This document shows, piece by piece, positions 1-64,000 of a DNA stretch of 64,000 nucleotides. The DNA lies in assembly GCF_027920545.1 (NCBI RefSeq), contig NZ_CP115859.1, forward strand, positions 3,373,156 to 3,437,155, read 5' to 3'. The first letter of the stretch is position 1; each line of letters opens with the position of its first letter. The translations under genes and the position numbers were made by a program. The notes under the pieces were generated by a model that worked only from the letters and a program-made list of their open reading frames with translations, was not told where the DNA came from and did not search any database. Source of the DNA: Chryseobacterium camelliae (GTDB lineage: Bacteria; Bacteroidota; Bacteroidia; Flavobacteriales; Weeksellaceae).

Positions 1-224
1 TCTCCGGTTTTAATTTTTGATAAGCTGATCACTCGGTTCAAAGCACTGTCGAAACATGCTGAATATCCTGCTGCGAAAAGCATTTCTGGGTTTGTAAAAT
101 CATCATTGGCACCACCTAAAGCTTTCGGCATTCTTACTTCCAGATCCAAGATTCCGTTTTCGCTTTTTACCTGACCGTTTCTGCCTCCTTTTGCCGTTAC
201 TTTTGTTGTATATAAAGTTTTCAT
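1..224 (-). CDS. ohr: Organic hydroperoxide resistance protein Ohr (partial)
   Basis: An OsmC/Ohr-family thiol peroxidase that reduces organic hydroperoxides in the cytoplasm. Only the first 74 codons lie in the window and the C-terminus runs off the left edge. The readable part starts MKTLYTTKVTAKGGRNG and contains the first peroxidatic cysteine in FAAGYSACFDSAL (near residue 60), the signature position of Ohr. The start codon abuts the stop of ohrR, so the two are co-transcribed. The second catalytic Cys lies outside the window. Family assignment is firm; whether the gene is intact cannot be seen. Confidence 0.93.
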   Translation of the reverse strand, partial: MKTLYTTKVTAKGGRNGQVKSENGILDLEVRMPKALGGANDDFTNPEMLFAAGYSACFDSALNRVISLSKIKTG

Positions 225-659
225 TTATTTTTCTATTTTGCTTAAGATTTTTTGTACACTCTCTTTCAGCGCTATCCAGTCTTCTTTTGTGACATCTATT
301 TTGTTGTAAATTTTTTCAGGAATCTCACAAGCCTTTTGTTGAAGGGCTCTTCCTGATGTTGTGATGAATACTTCAACCACTCTTTCATCTTCCTTTTTTC
401 TTTTTCGTGAGATAAATCCTTTGGCTTCCAGTCTTTTTAAAAGAGGAGTCAGCGTACCGCTGTCGAGGTACAGCTTTTCCCCGATGTTGCTCACGGCAAG
501 ACCATCATTTTCCCATAAGACCATCATCACAAGATACTGAGGATAGGTAATGTCGAGCTCATCAAGAAACGGACGGTAAAGTCCTGTAATCTCCTTTGCA
601 ATCACATACAGAGGAAAGCAAATTTGATTTTTTAACTGTAAAGATTCTGAATTTTCCAT
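225..659 (-). CDS. ohrR: MarR-family peroxide-sensing repressor OhrR
   Basis: A 144-residue winged-helix MarR-family regulator. Seen: an N-terminal cysteine in LKNQICFPLYV (residue 14), at the position of the reactive Cys15 of OhrR proteins, followed by the MarR wing and recognition helix region (LDSGTLTPLLKRLEAKGFISRKR, residues ~66-88). In the family, oxidation of this Cys by organic peroxides releases DNA. The gene lies directly upstream of ohr on the same strand and 27 bp behind a nitroreductase gene, so the three form one unit. An OhrR-box-like palindrome overlaps the promoter of that unit at 1371-1400, which suggests autoregulation. Confidence 0.9.
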   Translation of the reverse strand: MENSESLQLKNQICFPLYVIAKEITGLYRPFLDELDITYPQYLVMMVLWENDGLAVSNIGEKLYLDSGTLTPLLKRLEAKGFISRKRKKEDERVVEVFITTSGRALQQKACEIPEKIYNKIDVTKEDWIALKESVQKILSKIEK

Positions 660-686
660 GCGATTGAAAAATGAAAGTGGGATGTT

Positions 687-1319
687 TTATTTTTTAATAA
701 TGAATTCTTCCATCGGAATTCTTACCTTTTTCATATGAGAAAGCCAGTCGTTTTCTTCGTCCCTATATCCAAGGTACAGCAAACTTACACTTTTTAAGCC
801 TAATTCCTTTAACCCCAGAATTTCATCAACAACTTCATTGCTGAAACCTTCTGCAGGGGTACTGTCGATTTTCAGTTCTGCAGCCTGTGCCAAAGCAAAT
901 CCTAATGCAATATAGGTTTGTCTTGCAGTGTGGGCAAAATGTTCTTCAGCGGTTTGGGCACCGTATATTTCTTTAATTTTATCGGTATAGCTTCCGAAGC
1001 GTCCTCTTGGCAAATCTCTTACATCGGTGTGATAATCATAAACTTTGTCGATTTTTTCGTTGGAATAACTGTCCCAAGCCGCAAAAACCAGTACGTGAGA
1101 AGAATCTCTCATTACTTCAGGATTTAAAGCACCCTGAACCATTTTTTCTTTTAAGTCCTGATTTTCTACTACGATAACGCGGAAAGGTTGCAGACCGGAT
1201 GAAGTAGGAGCTAATCTTGTCGCTTCTAAAATGGTATTTAAATCTTTCTCTGAAACTTTTTTTTTCGGATCATAAGCTTTTACAGCATGTCTCCATTCTA
1301 AATCTTGTATTAATGACAT
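687..1319 (-). CDS. NAD(P)H-dependent nitroreductase-family oxidoreductase
   Basis: A 210-residue FMN-dependent nitroreductase-fold enzyme of the NfsB-like type, expected to reduce quinones, nitroaromatics or other electrophiles with NAD(P)H in the cytoplasm. Seen: the N-terminal FMN phosphate-binding motif RHAVKAYDPKKKV (residues 10-22), the segment ATRLAPTSSGLQPFRVIVV (residues 33-51) and the C-terminal LGLKSVSLLYLGYRDEEND block. It is the first gene of an operon with ohrR and ohr, which argues for a role in peroxide or electrophile stress. The physiological substrate cannot be inferred. Confidence 0.88.
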   Translation of the reverse strand: MSLIQDLEWRHAVKAYDPKKKVSEKDLNTILEATRLAPTSSGLQPFRVIVVENQDLKEKMVQGALNPEVMRDSSHVLVFAAWDSYSNEKIDKVYDYHTDVRDLPRGRFGSYTDKIKEIYGAQTAEEHFAHTARQTYIALGFALAQAAELKIDSTPAEGFSNEVVDEILGLKELGLKSVSLLYLGYRDEENDWLSHMKKVRIPMEEFIIKK

Positions 1320-1362
1320 TTTGTTTATTTTAAAATTAAATTATTTTTCTGTTTTAACACTG

Positions 1363-1370
1363 CAAATTTA
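1363..1370 (-). promoter_or_regulatory. -7 promoter element of the nitroreductase-ohrR-ohr operon
   Basis: On the minus strand this reads TAAATTTG, a full match to the Bacteroidetes -7 consensus TAnnTTTG. A TTG that could serve as -33 lies 18 bp upstream inside the palindromic operator. The start codon is about 44 nt downstream. Confidence 0.7.
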
Positions 1371-1400
1371 TAGCAATTAAATTGTGTACAATATAATTTA
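1371..1400. promoter_or_regulatory. OhrR-box-like double palindrome over the promoter
   Basis: The sequence contains CAATTAAATTGTGTACAAT followed by ATAATTTA: an inverted repeat CAATTAAATTG overlapping a second one centred on ATTGTGTACAAT. From memory this closely resembles the tandem ohrA operator of Bacillus subtilis (repeated ACAATTAAATTGT). It lies directly upstream of the -7 element, where a bound repressor would block the polymerase. OhrR encoded at 225-659 is the obvious candidate ligand; that link is inference. Confidence 0.6.
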
Positions 1401-1586
1401 GTGAAATTTAACATTTGAAAAAATCTATAATAGATATTCATGAAATTTTAAATAATTGATTTTTAGTTTAGTAATAAATATTGATAATAAGGGGGAAGTT
1501 ATATTTCATCTAAAACTCCACAAGAATCGGATTTTTTCAGAACTCTTGTTTTTGAAACTTTGCCATATTATTTTAAACTAAAAACA

Positions 1587-2339
1587 ATGCAAAGATTTAC
1601 AAACAAATTTGCCTTAATTACAGGTGGAACAAACGGGATGGGATTCGCAACAGCCCAACAATTTATTAATGAAGGCGGAACAGCAATTATTACGGGAAGA
1701 AGTGAGGAAACCGTGAACAAAGCATTAGAAAAATTAGGAAAAAATGCTTTTGGAATTGTTTCTGACGCAGGAAATATGAACGACTTAATGAATCTCCGAA
1801 ACGAAGTCATAAAATACACTGGAAATATTGATTTAGTTTTTGCTAATGCGGGTTACGGAAGATTTTTCCCGATTGAAAATGTAGACGAAAATCATTTCAA
1901 TGAATTGTTTGATATGCTGGTGAAAGGTTCTTTTTTCACGGTTCAGCAGGTGTTACCGTTGATGAAAAACGGAAGCTCTGTGATTTTCAATACTTCTGTT
2001 GCTACTGAAATTGCCATGCCAAATTTTTCAATTTATTCTGCGGCTAAATCAGCGGTACAGTCTTTTATCAAAACATTTGCAACGGAATTAACGGAAAAAG
2101 GAATCCGGGTAAATGGAGTAAGCGCAGGTCATATCAAAACGAATATCTTTTACAATACAGGTTTAAATTCAGAACAGATTGAAGAGGCGGTCAAAAATAT
2201 TATTCCTACCATTCCTTTTAAAAGGCAGGGCGAGGCAACAGAAATTGCCAATGCTGTGCTTTTCCTGGCATCGGAAGAGGCTTCTTATATTCATGGTGCG
2301 GAATTAAAAGTGGATGCAGGGATTTCGGTGATAAGATAG
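1587..2339 (+). CDS. SDR-family oxidoreductase
   Basis: A classical short-chain dehydrogenase/reductase of 250 residues. Seen: the Rossmann dinucleotide motif TGGTNGMG near residues 12-19, the NAG motif in FANAGYGRF, and the catalytic YSAAK with an upstream Ser (NTSVATEIA). The C-terminus AELKVDAGISVIR is typical. The reading frame stays open to a TTG at 1560, but ATG at 1587 directly precedes the canonical N-terminus (MQRFTNKFALITGG) and is preferred. It is a single gene closed by the hairpin at 2342-2368. The substrate is unknown. Confidence 0.9.
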   Translation: MQRFTNKFALITGGTNGMGFATAQQFINEGGTAIITGRSEETVNKALEKLGKNAFGIVSDAGNMNDLMNLRNEVIKYTGNIDLVFANAGYGRFFPIENVDENHFNELFDMLVKGSFFTVQQVLPLMKNGSSVIFNTSVATEIAMPNFSIYSAAKSAVQSFIKTFATELTEKGIRVNGVSAGHIKTNIFYNTGLNSEQIEEAVKNIIPTIPFKRQGEATEIANAVLFLASEEASYIHGAELKVDAGISVIR

Positions 2340-2341
2340 AT

Positions 2342-2368
2342 AAAAACCCATCAATTTGATGGGTTTTT
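2342..2368. terminator. Bidirectional rho-independent terminator
   Basis: AAAAACCCATCAA TT TTGATGGGTTTTT-type hairpin: a perfect 12-13 bp stem flanked by A-tract and T-tract. It sits between the convergent SDR gene and the lipoprotein gene and can serve both. Confidence 0.9.
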
Positions 2369-2369
2369 A

Positions 2370-2972
2370 TTATTTTTTGAATTTAGAAGCTTTAAATGCT
2401 TTTAATATTTCTTTTCCTAATTCTTCATCAGTAAATACGATTGATGCAGTAAAATCTGCATTATTTCCAAAAAGGTGATAATAATTTATCAAATGCATTG
2501 TTTTATTTTCTGAAATTTTAGCATTTAGAATATATTTAATAAACTTAACTCCATCTATCGTTTCTTTTGAGGTTGAAGAATCAATTCTTGCAGTTGGAAA
2601 ATTCAAAGATTGGGTTTGATATGCAAATTGATTCAATTCTTTAATAGCTTCATCATAATTACCTTGGCTGGAAATATCATAATTTTTTGTATTTAAAAGA
2701 AATAAATTATCGCCATCGTATTGAAACATCTTTGCTCTTTCTAAGCTTGAATCAAATTGTAATTCTTTTTCATGTAACTTATTGAGCTGGTTTTTGCCCC
2801 TTTGAAGTTGTTCTTTCTTTGTTTCATTATTTAGTTTTTTAAAACGACTTGGAACTGTCATTGTAAAGCCAGTGCTAATATCAACAATTTGGGTTCCCGG
2901 TGTATTTTCTACTTTGTTGCAGCTTATCAACAAGGCAGAGAAAAAAAACAAAATGAGGGATCTTATTTTCAT
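2370..2972 (-). CDS. Putative lipoprotein of unknown function
   Basis: A 200-residue protein with a lipoprotein signal peptide: MKIRSLILFFFSALLISC, with the lipobox LISC placing the acylated Cys at residue 18. The mature part is mostly polar, with no recognised catalytic motif. It contains the segment GFTMTVPSRFKKLN, reminiscent of small secreted proteins with a 'tVP..w' opening such as the one at 53089-53562. The start is 17 bp downstream of the lipB stop, so it probably belongs to a lipB transcription unit. No function is assigned. Confidence 0.75.
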   Translation of the reverse strand: MKIRSLILFFFSALLISCNKVENTPGTQIVDISTGFTMTVPSRFKKLNNETKKEQLQRGKNQLNKLHEKELQFDSSLERAKMFQYDGDNLFLLNTKNYDISSQGNYDEAIKELNQFAYQTQSLNFPTARIDSSTSKETIDGVKFIKYILNAKISENKTMHLINYYHLFGNNADFTASIVFTDEELGKEILKAFKASKFKK

Positions 2973-2989
2973 GGAAATAGTTTATGGTT

Positions 2990-3718
2990 TTATTTGAATT
3001 TTAATTCAGCCTCAAAAACATCCACAAAATGTTTTCTGATCTTAGCTTTAATATCTTCCATTTCTTCCGGAGTCAGATCTCTTTCAAGCTCTCTTTTTAA
3101 AGAAGTAACCTGCTTGTCTTTGATTCCGCAAGGAATGATGTATTCAAAATAACGCATATCCGTATTTACATTCAAGGCAAAACCGTGTAAAGTTACCCAA
3201 CGTGAGGCTTTTACGCCCATTGCGCAGATTTTTCTGGCATAAGGCTTTCCTACATCCAGCCAGACTCCGGTTTCACCTTCGGAACGTTCTCCTTTCAGAC
3301 CGTATTCCGCAATGGTTCTGATGATTACCTCTTCAAGATTACGCATGTATTTATGAATATCTGTGAAGAAATTTTCAAGATCAAGAACCGGATAGCCCAC
3401 AATTTGCCCGTATCCGTGGTATGTGATATCACCGCCACGATTTACTTTTACAAAAGTAGCATCGATTTCCTTTAATTTATCAATTCCGGCCAACATATTT
3501 TCTTCATGCCCGCTTTTTCCCAGCGTATAAACATGAGGATGCTCTACTAAAAGAAAATGATTGGGAGTTGTACTATGCTGTTCAGTAGGAAGATCCCTGT
3601 TTTTAATTTTGAGATCAATGATATCTTTCATCAGTTTTTCCTGATAATCCCAAGCGGGCTGATATTCTTTTATGCCTAAATCTTCAAATTCTACTACTTT
3701 ATTCTGAATTGTGTTCAT
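2990..3718 (-). CDS. lipB: Lipoyl(octanoyl) transferase LipB
   Basis: Transfers octanoate from acyl carrier protein to the E2 and H subunits of lipoate-dependent complexes (pyruvate and 2-oxoglutarate dehydrogenase, glycine cleavage). 242 residues. Seen: RGGDITYHGYGQIVGYPVLDL (residues ~94-114), the lysine in CAMGVKASRWVTLHGFALN and the catalytic Cys in FEYIIPCGI (near residue 196), all diagnostic for LipB. It lies 32 bp after trpA but is functionally unrelated to it. The glycine cleavage T-protein gene at 52006-53079 is a member of one client complex. Confidence 0.95.
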   Translation of the reverse strand: MNTIQNKVVEFEDLGIKEYQPAWDYQEKLMKDIIDLKIKNRDLPTEQHSTTPNHFLLVEHPHVYTLGKSGHEENMLAGIDKLKEIDATFVKVNRGGDITYHGYGQIVGYPVLDLENFFTDIHKYMRNLEEVIIRTIAEYGLKGERSEGETGVWLDVGKPYARKICAMGVKASRWVTLHGFALNVNTDMRYFEYIIPCGIKDKQVTSLKRELERDLTPEEMEDIKAKIRKHFVDVFEAELKFK

Positions 3719-3750
3719 ATCATTTTTTGAATAGACAAATTTAGTGATTT

Positions 3751-4527
3751 TTACGCTTTTATAGAATGGACAAAATCTATAGCCTTTTTCTTCCAGTTTC
3801 TATTTTGTAATAAAATATTGACGAAGGCAGTTCCTATAATTCCGCCGTCTGCTTTTTTGGTCACGCTTTCAAAATCTTCTTTTGATTTAATCCCAAAACC
3901 GATCATTACAGGATTTTTTAATGGGAGAGAAGCTAATCGTGAAAAATATTCCTCATTCTTTAAAACAGCATTTTCATTTCCGGTTGTAGATGAGGAACTT
4001 ATGGCATATAAAAAACCTGAACTTAAAGAATCCAGATATAAAATTCGTTTATCCGAAGTTTCCGGAGTTACCAAAAATGTGAAATTCAAATTGTATTTTT
4101 CTAAAATTTTCTGATAATTTTTCTCGAATTCGACAGGCGGTAAATCGGGTAAAATAAGTCCCGAAACTCCACTTTCAGCACATTCCTTACAAAATTGTTC
4201 AAAGCCAAAGCTTAAAACAGGATTGATGTATCCCATTAAAATTACCGGAATTTTAATTTCGTCTTTAATTGATTTTAATTGGTAAAATAATTTTTCAATC
4301 GTCATTCCGTTTTTCAACGCCAATTCATGAGCATGCTGAATAGCAGGACCATCCGCAACGGGATCAGAATAAGGCATTCCGATCTCGATCATATCAGCTC
4401 CGGAATCCTGAATGAGTTTTATAATATCAACAGTGTCTTCCAATTGCGGAATTCCTGCGGTGAAGTAAATGTTGAGGAGTTTGAGCTGGAAGCTGGATGC
4501 TGGACGCTGGATGTTATTTGGATTCAT
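3751..4527 (-). CDS. trpA: Tryptophan synthase alpha chain
   Basis: Cleaves indole-3-glycerol phosphate to indole and glyceraldehyde-3-phosphate, and works with TrpB. 258 residues. Seen: catalytic Glu in DMIEIGMPYSDPVADGPAIQ (residues ~45-64), the second acidic residue in LILPDLPPVEFE, and the phosphate site GFGIKSKEDF. The N-terminus is odd. The family core begins near LNIYFTAGIPQ (residue ~18), preceded by about 16 residues (MNPNNIQRPASSFQLKL) that are translated through a 7-bp tandem repeat at 4485-4512. The repeat may have expanded across the original start. It is the last gene of the trp operon, 48 bp after trpB. Confidence 0.95.
   Translation of the reverse strand: MNPNNIQRPASSFQLKLLNIYFTAGIPQLEDTVDIIKLIQDSGADMIEIGMPYSDPVADGPAIQHAHELALKNGMTIEKLFYQLKSIKDEIKIPVILMGYINPVLSFGFEQFCKECAESGVSGLILPDLPPVEFEKNYQKILEKYNLNFTFLVTPETSDKRILYLDSLSSGFLYAISSSSTTGNENAVLKNEEYFSRLASLPLKNPVMIGFGIKSKEDFESVTKKADGGIIGTAFVNILLQNRNWKKKAIDFVHSIKA
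4485..4512. repeat. Heptanucleotide tandem repeat inside the trpA start region
   Basis: Four perfect consecutive units of GCTGGAN (GCTGGAA, GCTGGAT, GCTGGAC, GCTGGAT) on the plus strand. They lie within the first 15 codons of trpA on the minus strand. Since 7 is not a multiple of 3, gain or loss of one unit would shift the frame between the ATG at 4527 and the TrpA core. Confidence 0.9.
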
Positions 4528-4575
4528 AGATTTAGATTAAATTTAAATTGACAAATTTTCATTTTAATAACTGAA

Positions 4576-5784
4576 TTAAACTTCGGTCTTCTGACTTACA
4601 TCATTCATCATTCTCAAATACGTTTCCATATCCTTGTCGCCTCGACCGCTCAGACAGATCACGACAATATCATTTTCTTTAAATTGTTTTTTATCTAAAA
4701 CAGCTAATGCATGAGCGCTTTCCAATGCCGGAATGATACCTTCCAGTTTTGTGAGTTCAAATGCAGATTGCAAAGCTTCATCATCGTTTATGCTGAAAAA
4801 TTCTGCACGTTTTTCTTTAAATAAGTGCGCATGAAAAGGTCCGATTCCCGGATAATCCAGCCCTGCCGAAACTGAATGAGGTTCAATAACCTGGCCATCT
4901 TCTGTTTGCATGACCAGACTTTTACTTCCATGCAAAACACCCAACGTTCCTAAGAATGTTGTCGCCGCAGATTTTCCTGAATGTATACCCAAACCTCCTG
5001 CTTCTGCTGCAATGATTTTTACACTTTCTTCCTCTACAAAATGATAAAAAGTTCCTGCTGCATTACTTCCGCCACCAACACAGGCAATTACATAATCAGG
5101 ATTTTGTGTTCCAATCTGCTCGAAAAGCTGCTCTTTAATTTCTTTTGAAATAATACTTTGAAACCGTGCTACCAAATCAGGAAAAGGATGCGGACCAACC
5201 ACACTTCCAATCACGTAATGTGTGGTTTCAGGATTGTTGATCCAGTCTCTTAAAGCTTCGTTTACAGCATCTTTTAACGTTTTAGAACCTGAGGTGACAG
5301 CAATGACTTCTGCTCCCAGCATTTTCATTCTTGCCACGTTCGGAGCCTGTCTCTGAATGTCGATTTCTCCCATGTAAACAATGCATTCTAATCCTAACAA
5401 AGCACATGCAGTAGCCGTAGCAACACCATGTTGTCCGGCCCCGGTTTCCGCGATAATTCTATTTTTACCAAGACGTTTTGCCAATAGAACCTGCCCTAAA
5501 GCATTATTGATTTTGTGAGCTCCTGTGTGATTCAGATCTTCTCTTTTTAAATAGATTTGAGTATTATATTTCTGACTTAAATTTTTAGCAAAATATAAAG
5601 GAGTAGCCCGTCCGACATAGTTTTTTAATAAATCCTGATATTCTTTTTGAAAATCTTCTGATTCAATGATCTCAAGATAATTTTTCTGTAATTCTTCTAC
5701 ATTCGGATACAACATTTCGGGGATGAATGCACCTCCAAATTCTCCATAATATCCGTATTCGTCTGGGTTTTTATAATTTTTCAT
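4576..5784 (-). CDS. trpB: Tryptophan synthase beta chain
   Basis: PLP enzyme that condenses indole with serine to tryptophan. 402 residues, full family length. Seen: the PLP lysine in [15 protein letters not shown] (Lys91), the phosphate-binding glycine loop [12 protein letters not shown], and [22 protein letters not shown] typical of TrpB1-type subunits that pair with TrpA. Its start overlaps the end of trpF by 14 nt, which implies translational coupling. Confidence 0.97.
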
Positions 5785-6412
5785 AAAATGCTCTTATTTT
5801 GTGTAAGTCTTTTACTCCCGGTTCCAATTCAAATTTTGAATTAATATCGATGGAGAAGGGTTGTTGACCTAAAATCTTAATATTCTCAATATTCTGTTCT
5901 GAAATTCCGCCACTTAAAAAATAGGGAAGTGGTATCTCGATTTTATTTAAAATGTTCCAGTCAAACTGTTTCCCCGTTCCGCCGAATGCTTTTGAATCGG
6001 TATCAAACAGAATATAATCAATGGTATTTTGGATAGAATGAAATGACTTAAAGATCTCTTCCGTTGAGATAGCAGATTCAGAATCAATTCTTATTACTTT
6101 TATAATTCCAATGTTAGGTTTCAGCCTTTTCTTTAATACTGAAATGAACATTTCGTTTTCGTCTCCGTGAAGCTGTATAAAATTCAAGTTTGCTTGTTCT
6201 GTTATTTCAACAATTTTTTCAAGAGTTTCATTCACAAACACCCCAACTTTTCCCTGATGATCAATTTTTGAGATTTTTTCTAAACTTAAATGATTCAGAA
6301 CATATCGTGGAGATTTTTCGTAGAAAATAAAGCCCAGAAAATCTGTGTTCAAAAAAATCAAGTCCTGAACTTGCTCTAATCTTGTCAAACCGCAGACTTT
6401 AATTTTTGTCAT
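5771..6412 (-). CDS. trpF: Phosphoribosylanthranilate isomerase
   Basis: Amadori rearrangement of phosphoribosylanthranilate to CdRP in tryptophan synthesis. 213 residues, a (beta/alpha)8 barrel. Seen: the catalytic Cys in [12 protein letters not shown] (residue 7), [12 protein letters not shown], the acid in [20 protein letters not shown], and the phosphate site [11 protein letters not shown]. It overlaps trpC by 4 nt (ATGA) and trpB by 14 nt. Confidence 0.95.
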
Positions 6413-7194
6413 GATTGTACTCTTGTATTAGAAATGAATTCTTCAAATGCTTGGGCAGGATCTGTATTTTTCATAAAATATTCGCCCATTAAAAATCCAT
6501 CGAATCCTTTGTTTTTTAAATATTTAAAATCATCAATATTGTAAATTCCGCTTTCTGCTACAGACAAGGTGTTTTCCGGAAGCAGATTTTTCAACTGAAC
6601 GGAATGTTGCAGATCGACTTTAAAATCTTTCAAGTTCCGATTGTTAATTCCTACTAAATCTACATTGGAGTTGTAATGCTTTATTTCTTCCTCCGTATGG
6701 ATTTCCAATAAAACTTCTAATCCTAGCTCATGAGACAGCTCGGTAAATTCTAATGTCTGTTGTGGTGAAAGACAGGCTGCAATCAATAAAATGACATCTG
6801 CACCCATACTTTTTGCTTCATAAAACTGATATTCGTCGATCATAAAATCTTTTCGCAGAATGGGAGTATTGATATGGTTTCTAACGTTCAAAATATCTTC
6901 AAAGCTTCCTCCGAAAAAATCTTTGTCTGTCAAAATTGAAACTCCGCTTGCTCCGAAATGCTCATAAGCAGAAATGACTTTTAAAGGAGAGACTTTATCA
7001 TTAATTATTCCTTTGGACGGAGATTGTCTTTTAAATTCAGCAATAATTCCGCTTGTGTTTTGAAGGCTTTTCTTTAAGGAGATATTTTCTCTATTAAAAA
7101 ACTCTGAATTTTTTAATCCCTGAAGAGAAATTTTTGCTTTTGAAAATGAAATTTCCTCCTTTTTCCGGTGTATGATTTTGTCTAAAATATTCAT
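6409..7194 (-). CDS. trpC: Indole-3-glycerol phosphate synthase
   Basis: Ring closure of CdRP to indole-3-glycerol phosphate. 261 residues. Seen: IIAEFKRQSPSKGIIN (catalytic Lys, residues ~49-64), VSILTDKDFFGGSFEDI, LRKDFMIDEYQ, LVGINNRNLKDF and LSVAESGI, all standard TrpC blocks. It is a monofunctional enzyme, separate from trpF. Six bp separate it from trpD. Confidence 0.96.
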   Translation of the reverse strand: MNILDKIIHRKKEEISFSKAKISLQGLKNSEFFNRENISLKKSLQNTSGIIAEFKRQSPSKGIINDKVSPLKVISAYEHFGASGVSILTDKDFFGGSFEDILNVRNHINTPILRKDFMIDEYQFYEAKSMGADVILLIAACLSPQQTLEFTELSHELGLEVLLEIHTEEEIKHYNSNVDLVGINNRNLKDFKVDLQHSVQLKNLLPENTLSVAESGIYNIDDFKYLKNKGFDGFLMGEYFMKNTDPAQAFEEFISNTRVQS

Positions 7195-7200
7195 AGCCTC

Positions 7201-8187
7201 TTATTTTAAAAGTAACTCAAGACTTTTCAGCGCTTTTCCACCCAACAAACTTTCCTGCACCATCAAAAGACAATCATCATAAGTTCCGAATTTATTTGTA
7301 TGGTAGAGAGAAACAGCTGCATTGGCCAATACCACAGAATTTTGTTGTTCAGTGCCTTTTCCATTTAAAATATTCATGAAAATTTTTGCCGTTTCTTTTG
7401 TGTTTTTGCCGGCTTTTATACTTTCAGGATCTAAAGTTGAAAATCCAAGTTCTTCAGGTGAATAGATTTTTTCTCCATTTTTTGTAATGATTTTGCTGTC
7501 CTCGGTTAAGCTTATTTCATCATAACCATCCATTCCGTGAACCAAAATGAAGTCCTTTTCATCTTTTTGCAGCAAATACTGATATATTCTCGCAATTTCC
7601 AGATTGTAAGTTCCAATCATAGAATATTTGGGTTTTGCGGGATTAACTAATGGTCCCAACAAATTAAAGAAAGTTCTCAGTCCTAAAGACTTTCGCAAGG
7701 CTACTACAGATTGTAATGCGGGATGAAAGTAAGGGGCATGTAAAAAGCAGATGTTGCTTTTTTGTAAATCATCATTCAATTCCTCTGAATTAATTTTGAA
7801 CTGATAGCCCAATTCTTCCAAAAGATTGGAAGATCCTGTAACCGTAGAAGCTCCATAATTCCCGTGTTTAATTACTTTTTGCCCTGTTCCTGCAATTACA
7901 AAACTTGCCAGAGTAGAAATATTGATCGTATTTTTTCCGTCACCCCCGGTTCCTACAATATCAATGGCATCACTCGCATCCAGATCTACCGGAACTGCCA
8001 TTTGTAATAATGCTTCCCTGAAGCCTTCCAGTTCCGGCAAGGTGATATTTCGCATCAGGAAAATACTTACAAAAGCGGTGACTTCCGTTGCATTAAATTT
8101 ATTTTGAGCGATTTCAATCATGATTGCCTTCGCCTCAGATTTGGACAAAGTGTGGTGATTGAAAAGATATTGCAGAATTTCTTTCAT
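7201..8187 (-). CDS. trpD: Anthranilate phosphoribosyltransferase
   Basis: Transfers phosphoribose from PRPP to anthranilate. 328 residues. Seen: the PRPP/Mg site DIVGTGGDGKNTINISTLASF (residues ~78-98), KHGNYGASTVTGSSNLLEELG and FLHAPYFHPALQSVVALRKSLGLRTFFNLLGPLVNP, all diagnostic. It sits 4 bp behind trpG and is not fused to it. Confidence 0.96.
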   Translation of the reverse strand: MKEILQYLFNHHTLSKSEAKAIMIEIAQNKFNATEVTAFVSIFLMRNITLPELEGFREALLQMAVPVDLDASDAIDIVGTGGDGKNTINISTLASFVIAGTGQKVIKHGNYGASTVTGSSNLLEELGYQFKINSEELNDDLQKSNICFLHAPYFHPALQSVVALRKSLGLRTFFNLLGPLVNPAKPKYSMIGTYNLEIARIYQYLLQKDEKDFILVHGMDGYDEISLTEDSKIITKNGEKIYSPEELGFSTLDPESIKAGKNTKETAKIFMNILNGKGTEQQNSVVLANAAVSLYHTNKFGTYDDCLLMVQESLLGGKALKSLELLLK

Positions 8188-8191
8188 AGGA

Positions 8192-8761
8192 TTAATTCAA
8201 AAGAAAGTTTTTGATAATGATTTCTCCATCCGGAGTCAAAATGCTTTCGGGGTGAAACTGTACGCCATGTACATCATATTTTCGGTGTTGCAGCGCCATG
8301 ATCATTCCATCCTGATCTACGGCTGTAATTTCCAGATCGTCGGGAAAGTTTTCAGGATCAACAACCCAGCTGTGATATCTTCCGACTTCTAATCCGCAGG
8401 ATAAGTTTCTGAACAGCTTGGTATCTTTTTTTAACAATTTTGCTGAGGTTGCCACTCCGTGAAAAATTTCAGAAAGATTGATTAAGCTTCCTCCAAAAGC
8501 TTCGGCAATAGCTTGCTGACCAAGGCAAACTCCTAAAATGCTTTTGGTTGGAGCATATTTTTTAATAACTTCTAATAAAATTCCGGCTTCTTCAGGAATT
8601 CCGGGACCTGGTGAAAGAATGATTTTATCGTATTTTTCAATTTCCTCCAACGTAATTTCATCATTTCTTGCTACATCTACTTTTATTTTCAAAATTCTTT
8701 CGATCATTTGAACCAAATTGTAGGTAAAGCTGTCGTAATTATCGAAGACTAATATTTTCAT
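8192..8761 (-). CDS. trpG: Anthranilate synthase component II (glutamine amidotransferase)
   Basis: Class I glutamine amidotransferase that supplies ammonia to TrpE. 189 residues. Seen: FDNYDSFTYNLVQ at the N-terminus, the nucleophile Cys in ILGVCLGQQAIAEAFGG (near residue 79) and the His/Glu pair in VHGVQFHPESIL. It may be shared with para-aminobenzoate synthesis, as in other bacteria that have a single copy; this cannot be judged from the window. Confidence 0.95.
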   Translation of the reverse strand: MKILVFDNYDSFTYNLVQMIERILKIKVDVARNDEITLEEIEKYDKIILSPGPGIPEEAGILLEVIKKYAPTKSILGVCLGQQAIAEAFGGSLINLSEIFHGVATSAKLLKKDTKLFRNLSCGLEVGRYHSWVVDPENFPDDLEITAVDQDGMIMALQHRKYDVHGVQFHPESILTPDGEIIIKNFLLN

Positions 8762-8795
8762 TGTAAATTATTTATTGTTTTGGAGCTTTTGATTG

Positions 8796-10211
8796 TTATA
8801 TCTTTTCTGCCTTTTCCAGGGCTTTTTTCAATGCATTCAGTTTGTTGTTCACTTCCTGCAATTCGCTTTCTGCGTTTGATTTTGTGACTATTCCGGCTCC
8901 TGCCTGATAATATAAGGTGTTATTTTTACTTAAAAAAGTTCGTATCATGATGGCCTGATTACAGCTTCCGTTTAAGCCGACCATACCGATACACCCTCCG
9001 TAATAACCACGCGAATCTTTTTCGTAAGTATTAATAAGTTGAAGTGCTTTATGTTTTGGTGCTCCGCTTAAAGTTCCCTGAGGAAAAGTTGTTGCAACCA
9101 TTTCATAAGGATTAGTATTTTCATGCAAATCGGCAGTTACTTCACTTACCATGTGAATGACATGAGAAAAAAGCTGTATTTCTTTAAGTTGGGTAACGGT
9201 TACGTTTTTTCCTAATTTTCCTAAATCATTTCGGGCCAAATCTACCAACATGGTATGTTCCGCATTTTCTTTAGGGTCATTTTTTAGTGATTCGATAGAT
9301 TGTAGGTCCGTTTCAAAATTGCCGGTTCTTTTGAAAGTTCCCGCAATAGGATGGATGACCGCTTTATTATCCTTAATAATGAGCTGGCTTTCAGGGCTTG
9401 ATCCGAACAGTTTATAATCTCCATAATCAAAAAAGAAGAGGTAAGGAGACGGGTTGATGTTTCGTAACGCACGATACACATTGAATTCATCACCTTTGAA
9501 TTTTTGTTCGAATCTTCTGCTTAGAACCAATTGGAAAACATCTCCTCTCATACAATGTTTTTGAGCGGTTTTTACCAGTTCTATATAGTCTTCGTTGGTA
9601 ATATTGGATGTTTCGTCTCCTATTTTTTCAAAAGGATAAATAACAGAATTCTGGTTCTTGATCAAGCTTTCTAATAAATAAGGTTCAGATTTTATGCCTG
9701 CAATCTGGTTTTCAATAATGTGCATTTCATCATTGTAATGATTGATTGCAATAACATATTGGTAGAGCCTATAACGCAAAATTGGAATTTCCACTTCAGG
9801 ACTTTGCGCTTTAAATGTTATGTTTTCGAAGAACTGTACCGCTTCAAAACTGGTGTAACCGAAAAGGCTTTGAGCTGTTTCTTCTATGGAGCCATTGGCC
9901 TTGTTGCAGATGAAGGTATTTGAAAAGTCATTTAATAACTGAGGAATATTCTCATCTGCCAAATGATGTTTTTCAGGGCTTTTACCCGGAAACTTTATTT
10001 CAAATTCCTGAAGGTTTTTAACTTCTATTCCGGCAATAGCATTGATGGCAATAAACGAAAAATTATTATCTATATTCTTTGAGTCCGAACTTTCCAAAAG
10101 AATAGTATCCCGGAACTGATCCCGGATTTTCAAATAGATATTCATGGGAGTTTGCAGATCTCCCAGCATTTTTTTTGAGGTGGTTTTTATGTTGATTTTC
10201 TGTGTGAACAT
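8796..10211 (-). CDS. trpE: Anthranilate synthase component I
   Basis: Makes anthranilate from chorismate. About 471 residues from ATG at 10211 (MFTQKINIKTT); the frame is open to a TTG at 10235, but that codon lies next to the attenuator T-tract. Seen: the LLES feedback motif in DTILLESSDSK (residues ~34-44), which in TrpE proteins binds inhibitory tryptophan; the catalytic blocks HPIAGTFKRTG, DLARNDLGK, PQGTLSGAPKHKALQLI and YYQAGAGIV. It is the first structural gene of the operon and directly follows the attenuator. Confidence 0.96.
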   Translation of the reverse strand: MFTQKINIKTTSKKMLGDLQTPMNIYLKIRDQFRDTILLESSDSKNIDNNFSFIAINAIAGIEVKNLQEFEIKFPGKSPEKHHLADENIPQLLNDFSNTFICNKANGSIEETAQSLFGYTSFEAVQFFENITFKAQSPEVEIPILRYRLYQYVIAINHYNDEMHIIENQIAGIKSEPYLLESLIKNQNSVIYPFEKIGDETSNITNEDYIELVKTAQKHCMRGDVFQLVLSRRFEQKFKGDEFNVYRALRNINPSPYLFFFDYGDYKLFGSSPESQLIIKDNKAVIHPIAGTFKRTGNFETDLQSIESLKNDPKENAEHTMLVDLARNDLGKLGKNVTVTQLKEIQLFSHVIHMVSEVTADLHENTNPYEMVATTFPQGTLSGAPKHKALQLINTYEKDSRGYYGGCIGMVGLNGSCNQAIMIRTFLSKNNTLYYQAGAGIVTKSNAESELQEVNNKLNALKKALEKAEKI

Positions 10212-10232
10212 TGGTAGAGATTTAATTTGTAA

Positions 10233-10270
10233 CAATAAAAAAAAGACTTTAACGAATCGTCAAAGTCTTT
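10233..10270 (-). terminator. trp attenuator terminator hairpin
   Basis: On the minus strand AAAGACTTT-G-ACGA-T-TCGT-T-AAAGTCTTT forms a stem with one mismatch, followed by a run of seven T. It lies between the leader peptide stop (10302) and trpE (10211). Its 5' arm (10257-10268) can pair instead with leader sequence 10324-10334. Confidence 0.9.
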
Positions 10271-10334
10271 ATATGTTTTTCTATAATATTCTGGTTGCGA
10301 ATTAACAACAAGAGTATAGCTTCAGACCCGACGA
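10257..10334 (-). promoter_or_regulatory. trp antiterminator helix
   Basis: Leader UCGUCGGGUCU (10334 to 10324) is complementary to the terminator 5' arm AGACUUUGACGA (10268 to 10257): 8 Watson-Crick pairs and 3 G-U pairs with one bulged base. The two helices exclude each other. The 5' strand begins four codons after the third Trp codon. A ribosome stalled on Trp codons would leave it free to form, which is the classical arrangement. Confidence 0.8.
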
Positions 10335-10379
10335 AGAGTTTGAATGCCACCACCAAAATTTGTTGTTTGAAGTAATCAT
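10302..10379 (-). CDS. trpL: trp operon leader peptide
   Basis: A 25-codon ORF: MITSNNKFWWWHSNSSSG, then seven more residues and TAA. It has three consecutive TGG codons (residues 9-11), between the trp promoter and the attenuator hairpin, and no other gene-like role. It senses charged tRNA-Trp. The ATG begins only 4 nt after the -7 promoter element, so the transcript probably starts at or very near the AUG (leaderless leader). Too short for ordinary gene calling. Confidence 0.9.
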   Translation of the reverse strand: MITSNNKFWWWHSNSSSGLKLYSCC

Positions 10380-10383
10380 GTTG

Positions 10384-10391
10384 CAAATGTA
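10384..10391 (-). promoter_or_regulatory. -7 element of the trp operon promoter
   Basis: TACATTTG on the minus strand, a full TAnnTTTG match. No strong -33 TTG is visible about 20 bp upstream (TTTC instead). It lies 5 bp from the trpL start codon. Confidence 0.7.
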
Positions 10392-10430
10392 GATATTTTT
10401 TTGAAATGAAAAATAAAAATTGATAAAATT

Positions 10431-11084
10431 TTAGGGTAAAGATTTCAGTTCCTTTTTTAATTGTTCGAATTTGCTTTTGTATTCAGGATTGTCATAGACT
10501 TTCAAATATTCTTCCAAAGCGTTGATATATTCCTGTATGAAATCTTTATTGACAGGATCTGCCTCATATTTTATTCGCGCCGTATTGATAGGCCTTATCT
10601 TTTCATATTCTTCAAATCGTTTTCCTTCGTCTGACTGTTGATAAAGGATAACCATATTTTTTTCATAACCCGGAATGTATTTTATCGGAAATTGTTGTTC
10701 TGTTCTTGGAATTCTTATGGCATTTTCAATTGGGTAAATTGCCGCCGATGTTGTTGAAAAATATGTGTCAACATATTTTCCGTCCTGTTTTCTGACAATG
10801 GCTTCATAATCATGAATGTACTGATCATTAAGAGTAGAGTTGGTTTCCACATCGGAAGTGATAATAGCAGTACTTTCGACACCAAATTTATTTAAAAACC
10901 AGGCATTGATAAACTGACCACCGATTCCGTTAATGATTGAAAACGGAAGAATTAAAATCAGCCACCAACCTTTTTTAGTTAAAAAAGCAATAATTCCGAA
11001 GAACAGAATAAAGATCAGTACAGCATAAAAACCGTGATGACTTAAGAAAAATAAGATTTTTGAGATGATAATCATAATTTCCAT
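10431..11084 (-). CDS. Membrane-anchored protein of unknown function
   Basis: About 217 residues from ATG at 11084 (MEIMIIISKILF); the frame is open to TTG at 11102, which is less likely. Two hydrophobic helices near the N-terminus (residues ~3-33 and ~40-58, including GWWLILILPFSIINGIGGQF) are followed by a polar domain with a beta-rich look (DYEAIVRKQDGKYVDTYFSTTSAAIYP). The acidic and lysine-rich C-terminus is probably helical. No known family recognised. It lies upstream of the trp leader on the same strand but is separated by the trp promoter. Confidence 0.7.
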   Translation of the reverse strand: MEIMIIISKILFFLSHHGFYAVLIFILFFGIIAFLTKKGWWLILILPFSIINGIGGQFINAWFLNKFGVESTAIITSDVETNSTLNDQYIHDYEAIVRKQDGKYVDTYFSTTSAAIYPIENAIRIPRTEQQFPIKYIPGYEKNMVILYQQSDEGKRFEEYEKIRPINTARIKYEADPVNKDFIQEYINALEEYLKVYDNPEYKSKFEQLKKELKSLP

Positions 11085-11158
11085 GTTTATGTAAAAATAC
11101 AATTTCTAAATACAAGGATTAAAAAGTATTTTATACGCTGCACAAGCAATATTTTTTA

Positions 11159-11166
11159 TATTTTTG
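11159..11166 (+). promoter_or_regulatory. -7 element for the small lipoprotein/cytochrome pair
   Basis: TATTTTTG, a full TAnnTTTG match, 22 bp upstream of the ATG at 11189. Confidence 0.65.
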
Positions 11167-11188
11167 TCTAAATTTTATAGAAAAAATA

Positions 11189-11401
11189 ATGAAAAAAGTA
11201 TTAGCAATCGCGTTTATCGGAAGTTTATTTGTAGTTAACTGTTCAAAAAAGCCTAGTCATGACTTGCAAGACAGCAACACGATGTTGCCTGAACCAGATG
11301 CTCCAACTGTTGTAGATTCTACAGCTCAAAAAACTGAGACACCTGCTGCAACCCCCACAACTGAAGCTCCAAAAACTGATTCTACGGCAGTAAAAAAATA
11401 A
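11189..11401 (+). CDS. Small Thr/Pro/Ala-rich lipoprotein
   Basis: A 70-residue protein. It has a lipoprotein signal (MKKVLAIAFIGSLFVVNC, acylated Cys at residue 18) followed by a low-complexity chain rich in Thr, Pro, Ala and Asp (TETPAATPTTEAPKTDST). No domain. The stop overlaps the start of the cytochrome gene (TAATG), so the two are coupled. It may be a surface or periplasmic spacer or stalk associated with the cytochrome; that is a guess from position only. Confidence 0.75.
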   Translation: MKKVLAIAFIGSLFVVNCSKKPSHDLQDSNTMLPEPDAPTVVDSTAQKTETPAATPTTEAPKTDSTAVKK

Positions 11402-11778
11402 TGAAAAAACTATTTTTAACGGGATGTTTGGGTTTACTAATCGTTTCCTGTTCTAAAAAAGAAAATACGCCGGTTGACGCCAATTCTTCTGAAACCACTA
11501 CAATTTCAGAATCTACGAAAACTAATCTTTCGGGAGATCAGATTATTGAAACTCTTGATTGTTCTGGCTGTCACGCGGTAAATGAGAGAATGATTGGACC
11601 ATCGTATCAGGAAATTGCAGATAAATATTCTGAAAAAGATATTGATGCTTTGGCTACAAAAATCATAGAAGGAGGAAGCGGAGTTTGGGGAAGTGTTCCG
11701 ATGCAGCCTCATTCTCAGGTATCTAAGGAAGATGCTAAAAAAATGGTAAGTTATATTCTGTCATTGAAGAAGAAATAG
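11401..11778 (+). CDS. Lipoprotein c-type cytochrome
   Basis: A 125-residue monoheme cytochrome c with a lipoprotein signal (LIVSC, Cys17). Seen: a single heme-attachment motif CSGCH in ETLDCSGCHAVNERMIGPSYQEIA and a distal methionine in GSVPMQPHSQVS, followed by the closing helix ASKEDAKKMVSYILSLKK-type sequence. This is the layout of class I cytochrome c551/c552. It would carry electrons in the periplasm, anchored by lipid. Coupled to the small lipoprotein upstream and ended by the hairpin at 11799. Confidence 0.92.
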   Translation: MKKLFLTGCLGLLIVSCSKKENTPVDANSSETTTISESTKTNLSGDQIIETLDCSGCHAVNERMIGPSYQEIADKYSEKDIDALATKIIEGGSGVWGSVPMQPHSQVSKEDAKKMVSYILSLKKK

Positions 11779-11798
11779 CAACTATTAAAAATATTTTT

Positions 11799-11828
11799 AA
11801 AGACAGCAGAATTCTGCTGTCTTTTTTT
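11799..11828 (+). terminator. Rho-independent terminator after cytochrome c
   Basis: AAAGACAGCAGAATTCTGCTGTCTTT: a perfect palindromic stem followed by TTTT. Confidence 0.92.
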
Positions 11829-11841
11829 ATGTAAAAATCAC

Positions 11842-11849
11842 TAAATTTG
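11842..11849 (+). promoter_or_regulatory. -7 element of lysS
   Basis: TAAATTTG, a full consensus match, 23 bp upstream of the lysS ATG. Confidence 0.65.
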
Positions 11850-11872
11850 TACGCTTTTAGAAAAAACAAGAA

Positions 11873-13570
11873 ATGCAATTATCAGAACAGGAAATCATTA
11901 GAAGAGAAAAGCTGAACAAGCTTGTTGAAATGGGAATCAACGCATTCCCGGCAGATGAATATGTAATTACAGATACTACGGAATCTATAAAACAGAATTT
12001 TTCTGAAAGTAAACAGGTGAAGATTGCAGGAAGATTGATGTCCAGAAGAATTCAGGGGAAAGCTTCTTTTGCGGAATTGCAGGATTCTACGGGTAGAATT
12101 CAGGTGTATTTTAACAGAGATGAAATTTGTACGGGTGAAGACAAAACTTTGTATAACGAAGTTTATAAACACCTTTTAGATATAGGAGATATTATCGGGG
12201 TTGAAGGAGAGCTATTTACCACTCAGGTAGGTGAAAAAACGGTATTAGTAAAAAACTTTACACTTCTTACTAAAACATTACGTCCGCTTCCTCAGGCAAA
12301 AACTGATGAAAACGGAGTTGTGCATGACGGATTCAACGATCCCGAACTAAGATACAGACAACGTTATGTAGATTTAACCGTAAACCCACATATCAAAGAA
12401 GTTTTCGTAAAAAGAACAAAATTGTTCAATGCGATGAGAACTTTCTTCAATGATGCAGGATATTTCGAGGTTGAAACTCCAATCTTACAGTCGATTCCCG
12501 GTGGAGCGGCTGCAAGACCGTTTATCACGCATCACAACGCTTTGGATATTCCATTGTATTTAAGAATCGCGAATGAATTATATCTGAAAAGATTGATCGT
12601 TGGTGGATTCGACGGTGTTTATGAATTCTCGAAAAACTTCAGGAATGAAGGGATGGACAGAACGCACAACCCTGAGTTTACAGCAATGGAAATCTATGTT
12701 GCGTACAAAGATTACAACTGGATGATGGATTTCACTGAAAAATTGCTGGAATTCTGTGCCATTCAGGTAAATGGTACGACAAAAGCTACTTTTGGTGAGC
12801 ATGAAGTAGATTTCAAAGCGCCTTACCAAAGACTTTCAATGACAGATGCTATTTTGAAATTCACAGGTTTTGATATTACAGGTAAAACTGAACAGGAATT
12901 ATTCGACTTTGCAAAATCTATCGGAATTGAGGTGAATGAAACGATGGGTAAAGGAAAATTAATTGATGAAATTTTTGGTGAAAAATGTGAAGGAAACTTC
13001 ATTCAGCCGACTTTCATTACGGATTATCCGATCGAAATGTCGCCTTTAACAAAAAAACACAGAAGCAAAGAAGGGCTTACAGAACGTTTCGAATTAATGG
13101 TATGTGGAAAAGAAATTGCCAACGCCTATTCTGAGCTGAACGACCCGATCGATCAAAGAGAGCGTTTTGAAGAGCAATTAAAACTTTCTGAAAAAGGAGA
13201 TGATGAAGCAGGACAATTTATCGATGAAGACTTTTTAAGAGCTTTGGAATATGGTATGCCGCCAACTTCAGGATTGGGAATCGGAATGGACAGATTAATC
13301 ATGTTCTTAACGAATAATGCATCGATCCAGGAGGTTTTGTTCTTCCCTCAGATGAGACCTGAAAAAGCGGTTCCTCAAATTGAATTGGGAGAAGACGAAA
13401 AAGTAATTTTGGAAATTTTGAAATCCGGAGAACAAATCGCTTTATCTGAAGTAAAAGAACAATCTAAACTTTCAGGTAAAAAGTGGGATAAAGCTTCCAA
13501 AACTTTGACGAAAGCTAATTTGGTGAGAGTGGAGAAAATTGAGGAAAGCCTTTTGATGAAATTGGTTTAA
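11873..13570 (+). CDS. lysS: Lysyl-tRNA synthetase, class II
   Basis: Charges tRNA-Lys. 565 residues. Seen: the OB-fold anticodon domain ([23 protein letters not shown], residues ~48-70), class II motif 2 region [20 protein letters not shown] and motif 3 [13 protein letters not shown]. The core ends around residue 500 (FFPQMRPEK). A further ~60 residues ([33 protein letters not shown]...) look like a small winged-helix module not present in E. coli LysRS. My recollection is that this tail occurs in Bacteroidetes enzymes. Confidence 0.97.
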
Positions 13571-13590
13571 ATTAATTTAAGATAAATTTT

Positions 13591-13627
13591 AGTTCCGGCG
13601 GAAGCGAAGCTTCCGCCGGAACTTTTT
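13591..13627 (+). terminator. GC-rich hairpin terminator after lysS
   Basis: AGTTCCGGCGGAAGC, loop GAA, GCTTCCGCCGGAACT: a perfect 15-bp stem followed by TTTTT. It belongs to a family of look-alike hairpins in this window (14515-14551, 45465-45491 and the split copy at 22377/32822). Confidence 0.93.
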
Positions 13628-13689
13628 TATAAAATACCCAAAACTCAAACTATTTTCAGTTATTTTGCGTTTGTAAGAAAACAATACTG

Positions 13690-14508
13690 ATGAAAGCCTT
13701 TCTGTTTATATTCTTCTTTTCTACAGGTTTCTATTCACAGACACTTACTTCCATCTATTTTAAAAATAATAGTTACGAACTCAGCAATGAATCGAAACGG
13801 AAACTGGATAGCCTGGCAAAGCTTGAAACAAAACTTACTTTTAGAATCTTTGGAAATGCTAATCCTTTGGGAAATGAAGAGTTAAACAAAGCATTATCCG
13901 AAAACCGGGCGAGAACAGTAAATGATTATTTGGGAGCTAAAATCGGAAAGAATATTTATTTGGCAAGTTCCGTAGGATTGGGAATTTCTAAGCAGATCAA
14001 TGATAATAGTTCAGAAAATTTACTGGCAAAAAACCGCCGTGTAGATATTTTTATTGAAAGATTTTTTGAGAAAGGAGAAAAGATTTCAAGAAAAGCGTAT
14101 CCAAGTTTTTTTGAGATGAAAATTGCTTCAATGAAGGTAAAGGACACGTTTTCTTTACCTGATGTCAATTTTATTGGAAATCGTCACGTATGGCTTCCAC
14201 AAGGACAAAAATCGCTTGCCCGGCTGTATAAAATATTAACGGAAAATCCTACGCTGGAAGTAGAATTGCAGGGACATATTTGCTGTGATTACGATAATTT
14301 TGACGGTGAAGATATAGATTTGAAGACTTTTAATCTTTCTTGGACAAGAGCTAATGCGATTAAGGAGTTTTTAGAAAATCGGGGAATCAGTTCTGCACGA
14401 ATAAAAGTTACAGGTCTTGGTCATCTTAATCCGTTGATTTATCCTGAAGTTATGGAAAATGATCGTGTCAAAAACAGAAGAGTTGAGCTAGTTTTGATTA
14501 AAAAATAA
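13690..14508 (+). CDS. OmpA-family protein with two peptidoglycan-binding-like domains
   Basis: 272 residues with a signal peptide (MKAFLFIFFFSTGFYSQ). Two OmpA_C-like modules can be read. The first is at residues ~20-120 (YFKNNSYELSNESKRKLDSLAK ... NRARTVNDYLGAKIG ... LAKNRRVDIFIERF). The second is at ~165-272 (KSLARLYKILTENPTLEVELQGHICCD ... ANAIKEFLENRGISSARIKVTGLGHLNP ... DRVKNRRVELVLIKK). The NRRV/NRRVE arginines of both are kept. It would be secreted to the periplasm and bind peptidoglycan. Single gene closed by its own GC-rich hairpin. Confidence 0.88.
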   Translation: MKAFLFIFFFSTGFYSQTLTSIYFKNNSYELSNESKRKLDSLAKLETKLTFRIFGNANPLGNEELNKALSENRARTVNDYLGAKIGKNIYLASSVGLGISKQINDNSSENLLAKNRRVDIFIERFFEKGEKISRKAYPSFFEMKIASMKVKDTFSLPDVNFIGNRHVWLPQGQKSLARLYKILTENPTLEVELQGHICCDYDNFDGEDIDLKTFNLSWTRANAIKEFLENRGISSARIKVTGLGHLNPLIYPEVMENDRVKNRRVELVLIKK

Positions 14509-14514
14509 ATGATA

Positions 14515-14551
14515 GGGTTTCGGCGGTCAGCAAAGCTGACCGCCGAAACCC
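14515..14551. terminator. GC-rich hairpin terminator between ompA-like gene and cydB
   Basis: GGGTTTCGGCGGTCAGC, loop AAA, GCTGACCGCCGAAACCC: a perfect 17-bp stem between convergent genes. No long T-tract follows on either side, so termination efficiency is uncertain. Same hairpin family as 13591 and 45465. Confidence 0.8.
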
Positions 14552-14563
14552 ATTATAGAATAC

Positions 14564-15568
14564 TTATTTCCTAAGTTTACTGAACGAAGCCATCAAATAA
14601 AACAAAAATGGCAGAATAAATAACGAACCCAGCATCAATGCCCAAGCTAAAGCAGAAATTGTTTTCGGAGCAGCCATGTGTTCCAATAAAGATAGATGTT
14701 CCCCATTCCCGAATAAAATAATATTAGGATTATGCTGATAAGTTGCCGCCACCAAAATCATAATCACCTGAAATCCTGCCAAAGCTCGTACAGGAAGCAA
14801 TTTCTGACGATTCATCGCTCTTAAAATTAATAACAAACAAATGGTGGCAAAAGCGGTTGCCATAATTCCCAAAGGTTTTGAGAAGACCCACATCAACAAA
14901 GGAATATCCGAAAGATATGCGGTAATAAAAACCAAAAGACCTGTGATGACTACAAAAATCATAGTCTGTTTAGATTTTTTGATCATTAAACCTAATTCCA
15001 GACGGTCGGTTGTTTCTCTTAAGGCAAATACAGAAGCAAGGTAAGCGCAGATTGAAATCGTAAATAATCCTACTGCAACACCAAACCAGTTGAGCCAGCT
15101 GAAAATATATAAGTCTAAAAAGCCGGTTGCATCCGGATTGATAGAATGTGAAACCGTAGTAGCAGCTATTAATCCTAAGAAAAAAGGAGTCAATAAACTC
15201 GAAAAATAAAATATCTGAGTATAAATATGTTGCCAGTCATCTTTCACGGCATCGTAATGTCTGAACGTAAAAGCGGTGCCTCTTGCAATAATTCCGACTA
15301 GCATTAAAACCAAGGGAATATGAAGATAAGTGGAAAGGGTAGTATAAATTTCAGGGAAACCGACGAAGAGAATTACAATGGCAATAATCAGCCACATGTG
15401 ATTGGCTTCCCAAACCGGCGCAATAGATTCGTACATGATTTCTTTTGTTTTATCACGCGCTCTTTTTTTTGTGAAAAGCTCTACAATTCCGGCTCCGAAA
15501 TCTGCTCCGCCTAAAATCACATACAGGCAAATCGACAGCCAAAGAAAACCTATAACGACGTAAATCAT
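14564..15568 (-). CDS. cydB: Cytochrome bd ubiquinol oxidase subunit II
   Basis: The CydB subunit of the bd-type quinol oxidase. 334 residues with 8-9 transmembrane helices. Seen: the characteristic N-terminus FLWLSICLYVILGGADFGAGIVELF and PVWEANHMWLIIAIVILFVGFPEIY, both highly conserved in CydB. Its start overlaps the cydA stop by 4 nt. No small CydX gene is visible downstream before the hairpin. Confidence 0.96.
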   Translation of the reverse strand: MIYVVIGFLWLSICLYVILGGADFGAGIVELFTKKRARDKTKEIMYESIAPVWEANHMWLIIAIVILFVGFPEIYTTLSTYLHIPLVLMLVGIIARGTAFTFRHYDAVKDDWQHIYTQIFYFSSLLTPFFLGLIAATTVSHSINPDATGFLDLYIFSWLNWFGVAVGLFTISICAYLASVFALRETTDRLELGLMIKKSKQTMIFVVITGLLVFITAYLSDIPLLMWVFSKPLGIMATAFATICLLLILRAMNRQKLLPVRALAGFQVIMILVAATYQHNPNIILFGNGEHLSLLEHMAAPKTISALAWALMLGSLFILPFLFYLMASFSKLRK

Positions 15569-16908
15569 GACTTTTGGTTTTTAAGGTTAAACTGAGCATC
15601 AGTCGGATCATATAATCTCGGAACCATCTGTATTTGTCGTCTCAAAAGAAACACAATAATTAATGATAAGGAAATGAAGATCGCTGTGAAAAAGTAGAAT
15701 GAATACTGAATCCCCGGCATTGGAGTTACGGCTTCTGCGGTTCTCATGATTCCGTAAATAATCCATGGTTGTCTTCCGACTTCAGTGACTGTCCAGCCAG
15801 CTTCCAAAGCGATATATCCGAAAGGTGTGGCGATTAAAAAGGTCTTCAATAGCCAGTTTTTAGCCAGCCATTCTTTTTTGAAAAATACAGCGTAGAGATA
15901 AACGATTCCGATAGTTATCATTACAACTCCAAAGAAAATCATGATCTGAAAAGCATAATGTACAACGGCAATCGGAGGCCATTCATCTTTTGGGAAATCT
16001 TTCAATCCTTTTACTTCAGCATTAAAATCATTTGCCACTAGAAAGCTCAATACCTTTGGAATCTTTACGGCATATTTTATTTCCTCTTTTTTCTCATCTG
16101 GAATTCCGCCGATAACGAAAGACGCTCCTTTTTCTGTTTCAAAATGAGCTTCCATGGCAGCTAGTTTTATAGGTTGTCTTTCTGCAACAGATTTTGCGGC
16201 AACATCACCGCTTAAAGGTGCTCCGAATGCTCCGATCAATGCAAATCCGGCTGCAATTCTGAATGCTTTCGTATGAAATTCAACATTCTTTTTTCTCATG
16301 ATTAAATAAGCATGAACTCCTGCGACCGCAAATCCCGTTGCACAAAATGCAGCAACCGTCATGTGTAAAGCCTGAGGAAACCAGGCATCATTGAACATGG
16401 CTTTAATTGGATCTATATTTAAATATTGTCCGTTCACGTAATCAAATCCGGCAGGTGAATTCATCCATGCATTAGCCGCAATCACTAAAATTCCTGAAGC
16501 TAAGCCGCTTAAACCCACTAAAAAACCGCAAAACCAGTGAAACCATTTATTAAACCTATCCCATCCATAAAGGAAAAAACCAATCGCAATGGCTTCAATG
16601 AAGAATGCGGTTCCTTCCAAAGAAAATGGCATCCCGAAAATGGGACCAGCATGTTTCATGAAATTTGGCCATAAAAGTCCGAGTTCGAAAGAAAGCATTG
16701 TTCCGGAAACCGCTCCGACGGCGAACAGAATAGCTACTCCTTTGCTCCATGCTTTGGTGAGCCCTTTATAAATTTCGTTTTTTGTTTTTAAGTATTTCCA
16801 GTGAGCGAAAGCCATCAGAAAAGGCATTACCATCCCAACACAAGAGAAAATGATGTGAAAACCGAGTGACATCGCCATTTGTGCACGAGCTGCAAGAAAG
16901 TCGTCCAT
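15565..16908 (-). CDS. cydA: Cytochrome bd ubiquinol oxidase subunit I
   Basis: The heme-binding catalytic subunit of the bd oxidase, reducing oxygen with menaquinol at low oxygen. About 447 residues from ATG at 16908 (MDDFLAARAQMAMSLGFHIIF); the frame extends to 16941 with MLTFIYSKLIF. Seen: heme-ligand His in MSLGFHIIFSCVG, LWPNFMKHAGPIFGMPFSLEG, GWTVTEVGRQPWIIYG. The quinol (Q) loop between helices VI and VII is the short version. Operon with cydB. Confidence 0.96.
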   Translation of the reverse strand: MDDFLAARAQMAMSLGFHIIFSCVGMVMPFLMAFAHWKYLKTKNEIYKGLTKAWSKGVAILFAVGAVSGTMLSFELGLLWPNFMKHAGPIFGMPFSLEGTAFFIEAIAIGFFLYGWDRFNKWFHWFCGFLVGLSGLASGILVIAANAWMNSPAGFDYVNGQYLNIDPIKAMFNDAWFPQALHMTVAAFCATGFAVAGVHAYLIMRKKNVEFHTKAFRIAAGFALIGAFGAPLSGDVAAKSVAERQPIKLAAMEAHFETEKGASFVIGGIPDEKKEEIKYAVKIPKVLSFLVANDFNAEVKGLKDFPKDEWPPIAVVHYAFQIMIFFGVVMITIGIVYLYAVFFKKEWLAKNWLLKTFLIATPFGYIALEAGWTVTEVGRQPWIIYGIMRTAEAVTPMPGIQYSFYFFTAIFISLSLIIVFLLRRQIQMVPRLYDPTDAQFNLKNQKS

Positions 16909-17137
16909 AAATATCAATTTTGAGTAAATAAATGTAAGCATAAATTAGAGATGTTCAGTATGATTTACAACAGTATGGGTTTAAATAATAGGTTTTAACT
17001 TTGATATTTTTTGAAATAAAGAATCTGTTCTTTTTGTGGAAAAATCCTCTTTTTTTGACATATTTTAACTTTCGTACCTCGAAAAAAATCACGATATTTG
17101 TGAGTCTTTGCATTGGGCAAAGTTTTTAAAATTTGAT

Positions 17138-19072
17138 ATGAGTCAGAAACAATATACAGCTAGTAGTATTCAGGCATTGGAAGGAATGGAGCACGTACGT
17201 ATGCGTCCTTCGATGTACATTGGTGATGTGGGAGTAAGAGGTCTCCATCATTTGGTTTATGAAGTAGTAGATAACTCTATTGACGAGGCGTTGGCAGGAT
17301 ACTGTGATACGATCTTCGTTGCTATTAAAGAAGGAAACGGAATCGAGGTCAGTGATAACGGTAGAGGTATTCCTGTTGACTTTCATGAAAAAGAACAAAA
17401 ATCTGCTCTTGAGGTTGTAATGACGAAAATCGGAGCCGGAGGTAAGTTCGATAAAGATTCTTATAAGGTTTCGGGTGGTCTTCACGGAGTTGGGGTGTCG
17501 TGTGTAAATGCACTTTCCAACGAAATGATTACTACTGTTTACAGAGACGGGAACATCTACCAGCAGATATATTCTAAAGGAAAAGCGCAAACCGGAGTTG
17601 AAGAAATAGGTCACAGCGAAAAGAGAGGAACCAAGCAGTTCTTCCAGCCGGATGATACTATTTTTTCAGAATTAGTATACAATTATGATACATTAGCAAG
17701 CCGTTTAAGAGAGCTTTCTTACCTTAATAAAGGAATTACCATTACGCTTACTGACGAAAGAGAAACATTGGAAGATGGTTCGTTCAGATCGGAAGTTTTC
17801 CATTCTGAAGGCGGTTTGAAAGAATTCGTTGCCTTCATCGACGGAAATCGTGAATCAATCATGGAACATGTAATTTTCATGGAAGGTGAAAGAGACGATA
17901 TCCCGGTTGAGGTGGCGATGCGTTATAATACCTCATTCAACGAAAATCTTCACTCTTACGTTAATAACATCAATACTCACGAAGGAGGTACTCACTTGGC
18001 AGGTTTCAGACGTGCTTTAACGAGAACTTTAAAGAAATATGCCGATGAATTAGGACTTCCGGCAAAAGAAAAAGTAGAGATTACAGGAGATGACTTCCGT
18101 GAAGGTCTTACGGCGGTAGTGTCTGTAAAAGTAATGGAGCCTCAGTTTGAAGGGCAAACCAAAACTAAATTAGGGAACTCCGAAGTTTCCGGTGCTGTTG
18201 ATAAAATAGTAGGGGAAATGTTGACAAATTTCTTGGAGGAAAACCCTAACGAAGCGAAAATTATTGTACAGAAAGTTGTTTTGGCTGCAAAAGCAAGACA
18301 GGCTGCAAAAAAAGCTCGTGAAATGGTTCAGAGAAAATCTCCGATGGGAGGTTCCGGACTTCCGGGTAAATTGTCTGACTGTTCATCTAAAAACCCTGAA
18401 GAATCAGAGATCTTCCTAGTGGAGGGTGATTCCGCAGGTGGAACGGCAAAACAGGGACGAGATAGATTCTTCCAGGCCATTCTTCCGTTAAGAGGTAAAA
18501 TTCTGAATGTGGAGAAATCAATGCTTCACAAAGTGTATGATAACGAAGAAATCAAGAATATTTATACAGCTTTAGGAGTTTCAGTAGGAACAGAGGAAGA
18601 CAGCAAAGCTCTGAATATGTCTAAATTAAGATACCATAAGATCGTTATCATGACCGATGCCGATATTGACGGTTCTCACATTTCTACTTTGATCTTGACA
18701 TTCTTCTTCAGATATATGAAAGAACTGATTGAGAACGGATATATTTATATCGCTCAACCACCTTTGTATTTATTGAAAAAAGGAAACAAAAAACAGTATG
18801 CTTATAACGAAAAAGAGCGTGAGGAATTTACTTTAGAAATGTCTCCGGATGGGAAAGGTGTTGAGGTTCAGCGTTACAAAGGTCTTGGAGAGATGAATCC
18901 TGAACAACTTTGGGAAACGACTCTTAATCCTGAACACAGAATCCTGAAACAAGTAACGATTGATAATGCAGTTGAGGCAGACAGTGTATTCTCTATGTTG
19001 ATGGGGGATGAGGTTCCACCAAGAAGAGAGTTTATTGAGAAGAATGCAAAATATGCTAAAATTGATGCATAA
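17138..19072 (+). CDS. gyrB: DNA gyrase subunit B
   Basis: The ATPase subunit of DNA gyrase. 644 residues from ATG at 17138 (MSQKQYTASSIQALEGMEHVRMRP); the frame is open to a TTG at 17108, which lies too close to the likely promoter (GATATTTG at 17092-17099). Seen: GHKL motifs DNSIDEALAGY, DNGRGIPV and GGLHGVGVS; the TOPRIM motifs LVEGDSAGGTAK and MTDADIDGSHI; and the C-terminal QRYKGLGEMNPEQLW. It lacks the ~170-residue insertion of E. coli GyrB, as usual outside proteobacteria. Confidence 0.97.
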   Translation: MSQKQYTASSIQALEGMEHVRMRPSMYIGDVGVRGLHHLVYEVVDNSIDEALAGYCDTIFVAIKEGNGIEVSDNGRGIPVDFHEKEQKSALEVVMTKIGAGGKFDKDSYKVSGGLHGVGVSCVNALSNEMITTVYRDGNIYQQIYSKGKAQTGVEEIGHSEKRGTKQFFQPDDTIFSELVYNYDTLASRLRELSYLNKGITITLTDERETLEDGSFRSEVFHSEGGLKEFVAFIDGNRESIMEHVIFMEGERDDIPVEVAMRYNTSFNENLHSYVNNINTHEGGTHLAGFRRALTRTLKKYADELGLPAKEKVEITGDDFREGLTAVVSVKVMEPQFEGQTKTKLGNSEVSGAVDKIVGEMLTNFLEENPNEAKIIVQKVVLAAKARQAAKKAREMVQRKSPMGGSGLPGKLSDCSSKNPEESEIFLVEGDSAGGTAKQGRDRFFQAILPLRGKILNVEKSMLHKVYDNEEIKNIYTALGVSVGTEEDSKALNMSKLRYHKIVIMTDADIDGSHISTLILTFFFRYMKELIENGYIYIAQPPLYLLKKGNKKQYAYNEKEREEFTLEMSPDGKGVEVQRYKGLGEMNPEQLWETTLNPEHRILKQVTIDNAVEADSVFSMLMGDEVPPRREFIEKNAKYAKIDA

Positions 19073-19097
19073 TTAAGATTCGTAACAGATAAAATGT

Positions 19098-19125
19098 AAA
19101 GACTTCAGAAATGAAGTCTTTTTTT
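19098..19125 (+). terminator. Rho-independent terminator after gyrB
   Basis: AAAGACTTCAGAAATGAAGTCTTT followed by TTTT. Confidence 0.92.
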
Positions 19126-19177
19126 GTAATCAATATATAGTAAACCAAGAGAAAAAATGCATTTTCAAAAATATTTT

Positions 19178-19206
19178 AAAAACCATTCATCTTTTGAATG
19201 GTTTTT
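19178..19206 (+). terminator. Terminator-like hairpin upstream of the DUF3298-type lipoprotein
   Basis: AAAAACCATTCATCTTTTGAATGGTTTTT: stem of 12-13 bp with a T-run on the 3' side, 26 bp upstream of the ATG at 19232. It may be a second gyrB terminator or an attenuator in the 5' leader of the lipoprotein gene; sequence alone cannot decide. Confidence 0.6.
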
Positions 19207-19231
19207 GCATGTAAAAAGGAAAATCAAAATT

Positions 19232-20056
19232 ATGAAAAACACAATTGCTGTTTTGGCGCTTTCCTCTATTTTTACATTTTCTGCATGTAAGAAATCCGAG
19301 AAGACAGATGTAACAACAAAATCTGAAACCTTACAAACTGAAAAATTCATTGTTGATTCAGTTAAAGTGAGCGATTCTATCCATCTTAACGATTCCCTGA
19401 AAATAAGATATTATTCTAAAATGTTGGTTTTCCCAACAATAAAGGATAAAAAATTGTTGGATAGTATTTATTTTGGAGAGAAGGATATTCAGGACTTTTC
19501 TAAAAACGGACTTCAGGCTCTTCTTGAACATAATAAAAATGAGTATTTCAATGCCGTTAAAAAAGATTCAAAAGACTGGCTTTCCGATATGAAATATGCT
19601 CAGGAATGGTATTCGGATCTGGGAATGAATTTGAAATCAAATATCAATGATTATATTCATATAGAATACGGTTGGGGTTCTTATGAAGGCGGTGCACATG
19701 ATAATTATGGTTTTTCGGAAAGAGTTTTTGATATAAAGAATAACAAAAAAGTAGACTTGAAAGATATTACTTCAATGTCTAAGGATCAACTGGAAGCTTT
19801 ATTGATGAAGAATATCAACAAAATAAATGGAGGAGCAACAGATGAAAATGGAGAAATTCATAATTCTGAAATGCTTTTGGTTGAAAAAATTCCGGTTACG
19901 GGAAACTTTTATTTTGATGATAAAAACCTTTATTTCCATTATAGTCCTTATGAGATAGCGGCTTTTGCAGCCGGAGATATTACAGTTCCTATTTCCTGGC
20001 AGGAACTGAATGGTACATTAACAAAACAGTTCAAAGACCGAATGAAAATTAAATAA
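19232..20056 (+). CDS. Lipoprotein with a DUF3298/RsiV-like domain
   Basis: About 274 residues from ATG at 19232 (MKNTIAVLALSSIFTFSAC, lipobox Cys19); the longer open frame from 19157 runs through a hairpin and is rejected. The mature region has KDWLSDMKYAQEWYSDLGMNLKSNI, then the block YGWGSYEGGAHDNYGFSERVFDIKNNKKVDLKDI and a final YFHYSPYEIAAFAAGDITVPISW. That GGAH...N.....FD...G..v.L.D. plus Y.iaPYa.G....iPy pattern is how DUF4163/DUF3298 proteins look. Role unknown; such proteins are envelope-located. Confidence 0.8.
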   Translation: MKNTIAVLALSSIFTFSACKKSEKTDVTTKSETLQTEKFIVDSVKVSDSIHLNDSLKIRYYSKMLVFPTIKDKKLLDSIYFGEKDIQDFSKNGLQALLEHNKNEYFNAVKKDSKDWLSDMKYAQEWYSDLGMNLKSNINDYIHIEYGWGSYEGGAHDNYGFSERVFDIKNNKKVDLKDITSMSKDQLEALLMKNINKINGGATDENGEIHNSEMLLVEKIPVTGNFYFDDKNLYFHYSPYEIAAFAAGDITVPISWQELNGTLTKQFKDRMKIK

Positions 20057-20061
20057 TTCTA

Positions 20062-20090
20062 AAATGCTTCTTTATCAGGAAGCATTTTTT
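20062..20090 (+). terminator. Rho-independent terminator, overlapping the next promoter
   Basis: AAATGCTTCTTTATCAGGAAGCATTT followed by a T-run. The T-run runs directly into the -7 element at 20091. Confidence 0.88.
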
Positions 20091-20098
20091 TATTTTTG
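20091..20098 (+). promoter_or_regulatory. -7 element of the lipid kinase gene
   Basis: TATTTTTG, a full match, only 5 nt before the ATG at 20104. The mRNA would have almost no 5' leader. Confidence 0.55.
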
Positions 20099-20103
20099 CT
20101 GCA

Positions 20104-20955
20104 ATGGAAAACGTGGCTTTTATTATCAATCCCTTTTCGGCAAAAAAAAACTATCAACCCTTCCTTGATGAGCTAAGAAAAAAGGTTGCTAGTCCCTTAT
20201 ATTATATTTCGGAATCTATCCAGGGAACGGATGATTTTATTCAGAAACACTTTAATGAAATAGAAATTTTCGTGGCAATAGGAGGGGATGGAACAATTTC
20301 AACGATTGCCCGTAATCTTATTGGGACTTCAAAGATTTTGGCTATTTTTCCGGCAGGATCAGGAAACGGTTTTTCTAATGAAACCAATTTTAAAAAGAAT
20401 CTGGATGAGCTTTTAGAAAAAATTAAAGCTAAAAAATCCAGGAAGATTGATACGTTTACAGTGAATAATAAACTGTCGATTAATGTTTCCGGAACCGGTT
20501 TTGACGGAAAGGTCGTAAAGGAATTTGAGAAAACAAGCCGGGGATTTAAAAATTATATCAAAGTTTCCCTTAAAACGTTTTTTAATTACAAACCGATAAA
20601 AGTTAAGTTTTTTAATGAACAATATCAGCAGTACAACGGAAAATACCTAATGCTGAATATTGCCAATACGCGACAGTTCGGTAATAATGCCTACATTGCT
20701 CCAAAAGCCAGTAAAAGTGACGGCTTGGTTGATATTGTTCTGGTAAAAAAATTTCCTTTAAGCTATTCTGCATTGTTTGCCTACAGAATGTTTACCAAGA
20801 AACTGAAGGACGACGATTATGTAACTTATCTTCCTGTTTCAGAAATTGAGTTTAAGGTAAATACAAAGAACTGGCACCTGGATGGTGAATTCAACAAAAT
20901 AAAGTCGCCTATTCATGTTAAGGTTCAGCCTTCAAGTCTGAATATTCTTGTGTAG
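20104..20955 (+). CDS. Diacylglycerol kinase-family lipid kinase (YegS/DagK type)
   Basis: 283 residues. Seen: NPFSAKKNYQPFLDEL at the N-terminus, the catalytic nucleotide-binding motif IFVAIGGDGTISTIARNLI (residues ~58-76), the PAGSGNGFSNE motif (residues ~83-93) and GTGFDGKVVKEFE, which define the DAGKc/NAD-kinase-like fold. It phosphorylates a lipid (diacylglycerol, sphingoid or other) with ATP at the inner membrane face. Flavobacteria contain sphingolipid-like lipids, so a sphingoid substrate is possible but is speculation. Confidence 0.9.
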   Translation: MENVAFIINPFSAKKNYQPFLDELRKKVASPLYYISESIQGTDDFIQKHFNEIEIFVAIGGDGTISTIARNLIGTSKILAIFPAGSGNGFSNETNFKKNLDELLEKIKAKKSRKIDTFTVNNKLSINVSGTGFDGKVVKEFEKTSRGFKNYIKVSLKTFFNYKPIKVKFFNEQYQQYNGKYLMLNIANTRQFGNNAYIAPKASKSDGLVDIVLVKKFPLSYSALFAYRMFTKKLKDDDYVTYLPVSEIEFKVNTKNWHLDGEFNKIKSPIHVKVQPSSLNILV

Positions 20956-21028
20956 ATTTGTGTTTAATTAGTCGCGTCAAAGCCGTAAATATCACCGGAA
21001 CCTTTAAAAATATTTTGTTTCTTTAAAA

Positions 21029-22309
21029 TCAAATTTCAAGCTTTTTCTCTATCTCATTTGGATGATCCAAACAATACTGCAGCTGATTTTTATCCAGTTG
21101 CTTTTCCCAGTTGGCAACAACTACGGTTGCTACAGAATTTCCTATAACGTTCGTTAAAGCACGACATTCACTCATAAACTTATCAATTCCCAGGATTAAG
21201 GTCATCCCGGCGATGGGAATTTCGGGAACTACGGCTAATGTGGCGGCCAACGTTACAAAACCAGCTCCTGTTACGCCTGCAGCTCCTTTAGAACTTAGCA
21301 TAGCCACTAAAAGCAACATCATTTGTTTTTCAATCGGAAGATGAATATTCAAAGCCTGGGCAATAAACAAAGAAGCTAAGGTCATATAAATATTGGTTCC
21401 GTCGAGATTGAAAGAATATCCGGTAGGAACTACCAATCCTACAATTGCTCTTGAACATCCCGCTTTTTCCAGTTTTTCCATAATTCCCGGAAGCGCAGAT
21501 TCAGAAGAGCTTGTTCCTAGTACTAAAAGGAGTTCTTCTTTTAAATAGTACATCAGTTTGAAAATGTTGAATCCATTGTACCAAGCCATTGTGCCTAGTA
21601 TCAATACAATAAAAAGAATGGAAGTAATATAAAATGTTCCGACTAAAAATATGAGGTTGAGTACAGAGTGAAGTCCGTATTTTCCGATAGTAAAAGCCAT
21701 TGCTCCGAAAGCCCCGATTGGGGCAAACTTCATAAGCATATGAACAATCTTGAAGATAGGCGTGGAAAGATCCTGTAAAAAATCTGTTACTTTCTTGCTT
21801 TTTTCTTTTGTGAGAACCAGGGCGATCCCCATTAGAATAGAAACCAGAAGTACTTGTAAAATATTTTCTCCAACCAGAGGACTGAACAATGTCTCAGGAA
21901 TGATATTCATGATAAACCCGGTCAACGTAGTTTCATGAGCTTTTTGTTGATATTGTGAAACATCACCAGAAAGTGTAGAAGGATTAATATTTAAACCGTG
22001 TCCCGGCTGCAGGATATTTCCTACAACGAGTCCAATAATTAATGCTAAAGTAGAAAAAGTAAAAAAGTAAATCATTGCTTTTACCGCAATTCTTCCCACT
22101 TTTTTAAGATCGGTCATATGAGCAATTCCTAAAGTAAGCGTGATAAAAATTACAGGGGCAATAATCATTTTTACTAATTTGATAAAGCCGTCACCGAGCG
22201 GTTTCATTTTTTCGCCCAGTTCAGGATAAAATTTCCCTAAAAGAATTCCTGCAATAATTGATATAATTACTTGAAAATAAAGTTGTTGTTGGATTTTTTT
22301 TGTTTTCAA
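21029..22309 (-). CDS. Dicarboxylate/amino acid:cation symporter (DAACS family)
   Basis: 426 residues with 8 transmembrane helices and two re-entrant loops. Seen: the serine-rich hairpin [47 protein letters not shown] and [14 protein letters not shown] [25 protein letters not shown], the substrate and cation site of GltP/DctA proteins. It imports glutamate, aspartate or C4-dicarboxylates with protons or sodium; which one cannot be told. It originally had a hairpin terminator or intergenic hairpin upstream that is now split by the island. Confidence 0.93.
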
Positions 22310-22376
22310 AGAAATATTGTTTTTGATATGCGAAAATTAGTGAAATTTACTTTAAAATATGACGGATGTCATGATT

Positions 22377-22396
22377 GGTTTCGGCGGGGCTGAAAG
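22377..22396. repeat. Left half of a split hairpin plus CTGAAAG repeat
   Basis: GGTTTCGGCGGGGC (22377-22390) is the exact reverse complement of 32809-32822. The direct repeat CTGAAAG covers 22390-22396 and recurs at 32803-32809. Joining the two sites recreates a perfect 14-bp hairpin with loop TGAAA. Confidence 0.9.
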
Positions 22397-22632
22397 TATT
22401 GCCGTGATTGAAATCAAATGAAAGCTCTTGAAATGAGTCTTGTGTAATAACGGCTCTTTTCAGGAGGTTTCTATTTTTGGTATATGACTATTTACCTATG
22501 AAAATTTAAGATTCTTTCAACAGATTTCGGAAATGTTGGAACATTGTCGACACAAATTCCAACCCTTGATTTTTAGTTTTGCTCGTATATTATGAAAATA
22601 AATTTATTTAACCAAATTTTAACATGTGACAA
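22397..22632. other. Left end of the element, non-coding
   Basis: No convincing gene. It holds the motif TTTCGGAAATGTTGGAACA (22525-22543), which recurs near the right end of the element and may be a recombinase arm site. The rest is AT-rich. Confidence 0.5.
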
Positions 22633-22664
22633 TTTGGCAGTCTGTCAAAATTTTCGTATCTTTG
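22633..22664 (+). promoter_or_regulatory. Promoter of the truncated recombinase
   Basis: -33 TTTG (22633-22636), 20-bp spacer, -7 TATCTTTG (22657-22664): the best-matching Bacteroidetes promoter in the window. The ATG is 48 nt downstream at 22713. Confidence 0.75.
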
Positions 22665-22712
22665 CACTCCTTAAAAACACAAGTTCCCATAACTTTTTAA
22701 ATCAAATAATTT

Positions 22713-23171
22713 ATGTTAAAGACAAAATTTTTTGTCAGACACACGTCTGGCGAAGGCGTAACGCCTATTTATGTAAGAGTAACCAATGGTCGAGCGCTCG
22801 ATCGTAAAGCTCCAACCAAAGAAACCTGTATTGTTTCTCATTGGGATAGTGAAAACAGAATGATGAAAGAGAGATTTTTCGTTGAGCAAAAAGGTAAATT
22901 AGTTGAGAAAAGAGATGGAGTAACAAGAGCATTGGTAATACAAAATAAAGAAGTTAATGCGAGGCTTCAAGAATTAGAAAAGAAGATTGAAAAATCTTTT
23001 AAAGAATCGGAAGGAGTTGAGTTTAACTTGGAGTGGTTAAAAAATATTATTAATCCGCCTGTTGTTAAAGAAGATGCTATCCCTGATGATTTTGTTGCTT
23101 ACTGCGATATTTTCACCGAACAAAAGAAACATGATGTTAGCAAAGAATATTTAGGTAAAATTAATCGTATA
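22713..23171 (+). pseudogene. Tyrosine recombinase/integrase, N-terminal part only
   Basis: About 153 codons of a Bacteroidetes-type phage/transposon integrase. The N-terminal arm-binding domain (KTKFFVRHTSGEGVTPIYVRVTNG, residues 3-26; TKETCIVSHWDSENRMM) and the start of the SAM-like core-binding domain (PDDFVAYCDIFTEQKKHDVSKEYLGKINRI) are present. The catalytic domain with the Arg-His-Arg-Tyr residues is missing: IS21 copy 1 begins at 23172 and no continuation is found beyond it or beyond copy 2. Not functional as a recombinase. Confidence 0.85.
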
Positions 23172-23316
23172 TGTAGAATCCTTCAAAATTGACCATCTTA
23201 ATCCTGCGAAAGTGACCAGTTGATTCCTGAGCAAATTGACCAGGGTATTCCTGCTCAAATTGACCACCCAAAAAAGTCAGAAAACGTGTCTTGAATAACT
23301 TAGCCAAAAAATACCA

Positions 23317-24875
23317 ATGGCTAACAAAAGAATAGACATGTTGAACATCAAACAATTATTACGATTATACACCCAGGGAGTAAGTAAATTGCAGATAAGC
23401 AAACAACTGGGTATCTCACGCAATACTGCCAAAAAGTATATTAGCCTGTTCCATGAACACCAACTTACATATGATGAGTTGATAGAGTTGAGTGATGAAG
23501 ATTTAGATGATTTATTCGAGACTCCGCCAACCGATATAAGGGATAAGGACAGTATCAAAAAACAACTTGAATCGCTGTTTCCTTACATATCCAAAGAACT
23601 AAAACGTGTTGGGGTTACCCGTTATCTGCTATGGGAAGAATACATAGATAAATATCCTTCAGGCTACCAATATTCCCGTTTTTGTCATCATTACAGGGAA
23701 TGGTGTAAAAAGGTAAACCCTTCCATGCATATTGAACATAAGGCTGGGGATAAACTTTTTGTGGATTATACTGGGAAAAAGCTTCACATTATTGATAAAG
23801 AAACAGGAGAACAACAGGAAGTTGAAGTCTTCGTATCTATACTTGGCGCCAGTGGTATGACCTTCGTAGAAGCTACAAGGACCCAGGGGAAAGAAGATTT
23901 TCTTGGAAGCCTTACCAAAGCCCTGCATTATTATGGAGGAGTTCCCGCAGCTATTGTTACCGATAACCTGCGTACAGCCGTAAAAAAGAGCCATAAGTAC
24001 GAACCTGTCATCACTGATTCCCTCCTGGATTTTGCTTCGCACTATAGTACCACAATACTTCCCACGCGTACCTACCATCCTAAGGACAAGGCTTTGGTTG
24101 AGAATGCGGTACGTATTGTTTATACCCGCATTTTTGCTCCATTGCGTAAAGATCACTTCTTTAGCCTGGAAGCATTGAACAAAGCTATAGAAAACCTTCT
24201 GGAGGGATATAATGAAGCTCCCATGAAAAGAAAGAAGTATTCCAGGGCTGACGTTTTCCGTGAGGTTGAAAAACATGCATTATCCCCACTACCGGCTATG
24301 GTGTACCAGCTCAAGCATTCTGTACGTGCCACTGTTCATAAGACCAGCCATGTATATTTAAGCAAAGACAAACATTATTACAGTGTTCCGTTCAGCTATA
24401 TTGGTAAAAAAGTAAACATTATTTTTAGTAAAAACACAGTCGAAATTTACTATGATCAGCGCAGAATAGCATTCCATAACAGAGTCCTGGCCAAATATCA
24501 GTATACAACTGTTAAAGAGCATATGCCTTCATCTTATCAGTTTATGACGGAATGGAATCCCTCCGGTTTATCTCTTGGGGAAGGTCTGTCGGAGAATATT
24601 GTGAACAGTACATCATCAAAATCCTGGAAAAGAAACAGCATCCTGAGCAGTCCTATAAAACCTGCCTGGGAATCCTTTCATTATCAAAAAAGATTGGCAA
24701 CATAAGACTTGACAATGCCTGTAAAAGAGCATTGGGATATGAAAAATACAGCCTTGCCATGATTAAAAGCATCTTGGAAAGAGGACTGGATAATCTCACC
24801 GATGACGATGCATTTTTTGAAGAAAAGAAACTGCCTAAACACAAAAATATAAGGGGCGGAAAATACTATCAGTAA
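23317..24875 (+). pseudogene. istA: IstA transposase, frameshifted
   Basis: IS21-type DDE transposase with an N-terminal helix-turn-helix (GVSKLQISKQLGISRNTAKKY) and a retroviral-integrase-like core: Asp in KLFVDYTGK, Asp in AIVTDNLRTAV, Glu in KALVENAVRIVY. Loss of one C near 24563 shifts the frame after residue ~414. The original frame stops at 24705, and the true C-terminus resumes in another frame to 24875. Copy 2 keeps the intact 519-residue version, which shows this is a mutation and not a programmed shift. Confidence 0.92.
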
Positions 24876-24916
24876 TACCTACAATCATTAACAATTAAAT
24901 CATTAATACAAAACCT

Positions 24917-25660
24917 ATGAATCAGGCAACATTAGAAAAAATGAAACATTTAAAGCTCTACGGAATGCACAGAGCTTTTTCCACAACAATGGAAACAGGA
25001 AGTATCTCTTATACCAACGATGAACTTATTGCCTACTTGATTGAATCCGAGTATGACGACAGGGAAAGCAGAAAGGTTGAGCGGTTAATCACTTCTGCCA
25101 GATTCAGGTACAGGGCATTTATGGAAGAGATTACAGCATCTTCTTCCAGGAATATTGATAAGAATACCATTGGAAGGTTATCTTCCTGCGATTTTATCTC
25201 GCAGAAACAGAATATTCTTATTACAGGATCAACAGGAGTTGGTAAAAGTTTTATAGCAACTGCCATAGGCTACAAAGCCTGTACAATGGGATATAAAGTC
25301 ATGTACTTCAGCATCAACAAACTCTTCTCAAAGCTTAAAATGGCTAAGGCAGACGGATCTTATCTTAAAGAGATTGACCGTATAGAAAAGCAGGACCTTA
25401 TTATTCTTGATGATTTTGGATTGCAATCCCTGGATAATTTGAAAAGACAGGATTTTATGGAGATCATTGAAGACAGGCACGGAAAACGCTCCACTATTAT
25501 TGCTTCGCAACTTCCCGTAAGTGTATGGCATGAAGTAATTGCGGAACAAACAATAGCCGATGCAATCCTTGACAGAATGGTACATAACTCCCTGAGAATA
25601 GACCTTAAAGGGGAATCTATGAGAAGGAAAAAAGCTGATCAGAAAATCAGCTCAGAATAA
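24917..25660 (+). CDS. istB: IstB transposition helper ATPase (copy 1)
   Basis: 247-residue AAA+ ATPase that assembles on target DNA and recruits IstA. Seen: Walker A ITGSTGVGKSFIATA (residues ~104-118), Walker B LIILDDFGLQSL and the R-rich C-terminus. Intact and identical in sequence to the istB of copy 2. It lies 41 bp after istA. Confidence 0.95.
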   Translation: MNQATLEKMKHLKLYGMHRAFSTTMETGSISYTNDELIAYLIESEYDDRESRKVERLITSARFRYRAFMEEITASSSRNIDKNTIGRLSSCDFISQKQNILITGSTGVGKSFIATAIGYKACTMGYKVMYFSINKLFSKLKMAKADGSYLKEIDRIEKQDLIILDDFGLQSLDNLKRQDFMEIIEDRHGKRSTIIASQLPVSVWHEVIAEQTIADAILDRMVHNSLRIDLKGESMRRKKADQKISSE

Positions 25661-25843
25661 AGATTTATTTTATATTTTTAAACCATCTTTTAGACACCGT
25701 TTTTGACTTCATTCTTAGTGGTCAATTTAATCAGGAATTAGGTGGTCAATTTATCTGGAATATACACCTAAAGGACCTTACAATAATTATATAATAGTTT
25801 ACCGTAATGTTGTTGAAATTTCAAATGAAAGACAAATAGGAAA

Positions 25844-25863
25844 AGCCACCGATTTTGGTGGCT
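25844..25863 (-). terminator. Terminator of the RHS/immunity operon
   Basis: AGCCACC-AAAATC-GGTGGCT on the minus strand followed by TTTT, just after the stop of the lipoprotein gene at 25870. Confidence 0.8.
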
Positions 25864-25869
25864 CTATCA

Positions 25870-26253
25870 TTAATTATGAGTTTTTTCATTATACTCTTTT
25901 TCTGTAATGAGAGTATCTTTTAAAACTTTTATCCCATTTACATTTTCTTTATATTCATATATTATATTAGAAGATGGCTTATAGCATTTTAGATAGAGAG
26001 TATCTTTTCCTTTAGAATAAATATCAATCACAGAACCAAAATTTCCGTGAAAAACAATATCTTCTTTATTATTTTTTTCTAAAGCAACATAATTTGTAAT
26101 ATCTGATATTGTACTTATTTGAAAAAAAATTGCTTTAAAACTTCCGTTGTCAATAGTTTTAATAATAATTCTTTTTTCCTTTTCTTGCTCTGCAGTACTT
26201 TCTTTTTTACAGCTATATAAGCAAGTCAAAATTATCAAAAATAATATCCTCAT
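25870..26253 (-). CDS. Small lipoprotein, probable immunity protein for the RHS toxin
   Basis: 127 residues with a lipoprotein signal (MRILFLIILTCLYSC, Cys15). The mature part is charged and beta-rich and matches no family I know. It starts 3 nt after the RHS stop codon, on the same strand, as immunity genes of polymorphic toxins do. A periplasm-facing lipoprotein immunity factor would suit a toxin acting in the envelope or passing through the periplasm. Function is inferred only from position and size. An alternative is an RHS-associated accessory lipoprotein. Confidence 0.6.
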   Translation of the reverse strand: MRILFLIILTCLYSCKKESTAEQEKEKRIIIKTIDNGSFKAIFFQISTISDITNYVALEKNNKEDIVFHGNFGSVIDIYSKGKDTLYLKCYKPSSNIIYEYKENVNGIKVLKDTLITEKEYNEKTHN

Positions 26254-26256
26254 TTC

Positions 26257-29200
26257 TTAATATTTTATATCTGTTCTGTAAGGGAATCTTCCATAAAAAC
26301 CATGAAAAATATATGACCCTGAAAATGTGTGTTCTCCATAGAATGGCCAGCCTGAATTATATCCTGTAGCGCCTTTATTTTGGGATTGATTGTAAGCCCC
26401 TACTTTTGGCATTACTTGGTTATAAAAAAAGTCTTGGTGGAATGGCGATTTATCTGCTGCTACATTCATATTAGCTCCAAATATTTCATTACCTAATCCT
26501 CTAATTGTTGTAAGTTTTCCATCAAGCATAACTACACTTTCTGGAGTGAAACCTGCAACACTTGCTTTAATATCAAATTTCTTCCCATTTCCTGAATTAT
26601 CTCTCAAATATGAAAGAGTATCATACCAACCCATCCCTTTAGTTTGTTGCTTAAACAAATTGACATAGATATTTTTGATGTCATTACCATTTAAATTTTT
26701 ATATGCCTTTCCATTAATCTTCATATTGTATTCTGGATTTAGGCTAAAAGTGGCATTTATATGTCCTTCAAATTTACCTGTAATATTATTCGCCTGCATA
26801 AATTCAGTTGGAAGATGGCTTTCAGCAATTTTTTTGCTTGAATTTATATCATAGTTGCCCTTTTCATCGGTAATATACACTCCTGTATTTCCATCATTTT
26901 TAGCATTTACAACTGTGTAAGTTCCATCTTTGTTGTCTTTTACTCCAGTACTTTCTACTCCTCGTCCATCTGGATCGATAAAACTAATTGGATTGTTCAT
27001 CGCATAGTTATACGGCGACCATTTGCGATATTCCTCACTCAATGGGTCTTGATTAAACCATCTACCTAAATCGGGCATATACATTCTTGCTCCATAATCA
27101 TACATTCCTGATTCGGTCTGTAATTCTTTTCCATTGTATTTATATTGGTAGGCTGCATTTCCACCTATATTATTATATCCTTCATGCTTCAATCCAAAAG
27201 GATAATAATTGTTTTCTTCAAGAACTTCTGCGCTGCCATTGATACTTTTAGAGTAACTGAGGCGAACATTTCCCAAATGATCTGTATAATTGTAAATATA
27301 CTTATTATTTTCAAAGTTGTAATATCCTTCCGAAGTTGCCACAAATTTTAATGTAGGAGCTATAAATATATTTCCTTGTGCCTCATATTGAAAACCATCA
27401 AGATAATCTGTAACCTTATACGCTTCAGAACTTGTTTTTCCTGTTCCGTATGTATAGGTCTTTTTTAATTTTGCTCCATCTGCACGATATAAATACTGAG
27501 TCGTAATATTTCTTGTCTCATTTTCCCCAGTAAATATATTTCTAAAAAAATACGTCTGATTAAATATTAAATTATCAGGAAGATTTAAATGATTATACTG
27601 AATTCCCAGTATTCCTTTATCTTCATGACTGGTCATATTGCCATTAAGGTCATAAGCGATAGCGGTCCCAGGTACTTCAGGATATCCTCCATAATTATTT
27701 GAAGCATCTGAAACTGTACTTAATCTATTACTGTTATCATTGTCTTGGTAGTGATAGGTAAGATTATCAAAAGCCTCCGCTATTGTATAATTTTGAAGTA
27801 GACCTCCCGATCTTTCTAAATGAGAAATATTTCCATTCAAATCATAATCTATTTTCTCAAAATATTCCCTTGCTGATGGATTGTTGTCTTTTTGATAGAA
27901 ACCAGCCTGCAATCTGTTCAAACTATCATATACATATCCATAACGTCTTAAATTATCATTTGGAGTAGTTGCTGTTTTCCATGACACCTCTGCAATATTT
28001 CCATTGAATTTAGGCTTTACCTTTAAATCTAAATAACCTGAATGTGGAACTTCCTCTCCCTCTACCTGATTGTAATTAATCTTATATCCAAACAGATCAG
28101 TAGCTCCTAAATTTGTTGGATCATTAATCTGTGTCATCCAGCCTCGTATGTTGTACGTATAATCTATTGTTTGAAGTGGTGTTAAAGCATCTTTCCCCCC
28201 AACTTTTTTAGTTGCAAGCTGAGAGAGTTCATTATACTCATTCTGTGCTAAGATTTCTTCCTCTGGATTATTATCCACCTTATGTATGTGGACTTTAAGC
28301 CTGTTTTGGGCATCATATTCAAAAGTTTCTAAGATCATTCTTTCGTTATCTCCAGACATCCTTTTATGACGGGTAATAGCTTGCTGTGCTAATCCAGTAA
28401 AATCAAGCTTTGACTCTGTTTGAGTATAGCCTCCTAAATAATTAATTGAATGAGTTCCTATTACTCTCCCTTTTGTATCATAGTAATTATAATTCTTCGT
28501 CCAGTTGTTATCTTCGATGTTTTTTACATACGAGGCTAAAGCCAACCCTTTTGTATTAAGCTCTGAACTCATATTATCTGTCAAAATAACACTCTGGTTG
28601 GGAATAGTTGGAGTAAAGGCAGGTGTTCCTACTGGATAGGTATCATAATAATTGACAGACAATATGGTTTCTATCTGCTGATACAAACCGTTGGTATAAT
28701 AGATTTGCATTCCGCTCATGGTAAAGCCCTGTGCATCTCTATTTTCAGTGATTACAAAAAGATTGGTGGTGTCTTGTAGCCATTCTCGTGTTTTACCAGG
28801 AAGGGGCATAAGTCCCGTATAAGCCACTCTTCCAAATTTGTCGTATTTTGTAACCAGCCATGTTGAAGACGGTCTTAAATTGGCGTCTTGTGTCGCTATC
28901 AATCGGTCTGCTTTATCATACACCATATATTCCCAGTCTTTTCCTGGAAGCCTCTTCTCAACCAATCGGTTTTTGCTATCATATTTGTACTGATAACAAA
29001 GGTTATTTAGAACCGTATCTGGAATAGCAGCTCCAGCACCTAGATTTTTAATTTGATCTACTGCTTTAGGAGACAAAACATAAGCCAACTGATCATAATC
29101 ATTGTAAATATAATAGGTATCGGCACTGTCTGTAGCATTCAACATCTTTCTTATTAATACAATTTGCCCTTGTCCGTTTTTAAACTCTATCGTTTTATTA

Positions 29201-29793
29201 CCATCTTCATCGGTTATGGTATTTTTGTATAACTGACCTGTTGTATAACTTGTTGTAGAAAGCGTTATGAAAGCGGTGAAGGTTGTATAATCAAAGGTTG
29301 CAACATATTTCTTTACTTCTCCGTTTATATTGACATCATAACCAAATTGTACAGGTTTATCGTTCCATGCAATTCCAGCCTGTTTCTGACTTAGAATTCG
29401 ATCTAAGGGTGAGTTTTCCAGTTGTTTTTCTGCATAGATCTTTTCTGTTCCGTAAGGGGTATTGGGAGCATTGGCTAATGGATTGGTATAGATCGCTCCG
29501 TTCTGAGTTCCTGTCTGAGGAACGGGAAGGTAATCTATTGTCTGTCTTCCAAACTGGTCATATTCTATTTTAGTTACGACATCCTTACTCGTAGGAGTAG
29601 CTTTGATATTAACCACCTGTTTGGGTCTTCCCAAACCGTCAAAATACTGAACGGTTTCTGAGGTTCTTACATTTGGTTCAGTAGGGTCACTTAAATAAGT
29701 TTTGGAATATACATAGTTCTCAGTGGTACTTAACTGTGCATGAGCAAAGTCCATCACAAATAAAGCGCTTATAGGAATTATTATTTTTTTCAT
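26257..29793 (-). CDS. Secreted RHS-repeat protein with a variable C-terminal domain
   Basis: 1178 residues. Signal peptide MKKIIIPISALFVMDFAHA. N-terminal region with SETVQYFDGLGRPKQVVNIKATP (DUF6443-like, residues ~40-65), then many YD/RHS repeats (YDQFGRQTIDYLP, YDSKNRLVEKRLPGKDW, YDKADRLIATQD, YDLNGNISHLER). The conserved RHS core closes with YNGKELQTESGMYDYGARMYMPDLGRW and NPISFIDPDGR (residue ~944). The remaining ~234 residues are a different, non-repeat domain, the place where polymorphic toxins carry their effector. It ends in WPFYGEHTFSGSYIFHGFYGRF, aromatic-rich and unknown to me. The upstream partner gene is cut off by IS21 copy 2, whose istA-istB transcription reads into this gene. 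Confidence 0.88.
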   Translation of the reverse strand: MKKIIIPISALFVMDFAHAQLSTTENYVYSKTYLSDPTEPNVRTSETVQYFDGLGRPKQVVNIKATPTSKDVVTKIEYDQFGRQTIDYLPVPQTGTQNGAIYTNPLANAPNTPYGTEKIYAEKQLENSPLDRILSQKQAGIAWNDKPVQFGYDVNINGEVKKYVATFDYTTFTAFITLSTTSYTTGQLYKNTITDEDGNKTIEFKNGQGQIVLIRKMLNATDSADTYYIYNDYDQLAYVLSPKAVDQIKNLGAGAAIPDTVLNNLCYQYKYDSKNRLVEKRLPGKDWEYMVYDKADRLIATQDANLRPSSTWLVTKYDKFGRVAYTGLMPLPGKTREWLQDTTNLFVITENRDAQGFTMSGMQIYYTNGLYQQIETILSVNYYDTYPVGTPAFTPTIPNQSVILTDNMSSELNTKGLALASYVKNIEDNNWTKNYNYYDTKGRVIGTHSINYLGGYTQTESKLDFTGLAQQAITRHKRMSGDNERMILETFEYDAQNRLKVHIHKVDNNPEEEILAQNEYNELSQLATKKVGGKDALTPLQTIDYTYNIRGWMTQINDPTNLGATDLFGYKINYNQVEGEEVPHSGYLDLKVKPKFNGNIAEVSWKTATTPNDNLRRYGYVYDSLNRLQAGFYQKDNNPSAREYFEKIDYDLNGNISHLERSGGLLQNYTIAEAFDNLTYHYQDNDNSNRLSTVSDASNNYGGYPEVPGTAIAYDLNGNMTSHEDKGILGIQYNHLNLPDNLIFNQTYFFRNIFTGENETRNITTQYLYRADGAKLKKTYTYGTGKTSSEAYKVTDYLDGFQYEAQGNIFIAPTLKFVATSEGYYNFENNKYIYNYTDHLGNVRLSYSKSINGSAEVLEENNYYPFGLKHEGYNNIGGNAAYQYKYNGKELQTESGMYDYGARMYMPDLGRWFNQDPLSEEYRKWSPYNYAMNNPISFIDPDGRGVESTGVKDNKDGTYTVVNAKNDGNTGVYITDEKGNYDINSSKKIAESHLPTEFMQANNITGKFEGHINATFSLNPEYNMKINGKAYKNLNGNDIKNIYVNLFKQQTKGMGWYDTLSYLRDNSGNGKKFDIKASVAGFTPESVVMLDGKLTTIRGLGNEIFGANMNVAADKSPFHQDFFYNQVMPKVGAYNQSQNKGATGYNSGWPFYGEHTFSGSYIFHGFYGRFPYRTDIKY

Positions 29794-29798
29794 CGATT

Positions 29799-30067
29799 TT
29801 AGTTTTTGTAGTTATATTTAAATTCTTTTATCGTCTTATAAACTGAATTCCCATTGATATCTTTATCTTGTTGCTTGATTTCCTTCAGTCTATTGGCTGT
29901 ATCATAGAGATATACTTCTCTTATTCCTGAGGGGGAAGTAATACTTCGTATTCCAATTAAAGGATCATATGAATAAGTCGTAATCTGATAATCTTTAAAT
30001 GTACTATCAATTCTAAGATCATCCAATGAAGATATTAATGCGGCCTCATTGTTTGGATCTAATAAAT
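29799..30067 (-). pseudogene. C-terminal fragment of a second RHS-associated protein
   Basis: About 89 codons in frame up to the IS21 end: NLLDPNNEAALISSLDDLRIDS, then YSYDPLIGIRSITSPSGIREVYLYDTANRLKEIKQQDKD, ending EFKYNYKN. The YDPL.G.rsit.PSG and YD..nRL pattern is RHS-like. It appears to be the tail of the large protein usually encoded just upstream of flavobacterial RHS genes. Codons upstream of 30068 are IS21 sequence, so the original 5' part has been lost from the window. Confidence 0.8.
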
Positions 30068-30173
30068 TGTATATTCCAGATAAATTGACCACCTAATTCC
30101 TGATTAAATTGACCACTAAGAATGAAGTCAAAAACGGTGTCTAAAAGATGGTTTAAAAATATAAAATAAATCT

Positions 30174-30917
30174 TTATTCTGAGCTGATTTTCTGATCAGC
30201 TTTTTTCCTTCTCATAGATTCCCCTTTAAGGTCTATTCTCAGGGAGTTATGTACCATTCTGTCAAGGATTGCATCGGCTATTGTTTGTTCCGCAATTACT
30301 TCATGCCATACACTTACGGGAAGTTGCGAAGCAATAATAGTGGAGCGTTTTCCGTGCCTGTCTTCAATGATCTCCATAAAATCCTGTCTTTTCAAATTAT
30401 CCAGGGATTGCAATCCAAAATCATCAAGAATAATAAGGTCCTGCTTTTCTATACGGTCAATCTCTTTAAGATAAGATCCGTCTGCCTTAGCCATTTTAAG
30501 CTTTGAGAAGAGTTTGTTGATGCTGAAGTACATGACTTTATATCCCATTGTACAGGCTTTGTAGCCTATGGCAGTTGCTATAAAACTTTTACCAACTCCT
30601 GTTGATCCTGTAATAAGAATATTCTGTTTCTGCGAGATAAAATCGCAGGAAGATAACCTTCCAATGGTATTCTTATCAATATTCCTGGAAGAAGATGCTG
30701 TAATCTCTTCCATAAATGCCCTGTACCTGAATCTGGCAGAAGTGATTAACCGCTCAACCTTTCTGCTTTCCCTGTCGTCATACTCGGATTCAATCAAGTA
30801 GGCAATAAGTTCATCGTTGGTATAAGAGATACTTCCTGTTTCCATTGTTGTGGAAAAAGCTCTGTGCATTCCGTAGAGCTTTAAATGTTTCATTTTTTCT
30901 AATGTTGCCTGATTCAT
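30174..30917 (-). CDS. istB: IstB transposition helper ATPase (copy 2)
   Basis: 247-residue AAA+ helper ATPase, the same protein as in copy 1 (Walker A GSTGVGKS, Walker B LIILDDFG). It lies 41 bp downstream of istA on the minus strand. Confidence 0.95.
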   Translation of the reverse strand: MNQATLEKMKHLKLYGMHRAFSTTMETGSISYTNDELIAYLIESEYDDRESRKVERLITSARFRYRAFMEEITASSSRNIDKNTIGRLSSCDFISQKQNILITGSTGVGKSFIATAIGYKACTMGYKVMYFSINKLFSKLKMAKADGSYLKEIDRIEKQDLIILDDFGLQSLDNLKRQDFMEIIEDRHGKRSTIIASQLPVSVWHEVIAEQTIADAILDRMVHNSLRIDLKGESMRRKKADQKISSE

Positions 30918-30958
30918 AGGTTTTGTATTAATGATTTAATTGTTAATGATTGTAGGTA

Positions 30959-32518
30959 TTACTGATAGTATTTTCCGCCCCTTATATTTTTGTGTTTAGG
31001 CAGTTTCTTTTCTTCAAAAAATGCATCGTCATCGGTGAGATTATCCAGTCCTCTTTCCAAGATGCTTTTAATCATGGCAAGGCTGTATTTTTCATATCCC
31101 AATGCTCTTTTACAGGCATTGTCAAGTCTTATGTTGCCAATCTTTTTTGATAATGAAAGGATTCCCAGGCAGGTTTTATAGGACTGCTCAGGATGCTGTT
31201 TCTTTTCCAGGATTTTGATGATGTACTGTTCACAATATTCTCCGACAGACCTTCCCCAAGAGATAAACCGGGAGGGATTCCATTCCGTCATAAACTGATA
31301 AGATGAAGGCATATGCTCTTTAACAGTTGTATACTGATATTTGGCCAGGACTCTGTTATGGAATGCTATTCTGCGCTGATCATAGTAAATTTCGACTGTG
31401 TTTTTACTAAAAATAATGTTTACTTTTTTACCAATATAGCTGAACGGAACACTGTAATAATGTTTGTCTTTGCTTAAATATACATGGCTGGTCTTATGAA
31501 CAGTGGCACGTACAGAATGCTTGAGCTGGTACACCATAGCCGGTAGTGGGGATAATGCATGTTTTTCAACCTCACGGAAAACGTCAGCCCTGGAATACTT
31601 CTTTCTTTTCATGGGAGCTTCATTATATCCCTCCAGAAGGTTTTCTATAGCTTTGTTCAATGCTTCCAGGCTAAAGAAGTGATCTTTACGCAATGGAGCA
31701 AAAATGCGGGTATAAACAATACGTACCGCATTCTCAACCAAAGCCTTGTCCTTAGGATGGTAGGTACGCGTGGGAAGTATTGTGGTACTATAGTGCGAAG
31801 CAAAATCCAGGAGGGAATCAGTGATGACAGGTTCGTACTTATGGCTCTTTTTTACGGCTGTACGCAGGTTATCGGTAACAATAGCTGCGGGAACTCCTCC
31901 ATAATAATGCAGGGCTTTGGTAAGGCTTCCAAGAAAATCTTCTTTCCCCTGGGTCCTTGTAGCTTCTACGAAGGTCATACCACTGGCGCCAAGTATAGAT
32001 ACGAAGACTTCAACTTCCTGTTGTTCTCCTGTTTCTTTATCAATAATGTGAAGCTTTTTCCCAGTATAATCCACAAAAAGTTTATCCCCAGCCTTATGTT
32101 CAATATGCATGGAAGGGTTTACCTTTTTACACCATTCCCTGTAATGATGACAAAAACGGGAATATTGGTAGCCTGAAGGATATTTATCTATGTATTCTTC
32201 CCATAGCAGATAACGGGTAACCCCAACACGTTTTAGTTCTTTGGATATGTAAGGAAACAGCGATTCAAGTTGTTTTTTGATACTGTCCTTATCCCTTATA
32301 TCGGTTGGCGGAGTCTCGAATAAATCATCTAAATCTTCATCACTCAACTCTATCAACTCATCATATGTAAGTTGGTGTTCATGGAACAGGCTAATATACT
32401 TTTTGGCAGTATTGCGTGAGATACCCAGTTGTTTGCTTATCTGCAATTTACTTACTCCCTGGGTGTATAATCGTAATAATTGTTTGATGTTCAACATGTC
32501 TATTCTTTTGTTAGCCAT
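30959..32518 (-). CDS. istA: IstA transposase (copy 2, intact)
   Basis: 519-residue IS21 DDE transposase. N-terminal HTH (VSKLQISKQLGISRNTAKKY), catalytic acids in FVDYTGK, IVTDNLR and VENAVRIVY, then the C-terminal Mu-like beta barrel region (HVYLSKDKHYYSVPFSYIGKKV) and the tail LPKHKNIRGGKYY, which is the usual IstA ending. The frame is continuous across the CCC run that is shortened in copy 1. Confidence 0.96.
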   Translation of the reverse strand: MANKRIDMLNIKQLLRLYTQGVSKLQISKQLGISRNTAKKYISLFHEHQLTYDELIELSDEDLDDLFETPPTDIRDKDSIKKQLESLFPYISKELKRVGVTRYLLWEEYIDKYPSGYQYSRFCHHYREWCKKVNPSMHIEHKAGDKLFVDYTGKKLHIIDKETGEQQEVEVFVSILGASGMTFVEATRTQGKEDFLGSLTKALHYYGGVPAAIVTDNLRTAVKKSHKYEPVITDSLLDFASHYSTTILPTRTYHPKDKALVENAVRIVYTRIFAPLRKDHFFSLEALNKAIENLLEGYNEAPMKRKKYSRADVFREVEKHALSPLPAMVYQLKHSVRATVHKTSHVYLSKDKHYYSVPFSYIGKKVNIIFSKNTVEIYYDQRRIAFHNRVLAKYQYTTVKEHMPSSYQFMTEWNPSRFISWGRSVGEYCEQYIIKILEKKQHPEQSYKTCLGILSLSKKIGNIRLDNACKRALGYEKYSLAMIKSILERGLDNLTDDDAFFEEKKLPKHKNIRGGKYYQ

Positions 32519-32663
32519 TGGTATTTTTTGGCTAAGTTATTCAAGACACGTTTTCTGACTTTTTTGGGTGGTCAATTTGAGCAGGAATACCCTGGTCAAT
32601 TTGCTCAGGAATCAACTGGTCACTTTCGCAGGATTAAGATGGTCAATTTTGAAGGATTCTACA

Positions 32664-32802
32664 ATAATGATTATTTTTGTATTATTGTAACAGAGTCTTT
32701 TGAAGGTGTTGAAATTGAATGTCGGAAATATGTTGGAAAATTTCTGTAAAATAAAATCGGAATGTACGATGAATAAGGGGATTTCGATTTTAAAAGGCGA
32801 AA
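32664..32802. other. Right end of the element, non-coding
   Basis: 139 bp between IS21 copy 2 and the CTGAAAG repeat. It holds TCGGAAATATGTTGGAA at 32722-32738, a near copy of 22527-22541 in the same orientation. No gene seen. Confidence 0.5.
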
Positions 32803-32822
32803 CTGAAAGCCCCGCCGAAACC
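32803..32822. repeat. CTGAAAG repeat plus right half of the split hairpin
   Basis: CTGAAAG (32803-32809) followed by GCCCCGCCGAAACC (32809-32822), the exact complement of the left arm at 22377-22390. Confidence 0.9.
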
Positions 32823-32845
32823 ATTTTCAACCCTAAGGCTAGAAA

Positions 32846-34531
32846 TTATTCCACGGCTACAGAATCATCACCACGGCCGTCTGCAACCGCATGAATATTC
32901 CCGTTATTATCCATCAGGATCATTTCAGTTCTTCCTATTTGTCCCCATTTTTCCGTTTTATAGCCCAGGTTTTCTAATTCTTTAATCGTCGTTTCTGAAA
33001 AATTCTTTTCAAAGGCCACTGTTTCAGGGAGCCACTGATGATGGAATTTCGGAGCATTTACCGAAATATTGGCATTCAGTTTAAAATCAATGACATTTAC
33101 GACAGACTGATAAACAGAAGTTGGAATAGTCGTTCCACCCGGAGTTCCAACGATCATATAAGGTTTTTGATTCTTTAAAACAATCGTGGGAGTCATTGAA
33201 GAAAGCATTCTTTTGTTAGGTTGAATAGAATTTGCTTCGCCTCCTACAGCTCCGAACATATTCGGAACTCCAGGCTTTACCGAAAAATCATCCATTTCAT
33301 TATTCAAGAAAAATCCGGCTCCGGAAACAACCACTTTACTTCCGTATAAACCGTTTAGAGTGGTCGTAACGGCTGCAGCATTCCCGTCTTTATCAATAAT
33401 GGAAATATGAGTGGTTTCCGTAGATTCTTTTGGCTGTTTAATGATTTTTCCTACCTCGGAGCTTGGCGTTGCTTTGCTGAAACTGAAGTTTTTCCATCTG
33501 TTTTTTAAATATTCATCAGAAATCAAATAGGAGGTTTTATCCTGAATAAAGTCAGGATCACCCATATATTCGGCACGGTCGGCGAAGGCTCTTCTTTCAG
33601 CTTCTATCATGATTTGGACTGCCTGCGTAGAATTTTGCTGATATTTTTCAAGATTTTCGTAGCTCGACATTTTCAACATCTGAGCCAATAAAACTCCACC
33701 GCTTGAAGGTAAGGGCATAGAAACGATCGTATTCCCTTTATAATCAAATTCTAAAGCTTTTCTTTCCGCAACTTTATAATTTTTTAAATCTTCCTGAGTG
33801 ATGATTCCGCTACCTCTCTTCATTTCAGCAACGAGAAGTTCTGCCGTTTTTCCTTCATAAAATCCTTTTGCTCCTGATTTCTGAATTAATTTTAAGGTTT
33901 CTGCCAATTCCTTTTGGATCAGAATATCGCCTGCTTTCCAGGGAATGTCTTTCACAAAAACAATAGTAGATTGATTGTGTTTTTGAAAATGAGGCCTATT
34001 TGAATTCAGTAAATTGGCTTCCTGCTCTGTGATGGCAAATCCTTTTTCCGCAAGATCAATAGCCGGCTGAATGATTTTCTCCATAGGAAGTTGTCCGTAT
34101 TGTATGGTTGCAAAAAAACCGGCAATACTTCCCGGAATTCCTACGGCTAATCTTCCGTTTTGTGATAAATCGGTATTGGCTTTTCCTGTTTTATCGAGAT
34201 ACATGTCTCTTGATGCTTTTTTGGGAGCTGTTTCGCGGTAATCTATCGTAAATTTTTCACCGGTCTTTTTTACTCCGACTAGAAATCCGCCACCGCCGAT
34301 ATTTCCGGCTTGAGGATATACAACAGCTAAAGCATACTGGGTTGCAATAATAGCATCATAAGCATTTCCTCCCATTCTCAGAATTTTTGCTCCGGCTTCG
34401 CTTGCAAGAGGGTGGGCGGAAACAACCACTCCTTTATTTTTTACTTTCACCTCTTTTATAATCGTAATGTCTGTGTATTGTGCTGAAACAGAGAAGGAAA
34501 AAAGGATAAATGCGATGGCAATCTTGTTCAT
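32846..34531 (-). CDS. ggt: Gamma-glutamyltransferase
   Basis: Hydrolyses or transfers the gamma-glutamyl group of glutathione and related compounds in the periplasm. About 561 residues from ATG at 34531 (MNKIAIAFILFSFSVSAQ, signal peptide). Seen: QAGNIGGGGFLVG, the autocleavage/nucleophile threonine in TTHISIIDKDGNAAAVTTTLN (start of the small subunit), GFFLNNEMDDF and MIVGTPGGTTIPTSV. It is a full-length self-processing precursor. Just downstream of the island's right junction. Confidence 0.95.
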   Translation of the reverse strand: MNKIAIAFILFSFSVSAQYTDITIIKEVKVKNKGVVVSAHPLASEAGAKILRMGGNAYDAIIATQYALAVVYPQAGNIGGGGFLVGVKKTGEKFTIDYRETAPKKASRDMYLDKTGKANTDLSQNGRLAVGIPGSIAGFFATIQYGQLPMEKIIQPAIDLAEKGFAITEQEANLLNSNRPHFQKHNQSTIVFVKDIPWKAGDILIQKELAETLKLIQKSGAKGFYEGKTAELLVAEMKRGSGIITQEDLKNYKVAERKALEFDYKGNTIVSMPLPSSGGVLLAQMLKMSSYENLEKYQQNSTQAVQIMIEAERRAFADRAEYMGDPDFIQDKTSYLISDEYLKNRWKNFSFSKATPSSEVGKIIKQPKESTETTHISIIDKDGNAAAVTTTLNGLYGSKVVVSGAGFFLNNEMDDFSVKPGVPNMFGAVGGEANSIQPNKRMLSSMTPTIVLKNQKPYMIVGTPGGTTIPTSVYQSVVNVIDFKLNANISVNAPKFHHQWLPETVAFEKNFSETTIKELENLGYKTEKWGQIGRTEMILMDNNGNIHAVADGRGDDSVAVE

Positions 34532-34587
34532 TTGCAAATTTTATATTCTAATTTACAATTTTGTTTTAAGATAGGGTTTAAAATATT

Positions 34588-34595
34588 TATTTTTG
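34588..34595 (+). promoter_or_regulatory. -7 element of the epimerase-type dehydrogenase gene
   Basis: TATTTTTG, a full consensus match, 26 bp before the ATG at 34622. Confidence 0.6.
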
Positions 34596-34621
34596 CTCAA
34601 ATCAACTAATTATTAAGTAAA

Positions 34622-35587
34622 ATGGAATCCTATACGGAAAGAATACTGATTACAGGTGCTTTGGGACAAATTGGCACCGAACTTACGAACAGACTTGTTG
34701 AAATTCACGGAGCGGATAATGTGGTGGCTTCCGGGCTGGACAGATGGCAAAAGGGGATTACTTCTGCAGGTCATTACGAAAGAATGGATGTTACCAATAC
34801 GCAATTGGTAAGACAGATCATCAAAGATTATGAAATTACAACGGTTTACCATTTGGCTTCATTGTTATCAGGAACGTCAGAAAAGCAGCCGATTTTTGCT
34901 TGGAAACTGAATCTTGAACCTCTTCTTCATTTTTGTGAATTGGCAAAAGAAGGATTGCTTAAAAAGATTTTCTGGCCAAGTTCTATTGCGGTTTTCGGAA
35001 AAGGAATTCCTAAGGAAAATGTAGGGCAGGATGTAGTATTGAACCCGACAACGGTTTACGGAATTTCTAAAATGGCAGGAGAAAAATGGTGCGAATATTA
35101 TTTCGACAAGTATGGAGTAGATGTGAGAAGTATCAGATATCCCGGATTGATTTCTTGGAAAACTCCTGCAGGTGGTGGAACAACTGACTACGCTGTTGAA
35201 ATTTTCTATGAAGCGATTGAAGAAGGAAAATATACAAGTTTCATTTCAGAAAATACAGGAATGCCGATGTTGTATATGGATGATGCGATTAATGCAACAT
35301 TGAAATTAATGGAAGCTCCGTCAGAAAATCTTACGGTTCGTTCTTCTTATAATTTGGGAGGAATGTCATTTACTCCGAAAGAATTGGCAGAAGAAATTAA
35401 GAAAGAAATTCCAGGTTTTGAGATTGATTATAAACCGGATTTCAGACAGGCAATTGCGGATTCTTGGCCGGCTTCAATTGATGATTCTATAGCGAAAAAA
35501 GATTGGGGACTGACTTATGATTTCGGAATTTCTGAAATGTCAAAAGATATGATTAAGAATCTGAAAGTAAAATTAGGTAAAAATTAA
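34622..35587 (+). CDS. NAD-dependent epimerase-fold dehydrogenase, L-threonine 3-dehydrogenase type
   Basis: 321 residues, extended SDR. Seen: the Rossmann motif ILITGALGQIGTEL (residues ~8-21), the active-site Ser and the YxxxK pair in WPSSIAVFG and TTVYGISKMAGEKWCEYY, then RYPGLISWKTPAGGGTTDYAVEIFYEA and MPMLYMDDAINATL. That latter stretch closely resembles the SDR-type threonine dehydrogenases described from psychrophilic Flavobacterium. It would oxidise L-threonine to 2-amino-3-ketobutyrate with NAD. A nucleotide-sugar epimerase is the alternative. Confidence 0.87.
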   Translation: MESYTERILITGALGQIGTELTNRLVEIHGADNVVASGLDRWQKGITSAGHYERMDVTNTQLVRQIIKDYEITTVYHLASLLSGTSEKQPIFAWKLNLEPLLHFCELAKEGLLKKIFWPSSIAVFGKGIPKENVGQDVVLNPTTVYGISKMAGEKWCEYYFDKYGVDVRSIRYPGLISWKTPAGGGTTDYAVEIFYEAIEEGKYTSFISENTGMPMLYMDDAINATLKLMEAPSENLTVRSSYNLGGMSFTPKELAEEIKKEIPGFEIDYKPDFRQAIADSWPASIDDSIAKKDWGLTYDFGISEMSKDMIKNLKVKLGKN

Positions 35588-35671
35588 TTTAATTCAATTT
35601 AACTTTAAATAAAATGTTTTTTAACGTCTGATTATTAATTAAGTATAAATTTTATATAAACTTTACTTTAA

Positions 35672-36424
35672 ATGATTTTATTGACTTTTAACATCGTAAA
35701 TATGGAAGCTGAAGCTAAAAATAGCGCTCAGATTTCTGACGATGAGAGGTTGAAGATCACAGAAGATAATACAAAAGCTGTTCTCAGGATTTTAGATCTT
35801 CACGATGTAAAGGCAAGTTTTTTTATTGAAATTTCTATTGTTGAAAAACTTCAAAATTTACTAAAAGCAATTTCATCCAAAGGGCATGAAATTGCTTTTT
35901 ATAATCAGAGCTCCAATCTTCATCGTATTGAAGAAACAAAAAAATGGAGTCAGGATTTTTTAGAAAAACAGATTCGGGGAATTCGTCAGAAAGAGGTTAA
36001 AATTCCTCAGGAAGATTTGAAAATGTTGGAATTTAATTATGTTTCCAATATTGACCATGCAGATATTCTTTTCCCTTTTAAACGCCTGAAAAGAGATACG
36101 GAAATCATCGAAGAAGATGGGTTGAGTATTGTTCCTGAAAGTATTTCTCCTTACAGCCAGTTGCCGTATAATGATTTTGTTTTTCAGATATTGCCTATGA
36201 AGTATTACCAGAATATGGTTTTTGAAACCTTGAAGAATGATGATTTTGTTTTGATCTATCTCAATTCGTGGCAGTTTACGGATTTAAAAAAATACAGGTT
36301 TAATCTTCCTTTTTACAGGAAACTGAATGCCGGAAAAAAAATGGAGGACAAACTGGATGCCCTCCTTACCTGGATCAACGAGAAAGAATTGGCTACTTCT
36401 CGTATGAAAGATTATATATTTTAA
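35672..36424 (+). CDS. Degenerate polysaccharide-deacetylase-like protein
   Basis: 250 residues with the layout of DUF3473-type NodB-fold proteins (LLTFNIVNMEAEAK at the start, NTKAVLRILDLHDVKASFFIEISIVEKL, SSKGHEIAFYNQSSNLHRI). Where active deacetylases have LTFDxE and GHEIASHG, this one has LTFN and GHEIAFYN, so the catalytic Asp and a metal-binding His are replaced. The C-terminal part (NDDFVLIYLNSWQFTDLKKYRFNLPFYRKLN) still matches the fold. Probably a non-enzymatic member. No signal peptide. Confidence 0.72.
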   Translation: MILLTFNIVNMEAEAKNSAQISDDERLKITEDNTKAVLRILDLHDVKASFFIEISIVEKLQNLLKAISSKGHEIAFYNQSSNLHRIEETKKWSQDFLEKQIRGIRQKEVKIPQEDLKMLEFNYVSNIDHADILFPFKRLKRDTEIIEEDGLSIVPESISPYSQLPYNDFVFQILPMKYYQNMVFETLKNDDFVLIYLNSWQFTDLKKYRFNLPFYRKLNAGKKMEDKLDALLTWINEKELATSRMKDYIF

Positions 36425-36480
36425 GTTTAAAGTTCAACGTTTAAAGTTTCAAGCCTGAAAATTTTAAACATTAAACATAA

Positions 36481-36536
36481 ACTCTGAACTCTGAACTCTG
36501 AACCCTGAACCCTGAACCCTAAACCTTGAACCTTGA
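36481..36536. repeat. Heptanucleotide tandem repeat ACYCTGA x8
   Basis: Eight head-to-tail 7-bp units: ACTCTGA x3, ACCCTGA x2, ACCCTAA, ACCTTGA x2. It lies in the 115-bp gap between convergent genes. The preceding ~55 bp (GTTTAAAGTTCAACGTTTAAAG...) look like decayed units of a related repeat. Confidence 0.92.
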
Positions 36537-36539
36537 ATT

Positions 36540-37745
36540 TTAAGCTAATTCAAAAAGTGTAATTTCCGGTAGAACTCCGACTCTTCCGGGGTATCCCAAT
36601 ACTCCAAAACCTCTGTTGACGTATAATAGTTTTCCGGAGCTTTCATATAAATCCGCCCATTTTGGATATCGGTATTGAACCGGAGACCATTTTACGTTTT
36701 TCAGATCTAGGCCAAACTGCATTCCGTGTGTATGACCGGAAAGTGTCAAATGAACATTTTTAGGGTGTTTTTTTACTACATAATCGAAGTGAGTAGGGTC
36801 ATGGCTCATTAATATCTTTGTTGCGTCTTTAGGGATGTCTTTTAAGGCGTCGTCCAGTCTTCCGAATTGAGGAAAAGGTTTCAGTCCCCAGTTTTCAACC
36901 CCTAAAATGTATAGTTTTTCGCCGTTTCTGTCAATGATTCTGTGTTCGTTTCGAAGCATATCAAAACCGGCCTGTTTTTCATAGTCAATCAGTGTCTCCA
37001 GGTTCTGCTTTTTGGCAGCTGCAGATTCCCAGCTTACATAGTCGCCGTAATCGTGGTTTCCCAGTACGGCAAACTTGCCGTCTTTTGCTTTGATTTTAGA
37101 AAATAGAGGAATAAACGGTTTGAATTCATCCGCAACGTTATTCACCATGTCTCCTGTGAATAAAACCAGATCAGGATTTTGTTCATTGATCAGATCAATG
37201 GCATGTTCCAATTTGCTGGGGTCAGAGAAACTTCCGCTGTGAACGTCTGAAATTTGCACAATTTTATACCCTTTAAAACTTTTCGGAAGGTTGGTGAAAT
37301 TGATTCTTACTCTTCTTACTTTGTGGCGGTATTTTCCAAACGTGATTCCGTCGATGAATAAACCGGAAAGTAATCCGCCTAATCCCAATCCAGCCAAGCT
37401 TAGGAATTTTCTTCTTTCAGGAAAGAAATTTTCTGAAGGTTTTGTTAATCCTATTAAATAACCTCCGGCTCTGAAAATATCATCAATTAATAAAAATAGA
37501 ACGATGAAAACTTTAGGAAGAATAAAAACCAAAAATAGAGAGATCATGATTTGAGCTCTCGCTGTACTTCTGTCGGCTCTGCTGAAATGAGTGACCTCAT
37601 AGGCGAAAATACCATAAATGATTAAAGATACAGCCCAATAGGCAGTTCTTATCCAGAAGTTATCCGTTAATGTTTTTATTGCCTGATAGATGTATGCTTC
37701 TAAAAATAAAAAAATGGCGACAATAATTAAAAAATTTCTCTGCAT
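36540..37745 (-). CDS. Membrane-anchored metallophosphoesterase (YkuE-like)
   Basis: About 401 residues from ATG at 37745 (MQRNFLIIVAIFLFLEAYIY); the frame is open to GTG at 37766. Four hydrophobic helices occupy residues ~1-130, then a GlyGlyLeu-rich helix and the calcineurin-type phosphatase domain: KIVQISDVHSGSF, VLFTGDMVNN, FAVLGNHDYGDY, ILMSHDPTHFDY, LTLSGHTHGMQFG, in the standard order with all metal ligands. Active site probably faces the periplasm. Substrate unknown; relatives act on lipid-linked phosphates. Confidence 0.9.
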   Translation of the reverse strand: MQRNFLIIVAIFLFLEAYIYQAIKTLTDNFWIRTAYWAVSLIIYGIFAYEVTHFSRADRSTARAQIMISLFLVFILPKVFIVLFLLIDDIFRAGGYLIGLTKPSENFFPERRKFLSLAGLGLGGLLSGLFIDGITFGKYRHKVRRVRINFTNLPKSFKGYKIVQISDVHSGSFSDPSKLEHAIDLINEQNPDLVLFTGDMVNNVADEFKPFIPLFSKIKAKDGKFAVLGNHDYGDYVSWESAAAKKQNLETLIDYEKQAGFDMLRNEHRIIDRNGEKLYILGVENWGLKPFPQFGRLDDALKDIPKDATKILMSHDPTHFDYVVKKHPKNVHLTLSGHTHGMQFGLDLKNVKWSPVQYRYPKWADLYESSGKLLYVNRGFGVLGYPGRVGVLPEITLFELA

Positions 37746-37755
37746 AACTAAATGT

Positions 37756-37793
37756 AAAAAAAGCACAAAGAATAATTTCCCTGTGCTTTTTTA
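37756..37793 (-). terminator. Rho-independent terminator after fabH
   Basis: AAAAAAGCACA ... TGTGCTTTTTT: an 11-bp A/T-flanked stem with a 13-15 nt loop, located just after the fabH stop on the minus strand. Confidence 0.8.
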
Positions 37794-37813
37794 TATTTTA
37801 AATTAAAATAATA

Positions 37814-38881
37814 TTAAGGAAATCTATAAACAAGAGCATTGATGTTCATTCCGGCTCCAACCGAAGTCATCACAATGTTCCCTTTTTCTTTAAACGATTG
37901 ACCCTCCATTTTTCCTTTAATTATTAAATCATACATGGTAGGAATTGTTGCTACGGAAGAGTTTCCAAGGTCTTGAATGGTCATTGGAGAGATAGAATGG
38001 TCATAATCTTTCACATTGTAAAGCTTGTGAAGTCTTTCGATCATGGCGTAATCCATCTTAGCGTTTGCCTGGTGGATTAAAATTTTGTTGATATCCTCAA
38101 TAGACAGACCTGCGTCTTCAATAGTTTCTTTAATAGCGGCAGGAACGTTTTTAAGAGCGTACTCATAAATTTTTCTTCCCTGCATTCTCACAAATAAACG
38201 GGTTTGATCAGTATTTTTATTAATCGAAGGCCCGTTTGCTAAATAATCAAGCTCAATACCGTTATCGCAAATTGTATTGTGGGCAATAATTCCTACGTTT
38301 TCTTCATCAGTAGCTTTTACTACAACAGCTCCGGCTCCGTCTGCAAAGATCATTCTGTTTCTGTCAGAAGGATCTGTTACTCTGCTTAATGTTTCACCTC
38401 CGATTACAAGAATCGTCTTTGCTGATCCTGCTTTGATTAATGTATTAGCCAAAATCATGGCTTCTACCCATCCCGGACATCCGAAAAGCATATCATAAGT
38501 AACGCATTTTCTGTTTTTGATGCCCAGTTTGTTTTTTACTCTCGCAGCCATTGTCGGCATAAAGTCAGCGTAGCCATTTACGGTTACTTCTCCGAAATTA
38601 CTTGCGTAGATAATATAATCTAATTCTTCCTGATCTATTTTTGCATCTGCAATAGCAATTTTTGCAGCTTCATAACCGATTTGTGAATTCGAAAGATCTT
38701 CTTCTATAAATCTCCTGTTTTCTATCTCTGTGATTTCTACAAATTTCGCAATAGTTTCCTCAGCAGGCTTGTCAATCTTCACCCCGTCTTCTGAATAAAA
38801 CTCTGAATCTAGAAAATAATCTCTTCCAATAATCCTTGTAGGAAGGTAAGATCCAGAACCAATAATGATCGTATTCGGCAT
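37814..38881 (-). CDS. 3-oxoacyl-ACP synthase III (FabH-type)
   Basis: 355-residue thiolase-fold condensing enzyme. Seen: the catalytic Cys in MLFGCPGWVEAMILA (near residue 130), the His in ILIHQANAKMDYAMIER and the Asn in QDLGNSSVATIPTMYDL, in the order of KAS III. Longer than E. coli FabH (317), mainly through insertions in the N-terminal half. It could start straight- or branched-chain fatty acid synthesis, or belong to a specialised lipid or pigment pathway. The lone genomic position gives no hint. Confidence 0.9.
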   Translation of the reverse strand: MPNTIIIGSGSYLPTRIIGRDYFLDSEFYSEDGVKIDKPAEETIAKFVEITEIENRRFIEEDLSNSQIGYEAAKIAIADAKIDQEELDYIIYASNFGEVTVNGYADFMPTMAARVKNKLGIKNRKCVTYDMLFGCPGWVEAMILANTLIKAGSAKTILVIGGETLSRVTDPSDRNRMIFADGAGAVVVKATDEENVGIIAHNTICDNGIELDYLANGPSINKNTDQTRLFVRMQGRKIYEYALKNVPAAIKETIEDAGLSIEDINKILIHQANAKMDYAMIERLHKLYNVKDYDHSISPMTIQDLGNSSVATIPTMYDLIIKGKMEGQSFKEKGNIVMTSVGAGMNINALVYRFP

Positions 38882-38908
38882 TCGTTTATATGATTTTTTT
38901 TAAAGATG

Positions 38909-38916
38909 CAAAGTTA
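38909..38916 (-). promoter_or_regulatory. -7 element of fabH
   Basis: TAACTTTG on the minus strand, a full match, 27 bp from the start codon. It is divergent to the promoter at 38954. Confidence 0.6.
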
Positions 38917-38953
38917 ATAATTAATATTAATAACGGAGAATTAAAAATATTAT

Positions 38954-38961
38954 TAAATTTG
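38954..38961 (+). promoter_or_regulatory. -7 element of the membrane-protein-ubiE-porT unit
   Basis: TAAATTTG, a full match, 22 bp before the ATG at 38984. Confidence 0.65.
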
Positions 38962-38983
38962 CAAAAATTGTACTTTACAATCT

Positions 38984-39553
38984 ATGAAAAACAATTCGTC
39001 CTTAAAAGGCTTACTTATTGCAATTGTGGTGTTTATTATTGCCTTTGGGGTCTACTTCCTTTTTTTAGCAAAGAAGAATTATTTTGTGGTAGATAATCCT
39101 ACACCCGATACCTATTATTATAAGATTAATAACGGTTCTGAAGGAATTGTTGCCGGTGGGCAGTTTGTACATGTAGATTTAAACCAAGGGAAAAATTCTA
39201 TTCAAGTTTTCGATAAAAACAAAAAGTTACTTTACGATTCTGCGTTTGAAGTCAATAAGATTCGTGGGTTGATTAATATTGCACATCAGGATTATTACGT
39301 GAATGATCAATATTATGGATACAATCTTAAAAAAGATTCATTACTTTTGGCTCTTGATAAGACTACAATCGATGGTAAAGCGTATTATGGAGGTGCAAGG
39401 CACTTCAATAAACTGTACACCGAAGATTTTTATTATAATGTAGATGAGGATTATGATAAAATTATTAAAAACATTCAGAAGGTAGAATCCAGATCGAAGA
39501 TTTTCAGAAAGCAGGATTACCTTAATTATTATAAAGAATATTACAAGTTTTAA
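38984..39553 (+). CDS. Membrane-anchored protein of unknown function
   Basis: 189 residues with one N-terminal transmembrane helix (LKGLLIAIVVFIIAFGVYFLFLA, residues ~7-29) and a periplasmic domain rich in Tyr, Asp and Asn. Nothing in it matches a known family. The last 30 residues are basic (RSKIFRKQDYLNYYKEYYKF). It is 3 bp from ubiE, so it is part of the same transcript with porT. Confidence 0.75.
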   Translation: MKNNSSLKGLLIAIVVFIIAFGVYFLFLAKKNYFVVDNPTPDTYYYKINNGSEGIVAGGQFVHVDLNQGKNSIQVFDKNKKLLYDSAFEVNKIRGLINIAHQDYYVNDQYYGYNLKKDSLLLALDKTTIDGKAYYGGARHFNKLYTEDFYYNVDEDYDKIIKNIQKVESRSKIFRKQDYLNYYKEYYKF

Positions 39554-39556
39554 GTT

Positions 39557-40288
39557 TTGACAAAAGATATCAACCAAGTTACTCCCTACAATTCTGAGGC
39601 TACAAAGAAAAGCCAGGTAGAGGATATGTTCGACAATATTGCACCAAAATACGATCTTCTTAATCGTGTTTTATCTCTGAAAATTGATGTTTTGTGGAGA
39701 AATACTTTGGTGAAATGGATGAAAAATGACCAGCCGCAAGAAGTGCTGGATGTGGCTACAGGAACGGGAGATTTAGCAATTACAATAGAAAAAGGAACAG
39801 GTTCCAAAGTAATTGGTTTAGATTTATCGCAACAAATGTTAAATGTTGGCGTTATTAAAATAAAAAAACTTAATTTAGACGGCAAAATTTCCATGCAAAA
39901 AGGAGATGCAGAAAATTTACCTTTCGAGGACAATAGATTTGATGCTGTTTCCGTTGCATTTGGAGTGAGGAATTTTGAGAACCTTACCAAAGGGTTAGCA
40001 GAATTAAGAAGAGTAGTTAAAGATAACAAGAGTGTTTATATACTGGAGTTTTCAAAGGTTGAGGGGTTCTTAGGACCATTGTATATGTTTTATTTCAAAA
40101 ATATATTACCTGCCATAGGCAGACTGGTTTCTAAAGATAATAGGGCATATACATACCTTCCGGATTCTGTAAATGCTTTTCCTTTCGGGGAAAAGATGAG
40201 ACAAATTCTTTTAGATACAGGATTTAAAAAAGTTGAATATAAAAAACTAAGTTTAGGTATAGCCACAATTTATAAAGCAACAAAGTAA
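39557..40288 (+). CDS. ubiE: Demethylmenaquinone methyltransferase
   Basis: SAM-dependent C-methylation of demethylmenaquinone, the last step of menaquinone synthesis. 243 residues. Seen: FDNIAPKYDLLNRVLSLKID (residues ~27-46), the SAM motif VLDVATGTGDLAI, DLSQQMLNVG, AVSVAFGVRNFEN and EFSKVEGFLG, all UbiE/MenG signatures. The start is TTG at 39557: no ATG lies between it and the conserved N-terminus. Supplies menaquinone to oxidases such as CydAB. Confidence 0.95.
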   Translation: MTKDINQVTPYNSEATKKSQVEDMFDNIAPKYDLLNRVLSLKIDVLWRNTLVKWMKNDQPQEVLDVATGTGDLAITIEKGTGSKVIGLDLSQQMLNVGVIKIKKLNLDGKISMQKGDAENLPFEDNRFDAVSVAFGVRNFENLTKGLAELRRVVKDNKSVYILEFSKVEGFLGPLYMFYFKNILPAIGRLVSKDNRAYTYLPDSVNAFPFGEKMRQILLDTGFKKVEYKKLSLGIATIYKATK

Positions 40289-40291
40289 CCT

Positions 40292-41074
40292 ATGAATAAA
40301 TTTTTATTAAGAGCACTGGTTTTAGCGTCAGTAAATATTGCAGTTTTGGCAAATGCACAATTCAGAACCCGAAACAGAATGGATAAGTTGGAAGACTTTG
40401 ACGAGCAAAAATTCAGTTGGGGATTTTATTTGAACGGCAATATGCTGGATTACCGTATAGTACTTAATCCAAGATATGGAACCTACGGGAACCAAAATCT
40501 TGTTACATCCAAAGAGAGTACTAGTTTTGGGGCTGGTCTTATCGCAAAATGGAGACTTAATGATTATTTAGATCTAAGAATGGAGCCTGGGTTGCAGTTT
40601 GCTCAAAGAAAGTTGATGTTTGATACTGAGTATAATAATCAGTACGCTAATGGAACATTAACTAATGACCCGTTTATTCCGATGGCTCTTACAGACAAAG
40701 ATAAAACTAGAGAGGTTAAATCCACTTTGGTTGATGTTCCTGTATTGCTGGAACTTCATGGACAAAGATGGTACAACTCCAGACCGTATGTGGCGGCAGG
40801 GGTAAATTATGTGGTAAACTTACAGTCAAATTCAGATTCTACAGATGACAATATGCAGCAGGTTTTCAGATCGACTACACACAACTTTGCTTGGTCTGCA
40901 GAAATGGGTATTCAGTTTTACTTTAATAAATTTAAATTAACACCGGCAATCAGAGGTACTTTCTTTATGAATAACGAGATTGTTGCGGATAACGGAACAA
41001 CGCCTCCATATTGGGCAGCCGCTATATCAACATTGCAGACAAGAGCGATCATGTTTGTATTGAAGTTTGAATAA
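40292..41074 (+). CDS. porT: PorT-family outer membrane protein (type IX secretion)
   Basis: 260 residues, signal peptide MNKFLLRALVLASVNIAVLANAQ. The mature chain is a series of amphipathic beta strands (FSWGFYLNGNMLDYRIVLNP, SFGAGLIAKWRLNDYLDLRMEPGLQFAQRKL, TLVDVPVLLELHGQRWYNSRPYVAAGVNYVV) ending in Phe-Glu, typical of the PorT/SprT beta-barrel. PorT is required for type IX secretion. The ubiE-porT order is, as I recall, conserved in Flavobacteria, which strengthens the call over a generic beta-barrel. Confidence 0.85.
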   Translation: MNKFLLRALVLASVNIAVLANAQFRTRNRMDKLEDFDEQKFSWGFYLNGNMLDYRIVLNPRYGTYGNQNLVTSKESTSFGAGLIAKWRLNDYLDLRMEPGLQFAQRKLMFDTEYNNQYANGTLTNDPFIPMALTDKDKTREVKSTLVDVPVLLELHGQRWYNSRPYVAAGVNYVVNLQSNSDSTDDNMQQVFRSTTHNFAWSAEMGIQFYFNKFKLTPAIRGTFFMNNEIVADNGTTPPYWAAAISTLQTRAIMFVLKFE

Positions 41075-41214
41075 AAAATACTTAAGAATAAATACTAAGG
41101 AGATGCGCTTGTATCTCCTTTTTTTGTTTTAAATTCAAAATATAGAGACTTTTATTTTTGTTAATGTTAATATTTTGTTATTTTTGCTAATAGTTAGAAT
41201 ATACAAAACCTGAA

Positions 41215-41517
41215 ATGCTTCAAGAGTTAGAAACCAATTTTTCAGAATTAGAAAAGAAGATTATGAATTTGCAAAAGAATTACAATAATCTTACTGAAAA
41301 ATTATCGGAACTAAGCATTGAAAACAAAGAATTGCAAAGGAAGTATGATGAAGAAAGAAAAAGAAATCAGGTATTAGCAGAAGAACAAAAAAATATAAAA
41401 CTTTATTCAGCAATATCAGGAAATCCTGAACACAATAGATTAATGAAAAACCATATCAACAGATTGGTAAAAGAGATAGATTTCTGTATTGCTCAGCTTC
41501 AAAACAGTGGATTATAA
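41215..41517 (+). CDS. Short coiled-coil protein upstream of zapA
   Basis: 100 residues, almost entirely heptad-repeat coiled coil (FSELEKKIMNLQKNYNNLTEKLSELSIENKELQRKYDEERKRNQVL, residues ~9-54). The short C-terminal helix is RLMKNHINRLVKEIDFCIAQLQ. Overlaps zapA by one base (TAATG). A cell-division partner of ZapA, comparable in design to ZapB, is a reasonable guess from position and structure; there is no sequence signature to prove it. Confidence 0.8.
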   Translation: MLQELETNFSELEKKIMNLQKNYNNLTEKLSELSIENKELQRKYDEERKRNQVLAEEQKNIKLYSAISGNPEHNRLMKNHINRLVKEIDFCIAQLQNSGL

Positions 41518-41804
41518 TGGAGGTAAGGAGAATAACCATAAACATTGCAGGAAGAGTATATCCGCTGAATGTACCTGCAGCAGAGGAAGAAACTTTGCGC
41601 AAAGTGGGGAAGCAGATAGAGAATATGATTAAAGATTTTGAACAAAATTTCGATGTAAGAGACAAACAAGATGCTTTGGCAATGTGTGCCCTTAAATTAG
41701 GAACCAACGCTGAAGTGGTGTCTGCGAACTACGAAAAAAATATAAATTCTACCAATGAAAGATTAAGTAAAATTAATCAATCACTGAATGAAATTGGAAA
41801 ATAA
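41517..41804 (+). CDS. zapA: Cell division protein ZapA
   Basis: 95 residues, ZapA-type: the N-terminal beta-hairpin VRRITINIAGRVYPLNVPAAEEETLRKVGKQIENMI and a C-terminal coiled coil after the DKQDALAMCALKLG helix, which are the two parts of ZapA. It binds and bundles FtsZ at the division ring. Translationally coupled to the coiled-coil gene and followed by a 6S-like RNA, a neighbourhood also seen in proteobacteria. Confidence 0.92.
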   Translation: MEVRRITINIAGRVYPLNVPAAEEETLRKVGKQIENMIKDFEQNFDVRDKQDALAMCALKLGTNAEVVSANYEKNINSTNERLSKINQSLNEIGK

Positions 41805-41845
41805 ATTTTCCGCAAGACTGCCTACAATAATTCTAACACATTAAA

Positions 41846-41990
41846 GGTAAACTCAACGCTAAACAATTACCGAACAAATGTCCATTGAATGGCGTGCCGA
41901 TTTTCGGATTACAGACAATGGAAATCAGTTCAAATCGTGTTGATTAGGAGTTTACTCTCAATCTCTGGATTATTGTGGGCTTTTTTTATT
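41846..41990 (+). ncRNA. ssrS: 6S RNA (6S-Flavo type)
   Basis: A 110-nt irregular rod: closing stem GTAAACTC (41847-41854) with GAGTTTAC (41948-41955), an AAC/GTT extension, a large internal open region, an inner stem TCCATTG (41882-41888) with CAATGGA (41926-41932) and a terminal hairpin CCGATTTTCGG. It lies between zapA and rny with no ORF. A GGGC followed by seven T at 41978-41988 may end the transcript. The rod with central bubble and the zapA neighbourhood fit the 6S-Flavo family, which I name from memory. Confidence 0.68.
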
Positions 41991-42022
41991 GAATAACGTA
42001 AGACAATTAAAACTCGATATAT

Positions 42023-43594
42023 ATGACAACAACCGCTATTATTATAGGCGTGATTTGTTTAGTAATAGGTGCAGTATTAGGAATGTTTTTTTCCAAAAGC
42101 TCATTAAATACTAAAGCAAAATTTATTATAGATGATGCAAAGAAAAATGCAGAAAACCTTGTAGAAAAAGCTACAGTACAGGCTGAATCCATAAAGAAAG
42201 AAAAAAATCTTCAGGCTAAAGAAAAATTCCTGGAATTGAAATCTCAGCACGATGCAGATATTCAGTCCCGTGAAAAGAAAATGCAGGAGATTGAAAAGAG
42301 AACGAAAGACAAAGAAAACAAGTTGAATGACGAGCTTAGCAAGACAGGAAAACTTGAAAAAGATTTGGACAGGCAAATTGCTGATTATTCTAAAAAAACA
42401 GAAATTTTAGAAAGAAAGCAACAGGAATTAGATACAGCAACAGCTAAAAAAGTAGAGATCCTTGAAAAAATCGCAAACTATACAGCAGATGAAGCTAAAG
42501 CAGAATTGGTAGAAACCATGAAGGCCGAAGCGAAGACAAGAGCTCAGGCACATGTTCAGAGCATTATGGAAGAAGCTCAGATGAATGCGAAAAATGAAGC
42601 CAGAAAAATAGTTATTCAGACTATTCAGAGAATTGGGACAGAGCAGGCAATCGAAAATTCAGTATCTGTTTTCAATATCGAGTCGGATGAAGTAAAAGGT
42701 AGGATTATCGGTAGAGAAGGTAGAAATATCCGTGCTTTGGAAGCAGTTACAGGGGTAGAAATTATTGTAGATGATACTCCTGAAGCGATTCTTCTTTCAT
42801 GTTTCGATCCGGTAAGAAGAGAAATTGCAAGACTATCCCTTCACAGATTGGTTACAGATGGTAGAATTCACCCTGCAAGAATCGAAGAAGTGGTGGAGAA
42901 AACTAAGAAGCAAATCGAAGAAGAAATTATTGAAGTAGGGAAGAGAACGATTATTGATTTAGGAATTCACGGATTACATCCGGAATTGATTAAAATCGTT
43001 GGTAGAATGAAATACCGTTCTTCTTATGGTCAGAATTTATTACAGCACTCAAGAGAGGTGGCGAATATTGCTGCAACGATGGCTGCTGAATTAGGATTAA
43101 ATGTAAAATTAGCTAAAAGAGCAGGTTTATTGCATGATATAGGTAAAGTTCCTGAACAGGAATCAGAACTTCCCCACGCTTTACTGGGAATGCAATGGGC
43201 TGAAAAATATGGTGAAAATGCAGAAGTTGTAAATGCAATCGGAGCTCACCACGACGAAGTGGAAATGACTTCATTATTATCACCGATTATTCAGGTTGCC
43301 GATGCCATTTCCGGAGCAAGACCGGGGGCAAGAAGACAAGTGTTGGAATCTTATATCCAAAGACTAAAAGACCTTGAATCTGCAGCATTAAGTTTCGACG
43401 GAGTTTCGTCAGCATATGCAATTCAGGCGGGTAGAGAATTAAGAGTAATGGTGGAAAGCGGAAAAGTAAATGATGAAGTAGCTTCTCAATTATCTTACGA
43501 TATTTCAGAAAAAATCCAGAACGAACTGACTTATCCGGGGCAAGTAAAAGTAACCGTAATCAGAGAGACAAGAGCGGTGAATATTGCGAGATAA
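42023..43594 (+). CDS. rny: Ribonuclease Y
   Basis: Membrane-anchored endoribonuclease that starts mRNA decay. 523 residues. Seen: an N-terminal transmembrane helix ([21 protein letters not shown]), a long Lys/Glu-rich coiled coil (residues ~30-190), a KH domain with [26 protein letters not shown] (residues ~230-256) and the HD domain with [12 protein letters not shown] and GAHHDEVEM. All domains are complete and in the usual order. Confidence 0.96.
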
Positions 43595-43615
43595 TAATCA
43601 AAAAAAGATATTTTT

Positions 43616-43648
43616 TAAAAACCTTTCAAGAAATTGAAAGGTTTTTTA
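43616..43648 (+). terminator. Rho-independent terminator after rny
   Basis: AAAAACCTTTCAAGAAATTGAAAGGTTTTTT: an 12-13 bp stem with T-tract. Confidence 0.93.
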
Positions 43649-43674
43649 TTTTTAGCGAAATTTATTGACTGAAT

Positions 43675-44916
43675 ATGCAAGAACTTTCTTTGTCTTCAAA
43701 ACTGAAGTACATCTTTTCTATTCCTGTTATTATTGCTGCTTTAGGCTACTTTGTAGATATCTACGACCTGCTTTTATTTGGAATCGTAAGAATTCCCAGT
43801 CTGAAAGCTTTAGGATTAGATCCTGACGCTGACGGGACTTTCATCCTCAATTGTCAAATGACAGGTTTGCTGATCGGAGGGATTCTCTGGGGTGTTTTCG
43901 GAGATAAAAAAGGGAGATTATCCGTTTTATTCGGATCCATTTTAGTGTACTCCTTAGCTAATATTGCCTGTGGATTTTTACCTTACTTCCCGAAAGAGCA
44001 TTTAGTTTATCAATATGCGGCTTTAAGATTTATTGCGGGAATTGGACTGGCCGGAGAGCTCGGAGCAGGAATTACATTGGTTTCTGAGAGTTTACCGAAG
44101 AATTTAAGGGCGATCGGAACTTCTGTAGTCGCGGGTTTTGGGTTAATGGGAGCAGTGGTTGCCCAATTGACAGTAGAATGGGCAGGTGGCTGGAATATTT
44201 CCTACATCATCGGAGGAATTTTGGGAATTCTACTTTTGTTTTTAAGAATCAGCGTTTCCGAATCCGGAATTTATAAAAATATGGAACATGGCTCTGTTTC
44301 CAAAGGGAATTTTCTTTCATTTTTCACGAATAAAGACCGATTGATACGATATTTGAAATGTATTGCAGTAGGATTGCCAACTTGGTATTGTATCGGGATT
44401 TTAGCGGTTTTAGCCAATCAGTTTGCTCCTGAATTAGGGATTAAAGATCTGAATCCCGGAAAAGCAATTATGTGGGCGTATGTCGGTATTTCTGTTGGTG
44501 ATTTAATGAGTGGTTTCATTTCCCATGCCTTGAAGTCCAGAAAAATGGCCATTTTCTATATGTTGGTTTTTACGATTATTGGCGTTACTATTATGTTGTT
44601 TGGAAATACAAATACGGAAACAAAGTATTATATTTTCTGTGTCTGGCTAGGGTTGGGAACGGGATATTGGGCGATGTTTGTAACATTAGCCGCAGAACAG
44701 TTTGGAACCAATATCAGAAATACGGCAACAACTACGGTTCCGAATATGGTTCGCGGATTGGTTCCCGTAATGATCTTTGTTTTTGATTTTTTTAAGAAAG
44801 ATTTTTCGGTAATTACAAGTGCTGCCATCGTAGGAATTATCGTATTCGGACTGGCTTTTTATTCTTCATTGACGATTTCAGAAACGCATGGTAAAGACCT
44901 GGAATTTACAGAATAA
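43675..44916 (+). CDS. MFS transporter (metabolite:proton symporter type)
   Basis: 413 residues, about 12 transmembrane helices. Seen: the MFS loop 2-3 motif WGVFGDKKGRLSVLFGSILVYSLANIACGF, RFIAGIGLAGELGAGITLVSE, a typical central loop and the AEQFGTNIRNTATTTVPNMVRGLVP stretch. This signature resembles the sugar/metabolite-proton symporter branch (ProP/ShiA/PcaK-like). Substrate unknown. Single gene. Confidence 0.88.
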   Translation: MQELSLSSKLKYIFSIPVIIAALGYFVDIYDLLLFGIVRIPSLKALGLDPDADGTFILNCQMTGLLIGGILWGVFGDKKGRLSVLFGSILVYSLANIACGFLPYFPKEHLVYQYAALRFIAGIGLAGELGAGITLVSESLPKNLRAIGTSVVAGFGLMGAVVAQLTVEWAGGWNISYIIGGILGILLLFLRISVSESGIYKNMEHGSVSKGNFLSFFTNKDRLIRYLKCIAVGLPTWYCIGILAVLANQFAPELGIKDLNPGKAIMWAYVGISVGDLMSGFISHALKSRKMAIFYMLVFTIIGVTIMLFGNTNTETKYYIFCVWLGLGTGYWAMFVTLAAEQFGTNIRNTATTTVPNMVRGLVPVMIFVFDFFKKDFSVITSAAIVGIIVFGLAFYSSLTISETHGKDLEFTE

Positions 44917-45082
44917 TTATAAGTGTTTAAGAAATATTTAAATCGTAATCTGCGTTATTATATTGATTAAGATGAACGAAATAAGTAAATTATGAAATTT
45001 AATATTAATTTATGCTTTGGATAATTAATATTTGTTTAACTTTAAAAACATTAAATAATACAAACCTTAAAACTAAATCACA

Positions 45083-45274
45083 ATGCAAAACAACATGTTA
45101 AAAAACGCCAAGAAATTACAAAAACAAGATCTTAAAAACATTATGGGAGGAGCAAGCGGAAATCCGGATTTATCTCTTTGCGGATGCAGCTGCTCAGGAT
45201 CTGTAACAGGACCATGGTATTGCGTGCAATATATCGCATGTCCACAAGTTTACAATTGCGGATCTGAAATTTAA
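45083..45274 (+). CDS. Cys-rich peptide with a double-glycine leader (bacteriocin-like)
   Basis: 63 residues. The first ~23 (MQNNMLKNAKKLQKQDLKNIMGG) look like a double-glycine leader: lysine-rich amphipathic helix then GG, as recognised by peptidase-containing ABC exporters. The core after GG has ~40 residues with six cysteines in two clusters (LCGCSC and YCVQYIACPQVYNC) and aromatic residues, compatible with three disulfides or modification. No processing enzyme, exporter or immunity gene is adjacent. Flavobacteria encode many such orphan peptides, often annotated as bacteriocin-like; activity is unknown. Confidence 0.75.
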   Translation: MQNNMLKNAKKLQKQDLKNIMGGASGNPDLSLCGCSCSGSVTGPWYCVQYIACPQVYNCGSEI

Positions 45275-45320
45275 TAGAGAATATTTCATTTAGAAATAAA
45301 CATTTCCACATTTAATACAC

Positions 45321-45350
45321 AAAGGCCTTTTGAGTTTTCAAAGGGCTTTT
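45321..45350 (+). terminator. Imperfect terminator after the GG-leader peptide
   Basis: AAAGGCCTTTTGA GTTT TCAAAGGGCTTTT: paired arms with one mismatch and a 3' T-run. Confidence 0.7.
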
Positions 45351-45378
45351 GTAATATTTATATAGCAACTCTACATTT

Positions 45379-45441
45379 TTCAAAATTCCCCTCCTTTGGA
45401 GGGGTGGCAAAAATTCAAAGAATTTTTGACGGGGTGGTTAA
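45379..45441. repeat. Dispersed intergenic repeat with CCCCTCC hairpin
   Basis: Contains CCCCTCCTTTGGAGGGG (45388-45404) followed by TGGCAAAAATT ... AATTTTTGACGGGGTGGTT. I recognise this pattern as a common Flavobacteria/Bacteroidetes intergenic repeat. It ends against the GC-rich hairpin at 45465. Confidence 0.7.
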
Positions 45442-45464
45442 AAATCAATTTCTCAAAATCGATT

Positions 45465-45491
45465 TTCGGCGGCGGCAAAGCCGCCGCCGAA
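45465..45491. terminator. GC-rich hairpin (CGG repeat stem)
   Basis: TTCGGCGGCGGC, loop AAA, GCCGCCGCCGAA: perfect 12-bp stem between convergent genes. Same family as 13591, 14515 and the split copy around the island. Confidence 0.8.
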
Positions 45492-45514
45492 ACCCACAAA
45501 ATAAGTTCAAAGAA

Positions 45515-46456
45515 TTAATCCAAATTCAAAATAAAAAGCAAATTTCCAGCACTTATAAAAACCCAAAGAAAAACAGCCAATGCCAAAGGCTTGAAGCCAA
45601 TCGTCTTTAAAGTCTGAATCGACAGTGTGGAACCTATAAAAAACAGGGTAAGATTCAATCCTGATTTTGCTGCAACGGTAATTCCTGAACTGAACCGATC
45701 AAAAAACGGGAAATACGTATTCAATAAAATTGCTACAATGAAATAGGCAATAAACCAGGGAATTTTAATTTTCGACTCTTTACTTTTAAAAATAAACATG
45801 GTGATCAAAGAAACCGGAATGATCCATAAAGCTCTTGCCAATTTGACGGTAGTCGCAATTTTTAAAGCTTCATTTCCATATTTACTTGCTGCTCCGACTA
45901 CCGAACTGGTGTCATGAATTCCAACAGCACACCACAAACCGAATTCTTCCTGTGAAAGATTCAGAAAATGACCAATCATCGGATAAACGAACAGTGCGAC
46001 AGAATTTAAGGTAAAAACAATGGCAAGAGCCAATGAAATTTGCTTCGTACTGGGTTTGATAATCGGGGAAGTAGCTGCAATCGCACTTCCGCCACAAATG
46101 GCAGTTCCTACAGAAATCAGATAAAATAGAGGTCTTTCAAGCTTTAAAAATTTACCAAGGAAATATCCCAAAACCATAACGGTACAAATACTGATTATGG
46201 TCAATACTAATCCTGATTTTCCGGCTTCTAAGGCTTCGTCTAATTTTAATCCGAAACCTAACCCTACAATGGAGATCTGTAATAAAAGATGAATATAATA
46301 GTGTAGTGCTTTCTCAAAGGGATTCCCGATAATGATTGCCAGAATAAAACCTAAAAGTAACGCAATTGGTGAAGAAACTAACGGAGTAAGGCACAAAACG
46401 GCCAAAGCAAAGAAAATTAGTTTTTTTGATCCTTCATGTTGAATGAAATCTTTCAT
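45515..46456 (-). CDS. YeiH-family putative sulfate/sulfonate exporter
   Basis: 313 residues with about 9-10 hydrophobic helices. Seen: LAIIIGNPFEKALHYYIHLLLQISIVGLGFGLKLDEALEAG, AICGGSAIAATSPIIKP and GIHDTSSVVGAASKYGNEALKIATTVKLARALWIIP, the conserved blocks of the YeiH (PSE) family. The substrate is not firmly known in the family. It is followed upstream by a LysR regulator on the same strand, the arrangement of E. coli yeiH/yeiE. Confidence 0.88.
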   Translation of the reverse strand: MKDFIQHEGSKKLIFFALAVLCLTPLVSSPIALLLGFILAIIIGNPFEKALHYYIHLLLQISIVGLGFGLKLDEALEAGKSGLVLTIISICTVMVLGYFLGKFLKLERPLFYLISVGTAICGGSAIAATSPIIKPSTKQISLALAIVFTLNSVALFVYPMIGHFLNLSQEEFGLWCAVGIHDTSSVVGAASKYGNEALKIATTVKLARALWIIPVSLITMFIFKSKESKIKIPWFIAYFIVAILLNTYFPFFDRFSSGITVAAKSGLNLTLFFIGSTLSIQTLKTIGFKPLALAVFLWVFISAGNLLFILNLD

Positions 46457-46554
46457 GCTGCAAAATTTTAAATTGATTTTTCAAAATTCCGCAAATTGTT
46501 ATTATGAAATAAATTGTATTTTGTTATAATGAATAACTTTAAGTTATGAATAAT

Positions 46555-46596
46555 GTAAGATGTAAGATGTAAGATGTAAGATGTAAGATGGAAGAT
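46555..46596. repeat. Heptanucleotide tandem repeat GTAAGAT x5 + GGAAGAT
   Basis: Six head-to-tail 7-bp units, five identical. It lies in the intergenic region between the LysR gene stop and the start of the YeiH gene, about 100 bp upstream of the latter. A change in unit number would alter the spacing of any regulatory site there. Confidence 0.93.
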
Positions 46597-46663
46597 GTTT
46601 TTTAGCTAAACAACAACTAGGTTGATATATTCATTAATACATTTTACATTTAACAAATCACAC

Positions 46664-47539
46664 CTATTCTGCAAATCTCAGGAAAAGTCTGATAAGTTCT
46701 GATTGCTCACCTTTTGGAAGAATAAAATGGAAATCTCTTTCAATGCTGAAGTTTTTAATATCAATAATGCTGAGCTGATTGTTTTTCAATTCATTTAAAA
46801 CTGTACTGATGGATAAAAAAGCCATGCTTTCGGAATATAAGAGATAGTTTTTGATGCTTTCACTGCTTCCCAACTGCATCACGATATTTAATTGATCAAT
46901 GAAAATTTCTTTTTCCTTCAGACGATTTTGGATGAATTCTAATGAGCCCGAACCCTGTTCTCTAAAAATCAATTCTGAATTGTATAAATCTTTAAGATGC
47001 AACGTTTTATTAGCTAAAGGATGATTGGCTTTTGCCACCAAAACAATTTCATCGGCTTTAAATTTTTTGTATTCAAAATAAGACGACTGGGATTCTCCTT
47101 CGATAATTCCCAGATCAATTTTTCCTTCTTTTAATAATTCAGAAATGATTTCTGTATTATGCGTAAGCAATTCAATTTTAATGTCTTTGTAATAGGAATT
47201 GAATTTGGCTAAAATTTCAGGTAAAATATATTGTGCAACTGTAGTACTTGCCCCAATAATCAGTTTTCCTCTATGTTGTTGATTGATCTGATTGATTTCA
47301 AATTCCAGATCACGGTAAATATTCCTGATTTTCTCGGCATATTCAAACAAAATTTTTCCGCTTTGTGTCAGCTGAATGGAAGTCCCTTTTCTGTCAAATA
47401 ATCTGGTATTTAATTGACTTTCAATTTCTTTAATGTGTTTTGTAACAGCCGGCTGAGAGATGTTCAACTCTTCCGATGCCTTTGTAAAGCCCGATCTGGT
47501 AGCTACCGTGTGAAAAACTTTTAATCTGTAATCAAACAT
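46664..47539 (-). CDS. LysR-family transcriptional regulator
   Basis: 291 residues. N-terminal winged HTH (RSGFTKASEELNISQPAVTKHIKEIESQLNTRLFDRKG, residues ~16-53) and a periplasmic-binding-type effector domain (GKLIIGASTTVAQYILPEILAKF, KIDLGIIEGESQS, LIFREQGSGSLEFIQ). It lies directly upstream of the YeiH-family gene on the same strand. LysR regulators usually control a neighbour, so the YeiH gene is the probable target. Effector unknown. Confidence 0.92.
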   Translation of the reverse strand: MFDYRLKVFHTVATRSGFTKASEELNISQPAVTKHIKEIESQLNTRLFDRKGTSIQLTQSGKILFEYAEKIRNIYRDLEFEINQINQQHRGKLIIGASTTVAQYILPEILAKFNSYYKDIKIELLTHNTEIISELLKEGKIDLGIIEGESQSSYFEYKKFKADEIVLVAKANHPLANKTLHLKDLYNSELIFREQGSGSLEFIQNRLKEKEIFIDQLNIVMQLGSSESIKNYLLYSESMAFLSISTVLNELKNNQLSIIDIKNFSIERDFHFILPKGEQSELIRLFLRFAE

Positions 47540-47635
47540 GTTAATGGGTGTTTGTTGATTGCTGCTGGTTGACAGTTTCCTGTAAAATTACGAATCTTAC
47601 GCTAACAACGGGCAACCGTCAACCATCGCCCACAT

Positions 47636-48940
47636 CTACAGATCAGAAAAACTCTTGTCATGAAGGTTTTCAAATCTACGGTTCTTAGCTTCCCCGATTT
47701 TTTGTTTTGAATAAATACTGCTGTTTCCTGATAATAAGTAAGATACAATACAGGCAATTGCAACATAGTTTCCACTTTCTGCTCCAAATAACTCGATTCC
47801 CATTAATGTACAAGCGAGCGGAGTATTGGTGGCTCCCGCAAAAACCGCTACAAATCCCATTCCTGCCAGCAAACCAAACGGAAGCGGGATAAATAATGAT
47901 AATGCACTTCCCAACGTAGCTCCAATAAAGAACAGCGGGGTGACTTCTCCTCCTTTGAAACCTGCCGAAAGGGTAATGATGGTAAAAATCATTTTTAGAG
48001 CAAAATCATATAAAGGAAGCTCTGTTTCAAAAGCTTCAAGAATTGTGGGAATTCCCAAACCGATATATCTCGTCGTTCCCATTGCAAAAACGGCTATTGC
48101 GACAATAATTCCGCCAATAACGGGACGAAACGGAGGATATTTAATATTAGATTTAAAAACAGAACCTGTCCAATGAATCATTTTACTGAAAGTCGCAGCA
48201 CAAATTCCAAAAGCAATTCCTGCCAGAATACTGTATAAAACAGGAAGAAATTCAAGTTTTGGAACAAAATCGATGTGATAATGCGTATGTTTTACATTCC
48301 AGAGATTCGTTATCCAATCTGCTAAAATTGCTGATGCAAAAGCAGGAAAAATGGCATTATAACGGATTCTTCCAATCAAGAAAACTTCAAGTCCGAAAAC
48401 GGCTCCGGCTAGAGGTGTTCCGAAAACCGATCCAAAGCCAGCTGCAATGGCAGAAATAATTAAAATTTTTCTTTCGTTTTTGTCGAGTTTAAATGGCTTT
48501 GTCAGCTGATCGGCAATCGCTCCTGCCATTTGCAAAGCAGTTCCTTCACGACCTGCAGAACCTCCGAAAAAATGAGTGATAATGGTTCCGAGATAAACAA
48601 AAGGAGCCATTTTAAAAGGAATGATTGCTTTGGGATCGTGGATGTTTTCAAGCAATACATTATTGCCGGCTTCAACATCTTTTCCGAAATAATAATATAA
48701 AAGCCCTACCAAAAATCCGGCAACCGGAAGAAAGGCAATCAGCCAGATATGATTTTCCCTGAAGTCGGTTGCCCATTCCAACGACTGTAAAAATCCGGCA
48801 GAAGCTGTTCCTGCCAATGCACCGATGATAAGACTTATGAACAGCCATTTAAAAATATAAGGCAAAGCCGGAAATTTTCTAAAGAAAAATTTGACGTGAA
48901 ATTTTGTTGTGTTTCTGAATGTTCGTTGATGTTTAGACAT
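47636..48940 (-). CDS. CLC-F type fluoride/proton antiporter
   Basis: 434 residues, CLC fold. Diagnostic of the fluoride subclass: where ordinary CLCs have GSGIP, this has VEAGNNVLLENIHDP (GNN at residues ~91-93), and where they have GKEGP it has AGREGTALQMAG. Other CLC blocks are normal (AIAAGFGSVFGTPLAGAVFGLEVF, GFKGGEVTPLFFIGATLGSALS). Expressed from a promoter with a fluoride riboswitch in the 5' leader, which supports fluoride export as the real role rather than chloride transport. Confidence 0.92.
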   Translation of the reverse strand: MSKHQRTFRNTTKFHVKFFFRKFPALPYIFKWLFISLIIGALAGTASAGFLQSLEWATDFRENHIWLIAFLPVAGFLVGLLYYYFGKDVEAGNNVLLENIHDPKAIIPFKMAPFVYLGTIITHFFGGSAGREGTALQMAGAIADQLTKPFKLDKNERKILIISAIAAGFGSVFGTPLAGAVFGLEVFLIGRIRYNAIFPAFASAILADWITNLWNVKHTHYHIDFVPKLEFLPVLYSILAGIAFGICAATFSKMIHWTGSVFKSNIKYPPFRPVIGGIIVAIAVFAMGTTRYIGLGIPTILEAFETELPLYDFALKMIFTIITLSAGFKGGEVTPLFFIGATLGSALSLFIPLPFGLLAGMGFVAVFAGATNTPLACTLMGIELFGAESGNYVAIACIVSYLLSGNSSIYSKQKIGEAKNRRFENLHDKSFSDL

Positions 48941-48943
48941 AAT

Positions 48944-49031
48944 TTTCCTGATCCAATTACTGTTGATAATCTTTTAATCAGGCGTCATCAGCTTTTGAAA
49001 AGCGGTTGGGCAAGGAAGAACACCATTTCCT
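48944..49031 (-). promoter_or_regulatory. Fluoride riboswitch (crcB motif) with translational switch
   Basis: Minus strand: GGAAAUGGUGUUCUUCC (stem GGAA/UUCC, 49030-49014), then CAACCGC UUUUC AAAAGC UGAUGACGCC (to 48981). AUGGUGUUC, AACCGC and CUGAUGACGCC are conserved features of the crcB/fluoride aptamer. The CCTGAT that starts with the aptamer's last two C (48982-48977) pairs with ATCAGG (48952-48947) right at the ribosome-binding region, six to seven nt before the ATG. Ligand-bound aptamer and this helix exclude each other, so fluoride should open translation. Confidence 0.88.
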
Positions 49032-49039
49032 TTATTTTG

Positions 49040-49047
49040 CAAATATA
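49040..49047 (-). promoter_or_regulatory. -7 element of the fluoride antiporter gene
   Basis: TATATTTG on the minus strand, a full match. The transcript would begin close to the first base of the riboswitch. Confidence 0.7.
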
Positions 49048-49056
49048 GCTATTATT

Positions 49057-49896
49057 TTAATTTTTATAATGAATGGCTTTACCTATTTCAATAGGATTAT
49101 TGTATTTTCTTATAATTTCCTGCATGCTTTTTACCTGTGTGTTAAGCTCATCAATGCTGTGTATTTCTTTTCCTCCGATGTTGATATTCAGATTGCTGTT
49201 GGTTTTACTGAAATTGGTTCTTTCAAATGAAAAAGGATCATTATAAAACTCGAGTAAAAGTTTTTGTTTTTGCTTTTCATTAATCGGGATGGCTTTGTTT
49301 CCAAAATTGGACTCAAGGAAATCATCAGTAGGATAGATCTCTGCAAGCTCCTGGTTTTTTACCAGATGATAAATGAAGTTTTTTTGGGTATCGGAGATTT
49401 CAAAAATCAGCCCTGGAAGACCGGAAAATTTAAATGGTCCCTCATTAAAAGGAATATCTTTACAGAACCAAGCAATCCAGTTTCTTCCTCCAAATCTGGT
49501 TGTTGCTTTTTGCAATGTGTAATGTTGTACCTGTTTAGTCTCATGTGAGATGTTCCAGGTCATTTTATCATTGGTTTTAAATGTATAATATCCAAATTTG
49601 ATATTGATAAAGTTTTCATTTTCAAATGAATTTATCTTTCTTTTTACGATCTGCCCTGTCATATCAATATGTTTATTGTCGCTGTTTCCGAATTTTTTAT
49701 TCAGGGAATCAGCAACGAGAAGATTACGTCCGTAAAACTTTACATTTTTAGGATTGATATCCAGAATCATGTTAAATTTTTGATAATCAGTTTCTGTAGA
49801 ATCCATTTTTAATTGAAGTTCATAAATATACCTGTGGGTTTGTGAACTAAAAAAAGCAACGTTCAGTAAACAAAAAAAGGCTAAAAAATTTTTCAT
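49057..49896 (-). CDS. GLPGLI-family secreted protein
   Basis: About 279 residues from ATG at 49896 (MKNFLAFFCLLNVAFFSSQ, signal peptide); the frame extends to 49938, inside the next gene, and is rejected. Seen: KFSGLPGLIFEISD, the eponymous GLPGLI motif near residue 160, and the beta-rich architecture with HRYIYELQLKMDSTE at the front. This is a common, functionally undefined Bacteroidetes family, thought to be exported. Confidence 0.92.
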   Translation of the reverse strand: MKNFLAFFCLLNVAFFSSQTHRYIYELQLKMDSTETDYQKFNMILDINPKNVKFYGRNLLVADSLNKKFGNSDNKHIDMTGQIVKRKINSFENENFINIKFGYYTFKTNDKMTWNISHETKQVQHYTLQKATTRFGGRNWIAWFCKDIPFNEGPFKFSGLPGLIFEISDTQKNFIYHLVKNQELAEIYPTDDFLESNFGNKAIPINEKQKQKLLLEFYNDPFSFERTNFSKTNSNLNINIGGKEIHSIDELNTQVKSMQEIIRKYNNPIEIGKAIHYKN

Positions 49897-49915
49897 GATG
49901 GCATTTGGTTTGAGT

Positions 49916-50785
49916 CTATCTAAAATAAGAATGATCAAGAATATACTTTTTGCTGATTTCTATGCTCTCAAAAATATCCTTATCGCTGGAATCCTGTTCT
50001 AAAAACCAATGCTGAAGACCTGCCTGTTTTTCGGCTTCAAAAAGTCTTTTAAAATCAATCGTCCCGTTTCCTATTTCGGCAAAATCTTTTGTTTCAGCCT
50101 TTATGTCTTTCACATGCCACAATGGAAACCTTTTCGGGTATTTTTCAAAGTAAACTAACGGATCTAGACCAGCTTTTGAAATCCAGTACAAATCCAGTTC
50201 CATTTTGACCAGTTCAGGGGAAGTGTTTTCTAATATGAATTCATAAACATTTCTTGAATTATCAAATTTTTCAAATTCAAAATCATGATTATGGTAAGCA
50301 AACTGAATTCCTGCCTTTTTCGTAATTTCTCCCGACTTATCAAATATTTCCGGAAGTTTTTGATAATGTTCAACGGTACGTTCTTCCGGGAAAAGATAAG
50401 AACAGACCATATATTTTGAACCGATGAAATGTAAATCTTCAACCGATTTTTCCCAATTTTTTAACAAGGTTCCTTGGTCATTATGAAGAATTCCGGTGGT
50501 GTGATGTGAACTGATTACTTTTAAACCCACATTGTTCAGAACAGATTGAAATTCATTTCCGGTTTTTCCAAAGAAAGTACCGTTATAACCGTAGATTTCC
50601 AATTCTGTAAAGCCTAAACCGGCCAATCTTTCCAATGTCTTTTCTAGATTTTCTGAAATGGAATCCCGAACGGTATAAAGTTGAATGGCCAATGTTTTTT
50701 TATGGGTTTTAAGATTAGAAATTCCACAAGAATACAGACCTAAAAATCCCAGTGAGGAAAGCGTTATAAAATCTTTTCTGTGCAT
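49916..50785 (-). CDS. TIM-barrel sugar isomerase/epimerase-like lipoprotein
   Basis: 289 residues of the xylose-isomerase-like AP endonuclease 2 superfamily: AIQLYTVRDSISENLEKTLERLAGLGFTELEIYGYNG (residues ~32-68), GLKVISSHHT, FAYHNHDFEFEKF, KMELDLYWISKAGLDPL and HVKDIKAETKDFAEIGNGTIDFKRLF, with the expected metal-ligand Glu/Asp/His residues. The N-terminus (MHRKDFITLSSLGFLGLYSCG) resembles a lipoprotein or Tat-type signal, so it probably acts outside the cytoplasm. Sugar unknown. Confidence 0.88.
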   Translation of the reverse strand: MHRKDFITLSSLGFLGLYSCGISNLKTHKKTLAIQLYTVRDSISENLEKTLERLAGLGFTELEIYGYNGTFFGKTGNEFQSVLNNVGLKVISSHHTTGILHNDQGTLLKNWEKSVEDLHFIGSKYMVCSYLFPEERTVEHYQKLPEIFDKSGEITKKAGIQFAYHNHDFEFEKFDNSRNVYEFILENTSPELVKMELDLYWISKAGLDPLVYFEKYPKRFPLWHVKDIKAETKDFAEIGNGTIDFKRLFEAEKQAGLQHWFLEQDSSDKDIFESIEISKKYILDHSYFR

Positions 50786-50786
50786 T

Positions 50787-51254
50787 TTACAGGAAAGGTT
50801 TCATTTCGTCTTCAATCTGTGTTCTCAGTTCCATCAGACGTTTTGCATATTGCTCTTTTTGTTTGTCTTCTTCTGTTTCAGGGATCCATTTGGGAACCGG
50901 CAGTTTTTTCCCATTTTCATCGACGGCTACAAAAACAATGATACAGTGTGTCTTTTTATCAAAATTCGGCTGCTTTAAGTTTCTCGAAAAAACATTAATC
51001 GAAATATGCATACTCGAAGAACCTGTGTAAATAACCTGCGCTTCTACTTTTACAATTTCCCCGATTTTGATGGGTTCGTAAAAACGTATTCCGCCTACAT
51101 ATACGGTTACGGAATAGTTTCCACTCCAGGTAGTTGCACAGGCATAACCTGCCTGATCAATCCATTTCATGACACTTCCGCCATGTACGTTGCCTCCGTA
51201 GTTCACATTCGAAGGCTCCGAAATAAACTGAAAAGTGATCGGTTTGTTTTCCAT
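50787..51254 (-). CDS. Hotdog-fold acyl-CoA thioesterase (YciA-like)
   Basis: About 155 residues from ATG at 51254 (MENKPITFQFISEPSNVNYGGNVHGGSVMKWIDQAGY). The NYGGNVHGGSVMKWID segment carries the catalytic Asp of the Acot/YciA hotdog thioesterases. Then come VKVEAQVIYTGSSSMHISINVF and CIIVFVAVDENGK. It hydrolyses acyl-CoA in the cytoplasm. Followed after 1 bp by the isomerase gene, so co-transcribed. Confidence 0.9.
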   Translation of the reverse strand: MENKPITFQFISEPSNVNYGGNVHGGSVMKWIDQAGYACATTWSGNYSVTVYVGGIRFYEPIKIGEIVKVEAQVIYTGSSSMHISINVFSRNLKQPNFDKKTHCIIVFVAVDENGKKLPVPKWIPETEEDKQKEQYAKRLMELRTQIEDEMKPFL

Positions 51255-51316
51255 TTCCACTAAAATTTTGATTGAATAAAGGTATTTAATAATTTTCAAA
51301 ATCATGGATTAAATCC

Positions 51317-51324
51317 TACTTTTG
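51317..51324 (+). promoter_or_regulatory. -7 element of the arsC-like gene
   Basis: TACTTTTG, a full match; ATG follows at 51380. Confidence 0.5.
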
Positions 51325-51379
51325 AAGTCGGAAAGTTCAATGAAGACGAATTTTAATAAACAACAGACTTAAAATCATA

Positions 51380-51733
51380 ATGAAAAAAGTATTTTATCTT
51401 AATACCTGCGATACCTGCAGAAAAATTTTAGCACAATTCGACCTTACAGACTGGGAGCTTCGCGAGATCAAAAAAGAACCGATCACAAAAGAAGAACTGG
51501 CAGAAATGCATAAAAAGACAAAGTCTTATGAAGCCTTATTCAGCAAAAAATCGACTCAGATCAAGTTGAGAGGACTGGATGTAAAGTCTCTTACGGAAAA
51601 GGATTTTAAAGAACTGTTATTAGATCATTATACTTTTTTGAAACGTCCTGTTTTTATCACAGATGAAAAAATTTTTGTTGGAAATGATAAGAATAATGTG
51701 GCGGCTTTGCAAGAGTTTTTTGGAGTGGGGTAG
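51380..51733 (+). CDS. ArsC/Spx-family protein
   Basis: 117 residues, thioredoxin-like ArsC family: the N-terminal NTCDTCRKILAQFDL has a CxxC (residues 10-13), ELREIKKEPITKEEL follows, then KRPVFITDEKIFVGNDK. It resembles the short YffB/ArsC-like proteins. Arsenate reduction is possible but not shown, because no other ars genes are nearby. Confidence 0.82.
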   Translation: MKKVFYLNTCDTCRKILAQFDLTDWELREIKKEPITKEELAEMHKKTKSYEALFSKKSTQIKLRGLDVKSLTEKDFKELLLDHYTFLKRPVFITDEKIFVGNDKNNVAALQEFFGVG

Positions 51734-51782
51734 TTTTGCCACGAGTTAACCGGTATTGAAGATTTTTTGAAGAATAAATCCA

Positions 51783-51817
51783 AACCTCATAGGTTTTTAA
51801 AACCTATGAGGTTTTTT
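51783..51817 (+). terminator. Rho-independent terminator after the arsC-like gene
   Basis: AACCTCATAGGTTTT TAA AACCTATGAGGTT followed by TTTT. Confidence 0.88.
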
Positions 51818-51851
51818 GTACAAATTGACTTTAGGAAACACACTGCAAGTC

Positions 51852-51918
51852 TAGCCCCGATTGTAGTGACATCCTTTTGTGCAGCAAAGCGGAACAAAAG
51901 ATATAGCGGAAAGCGGGA
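51852..51918. repeat. Dispersed flavobacterial intergenic repeat
   Basis: Begins TAGCCCCGATTGTAGTGACATCC and ends AAAGATATAGCGGAAAGCGGGA, with an internal imperfect dyad TTTTGT...ACAAAA. I recognise the AGCCCCGAT...ATCCTTTT...AAAAGATATAGCGGA...GCGGG pattern as a frequent intergenic repeat in Flavobacteriia. No coding potential. Confidence 0.7.
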
Positions 51919-51948
51919 ATCAGCTTCTAAAAATATTTACATTAAAAC

Positions 51949-51984
51949 AAAAACCCGTCTTGTAAATTTTACAAGACGGGTTTT
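51949..51984 (-). terminator. Rho-independent terminator after gcvT
   Basis: AAAACCCGTCTTGTAAA TT TTTACAAGACGGGTTTT: a perfect ~17-bp stem with flanking T-tract on the minus strand. Confidence 0.93.
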
Positions 51985-52005
51985 CTATTTTTGAATTATA
52001 TTCAA

Positions 52006-53079
52006 TTACACAAAAGGAGCTTTCACCACTTTTGCAGGAATATTTTTGTTTCTTACCTGAATGAAGATTTCAGAACCCAGTTTGAAATGAGGTTTGTCTA
52101 CATAAGCAAGACCTAAACCTACTTTTTTCATTGGAGACTGCGTTCCTGAAGTTACTTTACCAATTACGTTTCCTTCCGCATCTACAACAGGGTAGTCGTG
52201 TCTTGGAACTCCTTTGTCAGTTAATTCAAAACCAACCAATTTTCTTGTAACGCCTTCTTCTTTTTGTTTTGCGAAAATGTCTTTAGATACGAAGTCTTTA
52301 TCGAATTTAGTAATCCATCCCAAACCTGCTTCGATAGGTGAGGTTGTATCATCGATATCGTTTCCGTAAAGGCAGAATCCTTTTTCAAGTCTCAAGGTAT
52401 CTCTTGCAGCTAATCCGCAAGGAATGATGTCTTCAGCTCCTGCTTCGATGATCGCATCCCAAAGTTTTACAGCCGCTTCGTTGTTGAAATAAATTTCGAA
52501 ACCGCCGCTTCCTGTGTAACCTGTGTTTGAGATAATTACGTTTTCAACTCCTGCTACAGAACCTACAGTGAAGTTATAGTAAGGAATTTCAGAAAGGTTA
52601 GTTTCTGTCAGTTTTTGAAGTATTTCCGTAGCTTTCGGACCTTGAACTGCCAGTAAAGACATATCGTCTGAAGCATTCGTCATTTTTGCTCCGAAAGTAT
52701 TGTATTTTGAAATGTGATTCCAGTCTTTGTCAATATTTGAAGCATTTACGACTACGAAATATTTATCATCTTCCATTTTGTAAACGATAAGATCGTCCAC
52801 GATTCCTCCGTTTTCGTTGGGAAGGCAAGAATACTGAGCTTTACCGTTTTCAAGAGCATCTACATTGTTTGTGGTAACATATTGTAAAAGATCTTTTGAA
52901 CCGGGACCTTCGATGAAAAATTGTCCCATGTGAGAAACATCAAACAACCCTGCTTTTTCTCTTACTGCAAAATGCTCTTCCGTAACCCCGGAATATTGTA
53001 CAGGCATTTCAAAACCTGCAAAAGGTACGATTTTAGCTCCCAAAGAAACATGTTTGTCGTACAATGCTGTTTTCTTCAT
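52006..53079 (-). CDS. gcvT: Glycine cleavage system T protein (aminomethyltransferase)
   Basis: Transfers the C1 unit from H-protein-bound aminomethyl lipoate to tetrahydrofolate. 357 residues. Seen: [67 protein letters not shown] and the C-terminal [17 protein letters not shown], all GcvT signatures. Lone gene here; gcvH and gcvP are not in the window. Confidence 0.96.
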
Positions 53080-53088
53080 ATTTAATTT

Positions 53089-53562
53089 TTATTTCTTTAT
53101 TTTAAAACTATTAAAGGTTTCATTAAAAAGGCTCATGTAATTTCCGTTCCAGTATTTTTCACCGCAATTGATGGAAATAAGATACATTTCTTTATCTTTT
53201 TGAAAAACTTTGGTGATCCAGAAGAGTTTTTCTTTTTCATCGAAGTATTCGTAAAAATATTCAGTGTATCCTTTTTTGCTTTTGGTACTTTTTACCTTAT
53301 TTTCTTCATCAGGAGACTGATAAAGAGCCAGGATGAATTTTTTGATTTCAGCAGCTGGTAAATTCAAATCATGATATTCGGAAATGGTAATTGCACCTAT
53401 CTGACTGGTCGGGAAAATATTGACAATATCGGTCTCATTCATTGCCACCCATCCTTCAGGAACACTGATGGAGTAGTTTGGGTTTTCATACGTCTGCTTC
53501 TTCTGAGCCGATGAAAAATACCCTAAGAAAAGCAATAAAATGAATAATGAATGTTTGATCAT
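53089..53562 (-). CDS. Secreted protein of unknown function
   Basis: 157 residues with a signal peptide (MIKHSLFILLLFLGYFSSAQ). The mature chain contains YENPNYSISVPEGWVAMNETD, the opening of small secreted PsbP/DUF1795-like beta proteins, and CGEKYWNGNYMSLFNETFNSFKIKK at the end. It lies 1 bp from idi and 9 bp from gcvT on the same strand, so it forms an operon with both, but shares no obvious function. Confidence 0.72.
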   Translation of the reverse strand: MIKHSLFILLLFLGYFSSAQKKQTYENPNYSISVPEGWVAMNETDIVNIFPTSQIGAITISEYHDLNLPAAEIKKFILALYQSPDEENKVKSTKSKKGYTEYFYEYFDEKEKLFWITKVFQKDKEMYLISINCGEKYWNGNYMSLFNETFNSFKIKK

Positions 53563-53563
53563 C

Positions 53564-54073
53564 TTAAAAATAATGTTTATATTCTTCTAAAATAATTTTG
53601 AACCATTCTGTAAAAGCTCCGGGATTTTCTGCGATTTCCTTATCCAGATCCTCCATGGAAATATATCTTACTTCTTCCACTTCTTCTTTGTTAAGAGCAA
53701 AATCCGAATTATAAAAACCGGTAAACACATGGTCTAATTCATGTTCCCAAAGATTTCCCCCTACATCTGCTTTATAAATAAAATGGAATTTTTCTGAAAG
53801 ATCCACTTCTATTCCCAGTTCTTCTTTCACTCTTCTTTTGGCTCCTTCCAGGTAAGTTTCTCCGTTTCTCGGGTGCGAACATACTGCATTCGTCCACTGG
53901 TTGGGAGAATGATATTTTTCCGATGCCCTTTTTTGCAAAAGCATCTCACCTTTATCATTGAATAAAAACACGGAGAAAGCACGATGTAAAAGGCCATTAA
54001 TATGAGCCTGCTGTTTTTCCATCAATCCTAAAACTTGGTCTTCAGGATTTACTAAAACTACAAATTCTTCCAT
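53564..54073 (-). CDS. idi: Isopentenyl-diphosphate delta-isomerase, type 1
   Basis: Interconverts IPP and DMAPP for isoprenoids (menaquinone, carotenoids, undecaprenyl). 169 residues, Nudix-like fold. Seen: the catalytic Cys in QWTNAVCSHPRNGETYLEGAKRRVKEELGIE (near residue 66) and the Glu pair in the WEHELDHVF and NKEEVEEVRY segments. Full length for type 1 enzymes. Confidence 0.95.
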   Translation of the reverse strand: MEEFVVLVNPEDQVLGLMEKQQAHINGLLHRAFSVFLFNDKGEMLLQKRASEKYHSPNQWTNAVCSHPRNGETYLEGAKRRVKEELGIEVDLSEKFHFIYKADVGGNLWEHELDHVFTGFYNSDFALNKEEVEEVRYISMEDLDKEIAENPGAFTEWFKIILEEYKHYF

Positions 54074-54177
54074 TTCTACAAATGTAAGTGTAATAAATGT
54101 ATTTTGGAAATTTTTGGGAAAACATCATGGATTTTTGAAAGGTCAAAAGATAAGATTAAGAAAATAATCTTTCATAA

Positions 54178-54777
54178 TCATTTAATCAAAGCTTTTCCAA
54201 CACGAACGAAAAGTATGGATATTGCCATGAAGAAAACAAGAATCCAGAAAGAGTTGATTAATACTTTAGTATAACCAAGATCAGCAACGTTTACAAACGG
54301 ATAAGGATAAAAACCAGAGAAATGTCCTCTTGTTAAAATATAAAAAAGATAAAGCAGAGGATAAACTGCCCATTGAGGAATTTGTTTGTAGTTCAAGCCG
54401 CTTTTGTTTTCATACAAATACCAATAGATGAGTACAAGAACCGGAATGACCGTATGCAGAAGCTCATCAACTATTTTTTGTAGACCTGTTGGATTCCAAG
54501 TGGAACGAAGAATAATCTGGTAAATTAACCCTACAATTAAAATATAAACAGTGATTGCAGTTAATATTCCTGGCTTTTTAATTTTTGAAGAATTTACAGT
54601 CTGAAGTGTGAAATATACAGCAACAATTATATTAGTGAGGATCGTAAAAAAACTAAAAAATCTGATTATAGTTTTCTCAAAAGAAACCTGAGTGTTTTTC
54701 AGCATCAAATCATATTGGGTAATTATCGCAAACCAGCCGATTAAAGCAAACAGTAAAGATAAAATTCTTTGGGTCAT
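54178..54777 (-). CDS. Pr6Pr-family integral membrane protein
   Basis: 199 residues, about six transmembrane helices. Seen: the opening AFIGWFAIITQYDLMLKNT-like segment, IIRFFSFFTILTNIIVAVYF, a conserved HTVIPVLVLIYWYLYENKSGL and GHFSGFYPYPFVNVADLGY, the blocks of the Pr6Pr (FAR-17a/AIG1-like) family. Biochemical function not established. Confidence 0.82.
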   Translation of the reverse strand: MTQRILSLLFALIGWFAIITQYDLMLKNTQVSFEKTIIRFFSFFTILTNIIVAVYFTLQTVNSSKIKKPGILTAITVYILIVGLIYQIILRSTWNPTGLQKIVDELLHTVIPVLVLIYWYLYENKSGLNYKQIPQWAVYPLLYLFYILTRGHFSGFYPYPFVNVADLGYTKVLINSFWILVFFMAISILFVRVGKALIK

Positions 54778-54952
54778 AGGAAGAGCTTATCTGTGAGATA
54801 TTAAAGATAGTTTTATTTTTTTGCAATAGAAAAATATTAACCTGTAATAATATAATGGATGAAAAATTATTAAATTATTCTATTAATTATGTTTTGTATA
54901 GTAAAAAATTAACGTAAATAAACTTTAACAAAGAGTTTTGTTTTAAAAGTTA

Positions 54953-54960
54953 TAAATTTG
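54953..54960 (+). promoter_or_regulatory. -7 element of the HAD-like gene
   Basis: TAAATTTG, a full match. It overlaps the GTG at 54960, which therefore cannot be the start codon. Confidence 0.65.
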
Positions 54961-54974
54961 TGATACAAAATTTC

Positions 54975-55382
54975 ATGATGGAGCTAGAATACAAAGATCA
55001 CATGAGTCCGATTCTAAAGGACGGCATAAAAAATTATCTCATTGATATAGACGGAACGATTACGGATGATGTTCCCAACGAAGAGCCGGAAAGAATGGTT
55101 ACCTGTGAGCCTTTTCCCGATGCTTTGGAAACCATCAACAGATGGTATGAGGAAGGGCACCAGATTTGTTTTTTCACTTCAAGAACCGAAAATTTAAAAC
55201 AAATTACCATCGACTGGCTGGATAAACATGGTTTTAAATATCACAGTGTACTGTGTGGAAAACCGAGAGGAGGAAATTATCATTGGATAGATAATCATTT
55301 GGTGAGAGCTACAAGATATAAAGGTAAATTTACAGACCTTGTGGAGAAACAAGTGACTATTGAAGTTTTTAAAGAAGATTAA
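54975..55382 (+). CDS. HAD-like phosphatase family protein
   Basis: About 135 residues from ATG at 54975 (or 54978): MMELEYKDHM. Seen: the HAD motif I as YLIDIDGTITDDVP (residues ~21-34; the nucleophile Asp in DIDGT), motif II FFTSR, and a later lysine/aspartate region GKPRGGNYHWIDNH. A compact HAD domain without a cap. Relatives are sometimes annotated as phosphoheptose isomerase, which the sequence does not support. Substrate unknown. Confidence 0.85.
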   Translation: MMELEYKDHMSPILKDGIKNYLIDIDGTITDDVPNEEPERMVTCEPFPDALETINRWYEEGHQICFFTSRTENLKQITIDWLDKHGFKYHSVLCGKPRGGNYHWIDNHLVRATRYKGKFTDLVEKQVTIEVFKED

Positions 55383-55477
55383 AAATATAATTAAGGATTT
55401 AAAAATTGAACGATTAAAGTGAATACTTTTTCTTTTGATTTTTAAATCTTTTAATTTTTAAATAATTATAAGTATTT

Positions 55478-56437
55478 ATGAAAGTTTTAGCAAACGATGG
55501 CTTAGATCAATCTGGGATTGATGCATTAACGGAGAAGGGATTTGAAGTTATTACTACAAAAGTAGCACAGGAATTTTTGGTAGATTATATTAATGAGCAT
55601 AATGTTCGTACGCTTTTGGTGCGAAGTGCCACACAGGTGAGAAAAGATATTATTGATCATTGCCCGTCTTTGGAGATTATTGGAAGAGGAGGAGTAGGAA
55701 TGGATAATATTGATGTAGAGTATGCAAGAGAAAAAGGTATTCATGTGATCAATACCCCTTCAGCTTCATCGGAATCGGTAGCAGAATTGGTTTTTGCCCA
55801 CTTGTTTTCGGGAGCGAGATTTCTACAGGATTCCAACAGAAAAATGCCTTTAATCGGAGATACTGAATTTGCCGGTTTGAAAAAAGCTTATGCTGCAGGT
55901 ATCGAATTAAAAGGAAAAACCATCGGTATTATAGGAATGGGAAGAATCGGTCAGGAAGTTGCCAAAATTGCTTTAGGTCTTGGAATGAGAGTGATTGCTG
56001 CTGATAATAATATAGGGAAGGCAAGTATTAAAGTAAAGTTCTACAACAACCAGTTTATCAATGTTGATATTGAAACTGAGCCTTTACAGGATGTCTTAAA
56101 GCATTCAGATTTTATCACCCTTCATGTTCCTGCTCAAAAAGAAGGCTATATGATCGGTAAAAGCGAATTTGAAATAATGAAAGACGGAGTTGCCGTTGTC
56201 AACTGCTCAAGAGGAGGAGTGATTGATGAAGAAGCTTTAATTGAAGCCTTAGATTCAGGAAAAGTGAGGTTTGCTGGGTTGGACGTTTTCATTAATGAAC
56301 CGACTCCTTCAAAAAAGATATTGAATCATTCAAAAATCTCCCTATCACCGCATACAGGCGCTTCTACTTTGGAAGCGCAGGATAGAATAGGGCTTTCTCT
56401 GGCAGAGCAGATTTCCAGTATTCTGCAGATTAATTAA
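55478..56437 (+). CDS. D-2-hydroxyacid dehydrogenase (phosphoglycerate dehydrogenase-like)
   Basis: 319 residues. Seen: GRGGVGMDNIDVEYAREKGIHVINTPSASSESVAELVFAHL (residues ~70-110), the NAD motif IIGMGRIGQEVAKIALGLGM, the catalytic Arg in NCSRGGVIDEEALIEAL and the Glu/His pair with INEPTP and SPHTGAST. Flavobacterial 3-phosphoglycerate dehydrogenases are of this short type without ACT domain, so serine synthesis is the likely role. Another 2-hydroxyacid substrate cannot be excluded. Confidence 0.9.
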   Translation: MKVLANDGLDQSGIDALTEKGFEVITTKVAQEFLVDYINEHNVRTLLVRSATQVRKDIIDHCPSLEIIGRGGVGMDNIDVEYAREKGIHVINTPSASSESVAELVFAHLFSGARFLQDSNRKMPLIGDTEFAGLKKAYAAGIELKGKTIGIIGMGRIGQEVAKIALGLGMRVIAADNNIGKASIKVKFYNNQFINVDIETEPLQDVLKHSDFITLHVPAQKEGYMIGKSEFEIMKDGVAVVNCSRGGVIDEEALIEALDSGKVRFAGLDVFINEPTPSKKILNHSKISLSPHTGASTLEAQDRIGLSLAEQISSILQIN

Positions 56438-56450
56438 GAATATAAAAAGA

Positions 56451-56480
56451 AAAACGCCGCAAAATTTGCGGCGTTTTTTT
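56451..56480. terminator. Bidirectional rho-independent terminator
   Basis: AAAACGCCGCAAAATTTGCGGCGTTTTTTT: a perfect palindrome with T-tract. It overlaps the last codon of mscL and serves the convergent dehydrogenase gene as well. Confidence 0.93.
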
Positions 56481-56865
56481 ATGAATTTTTGGCTTTCAGC
56501 AAGTCCCTGATTTCCATTAATAATTTTTGATCTTCCGTAGGTCCTGCAGGAGCTTCAGCCGGAGCTTCTTTTTTCAGTTTGTTGATTCCTTTAATCATTA
56601 CGAATAATGCAAAAGCGACTACAATAAACGAAATCGCAGCAGAAATAAACATTCCGTATTTGATGGCTGTACCCGGAATGACTAATTCAGCAAGGTTGTT
56701 CAACTGTAATTTTTCCAATGTAGGCGTTAAAATAGCCGGAGTAATAATATCTTCTACCAAAGAGGTGACAATTTTACCAAAAGCCCCTCCAATAACTACA
56801 CCGACAGCTAGATCTACCACATTCCCTTTAACGGCAAACTCTTTAAATTCTTTTAAAAATCCCAT
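56479..56865 (-). CDS. mscL: Large-conductance mechanosensitive channel MscL
   Basis: 128 residues. Seen: the N-terminus [44 protein letters not shown] (amphipathic S1 then TM1), a second helix [28 protein letters not shown] and a charged C-terminal bundle. Matches MscL throughout. Protects against hypo-osmotic shock. Confidence 0.97.
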
Positions 56866-56940
56866 ATTTATATTTTTTTAATTGTTTCGGAAAACTGACC
56901 TGAATAAATAATAATCACTAAATTTAAGAAAAACATTTTA

Positions 56941-58458
56941 ATGAAAATTTTTACAGCAGAAAAAATTCGAAAATGTGATGAATTTACGATTGCAAACGAG
57001 CCTGTATCATTCATACAACTGATGGAGCGTGCTGCAGAGTCTTGTGCTCATTGGATTTCTGAGAACTGTAAAGTCCATAAAAACCTCATCATTTTTTGCG
57101 GTAACGGTAATAATGGGGGAGATGGATTAGCGATTGCCCGATTGCTTTATTTAAAAGGTTTTGATGTTGATGTTTTTGTGAAAGATATAAAAGGAAATTT
57201 TTCCCAGGATGCAGCTGTTAATTTAAAAAAACTGAAAGATTTTTCCGGAATTTCCGTCAAAGAATTCAAAGACTTTCAAAAAGAAAAGTTAAGTGAACAA
57301 GCCGTCTGTATTGATGCAGTTTTTGGAACAGGTTTTTCCAGGAAGATGGAAGGAGAGGAATTGAAAATTATAGATGAACTTAATTCCTTAAGCAATATAA
57401 AAATTTCGATAGACATTCCTTCCGGATTGTTTGCTGATCAAAAAATAGAGGAGAGTTCAATCGTATTTCAAGCGGATTATACATTAAGCTTTCAGTTCTG
57501 GAAAAGAAGTTTTTTATATCCTGAAACCGGAAAATATACAGGCGAAATTGTGATTCTGAATATTGGGCTGCATTCTCAATACATTGAAGAAACCTTTACT
57601 ACTAATTTTATCATTGATGAAGGGCTGATCGAAAAAATATTTAAATCGAGAAACGAATATTCTCATAAAGGAAGTTTTGGCAAAGTAGCTATAGTTGGTG
57701 GCAGCTATGGTAAAATGGGAGCAGCCGTTTTATCTGTAAAAGCAGCTTTGAAAAGCGGAGCCGGACTTGTTTTTGCGCTTAGCCCTCAATGTGGATATGA
57801 AATTCTTCAAATTTCGTGTCCTGAAGCCCTATTTTTAGAAGGAGGAGACAAATATATTGAAAATATTCATGTAGAAGAAAATATGGTATTGGGAGTAGGC
57901 CCCGGACTGGGAACTCATGAAAAAACAGAAAAAAGCTTTTTAAATTTCCTAAAAGATTATAGAAATCCATTGGTTTTGGATGCGGATGCTCTTAATATAA
58001 TTTCTAAAAATACCTCTCATCATAATTTGATCCCGGAAAATTCGATTATCACGCCCCATCCCAAAGAATTTGAAAGGCTTTTCGGGAAAACGGAAGACTC
58101 TTTTGAAAGAACCGATCTTGCCGTACAAAAGGCTTCGGAACTTAAACTATATATTGTGCTGAAAGATCATCATACACAGGTAATATGCCCGAATGGGAAC
58201 GTATTTTACAATATTACAGGAAATTCCGGATTGGCAAAAGGGGGAAGCGGAGATATTCTAACGGGTATTTTAACATCCTTACTGGCTCAGGGGTATTCTG
58301 CTGAAAATGCCGCTATTTTAGGAGTTTGGCTGCATGGCAGATCGGCAGACTTTGCCGCAGAAAAATATTCCAAAGAATCGATGCTGCCTATGGATGTTGT
58401 CAAAGAGCTGGAAAGTACCTTTTTATATATCAACAAAAAAGTCACAAAAAAATTGTGA
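56941..58458 (+). CDS. nnrD: Bifunctional NAD(P)H-hydrate epimerase/dehydratase
   Basis: Repairs hydrated NAD(P)H. 505 residues, two domains: the N-terminal YjeF_N epimerase (FCGNGNNGGDGLAIARLLYL, residues ~57-76; SIDIPSGLFADQ) and a C-terminal ADP-dependent dehydratase with ribokinase-like fold (VAIVGGSYGKMGAAVLSVKAALKSGAGL, ILKDHHTQVICP, GNSGLAKGGSGDILTGILTSLLAQG). The common bacterial fusion (NnrE-NnrD, YjeF). The last codons lie inside the terminator hairpin. Confidence 0.95.
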   Translation: MKIFTAEKIRKCDEFTIANEPVSFIQLMERAAESCAHWISENCKVHKNLIIFCGNGNNGGDGLAIARLLYLKGFDVDVFVKDIKGNFSQDAAVNLKKLKDFSGISVKEFKDFQKEKLSEQAVCIDAVFGTGFSRKMEGEELKIIDELNSLSNIKISIDIPSGLFADQKIEESSIVFQADYTLSFQFWKRSFLYPETGKYTGEIVILNIGLHSQYIEETFTTNFIIDEGLIEKIFKSRNEYSHKGSFGKVAIVGGSYGKMGAAVLSVKAALKSGAGLVFALSPQCGYEILQISCPEALFLEGGDKYIENIHVEENMVLGVGPGLGTHEKTEKSFLNFLKDYRNPLVLDADALNIISKNTSHHNLIPENSIITPHPKEFERLFGKTEDSFERTDLAVQKASELKLYIVLKDHHTQVICPNGNVFYNITGNSGLAKGGSGDILTGILTSLLAQGYSAENAAILGVWLHGRSADFAAEKYSKESMLPMDVVKELESTFLYINKKVTKKL

Positions 58459-58465
58459 CTTTTTA
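58435..58465 (+). terminator. Terminator overlapping the end of nnrD
   Basis: AAAAAAGTCACAAA...TTGTGACTTTTT. The TGA stop is part of the 3' arm. Confidence 0.85.
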
Positions 58466-58484
58466 AATGTATGTTGAATAGAAG

Positions 58485-59756
58485 TTATTCCGGTTTTGCA
58501 TTTTCCGCTTCCGTTATTTTGAATTTTTTAGAGTAAATCATAATGATTACACCTGCTACCATAAACGGAATGGATAAAACTTGTCCGGTATTTAAGCTTC
58601 CTAAAGTAACATATTCGTCGCCTTGAGGTTCTTTTAAAAACTCTACAAAGAATCTTATCGCCCAAAGAATAATGAAGAATAATCCAAATAACCAGCCTTG
58701 TTGGTATTTTTTGTCTGTTTTTCTATATAAAACCCATAAAAGGATAAACAGGAGAACATAGCCTACCGCTTCAAACAACTGAGTAGGGTAGCGAGGAACG
58801 GTAACTCCGTATTCATCGCTCATTTGTGGGAAAAGAATAGCAAATGGAGAACTTGGATCTACCGGTTTACCGATGATTTCAGAATTAAAGAAATTTCCCA
58901 TTCTTACAAATGCTCCACCAATAGCGACTACAATTCCTAATCTGTCATATACCCAGAAAGGATTTTTCTTGATGATTTTATAAGAGTAATATAAAGTGGT
59001 TAAGATCAGAGCTATAGCTGCTCCGTGACTTGCAAGACCTGAGAAACCTGTGAATTCGAAACCGTTTTTAGTGCTTACCGGTAAAAAAACACTCCAGAAA
59101 TCATCTTTAAATAACTCTCTTTGGTAGAAAATTACGTGTCCTAATCTGGCTCCAAGAATGGTTCCAATTAAGGTCCAGGTAAAAAGTGGTTCCAGGTATT
59201 TTTGATTGATATTATCGATTTTGAACATTTTTGTCATTAAAATATATCCTAAACCGAAAGCAAAAATGAACATTAAGCTGTAATAATGTAAGGTAACCGG
59301 TCCTAAATGGATTCCCGTAGAAGGATCCCAGATTTTATATTCCGTTTCTAAGGCTACCTGATCCGTAGACTGAATAGCTTTTGGAACTTTTGCCAAATAT
59401 TTATAATCTTCTCTTTTTTGAGTTGGTTTAAAGTTTTTATCTAAAAATTGATAGCCACTCATTTTGAACATATTCAGAGAATTGTCGTAGTATGCTTTCC
59501 AATTGTCTTTTGATTCCAGGTTTGCCGGGTTTACAATCACAAGAGTATTGCTGCTGTTTTTGCCGGAAAATTCACTGAAAGTTTCAGCATCTGTGGTTGA
59601 AAATACTTTTACGGCAATTTTTTCATTATTTACATTCAGGACAGCATCAGAAAGCCCGTCTGCATAATTTTGTGAGAAAAGATTTTGTGCAAAAAATGCA
59701 AAAATCAGAAGATAAATTCTAAAGAATATACTATTCATTATACTAATGTTTTTCAT
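58485..59756 (-). CDS. lgt: Prolipoprotein diacylglyceryl transferase with extra N-terminal domain
   Basis: Attaches diacylglycerol to the lipobox cysteine of prolipoproteins. The Lgt part (residues ~150-415) has GARLGHVIFYQRELF, FTGFSGLASHGAAIALI, GAFVRMGNFFNSEIIGKPV and the C-terminal GSLNTGQVLSIPF, all typical. At 423 residues it is far longer than the usual 260-300. The N-terminal ~140 residues carry a separate signal peptide (IFFRIYLLIFAFFAQNLFSQ) and a polar beta-type domain (ADGLSDAVLNVNNEKIAVKVFSTTDAETF) before the first Lgt helix. No frameshift is needed for this reading. The gene follows yidD after 1 bp. Confidence 0.93.
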   Translation of the reverse strand: MKNISIMNSIFFRIYLLIFAFFAQNLFSQNYADGLSDAVLNVNNEKIAVKVFSTTDAETFSEFSGKNSSNTLVIVNPANLESKDNWKAYYDNSLNMFKMSGYQFLDKNFKPTQKREDYKYLAKVPKAIQSTDQVALETEYKIWDPSTGIHLGPVTLHYYSLMFIFAFGLGYILMTKMFKIDNINQKYLEPLFTWTLIGTILGARLGHVIFYQRELFKDDFWSVFLPVSTKNGFEFTGFSGLASHGAAIALILTTLYYSYKIIKKNPFWVYDRLGIVVAIGGAFVRMGNFFNSEIIGKPVDPSSPFAILFPQMSDEYGVTVPRYPTQLFEAVGYVLLFILLWVLYRKTDKKYQQGWLFGLFFIILWAIRFFVEFLKEPQGDEYVTLGSLNTGQVLSIPFMVAGVIIMIYSKKFKITEAENAKPE

Positions 59757-59757
59757 A

Positions 59758-60006
59758 TTAATGATTACACTTTGGAGGTACAGGATCGTAGCCGCTTCCT
59801 CCCCAGGGATGACATCTTGAAATTCTTTTTACACCCAACCAAAATCCTTTGAAAACCCCATGAACCTGCAGTGCTTCTATCATATATTGCGAACAGGTAG
59901 GCTCGTAACGGCAGTTTTTGGGAAGTAAAGGCGAAATAAACCATTGGTAAAATTTTATTAAAATTACCATTGGAAACGTAATGATTTTATTGAATGTAAG
60001 TTTCAA
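59758..60006 (-). CDS. yidD: Membrane protein insertion efficiency factor YidD
   Basis: 82 residues. Seen: [60 protein letters not shown], the YidD signature. The frame starts with TTG at 60006, 8 bp from a promoter -7 element (60014-60021). An ATG at 59970 just before VILIKFYQW would also give a typical length. Assists YidC/Sec insertion. Coupled to lgt, 1 bp downstream. Confidence 0.93.
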
Positions 60007-60013
60007 AACAATG

Positions 60014-60021
60014 CAAAAATA
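60014..60021 (-). promoter_or_regulatory. -7 element of yidD-lgt
   Basis: TATTTTTG on the minus strand. The transcript would begin near 60008, next to the TTG at 60006. Confidence 0.55.
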
Positions 60022-60044
60022 GCGTAAAAAATTGAAAATTAGTT

Positions 60045-60052
60045 TAAATTTG
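60045..60052 (+). promoter_or_regulatory. -7 element of rarA
   Basis: TAAATTTG; implies a 5' leader of roughly 125 nt before the TTG start of rarA. Confidence 0.55.
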
Positions 60053-60059
60053 TTAGAAG

Positions 60060-60145
60060 TTTCAGGACGGTAAATGTCTGTTTGCCGGATAAAATCCGGT
60101 GTTTGTCGATTTACTGATTTTTAAATGCTCAATCAGTAAAATACT
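60060..60145 (+). other. Structured 5' leader of rarA
   Basis: Two hairpins: GCCGGATAAAATCCGG (60083-60098) and TTTACTGAT ... ATCAGTAAA (60111-60141). No leader ORF with an obvious role. It could be a cis-regulatory RNA or merely a long UTR. Confidence 0.45.
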
Positions 60146-60184
60146 CATCTTCTGAACATTCAACCTTATATTAAATAAAAAAAA

Positions 60185-61462
60185 TTGAGTCAAAATATTC
60201 CATTAGCTGAAAAACTAAGACCTAAAACATTAGAAGATGTTCTGGGGCAGGAGCACCTTACCGGGGAAAAAGGAACAATAAGAAAGATGATTGAGAATGA
60301 TACATTGAATTCTCTGATTCTTTGGGGACCTCCCGGAACGGGAAAAACGACATTGGCGGAGATTATTTCTGAAAAATCCGGACGTAAGTTTTTCAAACTT
60401 TCCGCAGTTTCATCGGGAGTAAAGGATGTACGTGACGTTATTGAAGATGCTAAAAAGCAAAACTTATTTTCCGGGAAATCTCCGATATTATTTATTGATG
60501 AGATACACCGGTTTAATAAATCTCAGCAGGATTCACTTCTGCATGCTGTAGAAAAGGGATGGGTTGTTTTGATCGGTGCTACAACCGAGAACCCAAGCTT
60601 TGAGGTTGTTTCGGCATTACTTTCCAGGAGTCAGGTGTATATTTTGAAAGCGTTGAGTTATGAAAAACTTGAAGAGTTAATTGATATTGCACTGGAAAGG
60701 TATAATCAAGATGAAAGAGAGGATTTTGTAATCAAGGATAAACAGGCTTTTATTCAATATTCGGGTGGAGACGGCAGAAAACTTATCAATTCTGTAGAGC
60801 TGGTTCTGAATCAGTTTAAAAATTCAGGGAAAAAAGAAATTTCAGATGACGATGTGATGTCTGTTCTTCAGGAAACGATGGCGCTGTATGATAAAAATGG
60901 CGAACAACATTATGATATCATTTCGGCATTTATAAAATCTATGCGGGGAGGTGACCCGAATGGTGCGGTGTATTGGCTGGCAAGAATGATTGCGGGGGGA
61001 GAAGATATTAAATTCATTGCAAGAAGAATGTTGATTCTGGCTTCTGAGGATATTGGGTTGGCCAACCCGAATGCTTTAGTAATTGCTAACAATTGTTTTC
61101 AGGCTATCAATGTCATTGGAAACCCGGAAGCAAGAATTATTTTAAGTGAAACGGCTATTTATCTGGCGGTTTCTCCTAAGAGCAATTCTGCTTATATGGC
61201 TATTAATGAAGCTTTGGCTTTTGTAAAGAAAACCGGGAATTTACCGGTACCTCTTCATTTAAGAAATGCTCCTACTAAGCTGATGAAAGATTTAGATTAT
61301 GGGAAAGAATATAAATATGCCCATTCTTACGAAGGAAATTTTGTTGACCAGGATTTTCTTCCCGAAGAAATAAAGGATTCGAAATTTTATGAACCCGGAA
61401 ATAATTCGACAGAAAAGAAGATTTATGAAGAGCTTAAGAAAAAATGGACCAATAAATACTAA
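60185..61462 (+). CDS. rarA: Replication-associated recombination protein RarA (MgsA)
   Basis: 425-residue clamp-loader-like AAA+ ATPase that acts at stalled forks. Seen: PLAEKLRPKTLEDVLGQEHLTG, Walker A LWGPPGTGKTTLAEII (residues ~50-65), Walker B ILFIDEIHRFNKSQQDSLL, sensor IGATTENPSFEV and the C-terminal MRGGDPNGAVYWLARMI and ASEDIGLANP tetramer blocks. It starts with TTG (60185): MSQNIPLAEKLRP is the family N-terminus and no ATG is closer. Confidence 0.95.
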   Translation: MSQNIPLAEKLRPKTLEDVLGQEHLTGEKGTIRKMIENDTLNSLILWGPPGTGKTTLAEIISEKSGRKFFKLSAVSSGVKDVRDVIEDAKKQNLFSGKSPILFIDEIHRFNKSQQDSLLHAVEKGWVVLIGATTENPSFEVVSALLSRSQVYILKALSYEKLEELIDIALERYNQDEREDFVIKDKQAFIQYSGGDGRKLINSVELVLNQFKNSGKKEISDDDVMSVLQETMALYDKNGEQHYDIISAFIKSMRGGDPNGAVYWLARMIAGGEDIKFIARRMLILASEDIGLANPNALVIANNCFQAINVIGNPEARIILSETAIYLAVSPKSNSAYMAINEALAFVKKTGNLPVPLHLRNAPTKLMKDLDYGKEYKYAHSYEGNFVDQDFLPEEIKDSKFYEPGNNSTEKKIYEELKKKWTNKY

Positions 61463-61464
61463 AC

Positions 61465-61492
61465 AAAAAGGTATCTCACTGAGATACCTTTT
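61465..61492 (+). terminator. Rho-independent terminator after rarA
   Basis: AAAAAGGTATCTCACTGAGATACCTTTT with downstream T-rich sequence. Confidence 0.9.
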
Positions 61493-61520
61493 ATTATGTT
61501 TAAGTACTTTTGTCTACTTA

Positions 61521-61964
61521 TTAGTATTGATATTTTTGAACTGTAGTAATGAATAAGGTCTTTTTACCGTTGTATTCTTTTACTTCAGCTTTATCAATGA
61601 TATCAGCATAGATTTTAGTAGAAGAATCATTGAATTCATATCCTTCAATAATTACCGGATTATTTTCCGGAAGTTGGTATTGTGTGTTAAAGCCAGCTAG
61701 CGTCATCCAATCTAAAGTACCCACATCTTTCTTATACTTTACTTCTGTTAATCCGTTTTGCGCTAAATAACTGTATTTTTTTAGGCTTGCCGGAAGTGCA
61801 GCCGCTTTATAAGGAGTTGTACTTTGTACCATTGCCTTTCTTGCATTAAAAAGATTCACGGTTCCTACAGCATCATTACAAATAGCAAATTTTACATTTG
61901 GGCTTTTCTGTGCAAACAGCGTCACAGAAGCAAAAACTAATAAAGAGTATAGAATTTTTTTCAT
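61521..61964 (-). CDS. Secreted protein of unknown function
   Basis: 147 residues with a clear signal peptide (MKKILYSLLVFASVTLFAQ). One cysteine in the mature chain (FAICNDAVGTVNLFNARKAMVQSTTPYKAA). Otherwise a small polar beta-type protein ending VQKYQY. No family recognised. Single gene convergent with rarA. Confidence 0.75.
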   Translation of the reverse strand: MKKILYSLLVFASVTLFAQKSPNVKFAICNDAVGTVNLFNARKAMVQSTTPYKAAALPASLKKYSYLAQNGLTEVKYKKDVGTLDWMTLAGFNTQYQLPENNPVIIEGYEFNDSSTKIYADIIDKAEVKEYNGKKTLFITTVQKYQY

Positions 61965-62095
61965 AATCTAATAAATATAGGAATTAAAAACGTGATAAAT
62001 ATACTTCTTTTTTGTGAATTGTCAATAGAAAAATATATTATTTTGAGAATTGTTTAGAATAATGAAGTTTTATTGAACTTATTCTGCTAGAAATC

Positions 62096-62124
62096 AAAAA
62101 AAGCACCACGGTGAAGTGATGCTC
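62096..62124 (-). terminator. Rho-independent terminator of the surface-protein gene
   Basis: AGCATCAC TTCACC GTGGTGCT on the minus strand (one G-U pair) followed by TTTTTT. Confidence 0.8.
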
Positions 62125-62150
62125 TTTGCTTATATATTTTATAATATTTA

Positions 62151-62975
62151 TTAATTTGAGACTTTACTTACAGAAACTTTGACTTTTCCATCGGTTAATA
62201 ATCCAAGGCTTATACCACCGGTTTCAACGCCAAATGTAATAGTTTCTCCCGGATTTAGCTGGATCATTGTATTTAATGAGCTTGAAGTTACAGGAACAGC
62301 AGCTAAAGTCACCCCTAAAATAGAAACTCTTACCGCATCAAATATTTTTGTTTCATACACAGTGGTTCCGTTTTTTATAATGCCCAATACTTTACCACCT
62401 AGTAAGCCTAAATCTACCCCACCTTCTAATTGAAATTCATAATTTACCTCATATATGCCTGCTTCAGGTGCAGTATAAACGCCATTTACAAATGATGCAG
62501 AGTTACCTGCTTTTACATCAGTAGAAGTTAGATCTATTTTATTCCAGTCAGTTCCTGAAATCCCTAAACCTAATAGTGACCATGCTCCGTCTTTCATTGC
62601 ATACATGGCAGTACCCGTACCTGAACCTGAGCCTGAATTTCCATTTAATGATTTCCATGTACTACTAAGAGAATCATAATAATAATATCCGGGAGCTGTA
62701 ACATTCGTAGTCTTCGGGGTAGATGTTGTTACTGCAGCGGTAGCATATATTATCGTTCCATTTTGATTAGTGCCGTACATAGAATCTTTAGCGGCTAGCT
62801 GATTACCTGTAATTCTTGGAGGAATAAGCCCATCCGCTTTAGTTGCGTCTGCTGGACTACCGGTTACATCTAATGTAGCTGAGGGAGTAGTCGTATTGAT
62901 CCCGACATTCCCGGTCTGTGCTATGCCCGTGGCAAATAAGCCTAAGAAAATCAGGGTGTAGAAATTCTTTTTCAT
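62151..62975 (-). CDS. Secreted surface protein with a TNF/C1q-like beta domain
   Basis: 274 residues, signal peptide MKKNFYTLIFLGLFATGIAQ. It opens with the flavobacterial surface-protein segment GNVGINTTTPSATLDVTGSP and a Thr/Ser-rich linker (YYYYDSLSSTWKSLNGNSGSGSG). The last ~120 residues form an aromatic beta sandwich (ASFVNGVYTAPEAGIYEVNYEFQLEGG, NTMIQLNPGETITFGVETGG), reminiscent of C1q/TNF-like folds. That fold assignment is a guess; the exported nature is firm. Role unknown. Confidence 0.78.
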   Translation of the reverse strand: MKKNFYTLIFLGLFATGIAQTGNVGINTTTPSATLDVTGSPADATKADGLIPPRITGNQLAAKDSMYGTNQNGTIIYATAAVTTSTPKTTNVTAPGYYYYDSLSSTWKSLNGNSGSGSGTGTAMYAMKDGAWSLLGLGISGTDWNKIDLTSTDVKAGNSASFVNGVYTAPEAGIYEVNYEFQLEGGVDLGLLGGKVLGIIKNGTTVYETKIFDAVRVSILGVTLAAVPVTSSSLNTMIQLNPGETITFGVETGGISLGLLTDGKVKVSVSKVSN

Positions 62976-63446
62976 GTTCTTATATTTTAATTGTTTGTAT
63001 TCTGAGTAATTAGTGATGTAAATATAATAAAAAAAGTAATGCTTTTATAATTTTATTAACAAAAAAACTTAATAAAGAGATGATTTGTTTTGAAAAATAT
63101 TTCTATTTATTGATTATTTTGTTTTTTTTATTTTGAATATTATATCTTTTTATGATTTATTAACACTTTTTTGTTTAAAAATGTTAAAAATTTTAAATAA
63201 CCATAAAGTGAAATAATTTATGCGGTATTTTTAAAGTACTGAGGTTTAAATATTTTACTGTTCTTTTATAATGGTAATAGGTTAAACGTATATCCTTATC
63301 TGGTGAAAATAGCATACAACAAAAAAACGGTCTCAAAAGTGTCCTTACTTCCCAGACTTCTAAACAAGTTTTTTCATTTAAAAGCTTTCAGAGAAATATT
63401 TTTACTTTTGATACAGTCTCAGATGGTTTTGCTACTGACTAATTAC
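62976..63446. other. AT-rich intergenic region without a supported gene
   Basis: 471 bp, very AT-rich (62976-63240 mostly A/T runs). A 61-codon plus-strand frame from 63303 runs into the thioesterase gene, lacks a signal and is not supported. No hairpin or promoter is clear, apart from the general composition suited to upstream promoter DNA of the surface-protein gene. Confidence 0.5.
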
Positions 63447-63863
63447 TTATTCGGTATCCTTCCAGTTTTCGTTAATAAGTTCCATTAAAAAATCGGGGCA
63501 ATGGATGATTTTGTTGGCTTCGGCTGATAAAAAGAAAAGAGTAGTGGACGCTTCTGTTATTTTTACGTGTTCCTCATTATAAATTTCATATTCAAATTCT
63601 ATTCTTACTCCGGGTTTTCGTTTCAGGTAAGTATGGATTTCTAATTTTTGATCATACAAAGCAGGTTTTAAATACTTAATTTTATATTCAGAAACAGGTA
63701 ACCAAATTCCTTGATTTTCAATCTCGTTATAAGACATCCCAATACTGCGAAATATCTCAACTCTACCCAGTTCCAGGTACTCTGCATAGTTGCCATAATA
63801 GACATATTTCATAGGATCGGTTTCTCCGTAACGTACTCGTATTGAGTGGGTTGTGTGTATCAT
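63447..63863 (-). CDS. YbgC/FadM-type acyl-CoA thioesterase
   Basis: About 138 residues from ATG at 63863 (MIHTTHSIRVRYGETDPMKYVYYGNYAEYLELGRVEIFRSIG). The RVRYGETDPMKYVYYGNYAEYLE block is the signature of the YbgC hotdog family with its catalytic Asp. The frame reaches another ATG at 63884, but that lies only 2 bp from the -7 element (63886-63893), upstream of the expected transcript start. Hydrolyses acyl-CoA or acyl-ACP. Confidence 0.9.
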   Translation of the reverse strand: MIHTTHSIRVRYGETDPMKYVYYGNYAEYLELGRVEIFRSIGMSYNEIENQGIWLPVSEYKIKYLKPALYDQKLEIHTYLKRKPGVRIEFEYEIYNEEHVKITEASTTLFFLSAEANKIIHCPDFLMELINENWKDTE

Positions 63864-63885
63864 TTTCAGTCTCAAATTATACATA

Positions 63886-63893
63886 CAAATATA
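63886..63893 (-). promoter_or_regulatory. -7 element of the YbgC-type thioesterase gene
   Basis: TATATTTG on the minus strand, a full match; helps to choose ATG 63863 over 63884. Confidence 0.6.
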
Positions 63894-64000
63894 TTTTTAA
63901 ATAATCAATACCTGCAATATTTTTTTTTAAAAATAAAAAATTAGACCTTTGTCTTCCTTCTAAAAATTATACTAACAAAAGAATTAATCAGGGCATAAAT

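Follow-up and report, generated by a model that had tools for sequence, protein, structure and literature searches.

The 10.4-kb island in the Chryseobacterium camelliae window (the whole 64,000-nt stretch of DNA analysed here) is, with a probability that we put at roughly 0.86, what is left of an integrative element that uses a tyrosine recombinase to join a site on its circular form to the middle of a GC-rich gene-end dyad. Judging from the splitting of the dyads, the matched cores, the empty sites of relatives and the single clade formed by the recombinases, an element family of Chryseobacterium-type bacteria appears to insert exactly in the middle of such hairpins.

The split dyad and the island between its arms

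The sequence GGTTTCGGCGGGGC occurs at 22377–22390 on the forward strand and at 32809–32822 on the reverse strand, with 0 mismatches between the copies, and CTGAAAG adjoins both; when CTGAAAG is counted as a 7-bp core, the arms are 14 bp long (Table 1). Among 200 random 20-bp left windows from the same sequence, the best chance arm was 8 bp, and two decoy values above 8 bp disappeared once the real ends were excluded. Hence, the exactly complementary arms beside CTGAAAG, 10.4 kb apart, that had been noted in a preliminary description are upheld. Of the three intact hairpins that it considered to be of the same kind, two fit GGCGG-N11-CCGCC, whereas the one at 14515 has N13.

Table 1. Features of the island, its flanks and two intact potential targets in the window
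Feature	Position	Strand	Remarks
Intact potential target	13597–13617	+	GGCGG-N11-CCGCC inside longer hairpin
Symporter gene	21029–22309	−	Left flank
Left arm of split dyad	22376–22389	+	TGGTTTCGGCGGGG; putative chromosomal half of attL
Core (putative overlap), left end	22390–22396	+	CTGAAAG, 7 bp; identical 7 bp at right end
Terminator-like hairpin inside left end	22420–22471	+	Strong by folding
Tyrosine recombinase, N-terminal 159 codons	22713–23192	+	Catalytic part missing; cut by IS21-family copy
IS21-family copy 1	23172–25766	+	IstA frame shortened to 462 codons; IstB 24917–25660
RHS-repeat/DUF6443 protein	26257–29793	−	1178 aa; flanked by the IS copies
IS21-family copy 2	30068–32663	−	Inverted; IstA 519 aa
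Hairpin just inside right end	32753–32791	+	Some compensatory changes
Core, right end	32803–32809	+	CTGAAAG, 7 bp
Right arm of split dyad	32810–32823	+	CCCCGCCGAAACCA; putative chromosomal half of attR
Gamma-glutamyltranspeptidase gene (ggt)	32846–34537	−	Downstream hairpin split
Intact potential target	45468–45488	+	GGCGG-N11-CCGCC inside longer hairpin

The earlier notion of a single 10.4-kb element does not hold: the interior consists mostly of two IS21-family copies, nearly identical and inverted relative to each other, around an RHS-repeat gene, and the 10.4 kb are thus not one intact element. A truncated tyrosine recombinase does lie inside the left end, as first described, the left IS21-family copy cutting it at codon 159, and tblastn did not recover the lost C-terminal part within the window (best E 0.08). 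No matching target duplication was seen by eye at the flanks of IS21-family copy 1. The 159-aa piece matches no Pfam family but is 88% identical over residues 1–155 to an intact paralog (L015:9524-10813); in the same genome, both the N-terminal query (E≤1e-3, all 10 candidates scored) and the full-length query (E≤1e-40, 5 of 14 candidates scored) returned only the piece and this paralog. An IS copy is also present in L015. The island is a decayed, damaged member of an element family, in which the IS21-family copies later destroyed the recombinase.

Just inside the ends lie further hairpins. The left one was present in all 9 left ends folded, the 103-nt stretches having raw fold energies of −24.3 to −40.3. 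The right one was present in all 8 right ends folded, and its pairing is modestly better than that of shuffles, 19 of 500 of which reached the covariation score.

Related elements, empty sites and potential targets

The kin of the window recombinase comprise the intact paralog and four relatives (71–72% identical). Catalysis by tyrosine recombinases depends on the residues R, HxxR, H/W and Y, and the catalytic-type motifs GQRISDF, HIGRR, T[GA]HKSE and YIGK (R, HxxR, H, Y) are found in all five intact members; the truncated window copy is without the full set. The paralog matches Phage_int_SAM_5 (E 2.6e-10) and the phrog_216 integrase (E 4.9e-11), with no NCBIfam family and no PDB relative at E≤0.01. 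A helix-turn-helix (HTH) gene resembling excisionases adjoins int, the NCBIfam excise model scoring below its cut-off.

A direct-repeat search, with the best 3 repeats per locus, had given little in the hairpin clade: only in G132a was the core region (13 bp) recovered at the ends, and complementary arms were therefore searched for instead. A perfect dyad is split by all eight elements with both ends found (the window's, G000b, G044, G167, G132a, G134, and G120 and G171r, the last two found via left-end DNA alone), with arms of 12–18 bp, a 7-bp core and target stems without bulges. Because G167, G120 and G171r lie after one and the same gene (upstream proteins 86–96% identical), the eight are not independent and represent 6 distinct loci, between which the upstream proteins are unrelated. 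The expectation that the borders of recombinase relatives would lie in such hairpins is thereby borne out by five intact relatives and the two elements known from end DNA, with 3 of these 7 at one locus. Seven of the eight targets fit GGCGG-N11-CCGCC, and identical 7-bp cores stand at both ends in 7 elements; the target of G134 is without GGCGG, and its cores, TCGAAGA and TCTAAGA, differ at one base. The cores in use are CTGAAAG, CCAAAGG and TCGAAGA, and the left core begins 323–325 bp before the recombinase ATG (window, G000b, G044, G167, G132a).

Some loci are less complete: G156a has a fitting left arm, its right end not being found within about 37 kb, and G028r, G156b and G164r have left arms that are not GGCGG, with no right end found. 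No new close member emerged from an order-wide search (395 genomes, with up to 4 candidates scored in each) or from a search of genome contigs (3 loci), and a plasmid collection gave no match at E≤1e-40.

Unbroken versions of the site between the symporter gene and ggt, predicted at the outset, are indeed carried by relatives. A search for ggt loci returned 30, the window's own included, and the symporter follows ggt in 22 of the 29 others within the 1.5-kb flank (about 1.1 kb from ggt in L060). A GC-rich perfect hairpin occupies the gap in 9 of these 22, with the same CTTTCAG/CTGAAAG loop in 6 of the 9 and exactly the reconstructed 21-bp centre in 2 of the 22 (L040, L044); AT-rich hairpins occur in 2, and 11 have no hairpin of at least 9 bp in the first 700 nt. 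This mixed status suggests that the hairpin itself is gained and lost between species. The four closest ggt relatives (L034–L037) have another gene downstream. The empty site of G000b is exact in 2 of 29 loci (L157, L165), with a syntenic right flank, and the 21-mer of G132a is exact in 8 of 23, the right flank aligning from base 1 in L182 and L184. Empty sites are thus confirmed for three of the eight insertions (ggt, G000b, G132a); a fourth, G044, gave no usable orthologs, other matches to its neighbouring gene being ≤58% identical.

Potential targets are repeated within genomes. The C. camelliae genome contains 13 GGCGG-N11-CCGCC sites (control, 0), 12 of them perfect hairpins, and in 11 of the 12 an open frame that runs towards the hairpin has its stop codon 4–42 nt away. 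Across eight genomes there are 53 sites (control, 14), 45 of which are perfect hairpins; the two commonest loops among these 45 dyads are the used cores TCGAAGA (14) and CCAAAGG (9), and the window's core CTGAAAG is absent from them. These repeated hairpins would seem to offer an element several docking sites, already in place, in each genome.

The recombinase clade and alternative readings

The hairpin users form one clade with a support of 100/100. Among more distant recombinases (37–47% identity), 8 of 18 could be placed, all at tRNA-Ser, tRNA-Phe or tmRNA ends. Relatives with unrelated attachment sites, named in the preliminary description as the contrary case, thus exist only among these distant kin, the close kin all lying in dyads. 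Three further loci (G273, G260, G279) have a tRNA-Ser or tmRNA near the expected far end and no convincing att repeat, three (G117, G201, G103) were grouped by end motif alone, and four outside the placed set (G183, G135, G164, G025) have tmRNA-like end repeats in some cases. At the more distant locus G115, a wider scan found a complementary pair (arm 12, core 8) 1.6 kb before the gene, apart from the tRNA-Phe repeat of that locus.

Perfect dyads could also be targets if the recombinase acted on an extruded cruciform or a single-stranded hairpin, with complementarity itself as the signal, as for integron integrases, which are likewise tyrosine recombinases with a hairpin-forming target, on attC. 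All eight targets are perfect long dyads, that of G134 without GGCGG included, as such a preference would have it. However, most motif sites are perfect hairpins anyway (45/53), so that, even without any structural choice, seven hairpin targets would arise in about one case out of three, and the full 7-bp core stands at both ends, as in normal two-strand exchange. Moreover, attC acts in folded single-stranded form and has extrahelical bases, as described in PMC2727003, whereas the dyads studied here are perfect and without such unpaired bases. Structural selectivity is therefore improbable. The original proposal that the element recognises the dyad can be maintained if it means a pair of half-sites, inverted relative to each other, in the DNA duplex; the element need not recognise a folded hairpin, given how many motif sites are hairpins in any case.

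Ranking next, and likewise hard to credit, is an ordinary fixed-site element with one favourite locus per lineage and an incidental hairpin. Shared sites do occur, both after the gene common to G167, G120 and G171r and after an NmrA-like gene common to G000b and G028r, but the eight elements occupy six loci with unrelated upstream proteins and combine three cores with a constant dyad geometry, and the window element and G000b lie in different dyads of one genome. A history without any mobile element, in which IS21-driven rearrangement or transposition alone parted the arms, has next to no chance of being correct and was rejected: the two inverted copies do make up a large share of the island, and inspection by eye showed no matching target duplications, but about 0.8 kb and 0.15 kb separate the copies from the arms. 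These arm-to-IS sequences are element ends common to the other seven elements, which contradicts IS-driven separation, and the recombinase of the paralog is intact and equally far from its element end.

A composite transposon as the whole explanation was also considered and rejected, as was a retroelement or group IIC intron, with no Rfam match in 22300–32900 and no reverse transcriptase among the proteins scanned for domains.

Proposed mechanism and relation to known systems

Insertion into the centre of a gene-end dyad probably follows the ordinary course of tyrosine-recombinase integration, with a palindromic core; we infer its chemistry, the half-site recognition, termination by the dyads and the role of the end hairpins from sequence comparison. 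The two dyad arms would act as inverted half-sites of the type GGCGGNN, and the 7 bp between them, hairpin loop included, as the overlap for strand exchange, such that the core of each element (CTGAAAG, CCAAAGG or TCGAAGA) would equal the loop region of its target. Insertion would leave one arm at each element end, and the hairpins inside the ends may replace the split gene-end hairpin, restoring a transcription stop to the gene and shielding the element. The predicted circle joint has one core between the right-end arm (GACGGCA or GGTTGCA) and TACTGGTG.

Islands targeting tRNA and tmRNA genes resemble the present elements in having a related recombinase (45–47% identical in the four placed tRNA-Ser users) near one end, reading inwards. 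They leave a direct repeat at the 3' end of the RNA gene, of 13–18 bp (tRNA-Ser, tmRNA) or of 34 and 49 bp (tRNA-Phe), whereas in the hairpin users a dyad is split and a short core is all that the two ends share. Palindromic attB sequences are often tRNA arms, and group IIC introns prefer terminators. CTnDOT-type recombination tolerates an attP overlap that differs from that of attB; here, the G134 cores differ at one base, while the other seven elements match. According to PMC4701971 (citing Williams 2002), tyrosine integrases prefer conserved palindromic sequences as attB; the target studied here is likewise palindromic but consists of dispersed GC-rich gene-end dyads. Group IIC introns are mobile DNA aimed at a DNA stem-loop, with RNA-based retrotransposition beside the stem according to PMC10190682, in contrast to the tyrosine recombinase and dyad-centre insertion described above. 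Tn916, as described in PMC11658703, has a terminator near one end, acting as an insulator, whereas here terminator-like hairpins, with roles that we infer, are found inside both ends, and the sequence targeted is a dyad that itself resembles a terminator.

The novelty lies in the target: terminator-like dyads, dispersed as a family, whose loops match the element cores. The claim that no described system has such a target stands to the extent of the literature searched, in which no dispersed family of terminator-like dyads serving as an integration target was found. A wider scenario, to which we would give just short of even odds, is that the lineage switched from a single RNA-gene site to multi-copy gene-end terminator dyads and thereby gained several near-harmless docking sites per genome; the conserved GGCGG arms would then serve as half-sites throughout, the loop would be an overlap code open to exchange, and terminators at both element ends would compensate for the split one. 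A site-specific integrase could in this manner acquire many safe sites via a repeated regulatory dyad rather than a unique gene. Target sites would be predictable from the genome as GGCGG-N11-CCGCC plus a matching loop, and the comparison of tRNA-Ser users with dyad users makes target switching among recombinase relatives testable. In Chryseobacterium-type bacteria, where each genome would offer several neutral sites, the system might also be turned into a tool for integration. The element proteins that were scanned, which represent part of the elements' genes, included no relaxase or transfer functions; one member carries type I restriction-modification, GmrSD and ArdA genes among its cargo, suggesting that dyad sites may be entry points for defence genes.

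A hairpin split beside ggt

The preliminary description held, from the sequence alone, that a 10.4-kb element had entered a terminator-type hairpin with CTGAAAG flanks, with a truncated tyrosine recombinase just inside its left end. Comparison with other genomes bears this out and points to a genuine family of mobile elements, with recombination chemistry that is probably ordinary and with targets, terminator-like dyads, that are not. The two complementary arms and their flanks are present exactly as described: attL reads GGCGGGG-CTGAAAG-TATTGCC and attR GGCGAAA-CTGAAAG-CCCCGCC, and the chromosomal arms flanking the 7-bp core combine into a perfect dyad.

The empty site anticipated between the symporter gene and ggt, the gamma-glutamyltranspeptidase gene, was found as an unbroken hairpin. 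Relatives of ggt occur in 93 of 98 genus genomes, with 30 loci among the matches listed, the window's own included. At 22 of the 29 other loci the symporter gene comes after ggt, inside the 1.5-kb flank (at ~1.1 kb in L060), and in the four closest ggt relatives (L034-L037) another gene lies downstream. Nine of the 22 gaps contain a GC-rich perfect hairpin (L038, L039, L040, L043, L044, L045, L048, L051 and L056), six of them with the window core in reverse complement (CTTTCAG) as the loop, and L040 and L044 hold exactly GGCGGGGCTTTCAGCCCCGCC. The hairpins in two further gaps are AT-rich, and the first 700 nt of the other 11 lack any perfect stem of at least 9 bp. Insertion at ggt was thus precise, and the target hairpin itself varies between species.

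Empty sites were also recovered for two relatives. For G000b, the element with the intact recombinase paralog in the window's own genome, the site lies downstream of an NmrA-like gene; here 2 of 29 loci (L157 and L165) hold GGCGGCACC-AAA-GGTGCCGCC and share the right flank. For G132a, GGCGGCATC-GAA-GATGCCGCC is present downstream of the neighboring gene at 8 of 23 loci, the right flank aligning from the first base in L182 and L184. The gene neighboring G044 had no usable orthologs for this comparison. At the NmrA site, L161 has the same dyad with its loop turned round. Orthologous dyads thus read AAA or TTT in the loop, and this orientation would determine which way round an element inserts.

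The window element is decayed. Two IS21-family copies enclose an RHS-repeat gene, and an apparent one-base difference near 24563-24569 shortens IstA in the left copy. By eye, neither copy has matching flank duplications, which points to rearrangement at a later time. The window does not contain the C-terminal part that the recombinase has lost (best E 0.08), and matches in the window genome comprised the N-terminal piece and one intact paralog, nothing more, both at E<=1e-3 (all 10 candidates scored) and at E<=1e-40 (best 5 of 14 candidates).

Coordinates of features in the window element and its relatives
Feature	Locus	Coordinates	Remark
Recombinase frame	Window	22713-23192	Stops just past start of IS21-family copy
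IS21-family copy, left	Window	23172-25766	Inverted relative to right copy; near-identical
IS21-family copy, right	Window	30068-32663	Inverted relative to left copy; near-identical
Third IS copy	L015 (paralog locus)	13934-16278	Nearly same proteins; another RHS-type gene follows
Cargo of one member	L097	8137-16339	EndoU-domain protein, GmrSD, HsdS- and HsdM-like genes
ArdA	L097	16730-17272	Close to the cargo
Left end of element family	L234	G028:C1 about 3785499	At orthologous NmrA site of G000b; no right end in ~37 kb

Relatives and the dyads they split

Searching 320 family genomes, with at most five candidates scored per genome, yielded five intact genes at least 70% identical to the paralog: the paralog itself, 88% identical to the window piece, and those of G044, G134, G167 and G132, 71-72% identical to the paralog. 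No further recombinase of this kind appeared in 395 order genomes, with at most four candidates scored per genome. Scanning for two complementary arms, each next to a copy of the core, returned perfect dyads for the window element and four relatives, missing G134 because its two cores differ at one base. All five intact genes belong to elements that split a dyad. The same search at 18 other recombinase loci gave no comparable dyad at an element end; the strongest pair (G115, arm 12, core 8) lies 1.6 kb before the gene, away from the G115 tRNA-Phe repeat.

Arms and cores of dyads split by relatives (for G134, the outer columns give its two complementary arms)
Element	Left arm	Core	Right arm
G000b	AAGTTTCGGGCGGC	ACCAAAGGT	GCCGCCCGAAACTT
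G044	AATACACCAGAGGCGGC	ATCGAAGAT	GCCGCCTCTGGTGTATT
G167	AAAAGCGGCGGAA	TCGAAGA	TTCCGCCGCTTTT
G132a	ATAACTAGGGGCGGC	ATCGAAGAT	GCCGCCCCTAGTTAT
G134	GGCTCGGGCTGTT	left TCGAAGA, right TCTAAGA	AACAGCCCGAGCC

Independently of the recombinase, left-end DNA of G044 matched 10 of 173 genus genomes (at most four candidates scored per genome), adding left ends in G120, G171, G028, G164 and at two places in G156. Both ends are present in G120 (3.2 kb) and G171r (13.3 kb), which split GGCGG dyads with core TCGAAGA, and a perfect dyad is split by each of the eight elements for which both ends were found. A further four left ends lack a partner: G156a, where the left arm fits (GGCGGCA-CCAAAGG) and no right end was found within ~37 kb, and G028r, G156b and G164r, with arms other than GGCGG. 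The G028r end (GGCTGTA-CCAAAGG) occupies the NmrA site of G000b, through either common descent or a second insertion into that dyad.

Upstream proteins of G167 (L095), G120 (L226) and G171r (L232) are 86-96% identical over 422-423 residues, and the other five are unrelated to this set and to one another; with this shared upstream gene, the eight elements represent six loci. The three at one locus may reflect a shared insertion or repeated hits. Their upstream proteins end ...MYVVDIQ, MYLVDIQ or MYIVDIQ (G120, G171 and G167 site), with one of the three elements down to 3.2 kb.

Target motif and proposed recognition

The motif GGCGG-N11-CCGCC occurs 13 times in the window genome and 40 times in seven other host genomes, compared with 0 and 14 occurrences of the same letters backwards. 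In the window genome, 12 sites are perfect hairpins with stems extending 4-14 bp past the motif, and the thirteenth is inside an open frame. Relative to open frames taken from a script, not gene annotation, a frame of at least 90 codons runs toward 11 of the 12 hairpins and has its stop codon 4-42 nt away, and 8 of the 12 lie between convergent frames, a position at gene ends that makes a terminator role likely. Overall, 9-bp arms flanking 3 nt pair perfectly at 45 of 53 sites; with hairpins this common among motif sites, the seven hairpin targets are no proof that folding is recognized. The commonest cores of these 45 dyads, TCGAAGA (14) and CCAAAGG (9), are both used by elements; the window core CTGAAAG is absent from them and was seen in other species, at the empty ggt sites.

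In tyrosine recombinase systems, core-type half-sites form inverted repeats on either side of a 6-8 bp overlap. The right-end arm of the elements (GACGGCA, AACGGCA, GGCGAAA or GGCAGAA) resembles the target half-site GGCGGNN, and the left-end arm is TACTGGTG-like in most; on this basis GGCGGNN is the proposed half-site, and the 7 bp that include the loop would be the overlap. For G134, the right-end arm is GGTTGCA, compared with its target half-site GGCTGTT, and the one-base core difference lies inside the putative overlap, consistent with a mismatch that is tolerated or with a mutation that arose later.

Among the matches listed in the open-licence literature, which may miss earlier phage studies of individual attachment sites within terminators, no element family aimed at terminator dyads is described. 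The word "terminator" is absent from the main text of a mobilizable-element review (PMC5704250) and of a streptococcal element survey (PMC4701971).

End hairpins, cargo and a possible change of target

A long hairpin lies inside the left end in all nine left ends folded (the stretches have raw energies of -24.3 to -40.3) and a second inside the right end in all eight folded (-10.9 to -24.0). In the latter, 88.3% of cells pair; among its 15 pairs, four change on both sides, nine never vary and one fails in five of eight sequences, and its covariation score was reached by 19 of 500 shuffles, giving modest support to pairing kept by compensatory change. These hairpins may act as terminators, replacing the split one and shielding the element, a role like that of the Tn916 end terminator (PMC11658703).

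Beside the recombinase lies an HTH_17 protein matching an excisionase/regulator PHROG, with the NCBIfam excise model below cut-off, followed by a protein without a family match. G132a carries a type I restriction-modification system (N6_Mtase, Methylase_S), GmrSD, ArdA, a serine resolvase and an EndoU-domain protein. The element proteins that were scanned, a part of the total, included no relaxase.

A maximum-likelihood tree built from 23 recombinases places the five intact hairpin users in one clade (100/100 support). This clade groups with the tRNA-Ser users and with G260/G279 as a pair (85/83), and a single change of target would be the simplest explanation. Eight of the 18 more distant loci could be placed. 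In G185, G171, G132b and G051 (recombinases 45-47% identical) the ends carry repeats of 13-16 bp matching the tRNA-Ser 3' end, and in a group at 37-41% identity the repeats match the tRNA-Phe region (G115, G166) or tmRNA (G119, G069). At L121/L122 and L123 (G115 and G166), a terminator-like hairpin plus the tRNA 3'-end region is repeated at both element ends.
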